From NCBI GenBank assembly GCA_024398055.1, contig CP073749.1:124001-188000 (forward strand): DNA of 64,000 nucleotides. Reading direction: 5' to 3'. Made by a program: the position numbers and the translations under genes. This DNA comes from a bacterium SCSIO 12741. GTDB lineage: Bacteria; Bacteroidota; Bacteroidia; Flavobacteriales_G; Salibacteraceae. The notes under the pieces are model-generated. The model did not search any database and was not told the DNA's origin. It saw only the letters and a list, made by a program, of their open reading frames with translations. Positions 1 to 64,000 of this stretch are shown here, one piece after another (within the stretch, counting starts at the first letter, position 1; each line of letters starts with the position of its first letter).

Positions 1-313
1 TTTTTTGGGTCCCCAATAATTCTCGAGCAAGGATCACGGGCATATCCTTTTGCCCCAGATGAACTCCATCTGCGTCTATGGCCAAAGCAATATCGATTCT
101 ATCATTAATAATCAGCGGGGTGTCATGCTTTGTACAAAGGCTTTTCGCCGCCACTGCACGTTCATAAAATCGTTTCGTATTCAGGGTCTTTTCTCTTAAC
201 TGAACGATACTTACTCCACCTTTTAGACTGGCTTCCAGAACCTGGAAAAAGAGCTCGTCGTTGGTGATGCGCTCGTCCGTCACAAACATCAAAGAACAGT
301 CTGCCTTTTTCAC
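1..313 (-). CDS. thiE: Thiamine phosphate synthase, N-terminal part (runs off left edge)
   Basis: ThiE joins HMP-pyrophosphate to thiazole phosphate to give thiamine phosphate in the cytoplasm. About 104 codons are visible. I read a GTG start at 313 because the opening residues VKKADCSLMFVTDE match the usual ThiE N-terminus, and GTG overlaps the thiM stop as GTGA, a translational-coupling arrangement. Family landmarks seen are SIVQLREK (pyrophosphate/phosphate-binding region), INDRIDIALAIDADGVHLGQ and DMPVILARELLG. The C-terminal half lies beyond base 1. It is the second gene of the riboswitch-controlled thiM-thiE operon. The assignment is firm; only completeness is unknown. Confidence 0.93.
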   Translation of the reverse strand, partial: MKKADCSLMFVTDERITNDELFFQVLEASLKGGVSIVQLREKTLNTKRFYERAVAAKSLCTKHDTPLIINDRIDIALAIDADGVHLGQKDMPVILARELLGTQK

Positions 314-1083
314 TTTTCTTCAAGCAATTGATGCAGAGCGTCGATAAAATTCATTTGGAAGCTTCCTGGACCCTGGGCAGTTTCTTCTGCCTTCTCGCCT
401 GCTTTGCCCATAATTTCCATAGCTTGGTGAGCCGCCGAATGATAATCTGGGTTAACCGCAACACAAGCCCCAATAATACTGGTAGCTGTACATCCCATTC
501 CGGTTACTTTGGCCATCAGGGGACTTCCGCTGGTTACTTTGTCCAATCGTTCGTTTGTTACTATAAAATCAGTTGCCCCACTAATCACAATAGTATTGTT
601 GAGTTGCCTGGAAAGCTCTTTAGCAGCCTCCAAAGCATTTTCTGAACTTGTGGTACTGTCCACTCCTTTGGTGCTATTGCTGAGTTGGGCCAAGGCCATA
701 ATCTCTGAAGCATTTCCCCTTATCACTGTCGGTTTGTAGGTTTCCATAATCTTCAAAGCCGTTTCGGTTCTGTATTTCGAAGCGCCCACACCTACCGGGT
801 CAAAAACGATGGGTTTGTTCAGCTCATTGGCTTTTTTCATCGCCTTTTCCATGGCTTCCACCCATTTGGGACTCAAGGTCCCCATGTTGATCACCAAGGA
901 CGATGAAATAGAGGTAATGTCTTCCACTTCTTCAATGGCATGAGCCATTACCGGTGATGCCCCTGCAGCAAGTAATGCATTGGCCGTGTTGTTCATCACT
1001 ACATAATTGGTGATGTTGTGAACCAAAGGTGATTGTTCACGTAATTCTTTCAATATTCCGCTGAATTGTTCTTTTTCAGGCAT
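310..1083 (-). CDS. thiM: Hydroxyethylthiazole kinase ThiM
   Basis: ThiM phosphorylates 4-methyl-5-(2-hydroxyethyl)thiazole, a salvage step that feeds ThiE. The 257-residue protein has the normal family length. It shows the thiazole-binding N-terminal region (PLVHNITNYVVMNNTANALL, A-G-A-S-P-V-M), the DPVGVGAS segment, and near residue 195 the VTGMGCTATS motif with the catalytic cysteine. ATG at 1083 is the natural start, 28 bases after a riboswitch-linked terminator. It is followed by thiE with a 4-base overlap, so the operon is built for thiazole salvage. No other thi biosynthesis genes are visible inside the window. Confidence 0.96.
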   Translation of the reverse strand: MPEKEQFSGILKELREQSPLVHNITNYVVMNNTANALLAAGASPVMAHAIEEVEDITSISSSLVINMGTLSPKWVEAMEKAMKKANELNKPIVFDPVGVGASKYRTETALKIMETYKPTVIRGNASEIMALAQLSNSTKGVDSTTSSENALEAAKELSRQLNNTIVISGATDFIVTNERLDKVTSGSPLMAKVTGMGCTATSIIGACVAVNPDYHSAAHQAMEIMGKAGEKAEETAQGPGSFQMNFIDALHQLLEEK

Positions 1084-1110
1084 TGTCTATAGCGTTAAAT
1101 TTTGAGCAAT

Positions 1111-1144
1111 AAAAAAGCCACAATCACAACCGTGAGAGTGGCTC
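1111..1144 (-). terminator. Intrinsic terminator between TPP riboswitch and thiM (attenuator)
   Basis: On the minus strand GAGCCAC pairs with GTGGC(TTTTTT); an inner TCAC/GTGA stem closes on a GGTT loop, and a run of six T follows. It lies just after the riboswitch aptamer and before the thiM ATG, which is the expected place for a transcription-attenuation expression platform. The pairing is visible directly; the ligand-dependent switch is inferred. Confidence 0.8.
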
Positions 1145-1171
1145 ATATATCTATGTATCCAATGATTTTCA

Positions 1172-1248
1172 ATCCTCGTTTCCCTCCGCTGTCATTAAAC
1201 ATCTCAGGTTCATAGGGTATAATCTCAGCCTTTAAGGGGCACCCCTAA
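1172..1248 (-). promoter_or_regulatory. TPP riboswitch (THI element)
   Basis: Read on the minus strand, the conserved THI-box parts occur in order: GGGGTGCC, GGCTGAGAT, ACCC, GAACCTGA, then a TAATGACAGCGGAGGGAA segment. These match the aptamer core that binds thiamine pyrophosphate. It sits upstream of thiM-thiE and is followed by an intrinsic terminator, so high TPP probably stops transcription before thiM. The predicted transcription start from the promoter at 1257-1289 coincides with the aptamer's 5' end. Confidence 0.95.
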
Positions 1249-1256
1249 CGATTGGG

Positions 1257-1289
1257 TAAAGTTACTTTTTTGTCTCGGGTAAATGCCAA
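1257..1289 (-). promoter_or_regulatory. Candidate Bacteroidota promoter for thiM-thiE
   Basis: On the minus strand TTG (1289-1287) is followed after 22 bases by TAACTTTA (1264-1257), close to the Flavobacterium TTG-N17-23-TANNTTTG consensus. The start point expected about 7 bases downstream falls at the first base of the TPP aptamer. The motif is seen; promoter activity is inferred. Confidence 0.5.
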
Positions 1290-1350
1290 CTATGCGGAAA
1301 AGAGTTTTGAGCAAGGGATAACGGTAAATGGATCGTTAAGATCTATGGAC

Positions 1351-2583
1351 TTATTCTGCCCAATTGATTTTATGGGTTTGGTTGAGGTAAATGATCCCGT
1401 CAAAAGCTTTACCGAGTTCTTTGGTTTCTGTTTCCTCATCCCTGATTACCGCCCCTGCACCACTCATGGTTGTCAGGTTGGAATTCAGGAATTCTATAAG
1501 TGTCGAATCTTCTCTTGCCTGGCGGATATTTAAAAAGGCATTGGGTTTACCAAAGTCTTTCAAACAAGCCGTAAAGGAGTCTTCTACCACACTTTCATGA
1601 CCAAAAGCAATGAGTTTGCCGTCGTGTGAAAACGCCATATACTCGCCGGTTCCAAAATCTGTAGCCAGGTTAAAATAGGCATCGCCATACATCTTTCTCA
1701 ATTGGTGCCCCGCCACATCTACCGATCCGTTGTCCACCCAATCTCCTACATGAGCATTGTGCGCCCAGTAAAGGGCTTTGGATTCGGTACCGTGAAAATG
1801 TAAAATCCACTCGATGTTTTCGGCGATGTACATATCTCTCATGTCATGCTTGCGCTGTTCGGCATTTTGGTGAATGGCCATAACAAATTGGCCCAGCACC
1901 AGCACATGACGATAGGCTAATTCCAGCTCTTTTTCGGAGGTTTTGCTTTTGAGGATTTCATAGTTATCTGTGAAATAGTTTTTTAGCTTCACATAAGACA
2001 CGTAATAATCGGTTTTCTCATACTCCTCCATCGGCTGCCACAGGTGTTTTTCAAACCCGTCGATCCGATAGTTGGTATCTGCTTTTTTCAGGAAATCTCT
2101 TATTCTGTTCGCGTCTGAAATCACGTATTGCATTTCGCTGCCGTACACATGGATCTTTTCCGCATGATTCTGATTGTATTCCCTCAAGCCATTCATTAAT
2201 TGATGAAACTCCTGGGTGTTGTATCTCCAGGTAGAATTGTGCTCTTTCAAAATGGTTTTTAAATCATCTCTACGCCCCTGGATGTAGTCATTTAAGTATT
2301 GCCCTTCACCAAAACCCGTTTCAAGGATCAAAATTTTAAATCCATGATTCTGGGACAAGTAGGTCATCAAATCCTTGGTCAGCAAAGTGAATTCAGCCGT
2401 TCCGTGAGTATCTTCCCCATACCCCACTATGCGCACGTCTTTCAAACTACTGTCGAAAAAGGAGAATGAACTTGCCTTGAGGCTATCAAAACCGGTGATG
2501 TATTTTTCCAATTGAGCATTGCATTGAGCAAGAGCTGCAACTGCAAATAGTCCAGCAAATAGGGTCGTTAGTATGTATTTCAT
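1351..2583 (-). CDS. Erythromycin esterase-like hydrolase, secreted
   Basis: This is a member of the erythromycin esterase family (Ere-like, Pfam PF05139). ATG 2583 is chosen over a TTG four codons earlier because it begins a clean signal peptide (MKYILTTLFAGLFAVAALAQ). Family signatures are GYGEDTHGTAEF (His60 from this start), LILETGFGEG, and ALYWAHNAHVGDW further on. The protein is about 410 residues, normal for the family. Ere enzymes open macrolide lactones, but most chromosomal homologues have unknown substrates, and the predicted export suggests a periplasmic or secreted role. It stands alone between the thi operon and a flippase gene. A resistance role is not shown by the sequence. 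Confidence 0.85.
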   Translation of the reverse strand: MKYILTTLFAGLFAVAALAQCNAQLEKYITGFDSLKASSFSFFDSSLKDVRIVGYGEDTHGTAEFTLLTKDLMTYLSQNHGFKILILETGFGEGQYLNDYIQGRRDDLKTILKEHNSTWRYNTQEFHQLMNGLREYNQNHAEKIHVYGSEMQYVISDANRIRDFLKKADTNYRIDGFEKHLWQPMEEYEKTDYYVSYVKLKNYFTDNYEILKSKTSEKELELAYRHVLVLGQFVMAIHQNAEQRKHDMRDMYIAENIEWILHFHGTESKALYWAHNAHVGDWVDNGSVDVAGHQLRKMYGDAYFNLATDFGTGEYMAFSHDGKLIAFGHESVVEDSFTACLKDFGKPNAFLNIRQAREDSTLIEFLNSNLTTMSGAGAVIRDEETETKELGKAFDGIIYLNQTHKINWAE

Positions 2584-2678
2584 CGGTTTTGTCAATCTAT
2601 TTGGATTGGGCCTTCAAGATAGGGATATTGAGTTTGAGAGCGGGGAAAGCAAGTGCCTGAGCTGAGGGCGAAACTCCT

Positions 2679-3947
2679 TTATCTAGGATTCAACCGATTC
2701 TCATAGCGACGTACCGCGTACCAAATAATCAGTCCGTAGATGATGTAGGCTACTGATTCAAAGGCGGTCAACCAAGGAATAAAGCGGTTGATATCTTGCA
2801 TGTTGAGCAGATAGAGCACGAGCATGAGAATGAAGTAAAGAATGGGAAACAGGGTAGCCAGCTTCATTTCTTTCAAGGCCGCCAAGATGGTGGAAAGCGG
2901 AGATACGGCAAATTGAATGGCATAGCTTATCACCAAAATGCGAGCAAATTGACCCGATGGTTCCCAAATATCTCCCAGGATTGTCTTGAACAACCAAGGT
3001 CCTAAAAAGGCAACGACGAGTGCCACCAGAAGTCCGCCTCCGGCTAAGAGAAGAAACAGCTTTCTAAACTCGGAGTAAAAGCTTTCGTTGTCCTGTTTTT
3101 TCTCGGCAATACGTTGAAAATAAACCTGAGCAAAGGCAGTAGCAATCATGGATAGTGGGCCTAACAGCAGCTGACGGGCGTAGTTGTAATACCCTACCTC
3201 ATCTTGCGAAAAGGTGTGGGAAATGTAGAACACCATCATGTGCGGAGCCAAGGTGTTGAGCAAAGCTGGCAAGGAGTTGAGCAACGGAAACTCCCTAAAC
3301 TCATGAGCCATCCTTCTAACGGCTCTCCAACTGATTCCTTTGAGGTCCCAATTTTCTAATCGGGCCTGGTAGATGGAGAATCCGGTAAGCAAAACCCATC
3401 CTGCAATGTACCCATAGATCAATCCACTGCGAACGGCCAAAAAACCGAGTACCAGTGAGACACCTGCTAAGGACCAGGTTTGAACCACTTTATTGACAGC
3501 AGCTCTTTTGAAAGCCTTTTTACGGGTCAGCCAATAGCTAAAAGGATTGTAGATACCTGCAACAAAACAGATACCGGGAACGACCAATACCCAATAGGGA
3601 TTTTGCAACTGAAGATAGGCGCCAATTTGAGGCCAAAATATCCAGGCTACAATTCCCAACAAAACGGAATAAACCAGAGTAAACAGCATCGAGGCAACCG
3701 AAATGGCCTTACCCGCCCGATCACTTTTAGGGAGAACCAGGGCCAGCTCATAACGCCCACTGATCATCACTGCGCAAACCGAAACCATGGACATCACTAC
3801 CCCAAATTCACCAAACTCTTCGGGTAAAAACAACCGAGCCAGCAACAGGGAGGCCAGAAATGGAGCCACCTGGGCCAGAAAGGTTCCTGAAAACAAAGTC
3901 AGGAAGTTTTTTACCAGTTCGGATTGTTGTGACCAGATTTTGCGCAT
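2679..3947 (-). CDS. Polysaccharide flippase-like membrane protein (MOP/Wzx family)
   Basis: A roughly 422-residue polytopic inner-membrane protein with about 12 hydrophobic segments. It begins with FLTLFSGTFLAQVAPFLASL and has the RYELALVLPKS segment typical of Wzx/RfbX-type polysaccharide translocases of the MOP superfamily. Its likely job is to flip lipid-linked oligosaccharide across the inner membrane. ATG 3947 is preferred to a GTG two codons upstream. It lies more than 30 kb from the main polysaccharide region, next to an acyltransferase 3 gene on the same strand. Whether it serves that distant locus cannot be told from sequence. Confidence 0.8.
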   Translation of the reverse strand: MRKIWSQQSELVKNFLTLFSGTFLAQVAPFLASLLLARLFLPEEFGEFGVVMSMVSVCAVMISGRYELALVLPKSDRAGKAISVASMLFTLVYSVLLGIVAWIFWPQIGAYLQLQNPYWVLVVPGICFVAGIYNPFSYWLTRKKAFKRAAVNKVVQTWSLAGVSLVLGFLAVRSGLIYGYIAGWVLLTGFSIYQARLENWDLKGISWRAVRRMAHEFREFPLLNSLPALLNTLAPHMMVFYISHTFSQDEVGYYNYARQLLLGPLSMIATAFAQVYFQRIAEKKQDNESFYSEFRKLFLLLAGGGLLVALVVAFLGPWLFKTILGDIWEPSGQFARILVISYAIQFAVSPLSTILAALKEMKLATLFPILYFILMLVLYLLNMQDINRFIPWLTAFESVAYIIYGLIIWYAVRRYENRLNPR

Positions 3948-4064
3948 AAACACCGCAAATGTATACGGAATGAGAGTTAGGTATCGAGAGTCGAGTCAGG
4001 AGTTATTAAGGATTGGAATTTGAAGGAATCCGCCACGACAGACCCTTCTTAGCTCGGGTTCATG

Positions 4065-5222
4065 CTACCCTTTTCGAGGGTATTTCCTTCCATTTAGAAA
4101 CTTGCCAATGAAAGTAGATCGAACGAGGTAGTGGTAACTAATCCAACAGATTATGCTGCTGGCCCCAACCACAATCAACAGTTTGATTACTGCCGGAATA
4201 GGCCAATCCACCATTAACCCTGGAAAAAAGGCTACGAAGGAAAGGTGAATCAAGTAGACCCAATAAGAGGAATCGGAGATGTAGCGCATTTTATAAGAGT
4301 GCTGGCTTCCGTAACGGATAAAACATCCCATAATTCCAAAAATCAGGAGCCACACGGTGATGGCCTGAAGCACGACGTGCTGCAAAAAGGTGTAGGAATC
4401 GCGGTAGATGATGTGGACAAAAAACAGGGCAATTCCAGCAACCAAACTGATTCGGTCTCCATTCTTGAATTCATCCAATTGCTCCTTCGCCTTGAACAAC
4501 ACCCAGCCAAAGGCATAAAAGGACGAGTAATAGAATACCTCCAGGTAATTGGGAATGAACGAGGCCGTGCTGGGAACAGAGTAGGTGTCAATGGAATAGT
4601 ATACCAACCCGGTAAGAAGGCTCAAGACTACAAGGCGAACCAAGGGGCGCTTAATCACCCAAATAAAATTCCTTTTGATAAAGTCCGCGCCCCTCTTCCA
4701 TCGAATGAATAAAAACGCGAAGCCAAGGAACAATATGTTCACATGAATGAGATCGTAAAGAAACCAAAGGTGAAAGGTGTTAGTAGGCAGCAATGAACTC
4801 CAGCTCCATAAATCCTCAACCGCTTGTTGCCAGGCATCCGGAGCACCACTAAAAACCAAATCTGTATAGGTAAAAGCAAACTTGATCGAAGGCCATAAGA
4901 CGAACAAAAAGACCAAAAAAGGCAAGCCAATGCGCTGTATCCGATTCTTAATCATTCGAGCTGGTGATCGCTCGTAGAACAGCAAGGCCCCAAAAAAGCC
5001 TGCAATTAGAAAAAAGATTTGCATACGAAAAGAGTGGATTAGAGCCACAATCGCATCGAAGGTTACATGAGTCGTATTGGGATCCTTGAGCATCCAGGAA
5101 GAACCGTAATCTACCGTTCCATAGGTGATGGCTGTGTGCAAAACCAATCCCAAAAGCATCATAATGGCTCTCAAAGAATCCAGGGCATGGAGGCGTTCGG
5201 TTTTGGCGGGTGTGGTTTTCAA
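4065..5222 (-). CDS. Acyltransferase 3 family membrane protein (OpgC-like)
   Basis: This 385-residue integral membrane protein belongs to the acyltransferase 3 family. The diagnostic opening is LHALDSLRAIMMLLGLVLHT, followed by FLIAGFFGALLFYERSP with an arginine-rich segment, and later IHLSFVAFFPGLMV. About ten transmembrane helices are apparent. Relatives transfer acyl groups (acetyl, succinyl) to exported glycans, for example OpgC/MdoC. No ATG precedes the conserved region: the first in-frame start is TTG at 5222, and an upstream in-frame stop lies at about 5235. It is near the flippase gene and may modify an envelope glycan. The substrate is unknown. Confidence 0.82.
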   Translation of the reverse strand: MKTTPAKTERLHALDSLRAIMMLLGLVLHTAITYGTVDYGSSWMLKDPNTTHVTFDAIVALIHSFRMQIFFLIAGFFGALLFYERSPARMIKNRIQRIGLPFLVFLFVLWPSIKFAFTYTDLVFSGAPDAWQQAVEDLWSWSSLLPTNTFHLWFLYDLIHVNILFLGFAFLFIRWKRGADFIKRNFIWVIKRPLVRLVVLSLLTGLVYYSIDTYSVPSTASFIPNYLEVFYYSSFYAFGWVLFKAKEQLDEFKNGDRISLVAGIALFFVHIIYRDSYTFLQHVVLQAITVWLLIFGIMGCFIRYGSQHSYKMRYISDSSYWVYLIHLSFVAFFPGLMVDWPIPAVIKLLIVVGASSIICWISYHYLVRSTFIGKFLNGRKYPRKG

Positions 5223-5267
5223 GATGGGTCGAAGCTACTAAATTTCTAAACAAACAACTTGAGTGGC

Positions 5268-6206
5268 TTATCCATCAAGCAGTTTTGCTAATTGGCGTTC
5301 ATCAAGCACCTTATCGTAACGTTCCTTTATAATTTCATTGCTATTCAAATCAATTCGAACCCGCTTTACAAAATTGCTAAAATCGCTGTTCATGGAGACC
5401 AACTTATTCATAGTAAGCCAGTCTAAATTTCCTTTATGAATGGCGGGAAATTTAATCTGTGAAGCTTTAGGTTTTTCTAAGTTGAGCTCTATTACCCCAA
5501 CTCCAAAGGAGGAAGAAAGCCTAGCCAATTCATTTATAAAATCTTCGTTTTTAGAAACTTTAGCAGCCACTAAATAACTTTCGTTAGCCCAGGAAGAGTT
5601 AGAAACGGTCTGAAAGAAATTTTCTCTAAGTGTGGAAAGTTTTAATTCTTTCTTCAATTCAAAAGAGATAAACTTCACGGAAGTATTACCAACTGCCGAA
5701 CTAAGATTCAATAATTCATTATCCCACTTTCCAATAGGATAGACACAGCCAACAAGGTCAGGGTGAACCCATTCACCGTAGCTCTTTTTATCTGACTTAC
5801 TGTGATTAATCGTTTTGCAATGACAGTTTAAATGGTGGTAGGCAAAATGGGCTAAGAAAGGGTGTAAATCTTTTTCTAAAAATGACTTAGATGATTGCTT
5901 TACCGTTTCGGACCCTTTCGGTGAACCTTCTTTAGGTATAGCTATTCCATTTATTCTTGCTCCATTACTTGATTCATTTTTGAGTGCAAATCGTTTAGGT
6001 CGTTTTCCAACAGCTATAAAGTTGCTCTCTGGATCCTTATTAACCGAAACATACAATCGAGCTCCTAACGTAGCTTCTGGAGTTTTCCCTGAACTTTTCA
6101 GTTTCACGTTTAATCCCTGCTTAACGGCTAAGCTCCAAATCTCTTTACTGGACAAGGGGCGGTTGGCATGACGAAGTACTTCTTCTGCCAGTTCTTTAAA
6201 GGTCAT
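5268..6206 (-). CDS. HARE-HTH domain protein fused to a PD-(D/E)XK nuclease-like domain
   Basis: Residues 1-75 form a HARE-HTH winged helix (MTFKELAEEVL, PLSSKEIWSLAVKQGLNVK, GKTPEATLGARLYV, RPKRFAL), as found in RNA polymerase delta, ASXL and some restriction proteins. After a serine/lysine-rich linker (80-110), residues 112-235 carry HPDL (Pro149-Asp150) and, 33 residues on, FELK (Glu183-x-Lys185), a literal PD-X32-ExK arrangement like that of restriction-endonuclease-fold nucleases. It resembles the uncharacterised COG2958 group. No methyltransferase, specificity or helicase gene adjoins it, so this is not a standard R-M operon. A role in cleaving or sensing (modified) DNA is inferred. ATG 6206 is the start; the neighbour dpp gene is divergent. 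Confidence 0.72.
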   Translation of the reverse strand: MTFKELAEEVLRHANRPLSSKEIWSLAVKQGLNVKLKSSGKTPEATLGARLYVSVNKDPESNFIAVGKRPKRFALKNESSNGARINGIAIPKEGSPKGSETVKQSSKSFLEKDLHPFLAHFAYHHLNCHCKTINHSKSDKKSYGEWVHPDLVGCVYPIGKWDNELLNLSSAVGNTSVKFISFELKKELKLSTLRENFFQTVSNSSWANESYLVAAKVSKNEDFINELARLSSSFGVGVIELNLEKPKASQIKFPAIHKGNLDWLTMNKLVSMNSDFSNFVKRVRIDLNSNEIIKERYDKVLDERQLAKLLDG

Positions 6207-6339
6207 ATTGAGAATTTATTAAGGTTAATTCCAAAACCAATATAGCTATTTCCCAGGGAGTCTGTTTTTAAGCACGGAATCACTTCCCACTACTCTACCG
6301 TCTAAAAAATGACTTTTCCCTCTTCCCATTGGTGTAATA

Positions 6340-6373
6340 TTTGTTTCAAACCGCCTGCAATTCTTTACTTTCG
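6340..6373 (+). promoter_or_regulatory. Candidate promoter of dipeptidyl peptidase gene
   Basis: TTTG (6340-6343) is followed after 22 bases by TACTTTCG (6366-6373), one base away from TANNTTTG, in the divergent spacer between the HARE-HTH gene and the peptidase gene. The expected start gives a leader of roughly 15 bases. Activity is inferred. Confidence 0.4.
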
Positions 6374-6394
6374 GCGCATAAAATCGAAACTTCT

Positions 6395-8563
6395 ATGAAA
6401 TCTATCTGGTTCGCCTTATCCCTGATCCTGGTTGGTTCGCTTACAGCCCAGGATAAAAAAGACCTTGATCTCAAGAGCATTTGGGGCAGTCCTATGTTCC
6501 GCCCTGATTATGTATCTGGTTTGAGATCGATGAACGACGGTGTACACTACACAACTCTCAATAATGACCGTGGAGGATTACAAACGATTGTACAGTATTC
6601 CTACGAAAAGCAAAACGAGGAAAAAATATTGGTTCGAACGGCTGATCTGGAATCAACTAAAGGTCCATTTCGCATTGATGGATACCAATTTTCTGCCGAT
6701 GAAAAGCTGATGTTGCTCTCTACGGAAACGGAACGCATCTACCGTCATTCTACCCGGGAAGCGAACTTCATTTACGATTTAGAAAAAAAGACCCTTACCC
6801 GGTTGTCGGAAGGAAAGCAACGCTATGCCACGTTTTCACCGGACGGAAGTAAGGTGGCTTTTGTACGCGACAACAACCTTTTTGTAAAGGATTTGAAAAG
6901 CGGAGAAGAATCTCAGTTGACCCAGGAAGGGGAAATGAATAAAATCATCTACGGTGCTACGGACTGGGTGTATGAAGAGGAATTTGCTTTTGACAAGGCC
7001 TTTTTCTGGTCGCCAGGTGGAAGCAAAATCGCTTTTTACCGGTTCGACGAAACCTTGGTACCTGAGTTTAACATGCCAATGTACAAAGCGGAATTGTATC
7101 CTCAGGACTACCGATTCAAGTACCCTAAGGCGGGTGAAGCTAACTCGGTGGTACGTGTAGCCATCTACGACGTAAACACCAAAAACCTAACTCGTGCTCA
7201 GGTACGTGATTACTACATTCCTCGCGTGAAGTGGTCAGCTACGGATGAGTATTTGACGGTAACCGGAATGAACCGCCACCAATCGGAGTTGAATCTGTAC
7301 GAAGTGAACAGTTCAACCGGTGAGGCTCGTGCCATGATCCAGGAGCAAAGCGAAACCTACATTGATATTCATGACAACCTAACCTTTTTGGAAGGCAACA
7401 AAGGATTTATCTGGACCAGCGAAAAGAGTGGTTACAACCACTTGTACTTCTACAGCAAAGGAGGCAGCAAAGAAACCCAAATAACTCAGGGTGACTGGGA
7501 AGTAACCAAGGTGTATGGGTTTGATGAAAAATCAGGATACATCTACTTCCAGGCAGCTAAAGAAAATCCAATGGAAAGAGAAGTATACCGCATCAAGGTA
7601 AAGGGCTCCGGATTGGAAAAACTATCGAAAAACAAGGGAAACAACGATGCCAGCTTTAGCACCGGTTTCAAATACTTCATCAACTACCACTCTACGGCCA
7701 ACACCCCTTACGTTATCGATTTGCAAAAGTCCGATGGTTCGGTTGTACGCAATTTGGTGGATAACCAAAAATTGAAAGATCTATTGGCCAACTACAATTT
7801 GAGTCCCAAGGAATTCTTCTCTTTTGAGACCAGCGAAAAAGTAACCCTGAATGGCTGGATGATCAAGCCACCGAACTTCGATGCCAGCAAAAAGTATCCG
7901 GTATTGATGTACGTATACGGTGGTCCTGGATCCCAAACTGTGCAAGATAGCTGGGGCGGAAGCAACTTTTTGTGGTACCAGATGATGGCCCAGAAAGGAT
8001 ATTTGATTGTATCGGTAGATAACCGTGGAACGGGTGCTCGTGGACAGGATTTCAAGAAAATGACCTACCTCCAGTTAGGTAAATACGAAACCATGGATCA
8101 AATTGAAGCCGCTAAGTACTTGCAAAATCAGCCTTATGTACAGGCAGATCGCATCGGAATTTGGGGATGGAGCTACGGTGGATATATGTCTTCACTTTGT
8201 CTTTTTAAAGGATCCGATATTTTTAAAATGGCCATGGCAGTTGCTCCGGTAACGAACTGGAAATTCTACGACACCATTTACACTGAGCGCTACATGCGTA
8301 CGCCGGAAGAGAATTCAGGATATGAAGAGAACTCACCGATCAGTCACGTCAAAAAACTGAAAGGCAAATACTTATTGATTCACGGTACGGCAGATGACAA
8401 CGTTCATTTCCAAAACTCCGTGGAGATGGTGAGCGCCCTTCAAAAAGAAAACAAGCAATTTGACCTGATGATTTATCCGGACAAAAATCACGGAATCTAC
8501 GGTGGTAAAACGAGGCTACACCTCTTCACGCTGTTAACGGATTACGTAGAGCGCAACCTCTAA
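6395..8563 (+). CDS. Dipeptidyl peptidase IV family serine peptidase (S9B)
   Basis: A secreted or periplasmic prolyl dipeptidyl peptidase of about 722 residues that removes X-Pro/X-Ala dipeptides from peptide N-termini. ATG 6395 is chosen, 18 codons inside the longest frame, because it starts a signal peptide (MKSIWFALSLILVGSLTAQ). The N-terminal DPPIV beta-propeller includes DWVYEEEFAF, the double-Glu motif that binds the free amino end of substrates. The catalytic alpha/beta-hydrolase domain has Ser593 in GWSYGGYMS, Asp667/668 in HGTADDNVHF and His699 in DKNHGIYGG. The POT peptide transporter gene follows 58 bases downstream, so the two likely form a peptide-feeding unit. Confidence 0.95.
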   Translation: MKSIWFALSLILVGSLTAQDKKDLDLKSIWGSPMFRPDYVSGLRSMNDGVHYTTLNNDRGGLQTIVQYSYEKQNEEKILVRTADLESTKGPFRIDGYQFSADEKLMLLSTETERIYRHSTREANFIYDLEKKTLTRLSEGKQRYATFSPDGSKVAFVRDNNLFVKDLKSGEESQLTQEGEMNKIIYGATDWVYEEEFAFDKAFFWSPGGSKIAFYRFDETLVPEFNMPMYKAELYPQDYRFKYPKAGEANSVVRVAIYDVNTKNLTRAQVRDYYIPRVKWSATDEYLTVTGMNRHQSELNLYEVNSSTGEARAMIQEQSETYIDIHDNLTFLEGNKGFIWTSEKSGYNHLYFYSKGGSKETQITQGDWEVTKVYGFDEKSGYIYFQAAKENPMEREVYRIKVKGSGLEKLSKNKGNNDASFSTGFKYFINYHSTANTPYVIDLQKSDGSVVRNLVDNQKLKDLLANYNLSPKEFFSFETSEKVTLNGWMIKPPNFDASKKYPVLMYVYGGPGSQTVQDSWGGSNFLWYQMMAQKGYLIVSVDNRGTGARGQDFKKMTYLQLGKYETMDQIEAAKYLQNQPYVQADRIGIWGWSYGGYMSSLCLFKGSDIFKMAMAVAPVTNWKFYDTIYTERYMRTPEENSGYEENSPISHVKKLKGKYLLIHGTADDNVHFQNSVEMVSALQKENKQFDLMIYPDKNHGIYGGKTRLHLFTLLTDYVERNL

Positions 8564-8621
8564 TCATATCCAAATTATCTTATATTCGTCGATTACTTTT
8601 CGCAACTGAAATCAAATAAGT

Positions 8622-10112
8622 ATGTCTGATACAACGATCAAAGAAGGACACCCCGATGGGTTAATGACCTTGTTCTTTTCGGAAATGTGGGAACGTTTCT
8701 GCTACTATGGTATGCGGGTACTCCTTACCCTTTATCTAGTAAAATCTCTTATGAAAGGCGATGCTGAAGCCTCTCTCATTTACGGAGCCTATACCGGTTT
8801 GGTGTACGCTGCACCGATTCTTGGAGGTCGAATGGCCGACAAATTTTTGGGTTACAAATACGCCGTAATTCTCGGTGGATTGATGATGGCCCTTGGGGAG
8901 TTTTTAATTCTTGGTGGTGACCAACAATTCCTGATGATCGGGATGGGCGCCCTGATTATTGGAAACGGGTACTTTAAAGCGAATATTTCCACCATCGTAG
9001 GTAAGCTGTACAAAGAGGGCGACCCGAGGCGGGATTCAGGTTTTACCATTTTCTACATCGGTATTAATGTCGGGGCCTTCCTGGCAACCACGCTGGTAGC
9101 CTGGGTAGGAGAAACGTACGGATTTGAATACGGATTTGGTCTTGCCGGTATCGGTATGCTTGCGGGTATCTTCATTTTCTGGAGTGGTCGAGCCAAATAT
9201 GGTCATGCCCCGGGAGTGGACATCCCTGAAGCTGGAAAGAAAAAGGTATTGGGCCCATTAAACTACGTTCAAGCTATCACCATTGGATCATTCTTCCTAA
9301 TTCCATTGTGTTACATCCTGATTCTTCAGAATGAGTGGTTAGATTATATCCTTCTTGGATTATTCCTGGGTGTATGTTACATGCTGATTACTGCTGGAAT
9401 CCAAGCCGACAAGGAAGAAGGCGTTTCGATTTGGAAGGATAGAATGATTGCCCTGATCATCTTTATGATCATCAACATTACCTTCTGGGCTTGTTTTGAG
9501 CAAGCTGGTACCTCTTTAACGCTGTTTGCTGACCGTAACGTAGACCGTATAATTTTTGGATGGGAAATGCCTGCTTCTATGACGCAGTTCTTTAACCCAC
9601 TCTTCATTATCCTTTACGGTTCCATCTTCTCCATCATGTGGATTAAGTTGACCGAAATGGGTAAAAACCCAAGTATTCCATTGAAGTTTGCCTTTGGTAT
9701 TCTTCAGTTGGCTGCTGGTTTCTTGTTGACCCAAGTTGGTGTACTTTTCGTTAGCCCAGAATTCCAAGTTCCACTTTGGACTCTATTCTTCTTGTACATG
9801 TTGCACACCACTGGTGAGCTTTTCTTGTCTCCGATTGGACTCTCTATGGTAACCAAGCTTACCCCTAAGAAGATTGCTGGTACCGGAATGGGAGCCTGGT
9901 TCCTAAGTTTTGCAATTGCCAACTACGTAGGGGGTAAAATTGCAGCTTTGACAGGTGGCCATGGTGACACTGGAGAAGCACTTACCGGACAAGCTGGATT
10001 GGAAAAATACCTTTCTGTATTTACTACCATTGGTTTGGCTTTGATTGGTATTGCCATTTTGATTGTGATTCTAAATAAGCCTATTAAAAAGCTGATGCAC
10101 GGCGTAGAATAA
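8622..10112 (+). CDS. Proton-coupled di/tripeptide transporter (POT/PTR2 family)
   Basis: A 496-residue major-facilitator inner-membrane protein that imports di- and tripeptides with protons. The POT signature ExxERFxYY is present as SEMWERFCYYGMR near residue 20, and the second POT signature region reads FTIFYIGINVGAFLATTL around residue 145. About 12-14 transmembrane helices fit the family. It follows dipeptidyl peptidase IV, whose products are its natural substrates, and ends at a strong intrinsic terminator. This pairing is common in peptide-eating Bacteroidota. Confidence 0.95.
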   Translation: MSDTTIKEGHPDGLMTLFFSEMWERFCYYGMRVLLTLYLVKSLMKGDAEASLIYGAYTGLVYAAPILGGRMADKFLGYKYAVILGGLMMALGEFLILGGDQQFLMIGMGALIIGNGYFKANISTIVGKLYKEGDPRRDSGFTIFYIGINVGAFLATTLVAWVGETYGFEYGFGLAGIGMLAGIFIFWSGRAKYGHAPGVDIPEAGKKKVLGPLNYVQAITIGSFFLIPLCYILILQNEWLDYILLGLFLGVCYMLITAGIQADKEEGVSIWKDRMIALIIFMIINITFWACFEQAGTSLTLFADRNVDRIIFGWEMPASMTQFFNPLFIILYGSIFSIMWIKLTEMGKNPSIPLKFAFGILQLAAGFLLTQVGVLFVSPEFQVPLWTLFFLYMLHTTGELFLSPIGLSMVTKLTPKKIAGTGMGAWFLSFAIANYVGGKIAALTGGHGDTGEALTGQAGLEKYLSVFTTIGLALIGIAILIVILNKPIKKLMHGVE

Positions 10113-10132
10113 GCTTAAAACTTTATAAAAGG

Positions 10133-10165
10133 AAAGGGACGGTCAATTAGCTGTCCCTTTTTTTA
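10133..10165 (+). terminator. Intrinsic terminator after the peptide transporter
   Basis: An eight-base perfect stem, AAAGGGAC (10133-10140) with GTCCCTTT (10153-10160), encloses a 12-base loop and is followed by a T run. It starts about 20 bases after the transporter stop codon. Confidence 0.88.
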
Positions 10166-10178
10166 TACCCTGAATCGG

Positions 10179-10186
10179 TATCTTTG
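10179..10186 (+). promoter_or_regulatory. -7 box TATCTTTG upstream of thioredoxin-like gene
   Basis: TATCTTTG is a perfect TANNTTTG box placed directly after the transporter's terminator and 12-18 bases before the next start codon. No clear -33 TTG is seen. If active it would give a very short leader. Confidence 0.5.
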
Positions 10187-10203
10187 AACCAAACTCAATG
10201 TGT

Positions 10204-10803
10204 ATGAAGGTTTTACTTGGATTAGCGCTCTTGCTGGGAATGAATCTGGCGGTTTATGCTCAGGAAAATCAAGAAGTTAAGGAACAACCTGCTGGAATAA
10301 AATGGATGACGATCCAGGAAGCAGAAGCAGCAGTAAAAGTGGAACCCAAAAAGATCTTTATTGATCTGTATACCGATTGGTGTGGCTGGTGTAAACGTAT
10401 GGATGCCACTACCTTTAAAGATCCGGCAGTTATTGAGTACATGCACCGCAATTACTACTCGGTTAAATTTGATGCCGAAAGTCCGGATACCTTAATCTTC
10501 AACAACTACACTTTTTACAACCTGGCCCAACCGGGTCAGCGCAAAACCACTCACTTGTTTGCCTATTCCCTTTTGGATGGGAAAACCACCTACCCCTCTT
10601 ACGCCATATTGGATGAAAATCTCAATCGAATTAACGTGTTTGCCGGATACCAGAAAACCACTCCTTTTTTAGCTACGATCATGTACTTTGGCACGAATCA
10701 ATACCAGCAATACCATCAGTTCCTGATTCGTCAAATTCAGCAACAAATGCAGCAACAATCTCAGGGCGCTCCAGCTCAGGGTACACAGGCTCCGGCCAAT
10801 TAG
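10204..10803 (+). CDS. Exported thioredoxin-fold protein with CGWC motif
   Basis: About 199 residues: a signal peptide (MKVLLGLALLLGMNLAVYAQ), then a thioredoxin-7/DUF255-like fold with LYTDWCGWCKRMDATTF, whose CxxC (CGWC) is the redox-active pair. The C-terminus is a low-complexity Q/A/P tail (IQQQMQQQSQGAPAQ). It probably acts in the periplasm in disulfide reduction or cytochrome/outer-membrane protein maturation; the partner is unknown. ATG 10198 two codons earlier is an equally possible start. A TANNTTTG box and terminator upstream suggest it begins a transcript that continues into the small membrane protein and MltF. Confidence 0.85.
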   Translation: MKVLLGLALLLGMNLAVYAQENQEVKEQPAGIKWMTIQEAEAAVKVEPKKIFIDLYTDWCGWCKRMDATTFKDPAVIEYMHRNYYSVKFDAESPDTLIFNNYTFYNLAQPGQRKTTHLFAYSLLDGKTTYPSYAILDENLNRINVFAGYQKTTPFLATIMYFGTNQYQQYHQFLIRQIQQQMQQQSQGAPAQGTQAPAN

Positions 10804-10859
10804 CCAAAAATTCCTTTCCGATTCTTTCAGGCTGTCGTTTTACGGTTTAATTTCGCAGC

Positions 10860-11042
10860 ATGTTTACAACGGGTAGAATCATATTTGCGGTTTGTTTTAT
10901 AGTCGTTTTCCTAATCGTTATTGGCGCCGCATACTGGAAAGATCGCTCTGTGATCAAAACCTATTACAAGGACATCTATAAATTATTTCTTATTATTGGT
11001 GGTGTCCTCGCCTTCTATTATTTGCTGGTTAAAGTCTTGTAG
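10860..11042 (+). CDS. Small two-helix membrane protein, function unknown
   Basis: A 60-residue protein with two hydrophobic segments, IIFAVCFIVVFLIVIGAAYW (about 7-26) and LFLIIGGVLAFYYLLVKVL (about 42-60), separated by a basic loop (KDRSVIKTYYKDIYK). ATG 10860 and the stop at 11042 are clear, and it ends 16 bases before the MltF start. I do not recognise a characterised family. Codon use and position between two envelope genes support a real gene. It may be a small inner-membrane partner of the transglycosylase, but that is only a guess from position. Confidence 0.65.
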   Translation: MFTTGRIIFAVCFIVVFLIVIGAAYWKDRSVIKTYYKDIYKLFLIIGGVLAFYYLLVKVL

Positions 11043-11058
11043 TTTCCGCTACCCTTGG

Positions 11059-12470
11059 ATGCTTATTGGCCTTTTGGCCTTGATTCTGGCAGGTGCTTGT
11101 ACCAACGAGCCACCTCCCCCCCAATTCCGGTTGAACCTCCGCCCTATTCCTTTGATTTAGATTCTATCAAAAAACGAGGGAAACTCGTGGCCCTGGTCGA
11201 TAACTCAACTACGAGTTATTTTCTTTACAAAGGTCAGCCCATGGGATTTGAGTATGAATTGCTCGAAAGGATGTGTGAAGATCTTGATCTGGAGTTGGAA
11301 GTAAAGTTGGTGTATAACCTGGATGGTGTGCTGGACAAATTGAATTCGGGAGAGGGAGACTTGATCGCTGCCAACTTAACCGTAACCCGAGACCGCAATG
11401 AACAGGCAAATTTTTCAGAACACCTGTTTAAGACCCGCCAGGTCTTGGTTCAAAATCCTGAAAACTCAAAAGACCTCATTTTGGATCCAACCGAATTGGC
11501 TGGAAAAACCATCCATGTAAGAGCCGGATCTTCTTTCTACGAGCGCCTTTTGAACCTAAGTGAGGAAATCGGAGAAGACATTGATATTGTGGCGCTCAGC
11601 GACTCTTTGGATGATCACGTCTTGAACAAAACCATCCAATTGATCGAAGGAGTGGCCAAACGTGAAATTCAATTTACTGTTGCCGACGAGCACATTGCCC
11701 GGGTGGAGAAAAAGCTGTACCCTCAAATTCACGTTAAAACGGAGATCAGCCTGCCCCAAAAAATCGCCTGGGCCATGCGATTGCCGGATACCAACTTGAG
11801 GAATGCGGTAAATGACTGGATTATTCACGCCAAAAAGACCAACGACTTCCATACGATTAAGCTGAAGTATTTCAAGGCCAGAACCAAGCTTAAAACCAAA
11901 ATTGAAAGCGACTACTCTTCCCTATCCGGAGGTAAGATTTCTCCTTACGACGGATTCATTCTACAGTATGGCAATGAATTGAATTGGGATTGGAGATTGC
12001 TGGCCTCACAGATTTACCAAGAATCCGGTTTTGATCCCAATGCCGTTGCCTGGACGGGAGCCAGTGGATTGATGCAATTGCTACCCACAACGGCTGCCAC
12101 TTATGGAGTAGATTCTACCTTCCTGTTGGATCCGGAAAGTAACATTAGAGCAGGAACGCGCTACCTGGCCTGGATCAATGATTTTTGGAAGGGCTCAGTA
12201 CCCGATACGGCCGAACGCACCAAATTTGTTTTGGCTTCCTACAATGTGGGATTGGGTCACATTATTGACGCCAAGAACTTGGCCGCCAAATACGGTGCCG
12301 ACCCCACTCTATGGGATGGAAACGTGGAAACCTACATCCTGAAAAAGACCGAACGTGAATACTACACCGATCCAGTATGTAAGCACGGGTATTGCCGCGG
12401 ATCCGAACCTTACAACTACGTAAGAGAAGTCATGGCCCGCTACCGGCATTACCAGAATCTGATCGAGTAG
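11059..12470 (+). CDS. mltF: MltF-like lytic transglycosylase lipoprotein, broken by one-base deletion in a C7 tract
   Basis: The restored protein (about 470 residues) has a lipoprotein signal (MLIGLLALILAGAC, Cys14), a solute-binding-protein-like domain (RGKLVALVDNSTTSYFLYKG to about residue 270) and a C-terminal SLT lysozyme-like domain with LLASQIYQESGFDPNAVA (catalytic Glu in QES) and GASGLMQLLPTTAATYG. This is the MltF architecture: it cleaves peptidoglycan between MurNAc and GlcNAc at the outer membrane. The signal peptide is in one frame (ATG 11059) and the rest in another; they join if the C run at 11116-11122 has eight C instead of seven. Otherwise only an unconvincing TTG start at 11055 exists. 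Sequencing error and phase variation are both possible. Confidence 0.85.
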
Positions 12471-12544
12471 TTTTAAACACCTGCTGATTTATAACTACCC
12501 GGCCCACCCGCCCACCCCATGGTGGCGGAAACTATCTTAGCTTC

Positions 12545-13567
12545 GTGGAAATTCTGGAAAATACCTCACTCCTCCCCTTCAACACTTTTGGACTGGATGT
12601 AAAGTCTCGCTACCTGGTCAAAGCTCAATCGGTAGAAACCATCGCTGAGGCTTATCAATCGGCCAAACTGCAAGGATCGCCTATCCTACCTTTAGGAGGT
12701 GGAAGCAACGTACTTTTTTGCAAAAACTACGAGGGAACCATCCTCAAAATTGATCTAAAAGGCATTAAAAAAGTAGCCGAAGATGAGCAACACGTTTACC
12801 TCAAAGTAAATGCTGGAGAAGTATGGCACGATTTGGTGATGTACACCATCGATCAAGGATTGGCTGGAATTGAAAACATGTCTTTAATTCCCGGAAATGC
12901 CGGAGCCGCCCCCATGCAGAACATTGGTGCCTATGGAGTGGAAATCAAAGACGTATTCCACGAGTTGGAAGCCTATTTACCCGAAGAGAATAAAATCGAA
13001 ACGTTTAGCGGACCAGCGTGTGAATTTGGATACCGGAGCAGTATTTTCAAAACCCGGTTGAAGGGTAAAGCCATTATTCTGAACATAACCCTAAGACTGA
13101 ACAAACAAGCCCAGATTAACACCTCCTATGGGGCCATTGAACAGGAGCTTGAAAGCATGGGTATCTCATCACCTGGAATTCGCGAAGTAAGTGAGGCCGT
13201 GATTCGCATCCGCCAATCCAAATTACCCGATCCAAGTAAAATAGGTAATGCGGGAAGCTTCTTTAAGAATCCGGTAATTGCCAAATCACTCTATGAAAAA
13301 CTTCATGAAGCTCATCCCGATATGCCAGGGTATGATCAGCCCGGTGATCAGGTGAAGGTTCCTGCCGGATGGTTGATTCAGCATAGTGGTTGGAAAGGAA
13401 AGACCTTTGACGATCGCTATGGAGTTCACAAGAAACAAGCCTTGGTATTGGTCAACTACGGCGGAGGCAGTGGCAACGAGATTTACGGACTCTCCGAGCG
13501 CATTATCGAAGATGTTAACCAGAAGTACGGCATCACCCTTGAGCGGGAGGTGAATATCATCAAATAA
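12545..13567 (+). CDS. murB: UDP-N-acetylenolpyruvoylglucosamine reductase MurB
   Basis: MurB reduces UDP-GlcNAc-enolpyruvate to UDP-MurNAc in cytoplasmic peptidoglycan precursor synthesis, using FAD and NADPH. The 340-residue type I enzyme shows SLLPFNTFGLDVKSRYLV, the FAD-binding PLGGGSNVLF, SLIPGNAGAAPMQNIGAYG, YRSSIFK, the catalytic serine segment GNAGSFFKNP and a final Glu in LEREVNII. The start is GTG at 12545; no in-frame ATG precedes the conserved NTFG motif. It follows the MltF gene by 74 bases, so two cell-wall genes are adjacent. Confidence 0.96.
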   Translation: MEILENTSLLPFNTFGLDVKSRYLVKAQSVETIAEAYQSAKLQGSPILPLGGGSNVLFCKNYEGTILKIDLKGIKKVAEDEQHVYLKVNAGEVWHDLVMYTIDQGLAGIENMSLIPGNAGAAPMQNIGAYGVEIKDVFHELEAYLPEENKIETFSGPACEFGYRSSIFKTRLKGKAIILNITLRLNKQAQINTSYGAIEQELESMGISSPGIREVSEAVIRIRQSKLPDPSKIGNAGSFFKNPVIAKSLYEKLHEAHPDMPGYDQPGDQVKVPAGWLIQHSGWKGKTFDDRYGVHKKQALVLVNYGGGSGNEIYGLSERIIEDVNQKYGITLEREVNIIK

Positions 13568-13673
13568 GTCCGTCTATAAACCAAAGCCACAATTCATCCC
13601 AATTACATTCCGTTTGCTAAACATTATCGGCTATTTTCGGTCTTAAGACTTTAACCCGGTTTTCAGAACATTC

Positions 13674-16267
13674 ATGTTTTCATTGTCCAAAACCGTACGA
13701 TTAATGCGTTGGTTATTCCTGTTTTCACTTTTTCTCGGAGCCTTAGTTCCCTCGGGTATTCATGCCCAAAATTTGCTATCTGGTAAAATCATCGATAGCA
13801 AAACCAAAGAGCCGTTACCCTTTGTAAACCTGGTAGATACCGTAAACAACTACGGAACCTCTTCCGATATTGACGGCTATTTTGAATTGAATTCGTTCGG
13901 CCAAACCAGGTACTTAAAGCTGAGTTATGTGGGCTATGAAACCCAAATCTTTGATGTAGGATCGGCCAGTCAGGTAACCATTAAATTGGTGAAGAAGTCC
14001 TACTCATTGAAACCCGTTGAAGTTTTTCCAGGAGAAAATCCAGCCCACCGCATTGTGGCGAGGGTTTACAACAACCGCGATCTCAACAACCCGGAAAAGA
14101 ACGGATCCTTTACCTACGAAACCTACAACAAGTTTGTGGTCACCGCCGATATCGACACCACCAAACCTCCACGAATTCTGGAGATTGACAGTTCCCGCCT
14201 GGCCCAATTAGACACCTCCGAAATACCCGAGGATTTTGATGCCAGCGAATTTGAAAACGATCAGTTTCTCAAAGACAATGACTTAGAGGATTTGGAAAAC
14301 GATACCGTCACCACTCAGGATTTGGCCGAGTACATTCAAAACGCGCACTTGTTTCTGATGGAATCTGTGACCTACCGAAAGTATCGTCCACCAAACCGGG
14401 ACAAAGAAGTGGTGCTCGCCTCACGAGTGAGTGGGCTGAAGTCGGCACAATTTGCTGCTATTGCGCGACAAATGCAATCCTTTACTTTCTATGAGGAGAA
14501 CTTTTACCTCGGCGATCGCGAATACCTCAACCCTATTTCAAAAAACAGTACCAAAAAGTACCTCTTCATTCTCGAGGATACCGTGGTCAACGAACCCGAC
14601 ACGACCTTCATTCTTTCCTTTCGACCCAGAACCGGGAAAAAATTTGATGGGCTCCGAGGACTCCTCTACATCAATACGCAAGGCTATGCCGTTGAAAAAG
14701 TGCTGGCCGAACCCTCCGAATATCTGGAAGGGGCCAACATTACCATTCAGCAGAATTACGAGCTTGTGGATAAACGCAAATGGTTTCCCGTTCAACTAAA
14801 ATCGGAGATCTACTTCATGTTCGACACCACTCCTGATTCCGATCGATTGATTGGTCGGTTGAATGGATATATCGAAAACATCGAGCTCGATCCGGTGCTC
14901 AAAAAACGAGAGTTTAACCACGTTGTGGTGGAAATGGATCCCATGGCCAGTGCACAGACTCCGGAGTTTTGGGAATCAAAGCGTCGGGGTGAGTTTACCT
15001 ACAAAGATTCAAACACCTACCACATCATAGACAGCATTGGAAAGGAGCTCAATTTTGAACGAAACCTCTACATTCTCAACGCTCTGTTTAGCGGACAGGT
15101 GCCCTACAAGTTCATCAATTTTGACCTTAACCGATTGATGCGATTTAATGGCTACGAAGGCTTAGGTTTAGGGTTAGGAGCTCATACCAATGACAAATTT
15201 TCTCAACACGTCAAGTTTGGGGCTATTTCGCCTATGGATTCGCAGACAAGGAATGGAAATTTGGAGGCGATATTAGTTACAAACCATACAAATACCGAGA
15301 CCTGACCATCAAAGGATCCTACATCAACGACGTGGTGGAAACGGGAGCTACTGTGTTTTACGTCAAGCCCAAGTTGCAAATAGGCAGTCAAATGTACCGT
15401 CCGGTTTTCATCAACAAAATGGATAGGCAGGAACGCTGGCAGGGTTTGGTAAGTTGGAGAATGATGCGTTTTGCTCAGCCCTATGTGTTCTTCAACAAAG
15501 ACTTTAGAAGCATCAATGATAGCTATCGCTACTTTCCCAACCTTAGCGATGGAGAATTTAGCCCTCAACAGGATTTTCACTTTACCGAGGTGGGTGTGGG
15601 AGTACGGTATGCCTTTAATGAAAAGTATGTCCGTCTGAATTCTACCGATGTTTCCATGGGTACCAAGGCTCCGGTTATTTCTGCAAAGTATACCCGGGGT
15701 ATTCAAGGACTCTTAGATGGTCAATTTGATTACAACCGGATTGATCTGAAAGTTTCCGGTCAGCTGCGTTGGCGGGTACTGGGTAGAACTCAATTCTGCG
15801 TAACCAGTGGATACATTGATACCGAATTGCCTCGAACAGCGCTTTTCAATGCTCCCGCTACTTTTGGAGTCATTCCTATAGAGGTAGATCGGTCCTTTCA
15901 AACCATGCGTCCCAACGAATTCTTTAGCGATCAGTATTCGCATCTATTCTTTAAGCACAGCTTTCCAAAGATCAGGACGGGAAATGAGAGCATTCAGCCC
16001 GTTATCGTATTGTATACCAACATGGGTATAGGAAATCTAAGTGCAGCCAATCAATCAAGCTCTCCAGGCCTGCATGAGTACGATCAGGGGTACTACGAAT
16101 CCGGATTAGGTGTAGACAACATCTATTCGGCCATGTATGTGGGAATAGGATTAAACGCCATGTACCGCTACGGACCTTATGCCCTGGACTACTACCTGGA
16201 CAACTGGGCCCTGAATCTGACCTTTACTTTTAACCTGAATTTTAACGGTAACGTATCCCTGGATTAG
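13674..16267 (+). CDS. DUF5686 outer-membrane protein with carboxypeptidase-like regulatory domain (one frameshift)
   Basis: The restored product is about 864 residues. A signal peptide (WLFLFSLFLGALVPSGIHAQ) precedes a CarboxypepD-reg-like beta-sandwich (LLSGKIIDSKTKEPLPFVNL, to about residue 110) and a long DUF5686 region ending in outer-membrane-type strands (NWALNLTFTFNLNFNG). Such proteins are abundant Bacteroidota outer-membrane proteins of unknown role. The frame breaks at GGGG 15219-15222: the first frame reads VKFGAISPMDS, the second YFAYGFADKEWKFGGD. One extra G restores VKFGGYFAYG, matching the family. The gene converges on marC, with the two stop codons overlapping. Confidence 0.85.
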
Positions 16268-16908
16268 GATGCGCTTTGAAGAATATCGATAATCACCGGC
16301 TTCAGACCACTAAAGAAGAAGTCAACTGCAATAACCATAACGATTAACCCCATAAGTCGGAGCATTACCTTGTTTCCGGTTTCACCTAAAATTTTGATCA
16401 ATTTCGTGGAGCTCCACAAAATCAAAAAGGTGAGTAGGAGAATCAAAGCCATAACGACGATGAGTGTAATGCGATGACCGTAGCTGGGAGCATCTCCCAT
16501 CAAAACAATGGCATTGGTAATACTTCCCGGACCACAAATCATGGGGATACCGAGTGGCGTAACAGAAATATCATCCACGTATTGGCGAGCCGAATTTTCA
16601 TCCACCTTCGTTTTAGCCAAGCGGGCCTGCAACATATCCATTCCCATAAGGAAGAAGATGATTCCCCCCACCATTCTCAGGCTATTGATAGAAATGCCGA
16701 AAAAATCGAAAAGAATATTCCCCGAAAAGGCGAAGATCATCAAGGCAATAAAAGCCACTGTAACCGCCTTAAGAGCCGTTTTTCTTCTTTGCTGGGGAGT
16801 GAGCTCCGAGGTCATGGTCATGAACACGGGCATGGTTCCCAGAGGATTGATCAGGGTAAAGAAAGAAGTGAACGCCAAGAGGCCGAATGTGAACAATTCG
16901 CTCATCAT
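16264..16908 (-). CDS. marC: MarC family integral membrane protein
   Basis: A roughly 214-residue inner-membrane protein with six hydrophobic segments and MarC family motifs: FTSFFTLINPLGTMPVFMTM near the start, SLRMVGGIIFFLMGMDMLQA, and SVTPLGIPMICGPGSITNAI. The role of MarC proteins is unsettled; the old link to antibiotic resistance was not upheld. ATG 16908 (or 16905) is preferred over a distant TTG at 16941. A G6 run inside the gene (16668-16673 region) is correctly in frame, so not every G/C run here is damaged. Confidence 0.9.
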   Translation of the reverse strand: MMSELFTFGLLAFTSFFTLINPLGTMPVFMTMTSELTPQQRRKTALKAVTVAFIALMIFAFSGNILFDFFGISINSLRMVGGIIFFLMGMDMLQARLAKTKVDENSARQYVDDISVTPLGIPMICGPGSITNAIVLMGDAPSYGHRITLIVVMALILLLTFLILWSSTKLIKILGETGNKVMLRLMGLIVMVIAVDFFFSGLKPVIIDILQSAS

Positions 16909-16965
16909 GAGTTCTTGAAATAAACTTATTTGGAATGCCAAGCCCGTTCAAGGACCCGGAATATC

Positions 16966-17427
16966 TTACTCTCCTTCAGTAGGCTCAGCGGTATCTTCAG
17001 CAGCGGCTTCTTCCACTACTTTCTCTTCTTCCGCTTCTTCTGTAGGCTCCAGAAAACCTTTATCCAACAGCAAGTTGTACCAGCTCATCACCTTTTTGAT
17101 GTCTGAATTGTACACTCTTTCTTCATCAAAATCTGGAACGATATCTGAGAAATAATCGCGAATATCAGCACCTGAGGCTTTTGGTTTTACCGAGGTTACG
17201 GCTCCATTTTCTACATCGTAGATTTTTTGAAACACTTCCTTCAGTGGAATATCATCAACCTCTCCGTAGATGCTAATTTCTTCCAAAGCTGAAATTTGCT
17301 GATTAGCGTAGGTCGGATAGCGCTTGCCATCCAAAAGGGATTGAACAATTACACCATTACGGGTCTGCCCCACGATCTCAAACAATCCACCTTTACCAGA
17401 AACGGCCAAAATTTTACTCAGATCCAT
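16966..17427 (-). CDS. DUF5606 domain protein
   Basis: A 153-residue cytoplasmic protein of a family restricted to Bacteroidota. The conserved N-terminus MDLSKILAVSGKGGLFEIVG (DUF5606) is followed by a small helical region (IRDYFSDIVPDFDEERVY, SDIKKVMSWYNLLLDKGFL) and ends in an acidic tail of Glu/Ala/Thr from about residue 128. No enzymatic motif is visible and the function is unknown. The N-terminal 'GKGG...QTRNGVIVQSLLDG' pattern resembles a small SH3-like barrel, a weak structural guess. It lies on the same strand as marC but is separated by about 57 bases. Confidence 0.85.
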   Translation of the reverse strand: MDLSKILAVSGKGGLFEIVGQTRNGVIVQSLLDGKRYPTYANQQISALEEISIYGEVDDIPLKEVFQKIYDVENGAVTSVKPKASGADIRDYFSDIVPDFDEERVYNSDIKKVMSWYNLLLDKGFLEPTEEAEEEKVVEEAAAEDTAEPTEGE

Positions 17428-17499
17428 ACAAACAAATTTGACGACGCAAATATAGATTTTGAGCCGCTTCGTTCGACAAAAAAATAGGGTGATCCGGGA

Positions 17500-20259
17500 T
17501 CAATAAATTCGAAGCTTAAAGACTTGATTTCCCTGGGCGGTTTGAACATGGATCAAATAGAGCGAAGATTCCAAATGCCCCAAATCCCAATTCCACTCCA
17601 AGGCTGGCTCTAACGTTTTTTGGTCCAACACTTTACCCGACAAATCGGTGAGGGTTAAAAGTTGAATATCGACCGATTCAGATTGGATGGTTACCTGACC
17701 GTCACTCGGATTTGGATACAACTTCAGAGACGATTTTAAAGCAGGTTCGGTCACCGAATTGGGCAATCTACCATGAATTAGGTAGTAAGCTGAATCCGCA
17801 CTTTCCTGCAATTCTGCGAAAGAATGGGCTACCAAAATAGCAACTTGGAAGGTTAAAGTGTCACCCACGGGAATTTGATGAGGACCTGAACTAATCACCT
17901 GGAGTACATCACCTCCCCCTGTTTGTTCCCCAGCCCGCTCACGGGTGGTGGATAAGGTGTAATATTTTTCTTCCTTGCTATACACGTCGTTGTCCGTAAT
18001 ATCAATTCCTCCAGCACCACCGGAGATATTGTCTATGGCATAGGTTTTCCATTCCTTTTCCGGACTTATCAATTGCATAGCGCACCATGTATCCTCCTGA
18101 TCTACTTCATAGGAATAAGCCAAATAGCGCTGGCCATCGTAGGCTGCCCGGTTTTTGTTGTAATCACCGATATCCCAGTCGCTCATCATACCCACATAGA
18201 TATCCTTAAGGTCCTTATTCTTACGGCTAAAAATCTGGTATTCAAAGAGCACAAAATTATCCTTGCCATCTCCCTTCCAAGCGTAGGCATTTTGCACCAC
18301 TCCCACTCCCAATTCATCCTTGGCATTGGAATCATCGAAACCTCCGGTAAGGGCGAAAGGTGCTTGTGCAGGGTTCCATTCTGAGATTCCACGAGTCGCC
18401 AGAAAATCGCGTTGCTCTACGTATTGAAAACCTCTTAAACGATCGACTACCGTGACTTCATTTTGGATATCGTTTCCAATCATCAATCCACCTTCGTGGA
18501 GCAACTGTGCTCCGCCCTGGTAGGTAACGCCTTTTCCTGAAATGGTCGGGTATTCATACCAACCGTAGGTGCCCCGGGTTCCTAAACTGGTAGTGATATC
18601 GTTGTAGTTGATAACGGAATACGTCGGATTTACCTGATGGGTAAAACCATAATAAAAGGTATCGGTATTCTGAATGACCTTGAGCTCCAGTTGCAGGGCA
18701 TAATTATCCGGAACACTCGAAGCGATGGACAGTTGAAATGCACTATCGGCGGAAGCGGTATCGTTGGTGGCCAGAGCTCGCAAAGTACTCTTGGACTTAA
18801 ATACCTGGGCATATCCATTCAGGCTGCTTAGTTCCAATTGGTAGGAACCGGTTGATGGATCGAGGTAATTGGCCAATTCGACCAATACATCCAGCGTATC
18901 TCCGGGTTCAGAAACTCCATTATCAGGTTCTGTGAAATAGCTCTTCACCCATTCAGGATAGGCCTTATTCGAAAACTTCAGAGCTTCACCGATATGGATC
19001 ATTCCAGCTCCAAACTTGTTTTTGTAAAAAGAATTTTGGCCGTTAGCGTAAATATCGGTCGAGCTAGCTTTTAACCAGGATTTCACCTCAGTAGGTGTAA
19101 GGCCTGGCTTATAGGATCGCAACAAAGCGGCACAGCCACTCACAATGGCCGAGGAGTAAGAACTACCACTGTTAGAAGCGTATTTGTTTCCACCCTTGGT
19201 CGACCAAATGTTAAGCCCGGGAGCGGATAGATCCACGTAGTAGCCATAGTTGGAATTGCTCATCGCACTTCCGCTGTAATCCACATTAGCCACTGACAGC
19301 ACCGCTTCGTACAAAGCAGGATAATTCAGATCTTCTTTGCCCTGGTTTCCAGTGGCCGCTACAACCAAAGCTCCTTTATCGTAGGTCGCATAGTTGACCA
19401 TATCTTCTCCAAACTGGCTGTGGATTTTAAAATTCCAGGAACAGTTAATCACCTGGCATCCGTGATCAGCTGCATATTTAATGCCTTCGTAGCCGTAAAG
19501 TACCTGAGAGCCGTTGGTCACCTTGATGTTCATCATTCGGCAGTTGAATCCTGGGCCAGCTACACCCAAACTATTGTTGGTAGCCGGTGCTATAGCCCCT
19601 GACATTTGTACACCGTGATCTACTCCACCGCTGTATTGAACGTTGTTATTGTTTCCTTCAAAGTTCCAGCCGTAATAATTGTCTACAAATCCATCCTGAT
19701 CATCATCCACGCCGTTGATCGGATCATTGGTGTTGCGGTAGAAATTGGGTTTTAGGTCCAGGTGGTTCGTATCCGTTCCAGCATCCACAACTCCAATAAT
19801 GGTTGAACTACTTCCTTTCGTAATATCCCACGCATCATAAGCACCAATGGTATGTAAGTACAACTGCTTGGTGATATCCGGATCGTTAGGCGTGTATGCC
19901 AATTGGCCAATCCAACAGGGTTCTGCATAATCAAACAGACCCGTTTCCATCAGTAATTTGGAAAGCTTTATCGGATTTTCCTGCGGGGAAAATTCCAAAA
20001 CATAAATACGCTCTACCGCCACCGTTCCCGGTTCGGCAATTTCAGATTGATTGGGAAATTTTTGAGAAACCCGAAGATCAAATTCATACTGAATAGATTC
20101 GAAGGACTCTGGGTACTTTTCTGAGTAAAACTGATCTTGGTATTCAGGTGCCACTTTGATGTGGACCTTTCCCAATTGGTAGTTATTCTGGGCCATCAGA
20201 TTGGACATGACGAAGCTGCACATCACCATTAACCAACCGTATATTAACCCTTTTCTCAT
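17500..20259 (-). CDS. Subtilisin-like S8 serine protease with T9SS type A sorting tail
   Basis: A 919-residue secreted protease. Signal peptide (1-23), then an S8 domain with Asp159 (IIGVVDAGTD), His215 (VDHGVQMSGAIA) and Ser367 (SGSSYSSAIVSG). The catalytic-site wording deviates from the classical HGTHVAG and GTSMA motifs, so activity is likely but not certain. A long beta-rich region follows, and residues from about 840 form a Por secretion tail (LKLYPNPSDGQVTI to FKLRIY) that directs export by the type IX system and cell-surface anchoring. Its ATG overlaps the stop of the upstream S8 gene (ATGA), so the pair is translationally coupled. Both proteases probably digest extracellular protein. 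Confidence 0.9.
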   Translation of the reverse strand: MRKGLIYGWLMVMCSFVMSNLMAQNNYQLGKVHIKVAPEYQDQFYSEKYPESFESIQYEFDLRVSQKFPNQSEIAEPGTVAVERIYVLEFSPQENPIKLSKLLMETGLFDYAEPCWIGQLAYTPNDPDITKQLYLHTIGAYDAWDITKGSSSTIIGVVDAGTDTNHLDLKPNFYRNTNDPINGVDDDQDGFVDNYYGWNFEGNNNNVQYSGGVDHGVQMSGAIAPATNNSLGVAGPGFNCRMMNIKVTNGSQVLYGYEGIKYAADHGCQVINCSWNFKIHSQFGEDMVNYATYDKGALVVAATGNQGKEDLNYPALYEAVLSVANVDYSGSAMSNSNYGYYVDLSAPGLNIWSTKGGNKYASNSGSSYSSAIVSGCAALLRSYKPGLTPTEVKSWLKASSTDIYANGQNSFYKNKFGAGMIHIGEALKFSNKAYPEWVKSYFTEPDNGVSEPGDTLDVLVELANYLDPSTGSYQLELSSLNGYAQVFKSKSTLRALATNDTASADSAFQLSIASSVPDNYALQLELKVIQNTDTFYYGFTHQVNPTYSVINYNDITTSLGTRGTYGWYEYPTISGKGVTYQGGAQLLHEGGLMIGNDIQNEVTVVDRLRGFQYVEQRDFLATRGISEWNPAQAPFALTGGFDDSNAKDELGVGVVQNAYAWKGDGKDNFVLFEYQIFSRKNKDLKDIYVGMMSDWDIGDYNKNRAAYDGQRYLAYSYEVDQEDTWCAMQLISPEKEWKTYAIDNISGGAGGIDITDNDVYSKEEKYYTLSTTRERAGEQTGGGDVLQVISSGPHQIPVGDTLTFQVAILVAHSFAELQESADSAYYLIHGRLPNSVTEPALKSSLKLYPNPSDGQVTIQSESVDIQLLTLTDLSGKVLDQKTLEPALEWNWDLGHLESSLYLIHVQTAQGNQVFKLRIY

Positions 20260-23070
20260 TGTTCTATTCGAATCTTAAACCAATTTTCTTGCTGAGCTTG
20301 CACCACTCTTATCAGGTACAAACCGGAAGGCCACTGGCCCCAATCCCAAACTTTTTGTACTTCACCCATTTCGAGAGAAGTCTCATTAACTACACGTCCT
20401 CGCAAAGTTAACAGTTGGATGCGAGCGGGCTCAACCGCTGGATCATCCAGCCGTATCGTTAAAACATTGTTGGCGGGGTTAGGATACAATTTGATGGTAG
20501 ACTGACTGTTTTCATCGTCTATCCCTTCCCAAACACATGGAATGGCAACTACTTTGATTGAATCCTTTGAAGAACAACCCAAACTGTCAGTTCCTTCTAC
20601 CCAATACGTGCCGCCTACATAGATTCGTAAGGAATCAGTTGTAGAGCTATCTGACCAAAAGTAAGTCAACGCCCCAGAAGCATATAAAACTGAAGAGTCT
20701 TTGAGACAGAACATGGAATCACCCGTGACTTGGGTCATGGGCAAGGTCAATTCATAAACCCGAATGGAATCAGAAGAAGGACAAAGATTGCTATCCAGAG
20801 CCTCAACGTAGACCATTCCACCCTGACTAATCGTTACAGAATCGCCAGAAAGACCTCCGGGGTTCCATATATAGGTAACTGATCCCTGGGCTCTCAAAAC
20901 GGTCTCAGAACCCGCACAAAATTGGGTGTCGCCGCTAATGACAACAGGATGATAGGGATACTGCTCCACGTCCAAGGTATCTGAAAATCCCAAACATCCC
21001 TGAGAATTGGTCATACGAGCGAATACCGTATCTGACTGATGTAGGGTGATCAAAGATGTACTGTCTCCCGTATTCCAAACTACATTCGAATAGGAGCCTG
21101 TAATGGAAACGCTTAGACTATCTCCTGTACAAAAAGCCGAATCACCGGAAGAAGTGGTTAATGGAGGGTTGAAATTGGAATGTAGCAAAGCATCTAAGCC
21201 GTGCACTTTTCCATGACCAAATTGATGGTTTGGCAATCCGCCGGTAAGGCTATCTCCAAACAAAGTGGCCATCAAAGCCTGTTTGATCTCGGCGTGGGTT
21301 GCATCCGGGCATTTTTCAAGGTAAAGTGCAGCAATTCCAGCCACTACCGGTGACGCCATAGAAGTCCCTCCATTGGTAAAATGATACCCTCCTTTCGCCA
21401 GTCGATGGCGTTGAGAAGGCGTATTGGCTAAAAAGTTTAAATCGACCAAACGACCGGAAGTCAAGGTAAAGTTACCTGGCGCTGCCATATCCGGCTTGAT
21501 TTGACCATGACGGGTCGGCCCAGAGCTTGAAGTTGCTCCAATCCCCCAATGGGTAGATCAACGGTGACATGTCTCCCTCCATCCACATTTTCGAAATCGT
21601 AACGGTTGTTGTAATTGGCTACCGTAATTAAGTTCGGGGCACAGGCCCATCCGCTTACAATGCTTTGCAGCGTATCGGGAGTGACAAAATATTGAATATT
21701 AGGGTATTGCTGAGTACTCGGAAGCCCAGTACTCACCAAATTGGAAATCCGTAACCACGAAGCTCCCCAAATGTCGTATTCACCAGTACCCATGGTCAGT
21801 AGTCCATAGTAGCGGCCGGTTGGTGGATTTATGATAAGAACTTGCAACAAATAGCGACCGTTGATTTCTTCGGCCCAGGTCATGTACTGAGAATTACCTC
21901 CTAAGGGAGTAACCAACAGGGTATCCAAACGATTGGTGATGGTATCCAGAAAATAGATAGAATCGATCCAGGTAGAAGTGTCGGTGTAGCCTACTCCAAA
22001 GGTAAGCTGATTGAAATCGGCGGTATCGGCCCAAAGTTCCATAAAGACCGAACTACCGAAGGCCGAATTGGGATTAATCTCAAACCAGGAAAACGCCGTA
22101 TCGTTACTCAAACTGGCATGGGCATGAAAAGGGGTACATTTCCCGCATTACCAGCCGCACAGGAAAACGAGCGTCCCGACTTAGCATTCACCAAAGAATC
22201 GATGTAAAGAGTGGGCAAATCCAGTCCATCATGACCTCCCAGGTAATTACCGGCACTCAGGTTAATAACACAAGGCATATCCAAAGAATCAGCCAGGGCA
22301 TAAATGTATTCTACAGCATCGGCCACGGTTTGATCCCAGTTGGACGCGCCGAAATCGGTGGCCACAAAAATGATGGGAGATTCGTAGGCATAACCGCGGT
22401 AATCGGCAACCGTATCAGGGACAGATAAACCATTTCCGGCGGCTATTCCACTAACCATGGTTCCATGGCCACCCCAGCTATTGGGATCGACATGCGGACA
22501 ATTTCCCGCATTGATATCCATGCTATCATATACCTCACCGTAACCATAGCTGGGAAAACGATTGGTATCCAGATTTCTCGATTGATCCCACAAACTGATG
22601 ATCCGTGTATTGCCGATTGAATCCTGAAAATCGGGGTGGTTAAAGTCGATTCCCGAATCGATGATTCCCATAATCACCCCTTTGCCCGAATAGGCCGACG
22701 GAAGAGGCAACACCCCTTGATGAATGGCACGTGCCCCGGTTTGAACCGTTGATGTATCGATTAACGGCTGGCCGTAACCCGAGCTGGTATAGTATCCATC
22801 GATAAAGGATTGACCCAGAAAATCGACTACTTGATTTTCCGGCAAAACCACAGCGTGATAGCCTCGAAAATAGTGTTTGTAAGTTCCGTTGTGCTGAAGC
22901 AGATAGGATTGGATTTCATCTCCCCTGCCCTGAACATAAAGAGACATGGGACGACTCGACTGACTCCATTCGGCTGCACGGGCGCTTAACCACAAGTTGC
23001 CTTGAACGATGTCCTGTGCCCAAATGCTACAGGAAAAGACAATCGTAAATAAGGTGAGCCCAAATTTCAT
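20256..23070 (-). CDS. Second S8 serine protease with T9SS type A tail (two frameshifts)
   Basis: In the raw sequence this is three overlapping pieces. Adding one G/C at 22131-22134 and one at 21543-21547 rebuilds a single protein of about 938 residues. ATG 23070 starts a signal peptide (MKFGLTLFTIVFSCSIWAQ). The triad is Asp138 (IMGIIDSGIDFNHPD), His202 (GGHGTMVSGIAAGN) and Ser571 (GGTSMASPVVAG), all canonical. Three Ig/PKD-like repeats and a Por secretion tail (IKLYPNPANNVLTI to WFKIRI) follow. The joins read VPPFHAHASLSNDTAF and LPIGGIGATSSSGPTRHGQ, exactly what S8 families show. It is first in a two-protease operon. Confidence 0.88.
20550..21146 (-). repeat. Three Ig/PKD-like repeats in the second S8 protease
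   Basis: Three units of about 60 residues, at roughly 21146-20967, 20933-20757 and 20726-20550, share the pattern GDS-x-FC...GDS, a central Y-x-W-(N/S), GG-x-x-(Y/W)VE...DS-x-(L)GC/LC-x-S-D-SI(R/K)V. They are diverged protein-level repeats, typical spacer modules between catalytic domain and T9SS tail in Bacteroidota secreted proteins. Confidence 0.75.
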
Positions 23071-23116
23071 ATCGCACTGAAAAACAGATTTAAAATTAAG
23101 ATTTCCCGGGCACAAA

Positions 23117-23572
23117 TCAGCCCACTTGACTTTGATATTCGGGCAAGCTTTCAATAAATCGATAGCTGCCCTTGTCGTGGTCAATCTCGCAATAGTAATG
23201 GTTTAATCCGTTGGTTACGGCTAAGAAGCGAATTTGCAGAACGGAATTGTAGCGAGCTATTTGATCGAAGGTTTTTTGGGTAATCTCCACCGAGGGTCGC
23301 TTGCACTCCACCAGCACCAATGCTTCCGCCCGGTTGTTGTAACAAACAATATCGCTTCGATTGTCCATTCGGTTGTACTTGATTGGCTTTTCTAATTTCA
23401 TCAGTGATTTGGGATACTGGAATTCCTGATGCAAGTATTCGATGAAGTTTTGCCGGACCCATTCCTCGGGTGTAAGCACCAGAAATTTTTTACGGATGCT
23501 ATCGAAGATGTGAATCTTCCCATCCTCGCGTTTCAGCCGAAACTGATATTCCGGAAGATTTAGCCTTTCCAT
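23117..23572 (-). CDS. Small HsdR N-terminal-like (PD-(D/E)XK fold) protein
   Basis: About 151 residues (ATG 23572; ATG 23581 is possible) matching the type I restriction enzyme R-protein N-terminal fold (HSDR_N_2). Residues LVLTPEEWVRQNFIEYL precede the core with Asp74 (NRSDIVCY) and Glu89-x-Lys91 (ALVLVECKRP), a full PD-(D/E)XK metal site. There is no helicase part and no hsdM/hsdS nearby. This short form is widespread and syntenic in Bacteroidota, suggesting a housekeeping nuclease or DNA-end function, not restriction. It is on the same strand as the nitroreductase, 31 bases downstream. Its actual substrate is unknown. Confidence 0.82.
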   Translation of the reverse strand: MERLNLPEYQFRLKREDGKIHIFDSIRKKFLVLTPEEWVRQNFIEYLHQEFQYPKSLMKLEKPIKYNRMDNRSDIVCYNNRAEALVLVECKRPSVEITQKTFDQIARYNSVLQIRFLAVTNGLNHYYCEIDHDKGSYRFIESLPEYQSQVG

Positions 23573-23602
23573 GTTAAGCATTGAGCTTCGAAGAAAATCA
23601 TC

Positions 23603-24190
23603 CTACTCCTCCCAGTGAGTAAAGTACTCGATGGGCTTACGCGGTGTCTTTCGAGGCCAATCAATATCCGGATAACCCACGTAGATGGTACCCATCACTT
23701 TGTCCGATTCTTCCAGATTCAAAAACTCCTTTAACTCATCGCGATAGGTTAATCCTCCACTACTCCAATAAAAACCCAAGCCATAGGCTGTGGCCAGCAA
23801 AGACATGTTTTGAACCGCAGCGGCTACCGAAGCAATTTCTTCAATTTCAGGCACCCGTCGATCCGGATCCGGACTCATCGTCACAAAGATGACTGCGGAA
23901 GATTTAAGCGGACGTTCCTTTAGCTTCAAGAACTTCCTTTCCGAAAACTTGTCCTCTGGGGTAATTTGGGAATAGGTCTGCGATTGAAATTCTGAAAGTC
24001 GGTTCAATCCCTCTTCGCGAAAAACGGAAAACTTCCAGGGCTGTGTCAACTTATGCGTAGGAGCCCAGCGAGCAACATTGAGCAATTTCTCGATAATCTC
24101 CCGATGGACCTTCCGTTTGGAAAATTGTTCTGGAAAAATGGTTCTCCTGTCTTCAATGACATCTGTGATTTCGCTGAGGTTATAGCGCAT
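23603..24190 (-). CDS. Nitroreductase family FMN-dependent oxidoreductase
   Basis: A 195-residue flavin reductase of the nitroreductase superfamily. The start IEDRRTIFPEQFSKRKV contains the usual RRS-like FMN-phosphate contact, followed by LLNVARWAPTHKLTQPWKF (substrate and FMN region), ASVAAAVQNMSLLATAYGLG, and the closing GTIYVGYPDIDWPRKTPRKP. Homologues reduce nitroaromatics, quinones or related compounds with NAD(P)H. It is encoded between the HsdR-N-like gene and a 124-base spacer in which I see no gene. The physiological substrate is not indicated. Confidence 0.92.
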   Translation of the reverse strand: MRYNLSEITDVIEDRRTIFPEQFSKRKVHREIIEKLLNVARWAPTHKLTQPWKFSVFREEGLNRLSEFQSQTYSQITPEDKFSERKFLKLKERPLKSSAVIFVTMSPDPDRRVPEIEEIASVAAAVQNMSLLATAYGLGFYWSSGGLTYRDELKEFLNLEESDKVMGTIYVGYPDIDWPRKTPRKPIEYFTHWEE

Positions 24191-24314
24191 ATTCTTTCAA
24201 TCTTTAAGCGTCAAAAATAGTTCAATTCACACCAACATGATGCTTTCTTTAGAACCACTTAAAGTACTCAAAGTTCACCTTAGAAGAAAGGCTTATAGAA
24301 GTAGATGTGAATGG

Positions 24315-24962
24315 TTAATCTTGATTGAGAATGCCTAATAGAACCTCATCGTTCATTTCATGCTTCCCATCAAACAAATGAAACTCATACGGAATATCCT
24401 GATCCTTGAGCAGTTGCTCGTTTCCGGCAATTTTTTCCCGGTTAAAAAACTCATCCTGATTTCCGAAAACGTAGTGGAGTTTCATCTTTTTCCAACGGTG
24501 AGCGGTAGCTTCCCAATCCAAATCAGGAGGTAATGATCCAGCCCATAAAACGGCCTCCTCTACATGATAATGCGTAGCTGCCATCCAACGACAAGCCGTG
24601 GCAATTCCCTGAGAGAAAGCCAGCACCTTAATCCGACAATGGCGAGAAGTAAACTGATCCGTAACCGCACACACCAAATCTTCCAGGTAATTGTTGTTGT
24701 CTTCAATGTCTTTTTCCCGATCATCGCTCGTCATCCAGGTGGCTCCTACACGACCATTGTAGCCTTCAAGATAAAACCGGTTTAATCCTTCAGCAACAAC
24801 GACCAGAGAGCGCCCATTGTCGAGCACCTTCACTTTGGGGGTAAAATAACGGGCTTGTTGGCCAAATCCATGTAAAACCAACCAGAGCACTTCAGGATCT
24901 TCCTGATTGCCCATCAAATATTGCCTGGAAGTTCGGGTTACAGGCAGGTAATGCTTTTCCAT
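24315..24962 (-). CDS. Alpha/beta hydrolase, carboxylesterase/phospholipase type
   Basis: A 215-residue cytoplasmic serine hydrolase. The oxyanion segment is LWLVLHGFGQQARYFTP, the nucleophile elbow is LAFSQGIATACRW (Ser in FSQG), the acid is likely Asp in VFGNQDEFF and the base His in FDGKHEMND. It is closest to the phospholipase/carboxylesterase group (PF02230-like). ATG 24962 lies 5 bases after the elbB stop, so it is co-transcribed with elbB and probably moxR. The substrate is unknown. Confidence 0.88.
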   Translation of the reverse strand: MEKHYLPVTRTSRQYLMGNQEDPEVLWLVLHGFGQQARYFTPKVKVLDNGRSLVVVAEGLNRFYLEGYNGRVGATWMTSDDREKDIEDNNNYLEDLVCAVTDQFTSRHCRIKVLAFSQGIATACRWMAATHYHVEEAVLWAGSLPPDLDWEATAHRWKKMKLHYVFGNQDEFFNREKIAGNEQLLKDQDIPYEFHLFDGKHEMNDEVLLGILNQD

Positions 24963-24967
24963 GTTGC

Positions 24968-25654
24968 TTAGAGTAGCTCTTCGAATGCAGCTACAGTCTT
25001 TTGAATTCCCTCATTGATATCGGCGATGGAGGCCTCCATCATGTAACAAGGCGAGGTCACCACTCGATTGGCTTGATCCACCACTACATCTTCTACCGCA
25101 ACTTGCTCGGCTCTACTTCCGAGGCTCTCCATTCCATCACTGATGGCCTGAATTTCATAAGGACTTGGAGCTTGAGTGGTACCTACTGTCAATGCCGGAT
25201 TAACGTCCGATCCCTTAAAAGCTAAGGACAATACTACGGGAGACATGCAAAGTGCAGCAATCGGTTTACCAAGGGCATGAGTACTGCGAATAAGGTGAGC
25301 AATTTCTTCTTGAACCGGACCTTCGGGACCTTCAAATGCCCATTTCGAAAAATTCTTGGCCGAACCAAATCCACCTGGAATTACGAGACCATCATAATCA
25401 GCCATGTCGATTTGAGACAAGGGCTTAATGTTTCCTCTGGCAATTCGAGCAGCTTCCACCAAAATGTTCCGTGTTTCCTCCATTTCTTCCCCGTTGGTGT
25501 GGTTCACCACGTGAAATTGATTTTCATCCGGGGCAGCACATTGGTAAGAAATTCCCTTTTGATCGAGGGCCAATAAAGTCAATACGGATTCGTGAATCTC
25601 GGCTCCGTCGTATACGCCACATCCGCTCAATGCGACCACTACTTTTTTACTCAT
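24968..25654 (-). CDS. elbB: Isoprenoid biosynthesis glyoxalase ElbB
   Basis: A 228-residue DJ-1/PfpI superfamily protein. The start KKVVVALSGCGVYDGAEIHE is the ElbB hallmark, followed by QCAAPDENQFHVVNHTNGEE, DYDGLVIPGGFGSAKNFS and the nucleophile-elbow cysteine in IAALCMSPVVLSLAF. ElbB homologues have glyoxalase activity on glyoxal-type compounds and were first linked to isoprenoid pigment synthesis. It lies between moxR (12 bases upstream) and the esterase gene. Confidence 0.95.
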   Translation of the reverse strand: MSKKVVVALSGCGVYDGAEIHESVLTLLALDQKGISYQCAAPDENQFHVVNHTNGEEMEETRNILVEAARIARGNIKPLSQIDMADYDGLVIPGGFGSAKNFSKWAFEGPEGPVQEEIAHLIRSTHALGKPIAALCMSPVVLSLAFKGSDVNPALTVGTTQAPSPYEIQAISDGMESLGSRAEQVAVEDVVVDQANRVVTSPCYMMEASIADINEGIQKTVAAFEELL

Positions 25655-25666
25655 AACCTGTTCTTA

Positions 25667-26620
25667 TTACAGCAATTCTTGAATAATTCGTTCCAAACCA
25701 AAACCTTCTGCTTCGGCTTTGTAGTTGCGAACTATCCGGTGGCGTAGAATAGGTAGTGCAATGGCTTGTACATCTTCGATATCGGGTGACAATTTGCCAT
25801 TGATCAAGGCGTGGCACTTAGCTCCTACCACCAGGTATTGCGAAGCTCTTGGTCCGGCACCCCAATTTAGGTATTTCTGGACAATTTCCGGAGCGTTTTG
25901 ATCCGGTCTGGTACGACCAGCCAACTTCACTGCATATTCCATCACCGCATCGGTTACTGGAATTTTACGAACCAACTGCTGATATTCCAAAATCTCGGAA
26001 GCACTCATTACATTAGACACCGAAGCTGAACGATCGGTAGTGGTGCTTTTCACCACAGCCAGTTCTTCTTCATAGCTTGGGTAGTCTACCCATACGTTGA
26101 ACATAAAACGGTCTAACTGAGCTTCGGGAAGCGGATAAGTTCCTTCTTGTTCAATCGGGTTTTGAGTTGCCAATACAAAGAAGGGTTCTTCCAATTTGTA
26201 GCGATGTCCAGCAGCGGTCACTGCTTTTTCCTGCATGGCTTCCAGCAGTGCGGACTGTGTTTTAGGTGGTGTCCGGTTAATCTCATCTGCCAAAATGATG
26301 TTGGCAAAAATGGGCCCTTTGATAAACTTGAAGTTGCGGTTTTCATCCAGAATCTCTGCTCCTACAATATCAGAAGGCATCAAGTCGGGGGTAAACTGAA
26401 TCCGGCTAAAATTCAAGCCTAAGGCATCAGAAATGGTGTTTACCAAAAGAGTCTTGGCCAATCCCGGTACACCTACCAAAAGGCAGTGACCGCGGCTAAA
26501 AATGGAGATCAATACAAGCTTGATTACATCTTGCTGACCTACGATTACTTTTCCTATCTCATCATTAAGCCCTTTGTATTGTTGGTGAAAGCGCTCAACC
26601 AGTTGTAAATCTTTTTCCAT
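25667..26620 (-). CDS. MoxR family AAA+ ATPase
   Basis: A 317-residue AAA+ chaperone-like ATPase with Walker A GVPGLAKTLLVN, Walker B ANIILADEINRTPPKTQ, sensor-1 region VLATQNPIEQEGTYPLPEAQ and the C-terminal lid. MoxR proteins act with VWA/DUF58 proteins in assembly of enzyme or envelope complexes, but the usual DUF58 and VWA partners are not adjacent here. It starts one base after the stop of the SurA-like gene, placing it in the guaB-PPIase-MoxR minus-strand string common in Bacteroidota. A link to envelope protein biogenesis is inferred from context. Confidence 0.93.
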   Translation of the reverse strand: MEKDLQLVERFHQQYKGLNDEIGKVIVGQQDVIKLVLISIFSRGHCLLVGVPGLAKTLLVNTISDALGLNFSRIQFTPDLMPSDIVGAEILDENRNFKFIKGPIFANIILADEINRTPPKTQSALLEAMQEKAVTAAGHRYKLEEPFFVLATQNPIEQEGTYPLPEAQLDRFMFNVWVDYPSYEEELAVVKSTTTDRSASVSNVMSASEILEYQQLVRKIPVTDAVMEYAVKLAGRTRPDQNAPEIVQKYLNWGAGPRASQYLVVGAKCHALINGKLSPDIEDVQAIALPILRHRIVRNYKAEAEGFGLERIIQELL

Positions 26621-26621
26621 G

Positions 26622-28046
26622 TTACTCTTTTCCTTCGGTTTTAGGTGCCGGAGCTTCCTCTGGTTCAGGTGTCTCCTCGGTGGCGGATATGGTTTTGGGG
26701 AGCCAGTTAAATCGGAATTGACAGGTTGAATAGCTGTCGTCTACCCGAATGTAAAAACTATTGACTCGTTTTTCAATCCAGGAATTCATCACCTCATTTT
26801 GCTTGTACTGGGTAGCCAGCTCCTGGATGTATTGGTAATCTTGTTTCAAGTTCGCTTCGTGAGCCTCTACGATGTCCACCAGCTTTACCAAACGGTAGGC
26901 ACGGCTTCCATCCCTCATTTGAGCCAATTCTGGTCCTGCCACATCCCCTTCTTCCATGCGATCCAGCATGAGGTAAAGGGAAGGGTCAATTTGAGAAACC
27001 TGATCCATTTCAAACTTGGAAGAGCCAGTCATTGGGTTTAGAATTAACCCTCCACTGTTTTTAGTGTCTTTATCGTCGCTGTATAGAATGGCGGCTGTGG
27101 TGAAGCTCAAGGAATCGTATTTGGCTATGTTTCCCTTTAGGGTATCCAAAAACTGCTTGGCCTCGATCAAATCTTCTGGCTGCACTTTTGGAATCAACAG
27201 AATGTGTCTGGCGTTTACTTTGGTTCCAACCCGCTCCACCATCTGAATCAGGTGGTAACCAAATTCGGTTTCCACAATGCCCGAAGTTTCACCTTTCTCC
27301 AAGGTAAATGCAACAGCAGCAAATTCGGGTACCAGCTCAGCTCTACCCATAGGTCCCAAAACTCCATTCTCACGTGCCGACCCCGGGTCTTCAGAATACA
27401 AGTAGGCCAAGGTTCCAAAATCTTCACCGGCCAATACACGTTCGCGAAGTTCCAGCAATTTGTTTCTTACCCGAGTTCTTTCTGCTTCATCGATCGGTGG
27501 TTTCTTAACGATTTGGGCCAACTCTACCTGCGCATTGATATTGGGCAAGCTGTCCATCATCACATCCTCAAAGAAAGATCTTACGTCACCAGGAGAAACC
27601 TCCACAGCACCTGAAATCTGTCCTTGCATCCGCTGAATCATCAATTGCTCTTTAATCGGATCATGGAACTCGATTCGAATTTCGTCCACCGATTTTTCGT
27701 AGAATTCCTCCAGCTTCTTTTGGCTTCCAAACTGATTAATGAAGTAGCGTAAACGTCTGTTGATTTCATCATCAATTTGACCTTCAGAAGGGTACAAACT
27801 ATCCGTTTCGGCTTGATTCAGCAACAACTTATTGAAGAGCAAGTCTTCAAACAACTCGCAGCGTGTATTGCCATCCACCGCTTTACCCGAATTCAAGTAA
27901 GCAGCAAATTGTTCCTCTACATCGCTTTTGAGGATCATGTTTTCACCGATGACGGCTACAATTCCATCAATCACCTTTTCATTACCAGGTTGAGCAAATG
28001 CTCCAGTGGAAAAGAGGGCCAGCAGTATACTCAGGTATATTCTCAT
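26622..28046 (-). CDS. surA: SurA-like periplasmic peptidyl-prolyl isomerase
   Basis: A 474-residue periplasmic chaperone. Signal peptide (MRIYLSILLALFSTGAFAQ), SurA N domain (KVIDGIVAVIGENMILKSDV), then two parvulin domains (VELAQIVKKPP to about residue 270 with GFGYHLIQ-type ending EFGYHLIQMVER; NARHILLIPKVQPED onward), and an acidic/proline tail. SurA assists outer-membrane beta-barrel folding. Start ATG 28046 overlaps the preceding gene's stop (ATGA). It is the third of three related chaperone genes in a row. Confidence 0.9.
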   Translation of the reverse strand: MRIYLSILLALFSTGAFAQPGNEKVIDGIVAVIGENMILKSDVEEQFAAYLNSGKAVDGNTRCELFEDLLFNKLLLNQAETDSLYPSEGQIDDEINRRLRYFINQFGSQKKLEEFYEKSVDEIRIEFHDPIKEQLMIQRMQGQISGAVEVSPGDVRSFFEDVMMDSLPNINAQVELAQIVKKPPIDEAERTRVRNKLLELRERVLAGEDFGTLAYLYSEDPGSARENGVLGPMGRAELVPEFAAVAFTLEKGETSGIVETEFGYHLIQMVERVGTKVNARHILLIPKVQPEDLIEAKQFLDTLKGNIAKYDSLSFTTAAILYSDDKDTKNSGGLILNPMTGSSKFEMDQVSQIDPSLYLMLDRMEEGDVAGPELAQMRDGSRAYRLVKLVDIVEAHEANLKQDYQYIQELATQYKQNEVMNSWIEKRVNSFYIRVDDSYSTCQFRFNWLPKTISATEETPEPEEAPAPKTEGKE

Positions 28047-28903
28047 GGGTAGTATTGAACCTTGTTCTTAGCCACGGCTTGTTTCAAAAGTCCTTTTCGA
28101 ACATCGCTAAGCAGATTCAGTTTTCTTTGATTAATGATGATATTGCGAATCCTATTGATTTCCAATTCAAGCGGTGAAACGCTATTTTTCAATTTATATT
28201 CCCTGATAAACAACAAATAAACGAAAGGGTCTCTTTCCAGCTCTAGGTATTTTTGATTTTTTAGAAAATCTTCTACGCTCAATACCTGCAGCGGAACCAA
28301 CTTAATAAGCTCATCGTAATACATCCAGGAATACTCCAGCGAGTAGTTGGAGGCATATTGCAAGCAGTAGTCATCCAGCTTCAAACTGTCCTCTTCTTCT
28401 CCGGATTGCAACCATTTCTTCACCTTCTGAAGCTTGGGTGCCTCCTTGTCAATTTTGATGTAAGACGCTCTAAGCACGTAGTTCTTCAGCTCAAAGTTGT
28501 GCTGATTTTCTTCGTAATAGCTTAGAATTTCTTCCTGGGTTACATGGGTATCCAGCTTTTGGCGAACCAGTTCTTTTTCGTAAGCATAGATGATCAGACT
28601 GTTTTTGTAGTCGATCATCTCTTTCTCAAAGTCCTTTTTCTCTTCGGGAAGGTTCAACTCTGCCTGCTGGATCAACAGTTGATTCTCCACCCAGTTGTTC
28701 ACATAGCGCTGAACCAATATAGAGCTGTCCTCTTTAGAAAGTTCGTCGGTAAATAGGGCTTGCAGGTCCTTTTCATAAAGATACTGCTCGCCAACACGAG
28801 CCAGAGGTCTACCCTCCTGCCCCGAATTCCGTTGAATGAATTCGCAGCCCGAGGTGATTCCCAAAACGGTGATCAAAACTCCAACAATAAGTCGTCTGTT
28901 CAT
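28043..28903 (-). CDS. Lipoprotein of the SurA/PPIase group lacking a parvulin domain
   Basis: About 286 residues. ATG 28903 begins a lipoprotein signal (MNRRLIVGVLITVLGITSGC); ATG 28930 is possible but weaker. The mature protein starts with a SurA-N/trigger-factor-like helical region (LARVGEQYLYEKDLQALF, NNWVENQLLIQQAELNLPEE) but has no recognisable parvulin active-site core, so it is probably a chaperone and not an isomerase. It lies between two parvulin genes and overlaps surA by 4 bases. It may work with them in outer-membrane protein delivery, an inference from operon context. Confidence 0.8.
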   Translation of the reverse strand: MNRRLIVGVLITVLGITSGCEFIQRNSGQEGRPLARVGEQYLYEKDLQALFTDELSKEDSSILVQRYVNNWVENQLLIQQAELNLPEEKKDFEKEMIDYKNSLIIYAYEKELVRQKLDTHVTQEEILSYYEENQHNFELKNYVLRASYIKIDKEAPKLQKVKKWLQSGEEEDSLKLDDYCLQYASNYSLEYSWMYYDELIKLVPLQVLSVEDFLKNQKYLELERDPFVYLLFIREYKLKNSVSPLELEINRIRNIIINQRKLNLLSDVRKGLLKQAVAKNKVQYYP

Positions 28904-28949
28904 TCCTGTTGAGTTTTGACCGAAGATCATAAAGATGAAGGGTAAACGA

Positions 28950-30922
28950 TTAATTGAGAAGCTCTTTGTTAACCGTAACCGTATACTTCGTTTTCAATTC
29001 TTCGATCCATCTCTCTTCGAGCTCTTCCTGGTAAGCCGAAATAACCAATCCACGAACTTCGATCAATTTCTTAGGACCTGGTTCCAATACTTGGTTCACG
29101 TAAACAAAGCCCATCTTATCATCGGCCGTGATAATTTCGCTAAATCCAGCTTCCCACTTAATCTTGCTCATCCAAGGGTGGTCGTCAGCCGTGAATTTTC
29201 CTTCAGAGACTTGAAGGTTCAATTGAGATTCGCGGTTAATTTCTTCGGCAATCTTACGGGTATCAATACCTGAATCAATTTGACTTTTGGCCAATTCCAT
29301 TGTGGCTTCTGCAATCTTCGCATCGGCACAAACAAAAATGGTGGCTTCCAAGCGCTGAGGCCATTGGTGCTCAGTTTTGTGGGCTTGGTAAAACTCTTCT
29401 AAACCGGCTGAATCCTTCACCGCTTTCGACCAAACTTTTTTGTCCATTAGGTCAAACAACAGGATGCCATCATGGTACTCCTTCATCAAAGCATTGAATT
29501 CTGGGTATTTGGCTTCCAATCTCTGGTTTTCAAACTCGGTCAACTTCTCTTGGTAAAACTCCTTGAAAAGGTTGTTCACCACAGTCAACGAATCAACGGC
29601 AGGTTTGCGCTGATACGTTTTGTTCTTTTCCATGTACTGGGCAAAGTCAGCCTGGGTGTATACTCGAACTTCTTTGATGTATTTCTTATCGGTCAACTTC
29701 ATGATCCATTCCGGAGAATCAGACTTGAATTTTTCGTCCGCCTTCCATTTGGCATTGTAGTACCACTGATCAATGTATCCGGCCATAGCGTTTACAGCCT
29801 TGTAGTTAGGCTTGAACTTGTACTCTTTTTTGATGCGGGCATAGAAAGAATCCTTACTCTTTCTGGCTCGACCATCACGGGCCACTTTTTTCTTCAGATC
29901 CGCTTCGATATCTTCCATCGCAGGAACCCCTTTTTTCTCTAAGCGTTTAATGATGTGCCATCCAAAATTGGATTTTACCGGAGCTGAAATATCTCCGTTA
30001 TTCTCCAGGCTAAAGGCTGCTTCTTCAAACTCAGGCACCATTCTACCGGTTCCAAACCAAGGAAGTTCTCCCCCTTATTGGCCGTACCGCGATCATCTGA
30101 GTACTTCTTGGCCAATTCCTCAAAATTGGCCCCTTTCTGTAGCTCGTCATAGATTTCCATGGCCTTCTTTTCCTTTTCTTCGGCGGCCTTCTCATCGTCG
30201 TTCTCACTGGTTTGCACCATGATGTGAGCCACTTGAATTTCTCCACGAGCAGGACGACGGTCCTTTACCCATACCAAGTGGTATCCGAATCGGCTACGAA
30301 CAGGATCTGAAACCTGTCCAACCTCAGTATTATAGGCAGCGCTTTCAAAGGGGTAAACCATCTGAAATACGTTGAAGTATCCCAAATTTCCACCATTGTT
30401 TACGGCAGATGGATCTTCTGATTCCACCTTGGCTAATTTTTCAAAATCAGTAGCAGGATCGGTGATCTTACGCTTGATCAGCATACACTTTCTCCAGGCT
30501 TCCAACGAATCCTGAGGGCTTGCATCCGGCTCGCAACGAATTAGGATGTGATACGCGTTCACATCTTCCTTCATTCGGTTATAAGCCTCCTGAATCAATT
30601 CTTCGGTAACCGTTTCATCATTCAAATAAGGAACAGCCAATTGTCTACGGTACCCGCTCAACTCCTTGTTGAAGTTGCGATTGGTATCCATACCCATATC
30701 TTCCGCCTGGCGAACTTTCAATCGAAAGTTTATGTACAAATCGAGGTACTCTTCTTTCGTCTTCGGGTCGATTGACTGAGCGTTACTGTTGTTTTTATTG
30801 TAGACCATCAAAAATTCATCGAGCGTGATGTCTTCACCGGCAATGTTGAGGAGTACATCCTCTTGTGCCAGCAAACCAGTGCTCATGATCAGTCCTAATA
30901 ACAAGGCAATTGTTCTGTTCAT
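28950..30922 (-). CDS. Parvulin-type peptidyl-prolyl isomerase (one frameshift)
   Basis: The restored protein is about 657 residues: signal peptide ([20 protein letters not shown]), SurA-N-like helical region, parvulin domain one ([12 protein letters not shown] to [15 protein letters not shown]), parvulin domain two ([12 protein letters not shown] to [14 protein letters not shown]) and a large C-terminal chaperone region. The frame breaks in CCCCC 30070-30074; one more C gives [20 protein letters not shown], the standard parvulin GGxLGWFxxGxMVPEFE motif. Without repair the protein would stop inside the second active site. It heads the three-chaperone run after guaB. Confidence 0.88.
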
Positions 30923-30957
30923 TTGGTTAAGATTTAATGAGTATAGTTTAGGTTCAA

Positions 30958-32424
30958 TTACTTTCTGGAATAATTCGGTGCCTCACGGGTAATCGAAATA
31001 TCGTGTGGGTGGCTCTCCGCTACTCCAGCTGCCGTAATACGAACGAATTTGGCCTGACGCAAATCACCAATTGTTGGTGCTCCACAATAGCCCATTCCAG
31101 CCCGAAGACCTCCTACCATCTGGTAGATAACTTCGGCTAATTTTCCTTTATAAGGTACACGTCCAGAAATCCCTTCCGGTACCAGTTTCTTAATGTCATC
31201 TTCGGCATCCTGAAAATAGCGGTCTTTGGATCCTTTTTGCATCGCTTCCAACGATCCCATGCCTCGGTATGATTTAAATTTTCTTCCTTGGTAAATAATG
31301 GTTTCCCCTGGAGACTCTTCCACACCTGCAAACAAAGATCCAGCCATAATAGAGCTCGCACCAGCGGCCAAAGCCTTCACGATATCTCCAGTAAAGCGAA
31401 TACCTCCATCTGCGATCAAGGGAACTTCATTGGTATTGATGGCTGACGCTACATTCAATACAGCTGACAATTGAGGAACACCTACTCCAGCAATAACGCG
31501 GGTAGTACAAATAGAACCAGGACCAATTCCCACCTTAACGGCATCCGCACCGGCATCAGCCAACATCTTGGCGGCATCACCAGTGGCGATGTTCCCAACT
31601 ACTACATCAATGTTGCTGAACGCATTTTTCACATCCTTCAAAATTCCAACAACACCAGCTGAGTGTCCGTGAGCCGTATCAATGCTAATGGCATCAACCC
31701 CTGCATCGATCAAAGCTTCTACTCGTTGCAGAGTATCCGAAGTAACTCCAACTGCACCAGCTACTCTCAATCGACCGTATTGGTCTTTACAGGCATTGGG
31801 CTTAATTTTCAGCTTAAGGATGTCTTTGTAGGTAATCAAACCTACCAATTTGTTGTCCTGATCAACTACAGGTAGTTTTTCAATCTTGTATTTCTGAAGG
31901 GTATTTTCAGCTTCCTTCAGTGTAGTCCCCTCTTTAGCGGTAATTACATTATCGCTGGTCATTACCTGTCTGACGGGTTTGTCGTAATCTTTTTCAAAAC
32001 GCAAGTCGCGGTTGGTTACGATACCAACCAACTTGAGCATACCATCCACTACTGGAATACCTCCAATGGAGTGTTCCTTCATCAAAGCCAAGGCATCACC
32101 TACCGTAGCTGATTCGTCCAGCGTAACTGGATCCTGAATCATACCACTCTCGTAGCGCTTTACCTTCCGCACTTGATTCGCCTGACTTTCGATGCTCATG
32201 TTTTTATGAAGCACCCCAATTCCCCCTTCCTGAGCCAAGGCAATCGCCAAAGCCGATTCGGAAACCGTATCCATGGCAGCCGATACAATCGGAACATTCA
32301 TGGAGATGTTGCGGGAAAACTTGGTAGAAATGACAACATCCCGTGGAATCACTTCGGAATATGCCGGTACAAGGAGTACGTCGTCGTAGGTAAGGCCTTC
32401 TTCAATAAACTTATCGGATGACAT
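30958..32424 (-). CDS. guaB: IMP dehydrogenase GuaB
   Basis: A 488-residue enzyme that oxidises IMP to XMP with NAD, the committed step of GTP synthesis. Seen are [20 protein letters not shown] at the start, two CBS domains (about 95-205), the catalytic loop [17 protein letters not shown] with the active-site cysteine, [20 protein letters not shown], and the flap [13 protein letters not shown] 32424. It leads a minus-strand run (guaB, three chaperones, moxR, elbB) with short spacers. Confidence 0.98.
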
Positions 32425-32462
32425 ATGCGCTTTCTCTTATTTGAGGGATTTAAAAAATTGGT

Positions 32463-32470
32463 CAAAATTA
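32463..32470 (-). promoter_or_regulatory. -7 box TAATTTTG upstream of guaB
   Basis: On the minus strand TAATTTTG fits TANNTTTG, with a TTTG 15 bases upstream (shorter than the usual 17-23). It would give a guaB leader of roughly 30 bases. A moderate candidate. Confidence 0.45.
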
Positions 32471-32555
32471 AGCAATAAGCAGGCGCAAATGGTTGTTAAA
32501 CATTAATAAGATTTGAAGAGATTTTAGGATTTACAAAACGCTGGCAAACAGCGAA

Positions 32556-34676
32556 TTATCGAACAAGCTGAAAAGAGCCTTTTCCCTGAGTGGAACTTCC
32601 GTTGGCAGAAACGTAGCTGTATTCGTAGACGTAGACTCCCGCAGGAGCAAATTTTTCATTGATTTTTCCGTCCCACCCTTCACTTGGTTCGGTGGACTCA
32701 TAAATCACTCTCCCCCAGCGGTCAATGATGCGCAAACGGTAATCCTGGACTGGAACCACATAACTTACATAGGGTCTCCAGGTTTCGTTCAATCCATCTT
32801 CATTAGGAGTAAAAGAATTAGCGATGAACACATCGGGCTCGTGATTGAAGCACAAGGAGTTGGAGTAACTCGTATCCCAAAGGGGGAATTCAAGCGTGGG
32901 TGGCTGAATGTATTCGATGTAGTAGCAAAAGCGACCACCTTCTCCAATTTCACTACTAAAATCATCGGTGTAATACAGCGATCGGGTTTTGAGTAACGGG
33001 TTGCTACCAAACGTACTACTCAAGCTTTTAAACACTTCGAAGAAGGGTAAATTATCCTCGTCTTGAGTACTGTCAAAATGGAATGCATCTCTCCACGTCA
33101 GCTCGCTGATCATGTCGTTTTTGTCGGAAGTACCGTCCAGCAGAATGCTTCGAATCGTATTGCTTCGAATCACCGCATTTCCACAATTGTCAATTACCTC
33201 AACATAGTAATAGTACTCCAATTGCTCTGGTCGCACCTGGTTGTCTTTGATAAAGAAAACCGTATCAAACACGCTCACACTGGGGGTATCGGTTTGAATG
33301 TGCTGAAATGGACCATCCTTGTCAAAAGCTCGATAAACGCGCAAAGCCTGGATGGGAGCATCCTTGTCCAAGTAGGTTCTTAACCAAACCTCCTCATTCG
33401 CTCCTCTAACGGTAGCCGATCGAAGGGTACAGTACTTTGTTTGATTGGGTGCGCTAAAACGGGTAGCGAATACCTGAGAATGTGAAAAATAAGCTCCGGT
33501 TTCATCAATGGCTTCAATGTAGAAGGCATAGGCATCTGCCGAATTCACATTACCGATAACTACCGAGGTATCCGTTCCGGGAATGGAATCAATTCGTTTA
33601 TAAGGTCCGTTATTAATACTTTGGTAAATGTTGTGGTTCTTCACCTTGTTCCACCCGATGTATGGATTCCAAAACAGGGTCAGCTCGGCTTTACAGTTGT
33701 CGTAACTGTGATCCACATTCATGGTGCAATGGAATACATTACCTGATCCCTGGGTTTTGCCACATGAATCATAGGCCAGAATCTGGTAGCACTGAAAATC
33801 TTTGAAGGCGCTGTTGGTGGCGTCAATCACAAAAAGGGAGTCTACACCAACCGAATCAATAAACACCCCACCTGGTCCAGGTGTACTCGATTGCCCTCGG
33901 TAAAGAATGCGGTAATAAGTCACCGATGGATCCGGATGCTTGTTCCAATGCAAAGAAGTTACGCCGTTTTGGTTGTCCACCGTTACTTGAGTATAGGTCA
34001 TGGTTGCTGCACCCAGGTTATCCAACAGTTCAGCATTAACGACCAAGGAGGTTGAAACACAACCACTCTGATCCCTCAAGCTAACTCGGTAAAATACGGT
34101 GTCGTGGCAACGGGCTACGGTATCTCTAAAAATTTCCTGTCCTACTGGCGGATTAGCCTCTGTTCCCCAAACCGGAGAATTGAAACGAAATCTTCGTTCC
34201 ACCTCATAATTGGGATCCGAACTGGGCAAAACTCCATTGGGGGAAATGTAGTTCCAAATCAAATTTCCGGACACATTACCACTTACCGACAGATTCGGGT
34301 TAATGGGAGTTAAGGTATCCGACGGATTCGAGGTTCCTGGATTTCCACCCACATTATAATTGGTAATAATACGGTAGAGGTAATTTGTATTGGGTGATGC
34401 TCCAAAACCCGCTCCGGCATGGGTATAAACCTGCTGGCCATGAATGGTGCTTGTAAACAGATTAATGAATGGTCCTCCATTTACACTCCATTGAATATCA
34501 TAAGATACAAACTCGTTATTGGGATTCGGTGGTTTCTCCCAGGTGATGGTAATATCTCCATTGGTTTCCACAGAAATGCATAAGAGCTTGGGCGCCGCTA
34601 CCTGCGCAGAAAGATTGCTGGTAACCACCAGTGCGATTAAGGCTAAAAAGCATCCTATTTTGTTCGTCCAACTCAT
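32556..34676 (-). CDS. Large secreted protein with gliding-motility-associated (T9SS type B) C-terminal domain
   Basis: About 706 residues. ATG 34676 is chosen because it starts a signal peptide (SWTNKIGCFLALIALVVTSNLSAQ). The body has fibronectin-III-like segments (APKLLCISVETNGDITITWE; LTLFWNPYIGWNKVKNHNIY; AELTLFWNPY) and cysteine-rich turns. The last 90 residues are the CHU_C / type B sorting domain: IANSFTPNEDGLNETW, RLRIIDRWGRVIYES, GWDGKINEKFAPAGVYVY. It is exported by the type IX system and may serve surface adhesion. It is divergent from the DUF6089 gene. No enzyme motif is visible. Confidence 0.9.
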   Translation of the reverse strand: MSWTNKIGCFLALIALVVTSNLSAQVAAPKLLCISVETNGDITITWEKPPNPNNEFVSYDIQWSVNGGPFINLFTSTIHGQQVYTHAGAGFGASPNTNYLYRIITNYNVGGNPGTSNPSDTLTPINPNLSVSGNVSGNLIWNYISPNGVLPSSDPNYEVERRFRFNSPVWGTEANPPVGQEIFRDTVARCHDTVFYRVSLRDQSGCVSTSLVVNAELLDNLGAATMTYTQVTVDNQNGVTSLHWNKHPDPSVTYYRILYRGQSSTPGPGGVFIDSVGVDSLFVIDATNSAFKDFQCYQILAYDSCGKTQGSGNVFHCTMNVDHSYDNCKAELTLFWNPYIGWNKVKNHNIYQSINNGPYKRIDSIPGTDTSVVIGNVNSADAYAFYIEAIDETGAYFSHSQVFATRFSAPNQTKYCTLRSATVRGANEEVWLRTYLDKDAPIQALRVYRAFDKDGPFQHIQTDTPSVSVFDTVFFIKDNQVRPEQLEYYYYVEVIDNCGNAVIRSNTIRSILLDGTSDKNDMISELTWRDAFHFDSTQDEDNLPFFEVFKSLSSTFGSNPLLKTRSLYYTDDFSSEIGEGGRFCYYIEYIQPPTLEFPLWDTSYSNSLCFNHEPDVFIANSFTPNEDGLNETWRPYVSYVVPVQDYRLRIIDRWGRVIYESTEPSEGWDGKINEKFAPAGVYVYEYSYVSANGSSTQGKGSFQLVR

Positions 34677-34696
34677 TAATCCGACCACTAGAACTG

Positions 34697-34704
34697 CGAA
34701 AGTA
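34697..34704 (-). promoter_or_regulatory. -7-like box TACTTTCG for the type B T9SS cargo gene
   Basis: The minus strand reads TACTTTCG 20 bases before the chosen ATG, the same variant box as at 6366-6373. No clear -33 element. A weak candidate promoter in the divergent spacer. Confidence 0.3.
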
Positions 34705-34829
34705 GTCAATTATTACGTGCTAATTCTTGAAACCCCTACTCCCAGTTGTTGAACGCCTTTTTTCGACTAACGACCAAAACTTTTCCCAAATGGACTTAAT
34801 TCCTGTTAAAATGGTAACATAAATATTTA

Positions 34830-34837
34830 TACTTTTG
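34830..34837 (+). promoter_or_regulatory. -7 box TACTTTTG for the DUF6089 gene
   Basis: TACTTTTG fits TANNTTTG and lies 21 bases before the ATG at 34859, in an A/T-rich divergent spacer. No TTG is seen at the -33 distance. Confidence 0.4.
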
Positions 34838-34858
34838 AAGCTGTTATACAGCATTGGT

Positions 34859-35803
34859 ATGAACAAGGGAATCGCTATATCTACTTTAGTTCTGGGGTTA
34901 ATCCTCGGACCTTTCTTTGCTCAGGCTCAGTATGGGACTGATTTTGGTGTTCGGGCTGGTATAGCGATGTATCTTGGTGATATCGGTGGTAAGGATGGAC
35001 CTGCCCGCCCAGGTATCGCTGATGTACAGCTCAACCAATCCCGCTACCACTTTGGAGTTACTGGACGTCGCTTTTTTAGCAAGTCTTTCGCAGCTCAAGG
35101 ATCTTTAATTTATGGACGAATTAAAGGTGCAGACAACCTAACCAACAACAAGGAACGTTACTCAAGAAACCTGAGTTTCCGCAACGACATTATTGAACTT
35201 TCCCTTCGTGCTGAATACCATTTCTTTAAGATTCAGGATTTGGGTCGCACTTATCGCTATCGTTTAGACTTTAGCTCCTTCATTTTTGCAGGTGCTGGTG
35301 TTTTCTACCACAACCCAAAAGCAGAATACAATGGTGAGTGGGTTGCTCTACAGCCGCTTCAAACCGAAGGAAAAAAATACAGCAGAATCCAGCCTTCTAT
35401 TCCGATTGGTTTAGGATTCCAATTCCGCTTTGACAAACGTCACATCATTGGTTGGGATTTTGGTCTTCGTTGGACCTTTACCGATTACTTGGATGATGTA
35501 AGCTCTTTTTATGTAACAGAACCTCACACGGACCCTACTGCTGCCGCTTTGGCTGATAGAAGTGTTGAGCTCGAAGGATCGAATGATCCTCTATTTATTG
35601 GTTCAGCGAATTATGGTGCCGGATCTGTTGCAAATCCAGATGAACCCACTCCTCGTGGAAATCCGGACAATGACGATGTCTACATGTTCACTGGGTTTAC
35701 TTACAGCTATGCGCTTAAAGACAAGCGTAGAAGCTTTAAGAAAAGAAAGTATCACTTTGCTCACCGTAAAGTGAAGCGCAGAAGATCCAGAGCGAAATTC
35801 TAA
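34859..35803 (+). CDS. DUF6089-like outer-membrane beta-barrel protein with strongly basic tail
   Basis: About 314 residues from ATG 34859: signal peptide (MNKGIAISTLVLGLILGPFFAQAQ), then an outer-membrane-type beta-rich protein opening YGTDFGVRAGIAMYLGDIGG and continuing with alternating strands (IIELSLRAEYHFFKIQD; FIFAGAGVFYHNPKAEYNG; IPIGLGFQFRFDKRHIIGWD; MFTGFTYSYALKD), in the manner of the DUF6089 family. The last 28 residues contain 16 Lys/Arg, unusual after a final strand. Function unknown. It is a single-gene unit; its stop overlaps that of the convergent GT2 gene by three bases. Confidence 0.82.
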   Translation: MNKGIAISTLVLGLILGPFFAQAQYGTDFGVRAGIAMYLGDIGGKDGPARPGIADVQLNQSRYHFGVTGRRFFSKSFAAQGSLIYGRIKGADNLTNNKERYSRNLSFRNDIIELSLRAEYHFFKIQDLGRTYRYRLDFSSFIFAGAGVFYHNPKAEYNGEWVALQPLQTEGKKYSRIQPSIPIGLGFQFRFDKRHIIGWDFGLRWTFTDYLDDVSSFYVTEPHTDPTAAALADRSVELEGSNDPLFIGSANYGAGSVANPDEPTPRGNPDNDDVYMFTGFTYSYALKDKRRSFKKRKYHFAHRKVKRRRSRAKF

Positions 35804-36552
35804 TTCCGCTTAGCGAACTGTCCTAATTTACTTAAGGGTTTCTTTATTAGCGTGTACCATTTGGGTTTAAGCCCATTCATTTCCCATGCTTTCCGGTCTT
35901 CTCTATTGGCTTTAATCCGGTTTTTCATGGAGGCATTAGATGTTCCTCCAGCACGCATCTGAGTAATGATTTCTGGTAGATAAGCCACGCTGATATCTTC
36001 TTTATGAAGCATTCTCAGCATAAGCTCATAATCTGCTGCCGAACGCAATTCGAGGTTGTAGGTTCCGAACTTTTCGTAGCACGATTTTTTAAGAAAAAAG
36101 GTGGGGTGAGGTGGCATCCAGCCTTCCAGGAACAGTCCCTTTGCGTATTGACCAGAACGCCACGTACGTATGACTTTTGAGATATTATCCTGTGCAACGT
36201 ATTGCAAATCGGCATAGAGGGAGTCAGCATTTGCTGCCTGAATGGTGGCAACAACTTTACTAATCACCTGATGATCCATGTAAAAATCATCGGCATTTAA
36301 AATACCAATCAAATCTCCGGTCGCCAGGGATACTCCTTTGTTCATGGCATCATAGATACCCTTGTCTGGCTCACTTACCCATCGGGCAACTTGTCCTTCT
36401 TTCTGTTGGATTATTTCAACGGTTCCATCCTTCGATCCCCCATCTACAATTACGTACTCAATGTCTGGATAATCTTGATCCAACACCGATTGAATAGTAT
36501 GCTCAATGGTTTTTACCGCGTTGTAACTCACGGTGATTATGGAAACCTTCAT
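35800..36552 (-). CDS. Family 2 glycosyltransferase
   Basis: A 250-residue cytoplasmic GT-A enzyme. The start MKVSIITVSYNAVKTIEHTI, VIVDGGSKDGTVEI and the metal-binding DxD-like GDLIGILNADDFY are standard GT2 motifs (WcaA-like). It transfers a sugar from an NDP donor onto a growing lipid-linked glycan; donor and acceptor are unknown. Its ATG overlaps the acetyltransferase stop (ATGA). It is the last gene of the left polysaccharide set, 41237 down to 35800. Confidence 0.92.
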   Translation of the reverse strand: MKVSIITVSYNAVKTIEHTIQSVLDQDYPDIEYVIVDGGSKDGTVEIIQQKEGQVARWVSEPDKGIYDAMNKGVSLATGDLIGILNADDFYMDHQVISKVVATIQAANADSLYADLQYVAQDNISKVIRTWRSGQYAKGLFLEGWMPPHPTFFLKKSCYEKFGTYNLELRSAADYELMLRMLHKEDISVAYLPEIITQMRAGGTSNASMKNRIKANREDRKAWEMNGLKPKWYTLIKKPLSKLGQFAKRN

Positions 36553-37105
36553 GTTATGTCTCTTTTTCGAACGGGTTTGGCTGGTATTCCCTGGTAAATC
36601 GTATAAGCTTCAAGATCGGAAGAACAAACTGAGCCTACCGTAAGAATGGAGTGAGAATGACAAGTAACGCCTTGAGTAACCGTAGCCTTGGCACCAATCC
36701 AGACCCCTCCTTCCAATCGAATGGGTTCTACCATTAAATCAAAGGTGGTTTTGCCATAATGGTGATTGCCCGAAAGCAACATGGCTCCCTGAGATAAACA
36801 ACAATTACTTCCAATTTTAACCTCTCCCAGGTTATCGATCCAAACTCCTTCTCCAATCCACACATGATCGCCGATTTCCAAAAACCAGGGATACTTAATG
36901 TTTACCGAAGGCTTGAGTAGTACTCCTTTGCCTACGCGGGCACCAAAGAGTTTAAGCAGAAAGATCTTTGGCCCTGAAAAAGGGAATAAAGGATTGATAA
37001 AAAACAGGGCATTGGTAAAGTACCAAAGCAATCTTTTGATTCCCCGCCCGGTTTGTACCAGGAATTGTTGTAGGAAGACAAATCTGTTTTTTTCAATTCA
37101 CTCAT
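36549..37105 (-). CDS. WcaF-like hexapeptide acetyltransferase (one frameshift)
   Basis: Restored length about 185 residues, typical for WcaF-type colanic acid/exopolysaccharide O-acetyltransferases. ATG 37105 reads MSELKKTDLSSYNNSWYKPG, then the frame breaks in CCCC 37042-37045. One extra G on the coding strand gives PGGGIKRLLWYFTNALFF, the normal family sequence. The left-handed beta-helix follows with hexapeptide repeats (IGDHVWIGEGVWIDNLGEVK; GGVWIGAKATVTQGV) and the active-site-like GNHHYG. It probably acetylates a sugar of the surface glycan. It starts 3 bases after the stop of the glycosyltransferase upstream. Confidence 0.88.
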
Positions 37106-37108
37106 GGA

Positions 37109-38256
37109 TCAAATGTAGGAATTCGAAAATAGCCGTTTATACCCATCTTCGAGCTCTGCGTTGGCAAATTTACTCTGAGCAAATTGAGAGGCAGCTTTAC
37201 GAAGGGGACCGTAGGCCTCCTGATCGGATTGCAACCACTCTATTAATACTTGTTTCCAAGTCTCCATGTCGTTCAAGGACAGATCTCGTCCCACACCTTT
37301 TTCCTGTAGATTCAGCCAAGGTGTTTGATCCGAAATCAAAATGGGTAAGGATGCATTAAGTGCTTCTAATATCACGTGGCCAAAGTTCTCGCTCAAGGTA
37401 GGAAGAGCAAAGGCATGATAAGGCTGAAATGTTGCGGTAATAGATTCGTAAGGCACGGTACCCAAAAAACGAACTTCACCGGCTACCTGCTCGGCCTTTT
37501 CTTTACATAGCTTACTGTATTCTTCATCTTCATCAGGACCATAAACATCCAAATGAATACCCGGCTCACCAATTTCAATCAATCTATCCAACAGAAAGGC
37601 CAGGTTTTTCTTAGGACTTATCCGAGACAAAAACACCAGCTTTAACTCCCCGGCTTTTTTGTCCACCTCAAACAGAGGAGCAGGCATGATCGCAGGCAAA
37701 TTCTCTAGGGGTGTAACCTTGGCTTTGGGAAATACTGCTTTAATTTCCTTTTCCTCGAGAATCGTAGAAGCGTGCCAATCTATATCCTTGTATAGCCCCA
37801 GGAATTGAACCGCTTTCAGAAAGATCTTCTTACGCCCAGATTTCAAGGCCAAGGCACCTTCTCCTAACATACCTCTTGGAGCCAAGATAATTTTCTTTCG
37901 CTCTTCCTTTCGAGCGGCCCAAAGTGGCCAAAGGGTAAAAGATTTGGAAAAAAAGCTGTTTAGGTAGATTCGATCGTACCTGGCCGACCTCACCTCTTCT
38001 TTCAAATAAGCGTAGGTCAGTTTTTCCTGAGAAAGGTACTTGATTCGATAGCCATCCTTTTGAATCCACTCATCAGCCTGAATACCTGGATAGGGTTTGT
38101 CCTCACCAAAGTCGTTGTTTCGGGTGACGATGTGAAAGTCAAAGTCTTTGGACAAGCGATTTACGATCGCCGAAACACTTCGAATAGGTCCCCGGCTTTA
38201 ACACCAGGCAAGTACCAATCCACCAATATCAATATCTGTGGTTTACTCAAGCTCAT
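37109..38256 (-). CDS. Family 4 glycosyltransferase (one frameshift near the N-terminus)
   Basis: Restored length about 382 residues. ATG 38256 lies inside the end of asnB (14-base overlap) and reads MSLSKPQILILVDWYLPGVK, the usual GT-B N-terminal strand and glycine loop. The frame breaks in CCCC 38190-38193; one added base gives KAGGPIRSVSAIVNRLSKDF, the conserved GGP-x-RS motif. The C-terminal GT4 domain has LVFLSRISPKKNLAFLLDRL and LPTLSENFGHVILEALNASL. It transfers a hexose-type residue in surface glycan assembly. Without repair the protein would lose its acceptor-binding N-terminus. Confidence 0.9.
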
Positions 38257-40108
38257 TGTTTTTCAGCCAGAATCCAAGGGAAACCAAAGGCCAAATCCGA
38301 CTCCAGGTGATGGAAGGATCATCATTTAAAAACCGTTGCAGCAATTGATCCAAAGCAGCTCCGTTCAAAGCATTCACTTCTTTAAGGTAACCCAGACTCT
38401 CTTCTGCCACGGGTAACAGTTCCTTTTTCAACCAATTCTGCCAGGGCAATACAAACCCCATCTTGGGTCGGTTTACAATTTCATCAGGTAATAAACCGGC
38501 GAAGGAATCAATCAACAGTTTTTTAGGTGAGTGCGGGTATTTGATCGAGTCCGGAACTCCCAATACCCATTCCACCAATTGATGATCCAAAAACGGCACT
38601 CTCACTTCCAATGCACTGGCCATTGCCATTTGATCGGTGTCTCTGAGTAACACATTTTGCATGTAGGTGGAAATCTCTGTGACGGATACCTTACTCAAAT
38701 CGGGTAAACGGCTTCCTGCTTGACCAAAGGCAAAAAAGCCATCAATCTCCAAAGCCAGAGGATCGGCAGGTACGGTGGAAGAACCCAATAAGGATCGAAT
38801 GTCTTTATCGGCCATAACTCTTCGGTTAACCGGATAGGCGTGGGCCAAGTCCAGGTAACCTTGGTTGAGTAATTCGGCAATTTTATCGCTACTTACACCC
38901 GGTTTGAGCTTACGAAGGGCTTGTCCGGCAATGGAGCGAAATCCTCTGGGAAAACTCAGCATCCATTTCTTATCCTGTAGCTGAAGATAGCGCGTAAAAA
39001 AGGGGTAACCAGCAAACAACTCGTCACCTCCTAAACCCGAAAGAGCCACGGTAATTCCTTTTTCTCGAGTCACTTTACTAACGACATAAGAGTTAGGTCC
39101 ATCACCCGATGGATGGTCCATGGCACTGAGCGCAGCGGGAATCTCCTGCAAAAAATCTTCAGGAGTCAATTTTATTTCGTGGTGGTCTGTACCAAACTTC
39201 TTGGCTACTTGGCGTGCAAAAGGGGCCTCGGAAAACTCCTCTTCATTAAAAGTCACTGAAAAGGTGCTAATCTTTTTACCCAATTCACCGGATACAACCC
39301 CGGTAATCAAAGAGGAATCAATTCCTCCTGAAAGAAAGGCTCCTAATGGAACATCCGAGATCAAACGGCGCTCCACCGATTGAACGAATTTTTCCCGAAT
39401 GGTTTGCTCGGCTTTCGCCTTATCTCCGGTAAATCGCTCTGCTCTTTCGGAAAGGGACCAATATTGTTTCTCCTCCATTTCCCCCTCAGCCAACTTAAGG
39501 TAGTGTCCGGGAGGGACCAGTGTTACTCCTTCCACCAAAGTTCTTGGAGCATGAACGGTCTGGTATTTTAAGTATTCAGCAAGGTAACTTCTACTGAGTT
39601 TGCGGGGCACCAAGCCACTGGCCAACAAGGTTCGAACCTCGGAACCAAACACCACTTGATCTCCCACATGGACATAAAGAGGTTTGATTCCTAATCGGTC
39701 TCTCACCAGAAAAAGTTCTTGATTAGCCTTATTCCATATAGCGAAGGCGAACATACCGTTGAACTGATGCACACAATGTTCACCCCAGGTTTTCCAGGCC
39801 GCAAGAACCACTTCCGTATCCGAATCCGTTTTAAAAGGATAATCGGGTAAAAGCTTTTTGATTTCTGCGTAGTTGTATACCTCCCCGTTAAAAACAATGA
39901 CCCAATTGCCATCGTCTGAAATCATCGGTTGATTGGCCCGTTCGTCCAAATCAATGATCGATAGCCGATTGTGCCCTAAAGCAACGGCATCGTCGGTATA
40001 CATTCCAGAAGCATCAGGTCCACGATGGGCCTGCACATCCGTCATTCGTTTGAGTTGAGCTGAAAAATCAGCTCCATCAAGGCCATAAATTCCGCTTATT
40101 CCGCACAT
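38243..40108 (-). CDS. asnB: Glutamine-hydrolysing asparagine synthase
   Basis: A 621-residue two-domain amidotransferase. The N-terminal nucleophile Cys2 is in MCGISGIYG, followed by LGHNRLSIIDL and VIVFNGEVYNY of the class II glutaminase. The synthetase domain has the PP-loop GAFLSGGIDSSLI and VALSGLGGDELFAGYPFF. AsnB makes asparagine from aspartate, but homologues inside polysaccharide clusters are often thought to amidate sugar acids or amino-acid substituents. It starts one base after the upstream GT4 gene and overlaps the next by 14 bases, so it is fully inside the glycan operon. Confidence 0.95.
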   Translation of the reverse strand: MCGISGIYGLDGADFSAQLKRMTDVQAHRGPDASGMYTDDAVALGHNRLSIIDLDERANQPMISDDGNWVIVFNGEVYNYAEIKKLLPDYPFKTDSDTEVVLAAWKTWGEHCVHQFNGMFAFAIWNKANQELFLVRDRLGIKPLYVHVGDQVVFGSEVRTLLASGLVPRKLSRSYLAEYLKYQTVHAPRTLVEGVTLVPPGHYLKLAEGEMEEKQYWSLSERAERFTGDKAKAEQTIREKFVQSVERRLISDVPLGAFLSGGIDSSLITGVVSGELGKKISTFSVTFNEEEFSEAPFARQVAKKFGTDHHEIKLTPEDFLQEIPAALSAMDHPSGDGPNSYVVSKVTREKGITVALSGLGGDELFAGYPFFTRYLQLQDKKWMLSFPRGFRSIAGQALRKLKPGVSSDKIAELLNQGYLDLAHAYPVNRRVMADKDIRSLLGSSTVPADPLALEIDGFFAFGQAGSRLPDLSKVSVTEISTYMQNVLLRDTDQMAMASALEVRVPFLDHQLVEWVLGVPDSIKYPHSPKKLLIDSFAGLLPDEIVNRPKMGFVLPWQNWLKKELLPVAEESLGYLKEVNALNGAALDQLLQRFLNDDPSITWSRIWPLVSLGFWLKNNELE

Positions 40109-40109
40109 T

Positions 40110-41237
40110 TCAGTTGGAATTTACCAAAGTTAGAAGATTTTGTGCCCAGGATTGAGGCGTAATTTTTTGAGCAAGTTGAATACCGTGTTGGCTCATTTCC
40201 TGCCATTCCTCGTTGCCCATTGAATCAAACTTATGCATCAAGGCTTTAAGCTCGGCTACTTGATCGTGTCGGAAGGAGAATCCATTTTTTCCTTCTTCCA
40301 AAAAGGCATCTTTGGAACCAATTTTATCACTCAATATCATAGGCATACCACAAGCCGCCATTTCCTGTACACTCACTCCCCAAGGCTCAATATTGCTCGG
40401 TAAGATGTAGACGCTTGTTTCTCCCAGAATCTGATTAAACTCTTGAGGCTGAACAAATCCCAAATGTCGAAGCCCCTCCATTTCCAATCGGGTATCCCAA
40501 AGATCTCCGGTTCCGGCACACCAAAGTTCCCATTGTCCTCCCTCCTGCCGGTATTGTTTAAAGGCATCCCAAAGAATGGTCAGGCCTTTTTGAGGCACAT
40601 ACCTCCCCAAGTAAAGAAAGCGTTTGGGAATGGTATTCTTTTTTTGCTTCAGATTGTCCTCTCGCAGCTTGTCCATGAGCTTCATGTCTGCGGAGTAAAA
40701 TCCGGTTAGAATTTCTTGAGGTTTAAAAGAGAGCTTGAGGGCATAATTGCGCTGAGGAGCACCAGGCACCCAGGCATGTGAAAACAACTTGCCAATGGTA
40801 AAGGGAAAAGCCAATCGGGCAACCCATTGCTTTAACGTTCCCTTCCAATGGTTGTCCATTGAAATGAGGGTGGGAATGGCTCCCTTAAATCGTTTGCAAA
40901 CCTCCAGGTAACCTTTGTCCACCCAGCCCGAACAGATAATAATATCCGGATTAATTTGCTCAGCCAACTCAATGAGTTGAGGGTGATCGAAATCTTTTCT
41001 GGAATACAAATGAAGCTTATCCAGGTTAGAAAATTGAAAGGGCGCTTCCGAATTCAGCGGCCATCTCACAATATGAACTTCCGCTTGATTGGCTAACTCA
41101 CTCGCACAAGCAATAAAGTACTCGGCGATTTCGGTATATAAAAAGAGGACTTTGGGTTTCAAGCTATCCTTGAATTTGAGCACAATACTAATAATTAAGG
41201 AAGTTATCACACCCAATATTTCGGTAAAATAAGGCAT
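40110..41237 (-). CDS. Family 4 glycosyltransferase with N-terminal hydrophobic segment
   Basis: A 375-residue GT-B enzyme. ATG 41237 gives an N-terminal hydrophobic stretch (ILGVITSLIISIVLKF) before the first Rossmann strand (PKVLFLYTEIAEYFIACA), so either membrane association or an internal start is possible. The C-terminal GT4 domain has RFLYLGRYVPQKGLTILWDA and YILPSNIEPWGVSVQEMAAC. It heads the left glycan set and is divergent from the sulfate-transport gene, 53 bases away. Confidence 0.88.
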   Translation of the reverse strand: MPYFTEILGVITSLIISIVLKFKDSLKPKVLFLYTEIAEYFIACASELANQAEVHIVRWPLNSEAPFQFSNLDKLHLYSRKDFDHPQLIELAEQINPDIIICSGWVDKGYLEVCKRFKGAIPTLISMDNHWKGTLKQWVARLAFPFTIGKLFSHAWVPGAPQRNYALKLSFKPQEILTGFYSADMKLMDKLREDNLKQKKNTIPKRFLYLGRYVPQKGLTILWDAFKQYRQEGGQWELWCAGTGDLWDTRLEMEGLRHLGFVQPQEFNQILGETSVYILPSNIEPWGVSVQEMAACGMPMILSDKIGSKDAFLEEGKNGFSFRHDQVAELKALMHKFDSMGNEEWQEMSQHGIQLAQKITPQSWAQNLLTLVNSN

Positions 41238-41250
41238 CCAAACGGCGTTA

Positions 41251-41283
41251 TTGATGACTATAAGAATTGGTTAGGTATTTTTG
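41251..41283 (+). promoter_or_regulatory. Candidate promoter of the sulfate-assimilation operon
   Basis: TTG (41251-41253), 22 bases, then TATTTTTG (41276-41283), a full TTG-N17-23-TANNTTTG match. Transcription would begin almost at the ATG (41291 or 41294), implying a leaderless or near-leaderless message. It lies in the 53-base divergent spacer to the GT4 gene. Confidence 0.55.
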
Positions 41284-41290
41284 GCATCGA

Positions 41291-43063
41291 ATGATGCTTT
41301 CTGACCATCAGATAATCGTAGGTATTCTGGCCTTGTTTTTCGGCGTTCTCATTTGGGATCGATGGAGGGCATCGTTGGTGTTTATAGGTACGGCGGTGCT
41401 CTATATTTTCCTGGGGTATTCTGATTTTCAAACCTTTTTATCCTTTTTGTCCAACGAGCAGCTATTGACCATATTGATGCTCATCATTGTGGCCAACCTG
41501 ATCAAAGACAATATTCAATTGGATCGGCTGTTTGGTCGACTTCTGGGAAAAGAGCCTTCGCCGGGCACCTTTCTTTTTAGGATGACTACGGGAGTCTCGC
41601 TTTTCTCCTCCATTCTCAACAATACCCCAATCGTAGCCTTGCTGATTCCCTACGTTCAAGAATGGTCACGCAAAATGGAGATATCTCCGAGTAAAACGCT
41701 TATTCCATTGTCTTATGCAGCCATCACGGGAGGAACCTTGACCGTTATCGGTACCTCCACCAATCTGGTACTTAATGGAATGCTTTCTAATTCCGAACTC
41801 GCGGAGCTTAGCACCTTTCACTATCTGATTCCCGGAGCCATGGTCACATTTGGAGGAATTTTATTTCTCACCTTCTTCTCAGGCCAACTTCTACCCGATC
41901 GCATTTCCTTGATGCAGACCATCAAAAACAACCCTAAAGAATTTATCCTTGAAACCAAGATCCCTACTCTATCTGATTTAGTGGGTCATACTATTCAAGA
42001 TGCTGGTCTGAGAAATTTGCAAGGCGGCTTCCTAACGGAAATTATTCGTGGCACAGAAGTGATTACCCCGGTTTCGCCCAGGGAAGTGCTACAGGCCAAT
42101 GATCGGCTTTTGTTTGCCGGAGACACCGTTCAGCTGCTGGAATTGATTGAATCGAGGGAGGATATGATTCTGCCTAAGGATTCAAAATTTAACCTCGGAA
42201 AAAACCAACAGATACAAGAAGTAATCATTCCGTTCAACTCCAACTTGATTGGCAAAAAAGTAAAGGAGAGCAATTTCAGGGAAACCTATGATGCGGCCAT
42301 TATTGGAATCCACCGCAATGGGGAAACACTATCCGGAAAGATTGGAGATCAGGTTTTTCAACCTGGAGACTTTTTACTTCTCACCACCGGTGAAGGATTT
42401 CGCCAACGGTTGAATACAGATCGGAATCTCTATTTTATTAGTACCCATCGCAATCGTAAAACCGAGGAAGCCCCAAGCTTGTTTCAAAAGCTATACCTAC
42501 CCGTTATTTTGGGCGTCCTGTTATTGGCTCTATTTGGTGTTCTACCCTTACTTCCTGCGGTGTCGTTGATCCTATTTACCCTGATTGCCACAGGTAGAGC
42601 TTCCCTCGATCAAATCAAGAAAAACCTCAACCTCGATATTGCCGCCATCATCGCCTCGGCCTTTTTGATTGGGGATGTTTTGATTCAATCGGGTACCACG
42701 AACTGGATTGCTGAATCCTTGCTTTTTCCGCTTCAGGATATGCCTTTAATCGGCGTTTCACTCTGTGTGTTCTTGTTGGCCATGGCGATAACCAACCTAT
42801 TAACAAACGTGGCTGCGGTCTCCATACTTTTCCCTATTGTTTACAGTTTGACCCTAAGCTTTCCAGAGGATTCGTCCTTTGTTATCTTCCTTTCGCTGGC
42901 CTTTGGAGCATCTGCATCCTTCCTTACACCCTACGGTTACCAAACTAATTTGATGATTAGCGCCGCCGGGGCCTACCGTATGAAGGATTTTCTTAAAATT
43001 GGAGTCTTTTACAGCGGCTTGTATTTTGCTCTTTTTGCCATCTATTTGTTTCTAACAGTATGA
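41291..43063 (+). CDS. SLC13-family anion permease with two RCK-C domains (likely sulfate importer)
   Basis: About 590 residues. ATG 41291 is preferred to the TTG at 41267. Transmembrane halves flank a cytoplasmic region (about 200-385) with two TrkA-C/RCK-C domains (GGFLTEIIRGTEVITPVS...LLFAGDTVQL and YDAAIIGIHRNGETLSGKIG...GDFLLLTTG). SLC13 signatures are SILNNTPIVALLIPYVQ, YAAITGGTLTVIGTSTNLVL and the second SNT-like NLLTNVAAVSILFPIVYSL. Such proteins next to cysC/cysD/cysN commonly import sulfate. Its stop overlaps the cysC ATG (ATGA). Confidence 0.9.
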   Translation: MMLSDHQIIVGILALFFGVLIWDRWRASLVFIGTAVLYIFLGYSDFQTFLSFLSNEQLLTILMLIIVANLIKDNIQLDRLFGRLLGKEPSPGTFLFRMTTGVSLFSSILNNTPIVALLIPYVQEWSRKMEISPSKTLIPLSYAAITGGTLTVIGTSTNLVLNGMLSNSELAELSTFHYLIPGAMVTFGGILFLTFFSGQLLPDRISLMQTIKNNPKEFILETKIPTLSDLVGHTIQDAGLRNLQGGFLTEIIRGTEVITPVSPREVLQANDRLLFAGDTVQLLELIESREDMILPKDSKFNLGKNQQIQEVIIPFNSNLIGKKVKESNFRETYDAAIIGIHRNGETLSGKIGDQVFQPGDFLLLTTGEGFRQRLNTDRNLYFISTHRNRKTEEAPSLFQKLYLPVILGVLLLALFGVLPLLPAVSLILFTLIATGRASLDQIKKNLNLDIAAIIASAFLIGDVLIQSGTTNWIAESLLFPLQDMPLIGVSLCVFLLAMAITNLLTNVAAVSILFPIVYSLTLSFPEDSSFVIFLSLAFGASASFLTPYGYQTNLMISAAGAYRMKDFLKIGVFYSGLYFALFAIYLFLTV

Positions 43064-43650
43064 AAAACGTATACGAACAGTCTTTTAAAATAAACCGAGA
43101 TAGCCGAAATGTACAACTGGGTCATCGCAATCTGGTGATTTGGTTCACTGGTCTTTCCGGATCGGGAAAAAGTACATTGGCCAATGAGGTGGAAAAACGA
43201 CTGTTTGAGCAAGGCATCACCACTTATACTCTGGATGGCGATAACATTCGCAGAGGACTCAATGGCGACCTGGACTTTTCCGCCGAAGGCCGCCAGGAAA
43301 ATATCCGACGTATCGCAGAGACCGCCAAGCTCTTTTGCGATGCAGGAATTGTAACCCTCACCTCTTTTATTTCTCCTTTTGCCAAGGACAGAGAACAAGC
43401 CAAGGCCATCGTTGGCCCTGAGGATTTTGTGGAAGTTTTTGTAGACTGTCCCATAGAGATTTGCATAAAAAGAGACGTAAAGGGATTGTACCGACGGGCG
43501 ATCAATGGCGAAATCCCAGAATTCACCGGAATCAACAGCCCTTACGAAACTCCTGAATCACCTGATATTCGGGTAGATACAGGTACCCGTTCACTGGAAA
43601 CTTCTACCCAGGAAGTTTTGGATTACCTAATCCCCAGGTTGAAGGGCTAA
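43060..43650 (+). CDS. cysC: Adenylylsulfate kinase CysC
   Basis: A 196-residue APS kinase that phosphorylates adenylylsulfate to PAPS. P-loop FTGLSGSGKSTLANEVEKRL, DGDNIRRGLNGDLDFS and the lid/PAPS region FISPFAKDREQAK are present, with YRRAINGEIPEFTGINSPYE near the end. It is a free-standing kinase, not fused to CysN. Coupled to the permease by a 4-base overlap. Its product PAPS serves either sulfite production or sulfotransferases. Confidence 0.97.
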   Translation: MKNVYEQSFKINRDSRNVQLGHRNLVIWFTGLSGSGKSTLANEVEKRLFEQGITTYTLDGDNIRRGLNGDLDFSAEGRQENIRRIAETAKLFCDAGIVTLTSFISPFAKDREQAKAIVGPEDFVEVFVDCPIEICIKRDVKGLYRRAINGEIPEFTGINSPYETPESPDIRVDTGTRSLETSTQEVLDYLIPRLKG

Positions 43651-43654
43651 AGCT

Positions 43655-43662
43655 TACATTTG
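43655..43662 (+). promoter_or_regulatory. Possible internal -7 box TACATTTG before cysD
   Basis: TACATTTG fits TANNTTTG in the 31-base cysC-cysD spacer, 20 bases before the cysD ATG, with a TTG only 13 bases upstream. Could be an internal promoter or chance. Confidence 0.28.
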
Positions 43663-43681
43663 CAACAGAATTTAGGCCTAC

Positions 43682-44584
43682 ATGAAATTGCACTTAAATC
43701 ACCTAAGAACTCTCGAGGCAGAGGCTATGTATATCATTCGCGAAGCCTATGCCCAATTTGAAAACCCTGTGATCCTTTTTTCGGGTGGAAAAGACTCCAT
43801 TGTGATGGCACATATTGCCCGCAAGGCGTTTTACCCGGCAAAGCTTCCTTTTCCTTTGATGCACATTGATACGGGACATAACTTTCCGGAAACCCTGGAA
43901 TTTAGAGACCGCTTTGTGGAGAAGATGGAAACCCGCTTGATCGTAGGTTCGGTTCAAAAGAGCATTGACGAAGGACGTGCTCAGGACGAAAATGGAGTAA
44001 ACGCATCTCGCAATCGTATTCAATCCATTACCCTTTTGGATGCCATTGAAGAAAACAAGGTGGATTGTTGTTTAGGTGGTGGCCGAAGAGATGAGGAAAA
44101 AGCCAGGGCCAAAGAAAGAATATTCTCCCACCGCGACGATTTTGGGCAATGGGATCCCAAAAACCAGCGTCCGGAGCTTTGGAATCTGTACAACGGCAAG
44201 AAAAGCATGGGCGAGCACTTTCGGGTATTCCCGCTAAGTAACTTTACCGAGCTTGACATCTGGCAGTACATTCAGCTGGAAAACATTGAATTGCCATCGC
44301 TCTACTTTGCTCACGAAAGAGAAGTCATTTTCCGAAATGATACTATTCTGGCCAACTCGAGCTACCTCAACTTAAAACCCAATGAGACTCCAGTAATGAA
44401 AAAAGTTCGTTTCCGAACCATTGGAGACTTGACCATTACCGGTGCCGTGGAATCGGATGCCGATAACCTGGAAATGATTATTGGGGAAATTGCTGCTTCC
44501 CGCAAAACCGAACGTGGTGGACGTGCTGACGATCAGCGCTCAGAAACGGCCATGGAAGATCGAAAAAAGGAAGGTTACTTTTAA
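43682..44584 (+). CDS. cysD: Sulfate adenylyltransferase subunit 2 CysD
   Basis: The 300-residue ATP-pyrophosphatase subunit of ATP sulfurylase. PP-loop ILFSGGKDSIVMAHIARKAF, LMHIDTGHNFPETLEFRDRF, CCLGGGRRDEEKARAKERIF and the ending RADDQRSETAMEDRKKEGYF match CysD throughout. With CysN it forms APS from sulfate and ATP, driven by GTP hydrolysis. CysN follows after 16 bases. Confidence 0.97.
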   Translation: MKLHLNHLRTLEAEAMYIIREAYAQFENPVILFSGGKDSIVMAHIARKAFYPAKLPFPLMHIDTGHNFPETLEFRDRFVEKMETRLIVGSVQKSIDEGRAQDENGVNASRNRIQSITLLDAIEENKVDCCLGGGRRDEEKARAKERIFSHRDDFGQWDPKNQRPELWNLYNGKKSMGEHFRVFPLSNFTELDIWQYIQLENIELPSLYFAHEREVIFRNDTILANSSYLNLKPNETPVMKKVRFRTIGDLTITGAVESDADNLEMIIGEIAASRKTERGGRADDQRSETAMEDRKKEGYF

Positions 44585-44600
44585 CAGAATTGCCAAACAC

Positions 44601-45857
44601 ATGTTGACAGAAGATATAGAACTTTTACGTTTTACTACCGCCGGTAGTGTGGATGATGGAAAATCAACCCTCATTGGACGTTTGTTGTATGACTCCAAGT
44701 CCATTTTTGAGGACCAGCTCTCGGCAGTGGAGCAAAGCAGCCAGAAAAGAGGCCTGGATGAACTGGACTTCTCCCTGCTCACGGATGGACTAAAGGACGA
44801 AAGAGAACAAGGAATCACGATTGACGTGGCCTACCGCTACTTTTCCACTCCCAAGCGTAAATTCATCATTGCCGATACTCCAGGACACATCCAGTATACC
44901 CGTAACATGGTGACTGGTGCCTCCAACGCCAACTTAGCATTGATTTTGGTCGATGTGCGTAATGGGGTGATTGAACAAACCAAAAGACACGCCTTCATCG
45001 CCAGTTTGCTCCAAATTCCTCACTTGATCGTTTGCATCAACAAAATGGATTTGGTCGACTATTCGGAAGAAGCTTATGAAAAGGTGATTCAGGAATTTAA
45101 CGAGATTTCTCACAAACTCCAGGTTAAGGATATCCAGTTCATTCCAATCAGCGCCCTCAAAGGCGACAATGTGGTGAATTCTTCCGAAAATATGGATTGG
45201 TACCACGGAGCTACCCTTCTCCATACCTTGGAAACCGTACATATCTCGAATGACGAAAATTTCCTCGATAGCAGATTCCCGGTACAAACCGTAATTCGCC
45301 CACACAGCGAAGCTTTCCACGATTTTAGAGGATACGCCGGAATGGTTACTTCAGGGGTTTTCAAAAAGGGTGAAGAAGTAATTGCCCTTCCTTCCGGAAT
45401 GACCAGCACCATTCAGGACATAATGGTGGGCGATGACTCAGTGGAAACAGCTTATCCTCCTATGTCGGTAGTAATGACTCTGGAAGATGATATCGACATC
45501 AGCCGCGGTAATATGCTGGTTCGGGTGAACAATCAACCGGAACAAGCCCAGGATTTAGATGCCATGATCTGCTGGTTTAGTCACAATGCCTTGCAAACGC
45601 GGAAACGTTACTTGCTGAAGCATACGACCAATGAAGTGAAAGCTATGGTGAAAGAAGTGCTGTACAAAGTAGACATCAACACCATGAGCCGAAACGAGGA
45701 GGATTTGAACATCCGTTTGAATGATATCTGCCGGGTGAAGTTGAGAAGCACCCAGCCTTTGATGACAGATCCTTACCGGACCAATAGACGCTTAGGTGCC
45801 TTTATTATCGTGGATGAAATGACTCACGAGACCTTGGGTGCCGGAATGATTCGTTAA
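44601..45857 (+). CDS. cysN: Sulfate adenylyltransferase subunit 1 CysN
   Basis: A 418-residue EF-Tu-like GTPase. ATG 44601 is chosen, since family members start at MLTEDIELLRFTTAGSVDDG; the 40 residues upstream in the same frame only overlap cysD in another frame. G motifs: GSVDDGKSTLIGRLL, ADTPGHIQYTRNMVTGAS, CINKMDLVD. It ends at the EF-Tu-like C-terminal domain (DPYRTNRRLGAFIIVDEM) without a fused APS kinase, consistent with separate cysC. Its TAA overlaps the convergent SGNH gene's TAA at a shared TTAA. Confidence 0.96.
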   Translation: MLTEDIELLRFTTAGSVDDGKSTLIGRLLYDSKSIFEDQLSAVEQSSQKRGLDELDFSLLTDGLKDEREQGITIDVAYRYFSTPKRKFIIADTPGHIQYTRNMVTGASNANLALILVDVRNGVIEQTKRHAFIASLLQIPHLIVCINKMDLVDYSEEAYEKVIQEFNEISHKLQVKDIQFIPISALKGDNVVNSSENMDWYHGATLLHTLETVHISNDENFLDSRFPVQTVIRPHSEAFHDFRGYAGMVTSGVFKKGEEVIALPSGMTSTIQDIMVGDDSVETAYPPMSVVMTLEDDIDISRGNMLVRVNNQPEQAQDLDAMICWFSHNALQTRKRYLLKHTTNEVKAMVKEVLYKVDINTMSRNEEDLNIRLNDICRVKLRSTQPLMTDPYRTNRRLGAFIIVDEMTHETLGAGMIR

Positions 45858-46747
45858 AGGGAGTTTTGTACCATTTCCTGAGCCTTGGGTAAAATAGCCG
45901 AGGCTACCTTTTGATTTCCCAATGCATTGAGGTGAATGAAATCTCGGTAACATTCATCAGTCATGTAATTCATTCCCTGAATTGTGGGAACTCCTTGCTG
46001 TTTCCAAATCTCCAGGATTTCGAGTCCGTCTTGTTCATATTGTTGTTGGGCTACCTCTTCTCGGGTCGGATGCAAGTATCCCAATACCTGAATTCCATCC
46101 CGATCGGCCATTTCTTTTAACTGTCTGAAGCCTTGATTTTCGGTCCCAAAGCTCGGGTCGCGAGGAGCATTGGGATAAGGGGCAGCATCCCAGCGGTGCA
46201 TCACCAACTTTTTACGAATCAATTCAACCCAGGCCAGACTGTAGGACTCTATTGGATAATTGATATTTACCTCAATGGGACTGTATTCGCCAATGAAATC
46301 TTTTCGATCGTGAGAAGAGTAAACCAGTATCATCACCTTGGCATCGAAGGTGCCATATCGTTTCAAGTAAGCCGCTCCATTTTCCGGCCCCCAGCTTCCG
46401 GCAGAAATATTAAGTACTTGAATGGGTGTATCGATCGCCAGGTTTAAACTATCCTTGAGTAAATTACTGGACAACTCATTATTAGAAAGGTGATCTCCAC
46501 CATTAATGATCGAATCTCCAATTTTGAGTACGGTTATCTTTCCCTTTACCGGCTCGGGATTACGCTGCGACAAGGAGTTGGTCTCAATCAGGTTTCCAAA
46601 TCGTTTTACCTTTTGATTGGGCACCAAAATGTATTCGAAATCACGATCCCCCATATAAAGTACAGGGTTCCCCATGCCCATAAAACGCATTACAATTTCG
46701 GAAACCAAAAGGAGTACGACTATAACCAGAAGTATTTTCCGAATCAA
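45854..46747 (-). CDS. Membrane-anchored SGNH-hydrolase-like protein
   Basis: A 297-residue protein with one N-terminal membrane segment (ILLVIVVLLLVSEIVMRFMG) and a periplasm-facing domain. GDS-type motif TVLKIGDSIINGGDH, an Asn/Gly block (ISAGSWGPENGAA) and the catalytic-type Asp-x-x-His in YRDFIHLNALG fit the SGNH fold. Such proteins can be carbohydrate esterases or acetyl transferases. The start is TTG 46747, overlapping the upstream polymerase stop as TTGA; later ATGs would remove the membrane anchor. Being coupled to a Wzy/ligase-like gene suggests it edits the polymerised glycan. Confidence 0.78.
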   Translation of the reverse strand: MIRKILLVIVVLLLVSEIVMRFMGMGNPVLYMGDRDFEYILVPNQKVKRFGNLIETNSLSQRNPEPVKGKITVLKIGDSIINGGDHLSNNELSSNLLKDSLNLAIDTPIQVLNISAGSWGPENGAAYLKRYGTFDAKVMILVYSSHDRKDFIGEYSPIEVNINYPIESYSLAWVELIRKKLVMHRWDAAPYPNAPRDPSFGTENQGFRQLKEMADRDGIQVLGYLHPTREEVAQQQYEQDGLEILEIWKQQGVPTIQGMNYMTDECYRDFIHLNALGNQKVASAILPKAQEMVQNSL

Positions 46748-48087
46748 AACTGACGCTTTAGAGTACCACTAACGAAGGCAGGAATTTTTTCTTCTACTTC
46801 CTCCCATTTTAGCTCACTCAATTGCAGGGTAACGGTCATAAAAAAGATGACGGTATAGGGGTTGAGTGATGCTCCTAACCAAGGCTCAAAGTTGGCCTGA
46901 AAGAAGGCGGCATATAATGCCGGGAAAGCCAATTTACTTTTCTTAGCAGCCCGGGTGAAGGTAGCCAGCAATCCTCCCAGAAACAGGATCAGACCAATCA
47001 GGCCGTTGTTCAGCCAAACAATGAGGTAAGTATTGTGCACCCCACCTTGGTGGTTTAGGGTTTCCAGCAGGATCTGAATAGGACCGAAAATCCAAATTTC
47101 ATCGTAGGCCCATCCCCGACCCAAAAAGAAGTTTTTCTGAATCTCCTCCCAGGCGAATCGCCAGGCAATTAGTCGACCAGAACCCGTTTCTACACCCTGA
47201 GAACCTTCCAATCGAAGTTCATCTTGCAATCCCACCTCGGTAAGCACATATACACCTGCCTCCAATACAAAATCGTACACGAATATCAGGGTACCTACCA
47301 TGAGTAAGCCAACGGCTAAAGAGATTCGGGAGGTGATGTAATTGAAAACATAAAAAATGAGTACCGACATCAAGGCTGCCCGACTACCCGAATAAAGTAG
47401 CGTGACGATAACAATGAGGTAAAAAAAGATGCGCTCTCTACGTCCAAACCCCTTGTCTTCAAGTTTGCTCTTAACGGTTTCAAAAAACAGCAAGGTAAAG
47501 AGGCAATACATGGCCAATCCATTGGGGTTACCAAAGATTCCACGAAGGCGCCCCCCGTGACTGATTCCATATTCACTGATGGATCCAAAAACCAGGCAGG
47601 AAATAATAATGAGTGCCGAAAAAGTAACAATTCCCTTAAGCGCCGTACGAGGCTGATGCTCGGTAAAGTACTTCATGTAAAAGGGCGCTGAAATTACCAA
47701 AAGGCAATAGGACAAGTATTTACGCGCACTTAACCCGAGGTCAGGACTTACGAAAACCATAGCCATTGCCAGGAGCAAAAAGGGCGTAAGATTCCTTAAA
47801 ACATGATTGGTATAGCCGTATTGCCGATAAATCATAAGGCCCCCAATGAAGACTATGACCATGTAGAGCGGCTTGACTTGGGTGGCAAACTCCAGGTAAA
47901 AGTTATCTGAAAGGATAAGCAAATACCAGAAGGACATAAAAATCATGAGGTAGTTTCTCTGGGCCAAAAGCAGTAGCCCAAAGATCAAAACGATCCCAAT
48001 AATTAAAAATGAATTCAGCTGAAAAATCAGCGGCCAACTCATTAAAAATATCAGAAATGAAAAGTTCTTTTTAATAAACTCTACCAT
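46744..48087 (-). CDS. O-antigen polymerase/ligase-like membrane protein (Wzy/WaaL type)
   Basis: A 447-residue inner-membrane protein with about 12 hydrophobic segments. The Wzy_C/O-antigen ligase region shows LRGIFGNPNGLAMYCLFTLL, YSGSRAALMSVLIFYV and the large periplasmic loop GSGRLIAWRFAWEEIQKNFF-LGRGWAYDE with HNTYLIVWLNNGLIGLILF. The loop residues (Arg, Glu, His) match family positions. It either polymerises repeat units or ligates the chain to a lipid carrier; sequence alone does not decide. Coupled by a TTGA overlap to the SGNH gene. Confidence 0.85.
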   Translation of the reverse strand: MVEFIKKNFSFLIFLMSWPLIFQLNSFLIIGIVLIFGLLLLAQRNYLMIFMSFWYLLILSDNFYLEFATQVKPLYMVIVFIGGLMIYRQYGYTNHVLRNLTPFLLLAMAMVFVSPDLGLSARKYLSYCLLVISAPFYMKYFTEHQPRTALKGIVTFSALIIISCLVFGSISEYGISHGGRLRGIFGNPNGLAMYCLFTLLFFETVKSKLEDKGFGRRERIFFYLIVIVTLLYSGSRAALMSVLIFYVFNYITSRISLAVGLLMVGTLIFVYDFVLEAGVYVLTEVGLQDELRLEGSQGVETGSGRLIAWRFAWEEIQKNFFLGRGWAYDEIWIFGPIQILLETLNHQGGVHNTYLIVWLNNGLIGLILFLGGLLATFTRAAKKSKLAFPALYAAFFQANFEPWLGASLNPYTVIFFMTVTLQLSELKWEEVEEKIPAFVSGTLKRQF

Positions 48088-48204
48088 GAATTGAACTGCT
48101 TAGGATCTGCGCTTCTACGGGCCCGTAAATATATAATAACTTACCCTGTGGATGATAAGCAATTCATCAACTCGATCATCCAAATTTTAGAGCAAATTTC
48201 TACT

Positions 48205-48891
48205 CTACTTATTTTTATCGGTCAAGAATTGGGTGATGATCTCTTCTGGTGACTGAAGATAGCGGTGGTTATCCTTTTCAATCAGTGTTTCAAATCTCTG
48301 AGTATCCACTGAATAGCGATCTCCTTTGTGTACTTTTTGGTAACGAGCCTTTTGCCCAAGCCCCTCTTCCATAATTTCTACCAACCGGGATACCGATGTG
48401 GCATTAGGGTGGCAAACATTGATCTCAAACAAATCAGATTGAGTGAGTGCCGCTGAGATAGCTGCCGCCAAATCTCCTGACCAAAACAGGTAGCGTTCAG
48501 CCTCGGTATGCAATTCAAATTCTCCACCAGAAGTGATTTGATTGTAGAGAAAATTGCAAAATTGATTCGGGTTGGAGGTCGGCCCTACCAAAATGGGTAA
48601 TCGAACCACCAGGGCTCGCTTGGATTCGAGTAGCAAGGCTTCTACTTTCCTTTTGAACTGCACGTATGCCGTACTCGACTTACTCGGATCGAAAACACTA
48701 CAGGTGCTGAAATAGACAAATTTTTTATCTGGAAAACGATCCATGTACTCCTGAAGCAGAGTCCACTCCCGATTAAAGGGATCTTCCAATTTCTCTCCAC
48801 TGTTGGCTACTCCTGAAGCAAAAATGACCAGGTCTTCCCGATCCTTCAAAGAGGCACAACTCCTCGCTACTAATCCATTTCCGACTATCAA
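48205..48891 (-). CDS. Short NAD(P)-dependent epimerase/reductase-like protein
   Basis: A 228-residue SDR-type protein. The Rossmann start IVGNGLVARSC follows directly after the initiator, FVYFSTCSVFDPSK carries the serine/threonine of the SDR active site, and YVQFKRKVEALL gives Tyr-x-x-x-Lys; RLPILVGPTSNPNQF follows. Shorter than classical epimerases but complete in these motifs. The start is TTG 48891, overlapping the upstream glycosyltransferase stop (TTGA); no ATG is available near the Rossmann strand. Probably it modifies a nucleotide sugar; the reaction is unknown. A 117-base spacer with no gene separates it from the polymerase. Confidence 0.78.
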   Translation of the reverse strand: MIVGNGLVARSCASLKDREDLVIFASGVANSGEKLEDPFNREWTLLQEYMDRFPDKKFVYFSTCSVFDPSKSSTAYVQFKRKVEALLLESKRALVVRLPILVGPTSNPNQFCNFLYNQITSGGEFELHTEAERYLFWSGDLAAAISAALTQSDLFEINVCHPNATSVSRLVEIMEEGLGQKARYQKVHKGDRYSVDTQRFETLIEKDNHRYLQSPEEIITQFLTDKNK

Positions 48892-50030
48892 ACCGAGGCC
48901 GAATTTAATACTTCTATCAAACGATTGCCCAGGTATTCCCAGGTAAATGATTCCTTCACTTGATCCAAAGCACCTTGCTTTCTTCGGTCCAGTTCTTTAG
49001 GATCTTCCTGAATGAGAAGATTAAATTGTTTCTCAAACTCCTGATGATCCGGAACCAACCAGCCAGTATGATCATTGACCAACTGATTTACAGCGCCAAC
49101 ATCCATGGCCAAAGCCGTTAATCCACGCCCCATAGATTCGGGTAACACGGTAGGAAAACCTTCCGATATACTTGGAAGTAACAAACAATCGCAAGTATCT
49201 ACAATGTTAAAATATTGCGTAAGTGAAGTAACCTTACCATGGTAATGAAATGCAGCATCGGTAGGACGAATTCCTTCGTCTAATTCTCCAATCCAATGCA
49301 ATTCAAAATCGCCTTTCTTTCCAAATGCCTGATTGGCAATTTGCAGCAGTTCGGGAATACCCTTTCTACGCTCATTTCTTCCAATGAAAAGAAACTTCTT
49401 AGTACTTCCGGTGGGCTGTATGCTATCCTTTAGGTTGTCCTTGAGCAATCCTCCGTGAAAATTGATCAAGTTCTTATCACTTCCCAAAAGCTTGTGGTGC
49501 AGGTCACGAATTTTCCCGCCGTAACAAAGAATCCAATCCGCATTTCTTAGACTGTCTAAAGCGATTCGTTGGAGGCTCTTAGCTGCCATCTTCGATTTAA
49601 AATCAAAGGTGGGTTGGAACATTTCCAAGCCGTGCAGCTGAGAAATTACTGGTGGAAAATTCTTTCGGGACTCCTTCTTCCAGGTACAAGCTGTAAACCC
49701 TTTGGTTAAGATGGCATCAAATGAGGATAGGTCGTCCCTGCCTTCCAAAGCTTTATACAAGTTTTTACTATATCCACGTTCCGACAAAACGTAAGTAAGG
49801 GGCATGGAAAAAGTGGGGTACTCAACAGGGTTTAGTTTCACTTGACCTTTCCAAGTTTTTGGAAACACCTCCCAGAACTTATCCTGGTTCAAATAGGCGG
49901 GTAAATAGACCTCTACCTGCCATCCCCGTTCCACGAGAGCCAAAAGCAGGTAGTAAGCATGACGTTGCATACCACCAATGGTCATGGGATAAATCCCGTC
50001 TGTAATCAGAAGAGCTTTAGGTGCTGTCAT
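48888..50030 (-). CDS. Family 4 glycosyltransferase
   Basis: A 380-residue GT-B enzyme. The N-terminus LLITDGIYPMTIGGMQRHAY has the glycine-rich acceptor loop, and the C-terminal GT4 core shows KFLFIGRNERRKGIPELLQI and LPSISEGFPTVLPESMGRG with the Glu-x7-Glu pair. Cytoplasmic, builds the surface glycan from an NDP-sugar; linkage unknown. It lies 16 bases after the WecE transaminase gene and overlaps the short epimerase by 4 bases. Confidence 0.92.
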   Translation of the reverse strand: MTAPKALLITDGIYPMTIGGMQRHAYYLLLALVERGWQVEVYLPAYLNQDKFWEVFPKTWKGQVKLNPVEYPTFSMPLTYVLSERGYSKNLYKALEGRDDLSSFDAILTKGFTACTWKKESRKNFPPVISQLHGLEMFQPTFDFKSKMAAKSLQRIALDSLRNADWILCYGGKIRDLHHKLLGSDKNLINFHGGLLKDNLKDSIQPTGSTKKFLFIGRNERRKGIPELLQIANQAFGKKGDFELHWIGELDEGIRPTDAAFHYHGKVTSLTQYFNIVDTCDCLLLPSISEGFPTVLPESMGRGLTALAMDVGAVNQLVNDHTGWLVPDHQEFEKQFNLLIQEDPKELDRRKQGALDQVKESFTWEYLGNRLIEVLNSASV

Positions 50031-50046
50031 GAAGATTGCCGTCTAT

Positions 50047-51177
50047 TTATAGGTAAAACTTCCTGATTCGTTCTATGACGCGAAGCTGCTCGTCCTTTTC
50101 CAAAGCAGCATAAAACGGCAATCGAACCAAACAGGAGGAATACCGATCGCAATTGCTTAAGTCTCGTCCGTCATGCTTGTCTTTGAAGTAATCGCTTTGG
50201 TGCAAACTCTGGTAGTGGAACACAGCGTGAATGTTTTCTTCCTTGAGGAATTTGATCAGCTCAGATCGTTGTTTCAGGGAATCACAAACCAGATAGAACA
50301 TGTGGTAATTGTTGGTCGCATAGTCTGGAATAACAGGCATGCGAACTTTATCGTTCAAGTCTTTTAGTCCTTCCCAATACAGGTTCCAAATCTCCGCTCT
50401 TCGCGACTGAATGGCTTCCAGATTCTGAAGCTGGGCATAGAGGAAAGCTGCAATCATTTCTGATGGCAAATAGGACGATCCTAAGTCTACCCAGCCGTAT
50501 TTATCAATCTCGCCCCGAAAAAATGCCGAGCGATTGGTTCCTTTTTCCCATACTATTTCTGACCGTTCTACCCACTGATCATCGTTGATAGCGATCAATC
50601 CACCTTCACCTGAAATCACATTTTTGGTTTCATGAAAAGAAAAGGTGGCCATCTGTCCAATACTTCCCAGCGACCGTCCTTTGTAAAATGAATCGATAGC
50701 CTGAGCCGCATCTTCTACTACGTATACCCCATGTTTTTTGGCCACTTCCATGATGGGGTCCATATCACATGCTACTCCGGCGTAGTGTACCGGTACGATC
50801 AATTTGGTTTTAGGCGTGATCAACGATTCGATGGCTTCTTCATCCATTCCCGGATGATCGGGTCTGGAATCAATGAATCGAAGCTTTGCACCTTTTAAGG
50901 CAAATGCATTTGCTGTGGAAACAAAGGTGTAAGAAGGTAGAATTACCTCATCGCCCGGTTGCAAATTCAAGAGCACTGCGCTCATTTCCAAGGCATGGGT
51001 ACAAGACGTGGTCAGTAGTCCTTTTTTAATGGAGTAACGCTCCTCAAAAAAAGCCTGGCATTTGCGGGTATAAGCCCCGTTTCCGGATAATTGCCCAATA
51101 TCAATGGCATCAAGAATGTACTCTGTTTCCTGTCCCGTGAAATAGGGTTTATTAAAAACGATTTTCTTATGTGTCAT
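50047..51177 (-). CDS. wecE: dTDP-4-amino-4,6-dideoxygalactose transaminase (WecE/RffA type)
   Basis: A 376-residue PLP-dependent DegT/DnrJ/EryC1 aminotransferase. VFNKPYFTGQETEYILDAI and the block LSGNGAYTRKCQAFFEERYS are characteristic of RffA/WecE. The PLP lysine is in FSFHETKNVISGEGG, with VVEDAAQAIDSFYKG for the pyridine-contacting Asp. It converts dTDP-4-keto-6-deoxyglucose to dTDP-Fuc4N. No rmlA/rmlB genes for the precursor are in the window. ATG overlaps the phosphoesterase stop (ATGA), so it belongs to the aminosugar module running from 55202 down to 48205. Confidence 0.92.
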   Translation of the reverse strand: MTHKKIVFNKPYFTGQETEYILDAIDIGQLSGNGAYTRKCQAFFEERYSIKKGLLTTSCTHALEMSAVLLNLQPGDEVILPSYTFVSTANAFALKGAKLRFIDSRPDHPGMDEEAIESLITPKTKLIVPVHYAGVACDMDPIMEVAKKHGVYVVEDAAQAIDSFYKGRSLGSIGQMATFSFHETKNVISGEGGLIAINDDQWVERSEIVWEKGTNRSAFFRGEIDKYGWVDLGSSYLPSEMIAAFLYAQLQNLEAIQSRRAEIWNLYWEGLKDLNDKVRMPVIPDYATNNYHMFYLVCDSLKQRSELIKFLKEENIHAVFHYQSLHQSDYFKDKHDGRDLSNCDRYSSCLVRLPFYAALEKDEQLRVIERIRKFYL

Positions 51178-51875
51178 TGTCCTATTCTAACTCCTCGGTA
51201 TAATACTTGAAAAATGTACTCTTCGTAGCCCTTTCGTTTCATGTCTTCTACTATCACATCCACCGGGTACTCCACCCTCACCTGAACAAAACTATTGTCT
51301 TCCTCCAATATACCGTAGGAGGCACGTGGGTCTCCATCACGAGGTTGCCCGATGGAGGCCGGGTTCAAATGCATTTGGCCACTTTCCACTTGTTTACAGA
51401 AAAACTGATGAGTATGTCCAGTAGCCAGAATATGGGTATCCTCTAAATAGTTGTCCGCATATTCCTGATCAAAATTCAAAAGGTATTCATCAATTGGATC
51501 CTGCATCCCGCCGTGAACCATCATCAACTTACGGTTATTCCGGGAAATGGTTCTGGATTCTGGCATTTCGGCCAGGAAGGAAATATTTTCTGAGCTTAAC
51601 TCTTTCTGCTGGCGTTGCAAAATACGAGTCGCCGTTTTCGATCGATCGATGCGCCCTTCGTTGTGAATTAAGGCATAATCGTGGTTTCCCATAATGCAGG
51701 GAATCTGTTCTTCCCGCAATCGATCAACCACTTCATTGACCATGGAATTAAATCCAATTAAGTCACCCAGGCAATATACTTGCTGAATTCCTCGCTGGTG
51801 GATGTCCTTTAAAACGGCATCCAGAGCAGGGTAATTCCCATGAATGTCAGATATAAAGGCTATGGGTTCAGTCAT
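51174..51875 (-). CDS. Metallophosphoesterase (calcineurin-like)
   Basis: About 233 residues. ATG 51875 is chosen over a frame extension because the fold begins right there (TEPIAFISDIHGNYPALDAV). The five metallophosphoesterase blocks are present: DIHGN, YCLGDLIGFN, CIMGNHDYAL, VHGGMQDP and ATGHTHQFF. Related enzymes hydrolyse phosphomonoesters or diesters, including dinucleoside polyphosphates. Embedded with 8-base and 4-base overlaps between an ATP-grasp gene and WecE, it may dephosphorylate an intermediate of the same sugar pathway, an inference. Confidence 0.88.
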   Translation of the reverse strand: MTEPIAFISDIHGNYPALDAVLKDIHQRGIQQVYCLGDLIGFNSMVNEVVDRLREEQIPCIMGNHDYALIHNEGRIDRSKTATRILQRQQKELSSENISFLAEMPESRTISRNNRKLMMVHGGMQDPIDEYLLNFDQEYADNYLEDTHILATGHTHQFFCKQVESGQMHLNPASIGQPRDGDPRASYGILEEDNSFVQVRVEYPVDVIVEDMKRKGYEEYIFQVLYRGVRIGQ

Positions 51876-52830
51876 AATGTATTTGGTCCTTGATGTATCG
51901 AACAGCTCTCCCGGATTTAAGAGAAACTTCTTCGGGAAGTTCACCTAATAAAAAGTAGGAAAGGCACATTTCCGGTTCATTGTAACCAAAAGACGTTCTA
52001 ATGGAACAGGCACTGGATATTCTGGGGTTTATTTCCAAAATATAGGGTTTACCATCCTCCATCCTAAACTGCATATTGGTGGGTCCAATGGGACGAAACA
52101 CCTGACAGAGTTTAGCGGCATATTCCATAATGGCAGCGTTGTTCTCAACCCAGGCCTTTGACGTTGAACCGTCCTTAGAAAGAACTCTTCTCAAAAGAAT
52201 GGAATTTTTAAAACTGCCATCTCCCGTACCAAAAACGGCCAGGGTATATTCACTTTGTTCGTCCCCAATTACCTTTTGACAAAGGATCGCATCGGGGTCG
52301 GACTCCGTGTAAAAATCAAATTCTCGTTTTGTATGGATCTTACGAATACCCTTAGAGGCAGAACCTTTGCGCGGCTTGATCAAAAAGGGCAATCCCAATT
52401 GTTCAGCGTTTTGCTCAAAGGAACATCCCTGCAAAGTTGGGATTACGTCCCAATCGGATTCATTTTCCAAGTATCGGTAGAAGTCCAGTTTATCAGTGCA
52501 CAGTTCCATAAGCTTGGATTGATTGTGCACCCATTTGGCCTTGAGTTGCTCACCAGCGGCCATAAAGGCTTGGATGTCGGGCTCAATTCCTGGAATGATC
52601 AAATCAATTTGGCGCTCAGCAACCAGCTGATTGATGTAGGGAATAAAATCAGGATCATTGGCTGGAATACCTTGAATAAAAGTATCGCACCACTCCTGCC
52701 CTACCGCATCGTCATAAATATCAATTCCAATAATATGGAGATCGTATTTAGACGCTTTAAGGGAATGCAAAATGCCATAACCGATGATGGCTCCAACTCC
52801 GGTAACCAGTACCGTTTTTTGGTTTTGCAT
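51868..52830 (-). CDS. ATP-grasp ligase-like protein
   Basis: A 320-residue ATP-grasp enzyme of the carbamoyl-phosphate-synthase-like type seen in polysaccharide loci. The pre-ATP-grasp Rossmann part is VLVTGVGAIIGYGILHSLKA; the ATP-binding core has LPFLIKPRKGSASKGIRKIH and the metal-binding end YILEINPRISSACSIRTSFG. Such proteins join a carboxylate to an amine using ATP. Lying between the methyltransferase (2-base gap) and phosphoesterase, next to an aminosugar transaminase, it could attach an amino acid or other acid to the sugar amine. That product is inferred, not seen. Confidence 0.85.
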   Translation of the reverse strand: MQNQKTVLVTGVGAIIGYGILHSLKASKYDLHIIGIDIYDDAVGQEWCDTFIQGIPANDPDFIPYINQLVAERQIDLIIPGIEPDIQAFMAAGEQLKAKWVHNQSKLMELCTDKLDFYRYLENESDWDVIPTLQGCSFEQNAEQLGLPFLIKPRKGSASKGIRKIHTKREFDFYTESDPDAILCQKVIGDEQSEYTLAVFGTGDGSFKNSILLRRVLSKDGSTSKAWVENNAAIMEYAAKLCQVFRPIGPTNMQFRMEDGKPYILEINPRISSACSIRTSFGYNEPEMCLSYFLLGELPEEVSLKSGRAVRYIKDQIHYD

Positions 52831-52832
52831 AT

Positions 52833-53582
52833 TTAGCTATTAACAGAGGCTTCGATGTAAACCATCGTGGTCAATTCTGGATAGTCAACCCCGATTTTCA
52901 ATAAAGCCTGGTGAATGTTGTCGTCAAAATTCAATTTCTGCATCTGCCCGGTAGTAATCACCTTCAGCGCCACTCCCTCTACCCGATGAATGGTCAATCC
53001 ACAATCCTTGAGGAACTCAACGATGGTTTCGGAAGAATAGTAACGTCGATGTCCAAGGATGTAATCTTGTTCCTGAAAAGCAAACAAGTCATCCAAAAGA
53101 CCGGCTTCAAATCCAATGCGACGGTTCAAGGACGTGGCGGAAGGAACGCTGATAAAGAACCGTCCACCTGGGGCCAACCATTTCTTGTAATGCTCAATGA
53201 TGAATCCAGGATCGTAAACGTGCTCCAACACATTGCACATGGCAATGTTTTGAAAGGTTTTTCCCGGGTTGTATTCCTCAAAGAAGGTGCACACCAAATC
53301 CACGGAGTTCAAATCAGGGTTGTCCTCCTTGAACTTGTCAATTAAAATGGATGAACCATCGAGGGTAGTCACCTGTTTAAAATTCTCTTGGAAAATCCGG
53401 GTTGTGGTTCCATCCCCCAATCCCAATTCAAGAATTTCGTCGTGGTTTTGGGCATGGGCAACAATCTGGTTACTAATCCAGGTAATGTTGCGAATGTTCT
53501 CATCATTATAGACTCCATGGTACCCGGCGGCCGAATCCTCAATTCTCTGTCTTTCGTCGTCTGGTAAATGAATGTTGCTCAC
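52833..53582 (-). CDS. Class I SAM-dependent methyltransferase
   Basis: A 249-residue methyltransferase. Motif I is ILELGLGDGTTTRIF, the acidic residue follows in TLDGSSILIDKFK, motif IV is NIAMCNVLEHVYDPG, and the post-motif is WLAPGGRFFISVPSATSLNR. The start is GTG 53582, overlapping the GT2 stop (GTGA); ATG is absent near the N-terminus. Probably methylates a sugar or lipid-linked intermediate of the aminosugar module. Substrate unknown. Confidence 0.88.
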   Translation of the reverse strand: MSNIHLPDDERQRIEDSAAGYHGVYNDENIRNITWISNQIVAHAQNHDEILELGLGDGTTTRIFQENFKQVTTLDGSSILIDKFKEDNPDLNSVDLVCTFFEEYNPGKTFQNIAMCNVLEHVYDPGFIIEHYKKWLAPGGRFFISVPSATSLNRRIGFEAGLLDDLFAFQEQDYILGHRRYYSSETIVEFLKDCGLTIHRVEGVALKVITTGQMQKLNFDDNIHQALLKIGVDYPELTTMVYIEASVNS

Positions 53583-54505
53583 TTGATTATGGTTTTAATA
53601 ATGTACAATGGGCGATTTTGAGTCTGGGTAAAAATCTTGGACAGGTAAAGCCCCACAATGCCCAAACTCAATATGACCACTCCTGTGGAAAACAGAAGCA
53701 GTGCTGCTAAGGTGGTGAATCCAGATAAAATAGTTTCTGGAAAAAGTATCTTTTTTACAAACAGGAAGGTCATAAAACTCAAACTCAACATCGAGATGAT
53801 CAGACCTAAATAGAACAGGAAGTAAAGCGGCTTGGGTGAAAAGGATGAAATCGCCTGAAACATCAGATTGAGGCGATGAAAAAAGGAATAGGTCGATTTC
53901 TTTCTTGAGCTTTTCTCCACCACAATTCCTACTTGGTGGTAACCCACCCAATACATCATCCCGCCTAAAAACAGGTTTCGGTCTCCTAAGGATACCAACT
54001 TACGAACGTATTCCTGACTCATCAATCGCTCGGTCATCACGTTCTCGGGTACATGGGTTTGGCTGAAGAAGTTGAACACTTTCCAAAACCATGATCCCAG
54101 ATAGGCTTTCACCCAACTTCCTTTACGCTGGGCTTGAATTCCGTAAACAACATCCGCACCCGTTTTGTGTTTTTCTTCATAAAAACGCTCGACCAAAGAG
54201 GGCATTACTTCCAGATCACAATCAATAAGGAATACATCCTTTCCAGTGGACTGTTCCAGACCAGCCGTAATGGCATAGTGATGACCAAAGTTTCTTGAAA
54301 ACTCAACGATGACAATCTCAGGGGTCTGTGCCTTTCGCTTGACCAACAATTCTTTGGACTGATCCGTAATACCATCCAGCACAAAAATCAGCTCGAAGGA
54401 CTGTATACCGAGCTTCTCAATGCTCTCCAAACAGCTATCGATAAACCGATTTAAATAGGACTCAGATCGGTAAACGGTGGTAACTACGCTCAGCTCAGGA
54501 GTCAT
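53579..54505 (-). CDS. Membrane-anchored family 2 glycosyltransferase (ArnC/DPM-like)
   Basis: About 308 residues. The cytoplasmic GT-A domain begins PELSVVTTVYRSESYLNRFI and has the DxD-type VFLIDCDLEVMPSLVERF; FSRNFGHHYAITAGLEQ is typical of polyprenyl-phosphate sugar transferases. Two C-terminal transmembrane helices (LYFLFYLGLIISMLSLSFM; LLLFSTGVVILSLGIVGLYL) complete the ArnC/GtrB-like shape. It likely makes a polyprenyl-phosphate-linked sugar. ATG 54505 (or 54514) overlaps the WbqC stop. Confidence 0.9.
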   Translation of the reverse strand: MTPELSVVTTVYRSESYLNRFIDSCLESIEKLGIQSFELIFVLDGITDQSKELLVKRKAQTPEIVIVEFSRNFGHHYAITAGLEQSTGKDVFLIDCDLEVMPSLVERFYEEKHKTGADVVYGIQAQRKGSWVKAYLGSWFWKVFNFFSQTHVPENVMTERLMSQEYVRKLVSLGDRNLFLGGMMYWVGYHQVGIVVEKSSRKKSTYSFFHRLNLMFQAISSFSPKPLYFLFYLGLIISMLSLSFMTFLFVKKILFPETILSGFTTLAALLLFSTGVVILSLGIVGLYLSKIFTQTQNRPLYIIKTIIK

Positions 54506-55202
54506 AAACGGCATTGGTTTTCAAATACTTCATAGCCTCATCACCCACGTTATATAACAAATCCAAAATGGTGACGGCATGCTCAAAGGCCCCAAACATC
54601 TGCGGATATTCAGGATAGCCACTGTAATCAAAGTAGTGTACTTGAACCCCCTTATCGTTAAACAGGGACTCATCCAAATAGGATTTGGAAGCTGGACCGC
54701 AATAGTAATCCGTTGCACCAGCAGCCAGACATACATTGACCAACCTCTCGGTTTTTCCTTCTCCCAGATCAAATTCGCGGCTGTCGCTAATCTTCGTATC
54801 TATTCCCAATCGGGCGTTAATCTTCTCAATAAAATGGCGGTTTATTTCAGTCAGGTTTTCGCGAGGAGCGGTTTGGTAAATCTCTTCCACCCAAGGATGG
54901 ATATCACCAAAACAAGGGGCCTTACCATAGTTCAATTGGAAAGAGCGTAAATGCTTGTCGGCCCATTTGGTTTCAGACGTTAAGGTCTCATTGATCTTCT
55001 GCTCAAACTTTCCTTTAACCACTACCGGAATGGTCAACCATTGAACCCCTTGTGGAGTTTTGATTTTGTTCCGATTACGCCAGTCACGACGGGTGTACTG
55101 CATGTCATCATACAACACGATTTCATCCACCGCATTGATGTTGTCAAAATACCCTTTCCAGGGAATGTAATTGGACTGTGTAATTACGATGCTCTTACCC
55201 AT
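54495..55202 (-). CDS. WbqC family protein
   Basis: A 235-residue member of the WbqC family (PF08889), found in many O-antigen clusters. The conserved start VITQSNYIPWKGYFDNINAV, VLYDDMQYTRRDWRNRNKI and IKTPQGVQWLTIPV are all present, as is ATDYYCGPASKSYLDESLF near the end. I know of no settled reaction for the family; the association with 4-amino-sugar transaminases such as the WecE gene here suggests a step in amino-sugar substitution. It starts the overlapping aminosugar string, with a 92-base upstream spacer. Confidence 0.9.
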   Translation of the reverse strand: MGKSIVITQSNYIPWKGYFDNINAVDEIVLYDDMQYTRRDWRNRNKIKTPQGVQWLTIPVVVKGKFEQKINETLTSETKWADKHLRSFQLNYGKAPCFGDIHPWVEEIYQTAPRENLTEINRHFIEKINARLGIDTKISDSREFDLGEGKTERLVNVCLAAGATDYYCGPASKSYLDESLFNDKGVQVHYFDYSGYPEYPQMFGAFEHAVTILDLLYNVGDEAMKYLKTNAVYDS

Positions 55203-55294
55203 TTATCTACACCTGATTTGAACTGAAAGCCGATATACCGACCAAGCCAAATGTAGACAAATTGATTCTTTAGAAAAACCCCGAAAGAGCAATA

Positions 55295-56746
55295 TTAGTC
55301 CGACTTGGACAAAATTTTGAACTTCCTGTCGAAATGCACGAATACCGTGGATAACAAGAGGACGTACATGGGGTAGATGGTAATGGAATAGCGAGGTCCC
55401 TGGTATTGTGAGTAATAGGAAATTACCAGCACCAGTTGAATACATAATCCAGCTATCAAAATACCGTAAAAACGGGTATCCTTTCTACGCAATAAAAGCC
55501 ACAACCCGGGAATAATTCCAGCCAGTAGCAGGTAATAGAGGAAGGAGTAAAAAAGCTTGATCCCTTTTTGAACCATGTTCATTTGCCCGAAGGATGGAAA
55601 GGGAAGAAAGGTGCTTCCACTGCTGAATATCAAACGTTTCATTCCCCGAACACCGGCCCATACGCTGTATCGAAAGGGGTGGGCCTCCTGAAAAGATTTT
55701 AAATACCCCTGAGCTTCCCAATGGATCAAGGAATCTTGCCGGTAAAACTCTTCGTCAGACTCCAGGTTTTGAATCGCCTGATATCGTTCTTTTAGGTTTT
55801 GAATGTCCTGATAGGTGTAATCTACTCCCTCGAAAACATAATCTGGGAAGGTAAATGGTTCTTCTATGGGATCGCGTCGAAACCATTTGGCCATGCCGGG
55901 TTCAAAATAGACGGCTTGTCCCCCCCAACGGTAGAATAAAGTTCGAACGGATTGCCAACCCGGGCTATAAACCCGACCATAGTCCTGCACGCCTGTGGTT
56001 AAAAGCACCAGCTTGTCGTTCACCTTGTAGTTTCGCACCACCCAGGCCGACTCAAAAACGATGAAAGGAATTCCGAAAATGATTAGGTGGACTATGGTTC
56101 GCAGAAACTTCTTCCGGTACTTAACCAATATCAACAGCGGGATTAGTAGAAGGTTAACCCCTAAAAAGGGTCGAAGGAAAATCGCCCAGGCTAAAAAGAG
56201 TCCAGCCATGAGCAGGGTGCTTTTCTTAGGATCTTTTAGGTAGCGAACCAGGTGGAAGAAGAAGAAAATCATCGCACTTACCGAAAAGCTTTCCGAAATT
56301 GTCTGATAATCAAAAACGGAGGTAAAAGTGCTAATCAAGTAAATCCAAAAAGTGAAGTAAAAGGCTCTTTTGGAGTTTAAAATCAACTCGGCGGTTCGGG
56401 CCAATACATAGACCGAAGTCGCACTTAATACCAACTGACCAATAACCAGCAAATTGAGAGCAATGGCTTTGGAAAAAATGAATCGGAGCACCATGTAGGG
56501 AAACCAGTACCCGGGCATTCTCCCACTAAAGGTTTGACCGGGAATGTACTCGTAGCGCCCATGCTCAAAGAAATTGTCTACCGGAAGCAGGAAGTAATGA
56601 TAGTCATTGTGTTCGAAGATCCAGCCATAGAGGAAGCGATCATCGGACTGACTGTGGTAATGAACCAGAAATAGCAACATGAGAGCCTTCACCAGTAGGG
56701 CGATGGTCAGAAAATGATACTTGTTCCAATTCCTATTAAAAAACAT
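55295..56746 (-). CDS. Polytopic glycosyltransferase-like membrane protein (GT39/ArnT-like)
   Basis: About 483 residues with roughly 11 hydrophobic helices. The first periplasmic loop carries an acidic pair (YHSQSDDRFLYGWIFEHN), as in GT-C enzymes that use polyprenyl-phosphate sugars, followed by GRMPGYWFPYMVLRFI. ATG 56746 is used; the longer frame begins at a TTG. A tall periplasmic segment around residues 250-370 precedes the last helices. Likely adds a sugar on the periplasmic side, perhaps from the polyprenyl donor made by the GT2 gene at 53579. The family call is moderate. Confidence 0.7.
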   Translation of the reverse strand: MFFNRNWNKYHFLTIALLVKALMLLFLVHYHSQSDDRFLYGWIFEHNDYHYFLLPVDNFFEHGRYEYIPGQTFSGRMPGYWFPYMVLRFIFSKAIALNLLVIGQLVLSATSVYVLARTAELILNSKRAFYFTFWIYLISTFTSVFDYQTISESFSVSAMIFFFFHLVRYLKDPKKSTLLMAGLFLAWAIFLRPFLGVNLLLIPLLILVKYRKKFLRTIVHLIIFGIPFIVFESAWVVRNYKVNDKLVLLTTGVQDYGRVYSPGWQSVRTLFYRWGGQAVYFEPGMAKWFRRDPIEEPFTFPDYVFEGVDYTYQDIQNLKERYQAIQNLESDEEFYRQDSLIHWEAQGYLKSFQEAHPFRYSVWAGVRGMKRLIFSSGSTFLPFPSFGQMNMVQKGIKLFYSFLYYLLLAGIIPGLWLLLRRKDTRFYGILIAGLCIQLVLVISYYSQYQGPRYSITIYPMYVLLLSTVFVHFDRKFKILSKSD

Positions 56747-56788
56747 GGCGGCCAAGATATAGTTTACATTTTGGGTGATGGAGTTCTT

Positions 56789-57940
56789 CTACTTCGAATC
56801 CAAAGAAAATTGGACAATCTGCTTGAAACGAGCCTCAACATCTTCGCTGCTTTTATTGAAATACTTAGCGGCAAACGCACGACTTCTCTCTCGATCAGAG
56901 CTGTTTAACGCGGTTAGGTTCAATGCTCTTAAATCATCAAAGGATTTCAACACGTGACCTAATTTCTCCTTTTGGGTGGATTCGCTAAAATCGCCAATAT
57001 CAGAGCTGATGAGCACCTGTAAACCGGCACTCAGGTATTCAGCAAACTTGACCGGTGACGCCACCTTGTTGGTAATACTTGGAGACCGCAGCAAAAGACC
57101 ATAGTCTGCCAAGGAGAGGTAGGAAAACACCTGTTTATGGTCCAACCAAAAACGTTTTACCCGTCCGGAGAATTTCTGTTCCAGTCGTTGGGTCAACTCA
57201 TTTTCCTTGCTCAAAAACATCAAACAGGCTTCATGTTGTTTTTCCAATAAAGCTTCGAGCGGATTGTACAAATCATCCAAGCTCTGCCAACCTGCTAAGG
57301 AACCGCTAAAAACCAATACCACAGAATCATCCGACCACCCCAGATCTTTCCGAGTCACTCCGCCGGCCTCATCCAGGTGATGGGTACTTAACGTACAGGG
57401 TACCACCACATGGTTGTTCTGGGTATACCCCAGGTATTTTTTCCAGTAGGCCACCAATTGATTCGAAACAGCTAAACGAAAGGCACTCTGATGAACCGCC
57501 TCGGTTTCCATTCGCTTGACCTCCTCGTTGCTCAAGGCTTGGTCAAAAATGTTGTATTCCTCCGCTTCTTTCCAAATAGCCCCCCGACCATCAAAAATTA
57601 CCTGTGCCCCTTTTACCCCCTTAGCAATATGAGCAGCCAGAATGTTTCTGGCCAAAATTGTTTTAGGACGCCCTTTCATCAGAAAGAGGAAATTGAGAAC
57701 CATCCGATTGAGTTTCCAGTTCTTGATTCGGGGAACAGCTGGCAACACGATGGCATCTGGAGCATTTTCTTTAAGCCACTCCTTATTCTTCGAGTAAGTA
57801 CGTAAAGGAGCCAAAGCCACCAATCGAATCTTGTAGCCCTTTTCCGCTCCCAATTCATTCAATTTGGCCACCACGTCGATCACCTGGCTCTTGTAGATGC
57901 CGGTACCTATTTCGAGGTAAGTAAGGTAGATGTGTTCCAT
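56789..57940 (-). CDS. Glycosyltransferase, GT-B fold
   Basis: A 383-residue enzyme. N-terminal Rossmann elements (HIYLTYLEIGTGIYKSQVID; IFDGRGAIWKEAEEYNI) and a C-terminal GT4-like domain (VLVFSGSLAGWQSLDDLYNP; YGLLLRSPSITNKVASPVKF with AEYLSAGLQVLIS) are visible, though the second conserved Glu motif is unusual (SPVKFAEYL, as in capsule-type enzymes). Upstream gene of a minus-strand set, divergent from the methyltransferase at 58103. Sugar specificity unknown. Confidence 0.82.
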   Translation of the reverse strand: MEHIYLTYLEIGTGIYKSQVIDVVAKLNELGAEKGYKIRLVALAPLRTYSKNKEWLKENAPDAIVLPAVPRIKNWKLNRMVLNFLFLMKGRPKTILARNILAAHIAKGVKGAQVIFDGRGAIWKEAEEYNIFDQALSNEEVKRMETEAVHQSAFRLAVSNQLVAYWKKYLGYTQNNHVVVPCTLSTHHLDEAGGVTRKDLGWSDDSVVLVFSGSLAGWQSLDDLYNPLEALLEKQHEACLMFLSKENELTQRLEQKFSGRVKRFWLDHKQVFSYLSLADYGLLLRSPSITNKVASPVKFAEYLSAGLQVLISSDIGDFSESTQKEKLGHVLKSFDDLRALNLTALNSSDRERSRAFAAKYFNKSSEDVEARFKQIVQFSLDSK

Positions 57941-58055
57941 GGTTTATCTGTCGGGGTTCATTGGTCGCAAATGTAATTTTTTTGTGTGCACAAGCTCGAC
58001 TGTTGGGGAAGTAAGCGAAGTGTTTTCTTTTCCTCGCAGGCGTGCAATCAAAGTA

Positions 58056-58063
58056 TATATTTG
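58056..58063 (+). promoter_or_regulatory. -7 box TATATTTG upstream of the methyltransferase gene
   Basis: TATATTTG is a full TANNTTTG match, 39 bases before the ATG at 58103, inside the 162-base divergent spacer. No TTG at the -33 distance. Confidence 0.42.
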
Positions 58064-58102
58064 TCGCTCAAGGGAACACTTTCACCCCTTAATACTAAAG
58101 GC

Positions 58103-58951
58103 ATGGCATCACTGATTGAACTTTTGGAAAAATCTCCTGAATTTGAAAAGAAGGACGGCATCTGGTTTTATACTGAAGATTATAAGATTTCCTATCCGGA
58201 TGAAGGCAATCACGTATGCTTTGAAATTGAAGATGGAAGTTTTTGGTTCAATCACCGTAACGATTGCATCGCAGCACTCGTAGATCGATTCTTGGAAAAG
58301 GATGAGGTCTTTTGTGACATTGGTGGAGGGAACGGTGTTGTATCCAAACATTTGCAAAAATCAGGGCAACCCTGTGTGTTGGTAGAACCCGGACCGAATG
58401 GGGCAGCCAATGCCGCCAAACGTGGTGTGGAACATGTGATATGCTCTACCCTACAGGTTCTTCCCAGTCAAGAAAATTTTTTGGATGCAGCCGGGGCTTT
58501 TGATGTGGTGGAACACATTGAGGATGATGTTGCCTTCGTAAAGAAAATTCACGAATCCATTAAACCAGGTGGCCATTTCATTTCTACGGTTCCTGCCTTT
58601 CAAACCCTCTGGAGTTCGGAAGATGTTGAAGCGGGACACTACCGTCGTTACACCATGAAGACCTACACTGAACTTCTTGAAAAATGTGGCTTTGAAGTGG
58701 ATTACATTTCCTACTTATTCGCTCCACTTATTGCCCCTATCTTTTTACTACGTTCTCTTCCCTACAAATTGGGACGTCGAAAAGGTGCTGAGGAAATTAC
58801 GGATCAGGCTGAAGGCAGCCACTCATCTGGTGGAGGTATCGTAGAAAACATCCTCAACAGTTTCTGGGCAGGAGAATTAAACAAGGTAAAAAACGGTCAA
58901 CGGATCGGAGTTGGAAGTTCCGTAATTGCCGTGGGTCGGAAAAAGGGCTAA
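58103..58951 (+). CDS. Class I SAM-dependent methyltransferase, plus-strand single gene
   Basis: About 282 residues. ATG 58103 is chosen; the 39 residues upstream in frame are non-conserved and cross the -7 box. Motif I is VFCDIGGGNGVVSKHLQ, the acidic residue follows in CVLVEPGPNG, motif IV is GAFDVVEHIEDD, and SIKPGGHFISTVPAFQTLW follows. A hydrophobic segment near the C-terminus (YLFAPLIAPIFLLRSLP) could associate with the membrane. It is the only plus-strand gene in the right polysaccharide block and ends 17 bases from the convergent wecB stop, which may reflect a separate insertion. Substrate unknown. Confidence 0.88.
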   Translation: MASLIELLEKSPEFEKKDGIWFYTEDYKISYPDEGNHVCFEIEDGSFWFNHRNDCIAALVDRFLEKDEVFCDIGGGNGVVSKHLQKSGQPCVLVEPGPNGAANAAKRGVEHVICSTLQVLPSQENFLDAAGAFDVVEHIEDDVAFVKKIHESIKPGGHFISTVPAFQTLWSSEDVEAGHYRRYTMKTYTELLEKCGFEVDYISYLFAPLIAPIFLLRSLPYKLGRRKGAEEITDQAEGSHSSGGGIVENILNSFWAGELNKVKNGQRIGVGSSVIAVGRKKG

Positions 58952-58968
58952 GCCTCTCTGGAATTTTC

Positions 58969-60060
58969 TTAGGAAAGTTGGGCCTGAATGGCCTCTAAAA
59001 TACGTTCGGTCGCATGGCCATCCCATTGCGGTGGAATTTGACCTTGCTTGTATTCTCCACTCTCAATCTTTTTCAGGTAGCTGTCCACCAGATCCAAATC
59101 AAAAGGAAGAAGCGTATTGGTTCCTATATCGATGGTAACGGGTCTTTCTGTATTTGGACGCAGCGTAAGGCAAGGAACCTGACGGAAAGTGGATTCCTCC
59201 TGAATACCACCACTATCGGTAATAATAACATCGGTGTACTTGATCAACTTCTGAAAGCTGAAGTAATCCATAGGCTCTACCAGGTGAATACGATCACTAC
59301 TCAGGTTTTCGGCCTGCTCAAAGGCATCTTCCAACAACTTACGGGTTCTCGGATGCACTGGAAACACCACTCGGTAACGCTCCGAAAGTCGACCCAAAAG
59401 CGCAATCAACTTATCGATTTGATTCTGCTGATCCACATTTCTTGGACGGTGCATGGTCATCAAAATGAAAGGTGAACCTTCCAATTGCAACTGATCAATG
59501 ATAGGAGATTCTTCGATTTCCTGCTCGAAGGCACACATGGTGTCAATCATGGTATTACCCACGAAATGGATCTTCTCTTCAGGCACACCCTCAGTGGTCA
59601 AATGATCCAATCCGCTTTGTTCGGTAACAAAATACATGTCGGTAATGCGGTCAGTAAGCACCCGGTTAATCTCTTCAGGCATGGCCGGATCAAAGGAACG
59701 AAGACCGCTCTCAATATGCCCAACTGTAATACCCATTCGATTGGCTGCAAAGGCTGCAGCAAAGGTGCTGTTTACATCACCAGGAACCAGAACCAAGTCA
59801 GGCTGCTCGTCCGTAAAAAGCTTTTCGAGACGCTTCATTACCTCCGCGATCTGATCGATCTGAGTGGATTTTGGAATCTCTAAAAAGTAGTCTGGCTCGA
59901 GCTTAAACTGATCGAAGAATACCTGAGCCATTTTATAGTCATAGTGCTGACCGGTATGAACCACACGAATATCAAATCCAAATTGAGCGCCGTACTTCTT
60001 AAATTGGGTAATCTTAATGAAGTTGGGCCGGGTACCGACTATGACGAAAATTTTTTTCAC
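58969..60060 (-). CDS. wecB: UDP-N-acetylglucosamine 2-epimerase (non-hydrolysing)
   Basis: A 363-residue enzyme interconverting UDP-GlcNAc and UDP-ManNAc. KKIFVIVGTRPNFIKITQF, LVLVPGDVNSTFAAAFAANR, VGHIESGLRSFDPAMPEEIN, the UDP-binding DSGGIQEESTF and LRPNTERPVTIDIGTN match WecB. The start is GTG at 60060. No UDP-ManNAc dehydrogenase is in the window, so ManNAc (not ManNAcA) may be used directly, or the partner is elsewhere. It follows the nucleotidyltransferase gene by 30 bases. Confidence 0.95.
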   Translation of the reverse strand: MKKIFVIVGTRPNFIKITQFKKYGAQFGFDIRVVHTGQHYDYKMAQVFFDQFKLEPDYFLEIPKSTQIDQIAEVMKRLEKLFTDEQPDLVLVPGDVNSTFAAAFAANRMGITVGHIESGLRSFDPAMPEEINRVLTDRITDMYFVTEQSGLDHLTTEGVPEEKIHFVGNTMIDTMCAFEQEIEESPIIDQLQLEGSPFILMTMHRPRNVDQQNQIDKLIALLGRLSERYRVVFPVHPRTRKLLEDAFEQAENLSSDRIHLVEPMDYFSFQKLIKYTDVIITDSGGIQEESTFRQVPCLTLRPNTERPVTIDIGTNTLLPFDLDLVDSYLKKIESGEYKQGQIPPQWDGHATERILEAIQAQLS

Positions 60061-60090
60061 GGATTCTCTCTATGTGGTTTGTAAATCAAC

Positions 60091-60513
60091 TTATTCCTGA
60101 GCCGGTTTCCAGTGTTCCACTACCCTGTTTTTCACTTCGGTAGTACTGTAACCATGATCCCGGTTGGTGTAATAAATGCTCTTAGCCAAATCTGGGCCGG
60201 TGATGGGTCTCCCCCGGTAATCATCGCCTAAGAAACGTACATCAAATTGACGCTCCTTCATGATTTCCATGAGCTCCTCTTCGGAATTATAACCAATCAC
60301 CTCATCCACGTAGCGTGAATTTTCGAGAATCAGTTTGCGCTCTTCAAAGGAATACACGGGAGGCTTTTTTCCTGGATTGATTTCAGGGTCTATATTCTCT
60401 GCCCGATTGAGTCCCAACACCAAATAGTCACAGTGCTCTCTGCATTCCTGAAGCATAAGCACATGACCAGCGTGAAACAGGTCGTAAACTCCGCAGGCAA
60501 ACCCTACTTTCAT
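60091..60513 (-). CDS. Cytidylyltransferase-like nucleotidyltransferase
   Basis: A 140-residue protein of the adenylyl/cytidylyltransferase family. FACGVYDLFHAGHVLMLQEC contains the HxGH active site (HAGH), and the second signature is RDHGYSTTEVKNRV (ISTT/S-type). Size and motifs resemble TagD (glycerol-3-P cytidylyltransferase) and the C-terminal domain of HldE (heptose-1-P adenylyltransferase). Given the adjoining PfkB kinase and SIS isomerase, I favour activation of a heptose- or sugar-1-phosphate, an inference. It overlaps the FkbM gene by 4 bases. Confidence 0.88.
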   Translation of the reverse strand: MKVGFACGVYDLFHAGHVLMLQECREHCDYLVLGLNRAENIDPEINPGKKPPVYSFEERKLILENSRYVDEVIGYNSEEELMEIMKERQFDVRFLGDDYRGRPITGPDLAKSIYYTNRDHGYSTTEVKNRVVEHWKPAQE

Positions 60514-61244
60514 GCGTCTTTTCTTTTGAAAACTACATCTACTTGAAGAAGTTCTCCTTTTTCGTTGAACGTGGTATGGGGTAAGAACAATACGGCTTTG
60601 TAGCCAAGCTCCACCACACGAGAGATCAAGTGATGCATTTCTCCCTGACCTTCGTAATGAGGAATAAGGGATAACTCCAGGTGAATGGCTCCGATCTTGT
60701 CCAAAACTTCCAAGGCACCGTTAATTACAGGCTCTTCAAAGCCCTGTACATCGGCCTTTAGGAAGATGTTTTTAGCATTCGGAAATTCTTTAACGATATT
60801 GTTGATCGAGTTGACTGGTGTTTCCACTTCACCAACCTGACCCAATCCCGAAATCTGTTGCAAATCTTTTTTAACCTCCAGCAAAGAACTACTTACAGAG
60901 TTAGCTGTAATCTTAATGCTGGCGCTACCTTGCTTCTCTCCTACTGCAATCCGATCGTATACGGTCCAGTTTGAAATCCCCTTCGCCTTTTGAGCGATAA
61001 CTTCATGTTCCTTGGGCATGGGTTCGAAGGAAACCACCTGCACCTTAGAATCTACATAGGGCAATACCGATTCGGCAAACTGGCCAATGTTGGCTCCGAT
61101 GTCAAAAATGGTGTCAAAGCTACCTTTGTTGATGATCTCCAAATAACGTCTGTGGTCAATTGGTGATAATTCATCCTGATAGCGTACCAGGTCAAATCCA
61201 CTTTTACGAACCAAACTTCGAATTCCGGAAAGAAGGCTATTCAT
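60510..61244 (-). CDS. FkbM family SAM-dependent methyltransferase
   Basis: A 244-residue methyltransferase of the FkbM group (Methyltransf_21). Motif I is TIFDIGANIGQFAESVL, followed by VVSFEPMPKEHEVIAQKA, TVYDRIAVGEKQG and the later NIFLKADVQGFEEPVINGAL with GAIHLELSLIPHYEGQ. FkbM enzymes O-methylate sugars or polyketides; here a sugar hydroxyl is likely. It begins 11 bases after the epimerase stop and overlaps the nucleotidyltransferase ATG, so it is part of the heptose-like module. Confidence 0.92.
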   Translation of the reverse strand: MNSLLSGIRSLVRKSGFDLVRYQDELSPIDHRRYLEIINKGSFDTIFDIGANIGQFAESVLPYVDSKVQVVSFEPMPKEHEVIAQKAKGISNWTVYDRIAVGEKQGSASIKITANSVSSSLLEVKKDLQQISGLGQVGEVETPVNSINNIVKEFPNAKNIFLKADVQGFEEPVINGALEVLDKIGAIHLELSLIPHYEGQGEMHHLISRVVELGYKAVLFLPHTTFNEKGELLQVDVVFKRKDA

Positions 61245-61255
61245 ATCTTCCGATT

Positions 61256-62164
61256 TTATACCTCTTCCGCCAAATACTCCGCCAGGGAGCAGGAAGGGGT
61301 CCAGTTAAGAATTTCTTTTGCTTTGCTGATGTCAGCATGGGTAATCTCAGCTTCTCCATCACGTTTCTCAATGTAAACCTGATTGTCTGAAATCATATTG
61401 GCCATTTCGTTGATACTAATGGTTTCGCCATAGCCAATATTGAAGAAAGTATTGATCTTCTCCGGATGCAATCCAGCTTTAATATTAGCATCTGCCAAAT
61501 CCTGAACGTGAATAAAATCTCTCATTTGCTGCCCATCACCGGTAATGGTCAATGGCTCGCCATTCTTTTGTTTGTTCAGGAAAATACCCACTACACTGCT
61601 GTAAGCGTTGAACGGGTTCTTAGCATTAAACGATCGCGGCCCGTAAGGATTGAAGTACCTCAAGGTCACATAATTCAATGGGAAACGCGTACTGATCAAT
61701 TCCAGGTATTTCTCCACCTCGTATTTCTGAAAAGCATAGGGACTAATGCAATCGATCCGCTCTTCTTCTGTGGTAGGTGTGTGCAATGGCGTACCATAAA
61801 TGGCACTTGATCCACTGTATACCAAACGAGGATAATGATCTTCTTTGATCATCAACTCCACCAAGTGAATGGCCGTATTCAAATTGGCAACGATGTGCTC
61901 ATTGATCAGCTCAAAGCTCGGTTGAATTCGTGGCAGGGCTGCCAGGTGGAATACAATGTCGTAGGGTTTTAGCGTGGTCAAATCCGCCAAATCACCTTGG
62001 GTAAACTGAAGTCTATCGTTACCCAGATGGTGTTCAATATTGTCTTTATTACCGGTGGACAGATTGTCGATTCCGTCAACCATCCAATCGGTTTCTGCGA
62101 TCACTCGGTCAAGTAGGTTGGATCCGATAAATCCAGCTACTCCTGTAATCAATACTTTTTTCAT
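61256..62164 (-). CDS. NAD-dependent nucleotide-sugar epimerase/dehydratase
   Basis: A 302-residue extended SDR enzyme. The NAD loop is VLITGVAGFIGSNLLDRV, the Asp for ribose is in DGIDNLSTGN, the Ser/Thr is in LVYSGSSAIYGTP, and Tyr-x-x-x-Lys is ISPYAFQKYEVEKYL. RDFIHVQDLADANIKA follows. It resembles UDP-glucose 4-epimerases and other heptose/hexose epimerases. It starts one base after the SIS gene stop. As in ADP-heptose epimerase (HldD) systems it may epimerise the activated sugar made by the neighbouring genes, but specificity cannot be read. Confidence 0.88.
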   Translation of the reverse strand: MKKVLITGVAGFIGSNLLDRVIAETDWMVDGIDNLSTGNKDNIEHHLGNDRLQFTQGDLADLTTLKPYDIVFHLAALPRIQPSFELINEHIVANLNTAIHLVELMIKEDHYPRLVYSGSSAIYGTPLHTPTTEEERIDCISPYAFQKYEVEKYLELISTRFPLNYVTLRYFNPYGPRSFNAKNPFNAYSSVVGIFLNKQKNGEPLTITGDGQQMRDFIHVQDLADANIKAGLHPEKINTFFNIGYGETISINEMANMISDNQVYIEKRDGEAEITHADISKAKEILNWTPSCSLAEYLAEEV

Positions 62165-62165
62165 A

Positions 62166-62696
62166 CTAAGCCTTTAGCTTTTCGGCGCACGCATCCAATA
62201 CAGCGTGAATAAATACTTGGTGAAAGCACTCCACGATTCCATAGCTTTTGGCTGAAATGTGGAAATCTGAATCAGAGAGAGCTCTGAGTTTGTTGTCGGC
62301 AGAAAATCCGGAACAGGACAATACTTTAACGCCCTTGCTCTGCGCTTCTTTCACACCGTTGATAATGTTGGCAGAATTCCCTGAGCTGCTAATTGCAATA
62401 AGCAAATCTCCGGGCTCCATATACAACTTCAACCACTCGGCCAGGGCGTTTTCGTACCCATAGTCGTTGGCGTAACAGGTGATCAAAGCAGGATCGGTAA
62501 AAGAATAGGAACGTTTGCGAACCATTTTACCAAAGTCCTCCATCATGTGAGAGGTGATTGAATTGGACCCACCATTTCCAATGAAGTACAGGTTGTTGGC
62601 ATTCAGGATATCCTGAACCCAATCGTCGAGCAACTGAGCCGTTTCTTCCGACTCGAATACTGCCCGGTATGTCTCGTTATATAAATTGAGTGGCAT
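62166..62696 (-). CDS. SIS-domain sugar isomerase (GmhA-like)
   Basis: A 176-residue sugar-phosphate isomerase domain. NLYFIGNGGSNSITSHMMED, DLLIAISSSGNSANIINGVK and YGIVECFHQVFIHAVLDACA match phosphoheptose isomerase (GmhA)-type SIS proteins, which convert sedoheptulose-7-phosphate to heptose-7-phosphate. It overlaps the upstream PfkB kinase by 20 bases and is followed by the epimerase after 1 base. This makes a heptose-type pathway plausible; an isomerase for another phosphosugar is the alternative. Confidence 0.88.
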   Translation of the reverse strand: MPLNLYNETYRAVFESEETAQLLDDWVQDILNANNLYFIGNGGSNSITSHMMEDFGKMVRKRSYSFTDPALITCYANDYGYENALAEWLKLYMEPGDLLIAISSSGNSANIINGVKEAQSKGVKVLSCSGFSADNKLRALSDSDFHISAKSYGIVECFHQVFIHAVLDACAEKLKA

Positions 62697-63558
62697 ATTT
62701 CAAAAGCGCTTCTGGTTCAACTGACTTTTCGTTGCACAACCAAGTGGTAGACAAGCTAGCGGCAAGAGCAGGAACAAGCATTCGTTGCTCTGGATTCATA
62801 TCGATGGCTGAAGCGATACAGGCAAAGGCAAAAAAGGTATCGCCTGCCCCAATCGTATCAACAATCTGGCTTTTAAAGGAAGGAGTTTTGATAAACTGAG
62901 ATCCGTTGTAAAATGAAGATCCAGCAGCTCCTAAAGTGACGTAAATTTCTTCGGTATTCGTTTCGTAATTAAACAAGCCCTTGATGGTCTCTTCGTCCAT
63001 GCTCGAGATCTTCTTGTTCAATTGTAAACTGGCCTCCCTCAAATCGATGCAAATGCTTCTTTTGTGGCTGTTTTTCCACTTGCTCAAGCGGTTAAAACCA
63101 AAGTTGTTGGAATTGGTTTGACACATTAAATGAAAGCCATCATCCACCAAGAGGTTATCACAATATCCGTGACCAAAATCAGCCACAATAACCACATCGT
63201 AATCACGGCCTCGAACATCCAGCTGATGGTTCGAAAAATCCGGAAAACGGTTAATCTCTACGTGTTTATCAGAACTGTTGGCATCAATCAAACGGGTTTT
63301 CACAATGCGGTGATCGTCCCCATTGGTTTCGATGTCCACTTGCTTCACAAAACCTTTCAAGTGATTGGCCACGGCCATAGCACCACCTTGTTGTTCGGAT
63401 ATGGCATCGTCTTCTACCCTAAATACCGGGCAAAAGGATTTCATGGAGTGCCCTTCGTAGTTCACCCTTTGAAATCGATCGGTAATCGTTTCTCCAATTA
63501 CCAATACCCGAAGGTCGGAGACTCCCTGAAAAAAGTTATCGATTGTGGTTAACTTCAT
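62677..63558 (-). CDS. PfkB family sugar kinase (HldE-kinase/RfaE-like)
   Basis: About 293 residues. ATG 63558 overlaps the upstream methyltransferase stop (ATGA) and is preferred over a start five codons earlier. The N-terminal part LRVLVIGETITDRFQRV and QQGGAMAVANHLKGFV resemble RfaE/HldE kinases. The C-terminal PfkB signature is VDTIGAGDTFFAFACIASA, with the catalytic Asp in GAGD. Likely phosphorylates a heptose-7-phosphate-like substrate. The central region around KWKNSHKRSICIDLR is divergent, so it may be a specialised member. Confidence 0.85.
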   Translation of the reverse strand: MKLTTIDNFFQGVSDLRVLVIGETITDRFQRVNYEGHSMKSFCPVFRVEDDAISEQQGGAMAVANHLKGFVKQVDIETNGDDHRIVKTRLIDANSSDKHVEINRFPDFSNHQLDVRGRDYDVVIVADFGHGYCDNLLVDDGFHLMCQTNSNNFGFNRLSKWKNSHKRSICIDLREASLQLNKKISSMDEETIKGLFNYETNTEEIYVTLGAAGSSFYNGSQFIKTPSFKSQIVDTIGAGDTFFAFACIASAIDMNPEQRMLVPALAASLSTTWLCNEKSVEPEALLKYATQFI

Positions 63559-64000
63559 TTCTTTCCACTGCAAATGAATACGAAGTGGTAGTGATTTTCT
63601 GGGTAAAAAGTAGAAATCGTTTGATCAATCTGTCCAAACGTATACACGTTGTGGAAGTAGCGATTACAGTAATCCAGCAACTCTTCAAAATCCAATTCGC
63701 GGATGTGCTCAATCTTGCGATTTTCGGTGGGAGGAGGATCCATTTTTCTTACCGTACTGATGTATAGTGTACCGTTGTCGGTCATCATTCGGTGAAGATC
63801 CTGCATCAATTTTTCCTGTCCGGCTTCATCCACGTGTTCAATTACCTCAAAACAAGTGATGATGTCAAAATTGCCTTCCTGGTAAGGAGACAAATCATTG
63901 ATCACGTCAATTCCTTTGGGCTTGTAGTCATCTGGATAAACATCGAAGGAAACAACCTCGGCAAAACGCTCTTTCAACAAGCGGCTCCCATATCCTGATC
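63555..64000 (-). CDS. SAM-dependent methyltransferase, 5' end beyond window
   Basis: The visible C-terminal part (about 148 residues) enters from the right edge in frame as SGYGSRLLKERFAEVVSFDV, so motif I (GxGxGS) is at the very edge and the real start lies beyond base 64000. A TTG at 63980 is not a credible start. Later motifs are NFDIITCFEVIEHVDEAGQE and MMTDNGTLYISTVRKMDPPP. Class I methyltransferase of sugar or lipid type. Its stop overlaps the PfkB ATG. Confidence 0.85.
   Translation of the reverse strand, partial: SGYGSRLLKERFAEVVSFDVYPDDYKPKGIDVINDLSPYQEGNFDIITCFEVIEHVDEAGQEKLMQDLHRMMTDNGTLYISTVRKMDPPPTENRKIEHIRELDFEELLDYCNRYFHNVYTFGQIDQTISTFYPENHYHFVFICSGKK

Follow-up and report, generated by a model that had tools for sequence, protein, structure and literature searches.

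The window, the stretch of 64,000 nucleotides from bacterium SCSIO 12741 analysed here, contains eight genes on the minus strand at 48205-55202, all verified as open reading frames, in which neighbours overlap or lie at most 16 bases apart (Table 1). This is the arrangement given in the first-pass annotation, whose family assignments for WbqC, GT2, methyltransferase, ATP-grasp, phosphoesterase, transaminase and GT4 also hold on Pfam and NCBIfam profile scores. Its label "epimerase" is only partly apt: the protein is SDR-like, with GxGxxA and YxxxK in its sequence, but it is short (228 aa) and falls slightly under the cut-off. The phosphoesterase gene probably begins at an in-frame ATG, position 51875 (MTEPIAFISDIHGNY), like its homologues, rather than at 51944; the overlap with the ATP-grasp gene would then be 8 bases, not 77.

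Table 1. Genes of the cluster and its upstream neighbour
Feature	Coordinates	Strand	Evidence
WbqC family protein	54495..55202	-	PF08889 258.9 bits vs cut-off 21.3 (Pfam)
GT2, ArnC/PgfS (polyprenyl-phosphate sugar transferase) type	53579..54514	-	PgfS 189 bits, ArnC/PRK10714 122 bits
SAM-dependent methyltransferase	52833..53582	-	Methyltransf_23 62.5 bits
ATP-grasp ligase, carbamoyl-phosphate-synthase-like (PRK12767.1-1)	51868..52830	-	NF009402 226.6 bits, cut-off 218
Calcineurin-like metallophosphoesterase	51174..51875	-	Metallophos_2 85.9 bits; probable start, moved from 51944
WecE, predicted dTDP-4-amino-4,6-dideoxygalactose (Fuc4N) transaminase	50047..51177	-	NF008687, TIGR02379; DegT family
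GT4 glycosyltransferase	48888..50030	-	Glyco_trans_1_4 58.7 bits
Short SDR, epimerase/dehydratase-like, weak match	48205..48891	-	PF01370 20.1 bits vs cut-off 20.9
Membrane GT-C-like transferase, upstream neighbour outside the eight-gene span	55295..56755	-	PMT_2 25.2 bits vs cut-off 26.1

Judged from sequence, the core of the module is the ATP-grasp ligase together with the overlapping calcineurin-type phosphoesterase. The ligase passes the NF009402 cut-off, and its profile matches in Pfam and NCBIfam are ATPgrasp_Ter, ATP-grasp_3 and PRK12767. Its AlphaFold model (pLDDT 89.7) matches PDB 2PN1 (TM 0.78). The nearest solved folds include N-carboxylating and N-formylating enzymes, with PurK, PurT and biotin carboxylase among the best matches at 14-19% identity, and also the amide-forming PylC. 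The catalytic Lys, Glu, Asn and Arg residues (K114, K152, E266, N268, R270) are kept across 21 relatives. In the ATP-grasp tree, the window protein belongs to a clade of eight (branch support 100/99) drawn from Bacteroidota and one Chloroflexi MAG. No relative was found in the viral contigs and phage records searched, and plasmid records hold only distant ones, chiefly from Sinorhizobium, at <35% identity.

The phosphoesterase, to which the first-pass annotation assigned no role, is the constant partner of the ligase and the main clue to the mechanism. It carries all the calcineurin metal-binding residues (DxH, GD, GNHD, H, GHTH), and the metal and active-site Asp, His and Asn are kept in 15 ATP-grasp-linked homologues, with one Asn-to-Asp change. 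In all eight members of the clade it directly follows the ATP-grasp gene with overlapping reading frames; this order and overlap are kept across two phyla while the surrounding genes change. Because the pair recurs in the same order in seven distant loci besides the window, the gene set is beyond chance. None of 39 control loci chosen for WbqC (493 ORFs) holds this phosphoesterase. Among the more distant ATP-grasp relatives, a phosphatase is adjacent or one gene away in 12 of 13, and it belongs to one of three unrelated folds (calcineurin, PHP or HAD), the HAD type being seen only beside these distant relatives. Phosphatase type is scattered over the ATP-grasp tree, whose deep branches are poorly supported. 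That unrelated folds substitute for one another points to a needed phosphate-removal step, and since a phosphatase constantly accompanies the ligase, we infer a phosphorylated partner in the amide-forming step.

The other genes behave differently. The eight had been proposed as one set, WbqC especially, with independent distribution across genomes named as counter-evidence. Such distribution is found for WbqC, mostly encountered without ATP-grasp, and for the GT4, SDR and methyltransferase, which rules out a single fixed unit; the ATP-grasp/phosphoesterase pair is the part that recurs together. The related genomes appear as several unequal layers, not one fixed pathway. WbqC is present in 273 of 295 genomes of the class, which rules it out as a marker of the system, and its usual company is a DegT transaminase with ordinary N-acyltransferases and no ATP-grasp. 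Its AlphaFold model is confident (pLDDT 94.4) and matches no solved structure in the PDB at E<=0.001; the most plausible weak match, a lead only, is glycerol-3-phosphate cytidylyltransferase (rank 5, prob 0.72), with tRNA synthetases lower. In the open-licence literature we found no paper on its reaction. N-acyltransferases (PglD-like, GNAT or formyltransferase) lie near WbqC in 25 of 39 loci without ATP-grasp as against 0 of 8 strong ATP-grasp loci, a count that leaves out a FemAB/GNAT-like gene preceding the pair in locus L005. The contrast gives a Fisher p=0.001, but the controls are the highest-scoring loci and all come from the same class, and therefore the test ignores relatedness. At seven of the 13 more distant relatives, however, an ATP-grasp and an N-acyltransferase gene do occur near each other, which means that in this group neither strictly replaces the other.

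The transaminase lies above both curated WecE cut-offs (NF008687, 545.3 vs 375 bits; TIGR02379, 503.1 vs 434.85 bits) and matches 4PIW and 6BLG in the PDB. Elsewhere in the genome are RmlB (480 vs 365 bits) and RmlA (477 vs 361 bits), predicted to meet the need of WecE for dTDP-4-keto-6-deoxyglucose. Thus dTDP-Fuc4N, as first proposed, is upheld as the best reading, the galacto (Fuc4N) rather than gluco (Qui4N) configuration of the product being a prediction. Transaminases pass the WecE models in five loci (the window, L003, L031, L034 and L040), and the remaining ones near the ligase resemble DesI, PseC or LegC, which are 4-aminosugar types; the stretches read for L005, L006, L029, L033 and L047 yielded no recognisable DegT transaminase.

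The GT2 would be of an ArnC-related type only, since its profile matches span the full length but stay under the cut-offs, the ArnC equivalog PRK10714 reaching 122 against 529 bits. Two loci that carry the ATP-grasp pair also encode GT2 orthologues (46% and 38% identity), and the GT2 is a candidate for loading the sugar onto undecaprenyl phosphate. The upstream GT-C-like protein, a relative of which adjoins WecE in L031, is a candidate user of the lipid-linked sugar. The methyltransferase family recurs in L003, L027, L028 and L029 but also in WbqC cassettes without ATP-grasp; methylation of the added group, part of the original proposal, is thus not established. An SDR often adjoins the ligase in other ATP-grasp loci. 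A GT4 beside the pair was not seen in the other loci examined, and the GT4 here probably acts elsewhere in the glycan.

We tentatively suggest, at somewhat below even chances, that a 4-amino sugar is made and decorated by this module, with the ATP-grasp enzyme joining a phosphorylated acid to the 4-amine and the phosphoesterase stripping the phosphate. The sequences themselves show how the genes are ordered, which families they belong to, that the catalytic residues are kept and that ligase and phosphatase are repeatedly coupled; the substrates of the scheme, the order of its steps and the part of WbqC are what we infer. RmlA and RmlB would provide dTDP-4-keto-6-deoxyglucose, which WecE would convert to dTDP-Fuc4N. 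The ATP-grasp enzyme would then activate the carboxylate of a small phosphorylated acid, for which 3-phosphoglycerate and phosphoserine are candidates, and form an amide with the 4-amine of dTDP-Fuc4N. After ligation the overlapping phosphoesterase would take off the phosphate, the methyltransferase may modify the product, the ArnC-like GT2 would load it onto undecaprenyl phosphate, and a GT-C-type transferase in the periplasm would probably add it to a surface glycan. Of the earlier joint interpretation, dTDP-Fuc4N and the coupling of an acid to its amine at the expense of ATP stand as the best reading, while the fixed eight-gene set and methylation of the added group do not.

Two other divisions of labour are each unlikely. 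The ATP-grasp enzyme could instead form an amide between a phosphorylated amine (serinol or ethanolamine phosphate) and the carboxyl group of a uronic acid, with the phosphoesterase removing the phosphate and WecE serving another sugar of the same glycan. The identical two-step logic has been demonstrated for Cj1438C and Cj1435 of Campylobacter jejuni, and L003 has two UDP-sugar dehydrogenases. However, the adjoining PLP enzymes are 4-aminosugar transaminases, above WecE cut-offs in five loci; sugar dehydrogenase matches occur in just four loci, the one in L044 resembling a different oxidoreductase; and Cj1438C is a TupA-like ATP-grasp, for which the window protein has no match in Pfam or NCBIfam. 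It is equally improbable that dTDP-Fuc4N receives an ordinary acid or amino acid without phosphate, as first proposed, and that the phosphoesterase acts on another substrate such as a nucleotide sugar or lipid-linked intermediate. Glycans contain amino-acid-substituted 4-aminosugars, and the amino-acid ligase PylC is among the nearest folds, but this leaves unexplained why three unrelated phosphatase folds track one ligase and why the gene overlap is constant in the window's clade. We consider it quite improbable that these are ordinary O-antigen locus genes with no joint reaction, their neighbourhood explained by shared regulation alone: O-antigen loci are mosaics, and the GT4, short SDR and WbqC do vary independently, but the pair keeps its order and overlap amid changing surroundings. 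Least probable is N-formylation or N-carboxylation of the amine by a PurT- or PurK-like ATP-grasp, with the phosphoesterase clearing an inhibitory by-product, since, for all the PurK, PurT and biotin carboxylase fold matches and a formyltransferase of the usual kind in the related cassette L080, matches at such identity do not fix the substrate, and 4-aminosugar formylation already has a dedicated enzyme family and needs no phosphatase.

The preferred reading, a phosphorylated acid joined to the 4-amine, has wider meaning. Many bacterial glycans have amino sugars with unusual N-acyl groups of unknown biosynthesis, and genes for such a ligase and phosphatase, if spotted side by side in a genome, would allow these decorations to be predicted from sequence. 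The pair in a surface-polysaccharide cluster may represent an unrecognised route of glycan decoration. In its general form, which is conceivable but more doubtful than the reading for the module itself, this would be an undescribed acylation of 4-amino sugars in which ATP-grasp couples a phosphorylated central metabolite (e.g. 3-phosphoglycerate) to the amine. The N-acyl sugar would then be freed by a phosphatase specific to the route, of calcineurin, PHP or HAD fold and acquired on several occasions. Recognising the pair would assign a testable function to proteins labelled merely "carbamoyl phosphate synthase-like" and "metallophosphoesterase", and extend a principle that, as far as we know, has until now been demonstrated for Campylobacter uronic acid amides. 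Our literature searches found no paper linking WecE or Fuc4N with ATP-grasp.

Among known systems, enterobacterial common antigen shares a WecE transaminase above curated cut-offs. There, the acetyltransferase WecD simply N-acetylates the Fuc4N amine, whereas no WecD-type gene is recognised near the module. Like the Arn system (L-Ara4N; ArnC/ArnT, SMR-type ArnE/F), the window combines a 4-aminosugar transaminase with an ArnC-like GT2 and has a GT-C-like gene next door, and SMR/EamA proteins occur in L003 and L004. Unlike it, the sugar is different, the ArnC cut-off is not reached, the ATP-grasp and phosphoesterase have no Arn counterpart, and no SMR gene is recognised in the module. By gene setting alone, the module can be likened to CA_C2189 of Clostridium acetobutylicum, an ATP-grasp amino-acyl ligase inside a sugar-modification cluster, but that cluster has a nonulosonic acid setting, an acyl carrier protein and acetyltransferases (PMC4000134). 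In C. jejuni HS:2, glucuronamide synthesis uses Cj1436/Cj1437, Cj1438C and Cj1435, and it is proven there that a phosphorylated partner is ligated first and dephosphorylated afterwards (PMC11800397). Both systems would share ATP-dependent amide formation with a phosphorylated block by ATP-grasp, a phosphatase acting afterwards and a surface polysaccharide setting, here as predicted from the genes. They differ in that the Campylobacter ligase has a TupA-like ATP-grasp domain and is followed by a HAD phosphatase, whereas the window has a PRK12767 family ligase, a phosphatase of calcineurin fold and, as neighbour, a 4-aminosugar transaminase. In C. jejuni the acceptor is a uronic acid that the growing chain already contains, and the incoming partner is the phosphorylated amine; here the proposed partners are reversed.

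The eight open reading frames follow one another on the minus strand with overlaps or gaps of at most 16 bases, as the first-pass annotation had described. They encode, in order of transcription, WbqC, a GT2, a methyltransferase, an ATP-grasp ligase, a calcineurin-like phosphoesterase, WecE, a GT4 and a short SDR. Pfam and NCBIfam confirmed these family labels, with WecE, the dTDP-Fuc4N transaminase, above both curated cut-offs; the weak point is the SDR, slightly below its Pfam cut-off. The phosphoesterase start as listed (51944) gives a 77-base overlap, but homologue alignment indicates that the start is probably 51875, which reduces the overlap to 8 bases. RmlB and RmlA genes, required to supply the substrate of WecE, lie outside the window in the same genome (one contig, 5.1 Mb). 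Because a GT-C-like gene lies upstream and a Wzy_C protein downstream, this is a surface-glycan locus.

Features discussed, in window positions unless another locus is named
Feature	Position	Strand
Eight-gene segment	48205-55202	minus
ATP-grasp ligase	51868..52830	minus
Membrane GT-C-like gene, immediately upstream	55295-56755	
Wzy_C (O-antigen ligase/polymerase-like) protein, downstream	46744-48087	
APS kinase and CysD/CysN-like genes	43060-45857	
SIS isomerase, PfkB-type kinase, GalE-like SDR, FkbM methyltransferase, TagD/HldE-like nucleotidyltransferase, consecutive	60091-63573	
Thiamine-diphosphate enzyme	L004:1709-3547	
Thiamine-diphosphate enzyme	L040:7866-9527	

The sulfate activation genes adjoin the glycan cluster, which suggests a sulfated glycan; in comparison locus L033, too, the ATP-grasp relative has CysD/CysN-like genes in its vicinity. 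The row beginning with the SIS isomerase resembles a pathway to nucleotide-activated heptose or similar.

The ATP-grasp protein is rare. Scanning a single genome per species (84,980 species), which detects close relatives only, gave three clear relatives and one weak, and samples of 395 and 396 genomes from the class and phylum gave four more clear ones. No strong relative was found in 60 near relatives of the SCSIO 12741 genome, and therefore horizontal spread is suggested. The protein's clade has eight members (support 100/99), spread over several Bacteroidota families plus one Chloroflexi MAG. In all eight, the phosphoesterase gene lies directly 3' of the ATP-grasp gene in an overlapping frame, and active-site residues are kept in both enzymes on comparison with homologues. 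The genes flanking this pair vary: GT2-methyltransferase-SDR-pair-WecE (L003), WbqC-Nudix-thiamine-diphosphate enzyme-pair-GH130-like-GT2 (L004), DegT-WbqC-SDR-pair and then two GH130-like genes (L027, L028), WbqC-methyltransferase-pair (L029), or a FemAB-like gene alone (L005). WbqC is present in 273 of 295 class genomes. The idea of an acid attached to the sugar amine survives, without the fixed eight-gene pathway. Members of the methyltransferase's family are also encoded in cassettes lacking the ATP-grasp, including putatively viral contigs, so the methyltransferase need not act on the added group. This ordinary-looking O-antigen segment holds a recurrent two-enzyme module of probable, though putative, function.

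The transaminases of the ATP-grasp loci are of 4-aminosugar type: those of the window, L003, L031, L034 and L040 pass the WecE cut-offs, and the others come closest to DesI, PseC or LegC. In WbqC/DegT cassettes without the pair, PglD-like, GNAT or formyltransferase N-acyltransferases are close by. An N-acyltransferase lies near WbqC in 25 of 39 WbqC loci without the ATP-grasp but in 0 of 8 strong ATP-grasp loci; this difference (p=0.001) looks like a replacement by the pair. Both are present in 7 of 13 relatives that are more distant (identities, where determined, about 27-31%), so the exclusion is confined to the window's clade.

In 12 of these 13 the ATP-grasp again has a phosphatase as its neighbour, directly or across one SDR gene: distant calcineurin-type (L032, L034, L041, L043, L045, L047, L093), PHP (L006, L031, L033) or HAD (L042, L044). 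Only L046 differs, a 4.8-kb contig that stops shortly after the SDR. Among the 493 ORFs of the 39 WbqC loci that lack this ATP-grasp there was no calcineurin or PHP member; two of these loci had a HAD member. The simplest explanation for three unrelated phosphatase folds beside one ligase family would be a phosphate in need of removal after, or before, ligation.

The ATP-grasp structure model (pLDDT 89.7) matches 2PN1 (uncharacterised), followed by PurK and PylC; PurT and biotin carboxylase come shortly after. Besides the usual ATP-site residues, the basic residues R215, R278 and R311 are almost invariant in 21 relatives, which is compatible with, not proof of, an anionic co-substrate. We suggest 3-phosphoglycerate and phosphoserine as candidate acids, because these are common phosphorylated acids of cells. 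Immediately ahead of the ATP-grasp in two sister loci is an acetolactate-synthase-like thiamine-diphosphate enzyme (L004, L040), which could make the attached acid. The GT2 belongs to the ArnC/PgfS type, although it scores below both cut-offs. SMR-type proteins in L003 and L004, with the GT-C neighbour, would fit transfer of the sugar by a lipid-phosphate donor route.

A DegT gene is directly next to WbqC in 15 of 40 polysaccharide-type WbqC loci and within six genes in 32. WbqC gave a confident structure model, and the structure search found no solved relative. Bacteroidia WbqC apparently form two score groups, near-universal at ~100 bits and above ~180 bits in polysaccharide loci. At least 80 putatively viral IMG/VR contigs (L119-L198) encode WbqC; ~30 carry a compact DegT-like/WbqC/GH130-like/methyltransferase cassette as part of larger islands of glycan genes, some of the DegT-like proteins being very short (about 205-215 aa). 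GenBank phages gave one WbqC match. Diverse Bacteroidota (L101, L108, L109, L110, L113) share the order DegT-WbqC-GH130-like-GH130-like-small protein-methyltransferase, the small protein being a GNAT in L101 and L110. We know of no sugar-synthesis role for GH130-like proteins.

The closest proven logic is that of C. jejuni HS:2, where Cj1438C, a TupA-like ATP-grasp (PMC11800379), couples glucuronate with serinol phosphate or ethanolamine phosphate in an ATP-dependent reaction and the phosphatase Cj1435 then takes off the phosphate (PMC11800397). Though alike in outline, the window is not a member of this system: the ligase family, phosphatase fold and PLP enzyme are different, and the predicted partners are reversed. 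Judged from sequence, ligation and dephosphorylation by the pair would be a variant of a principle already known.
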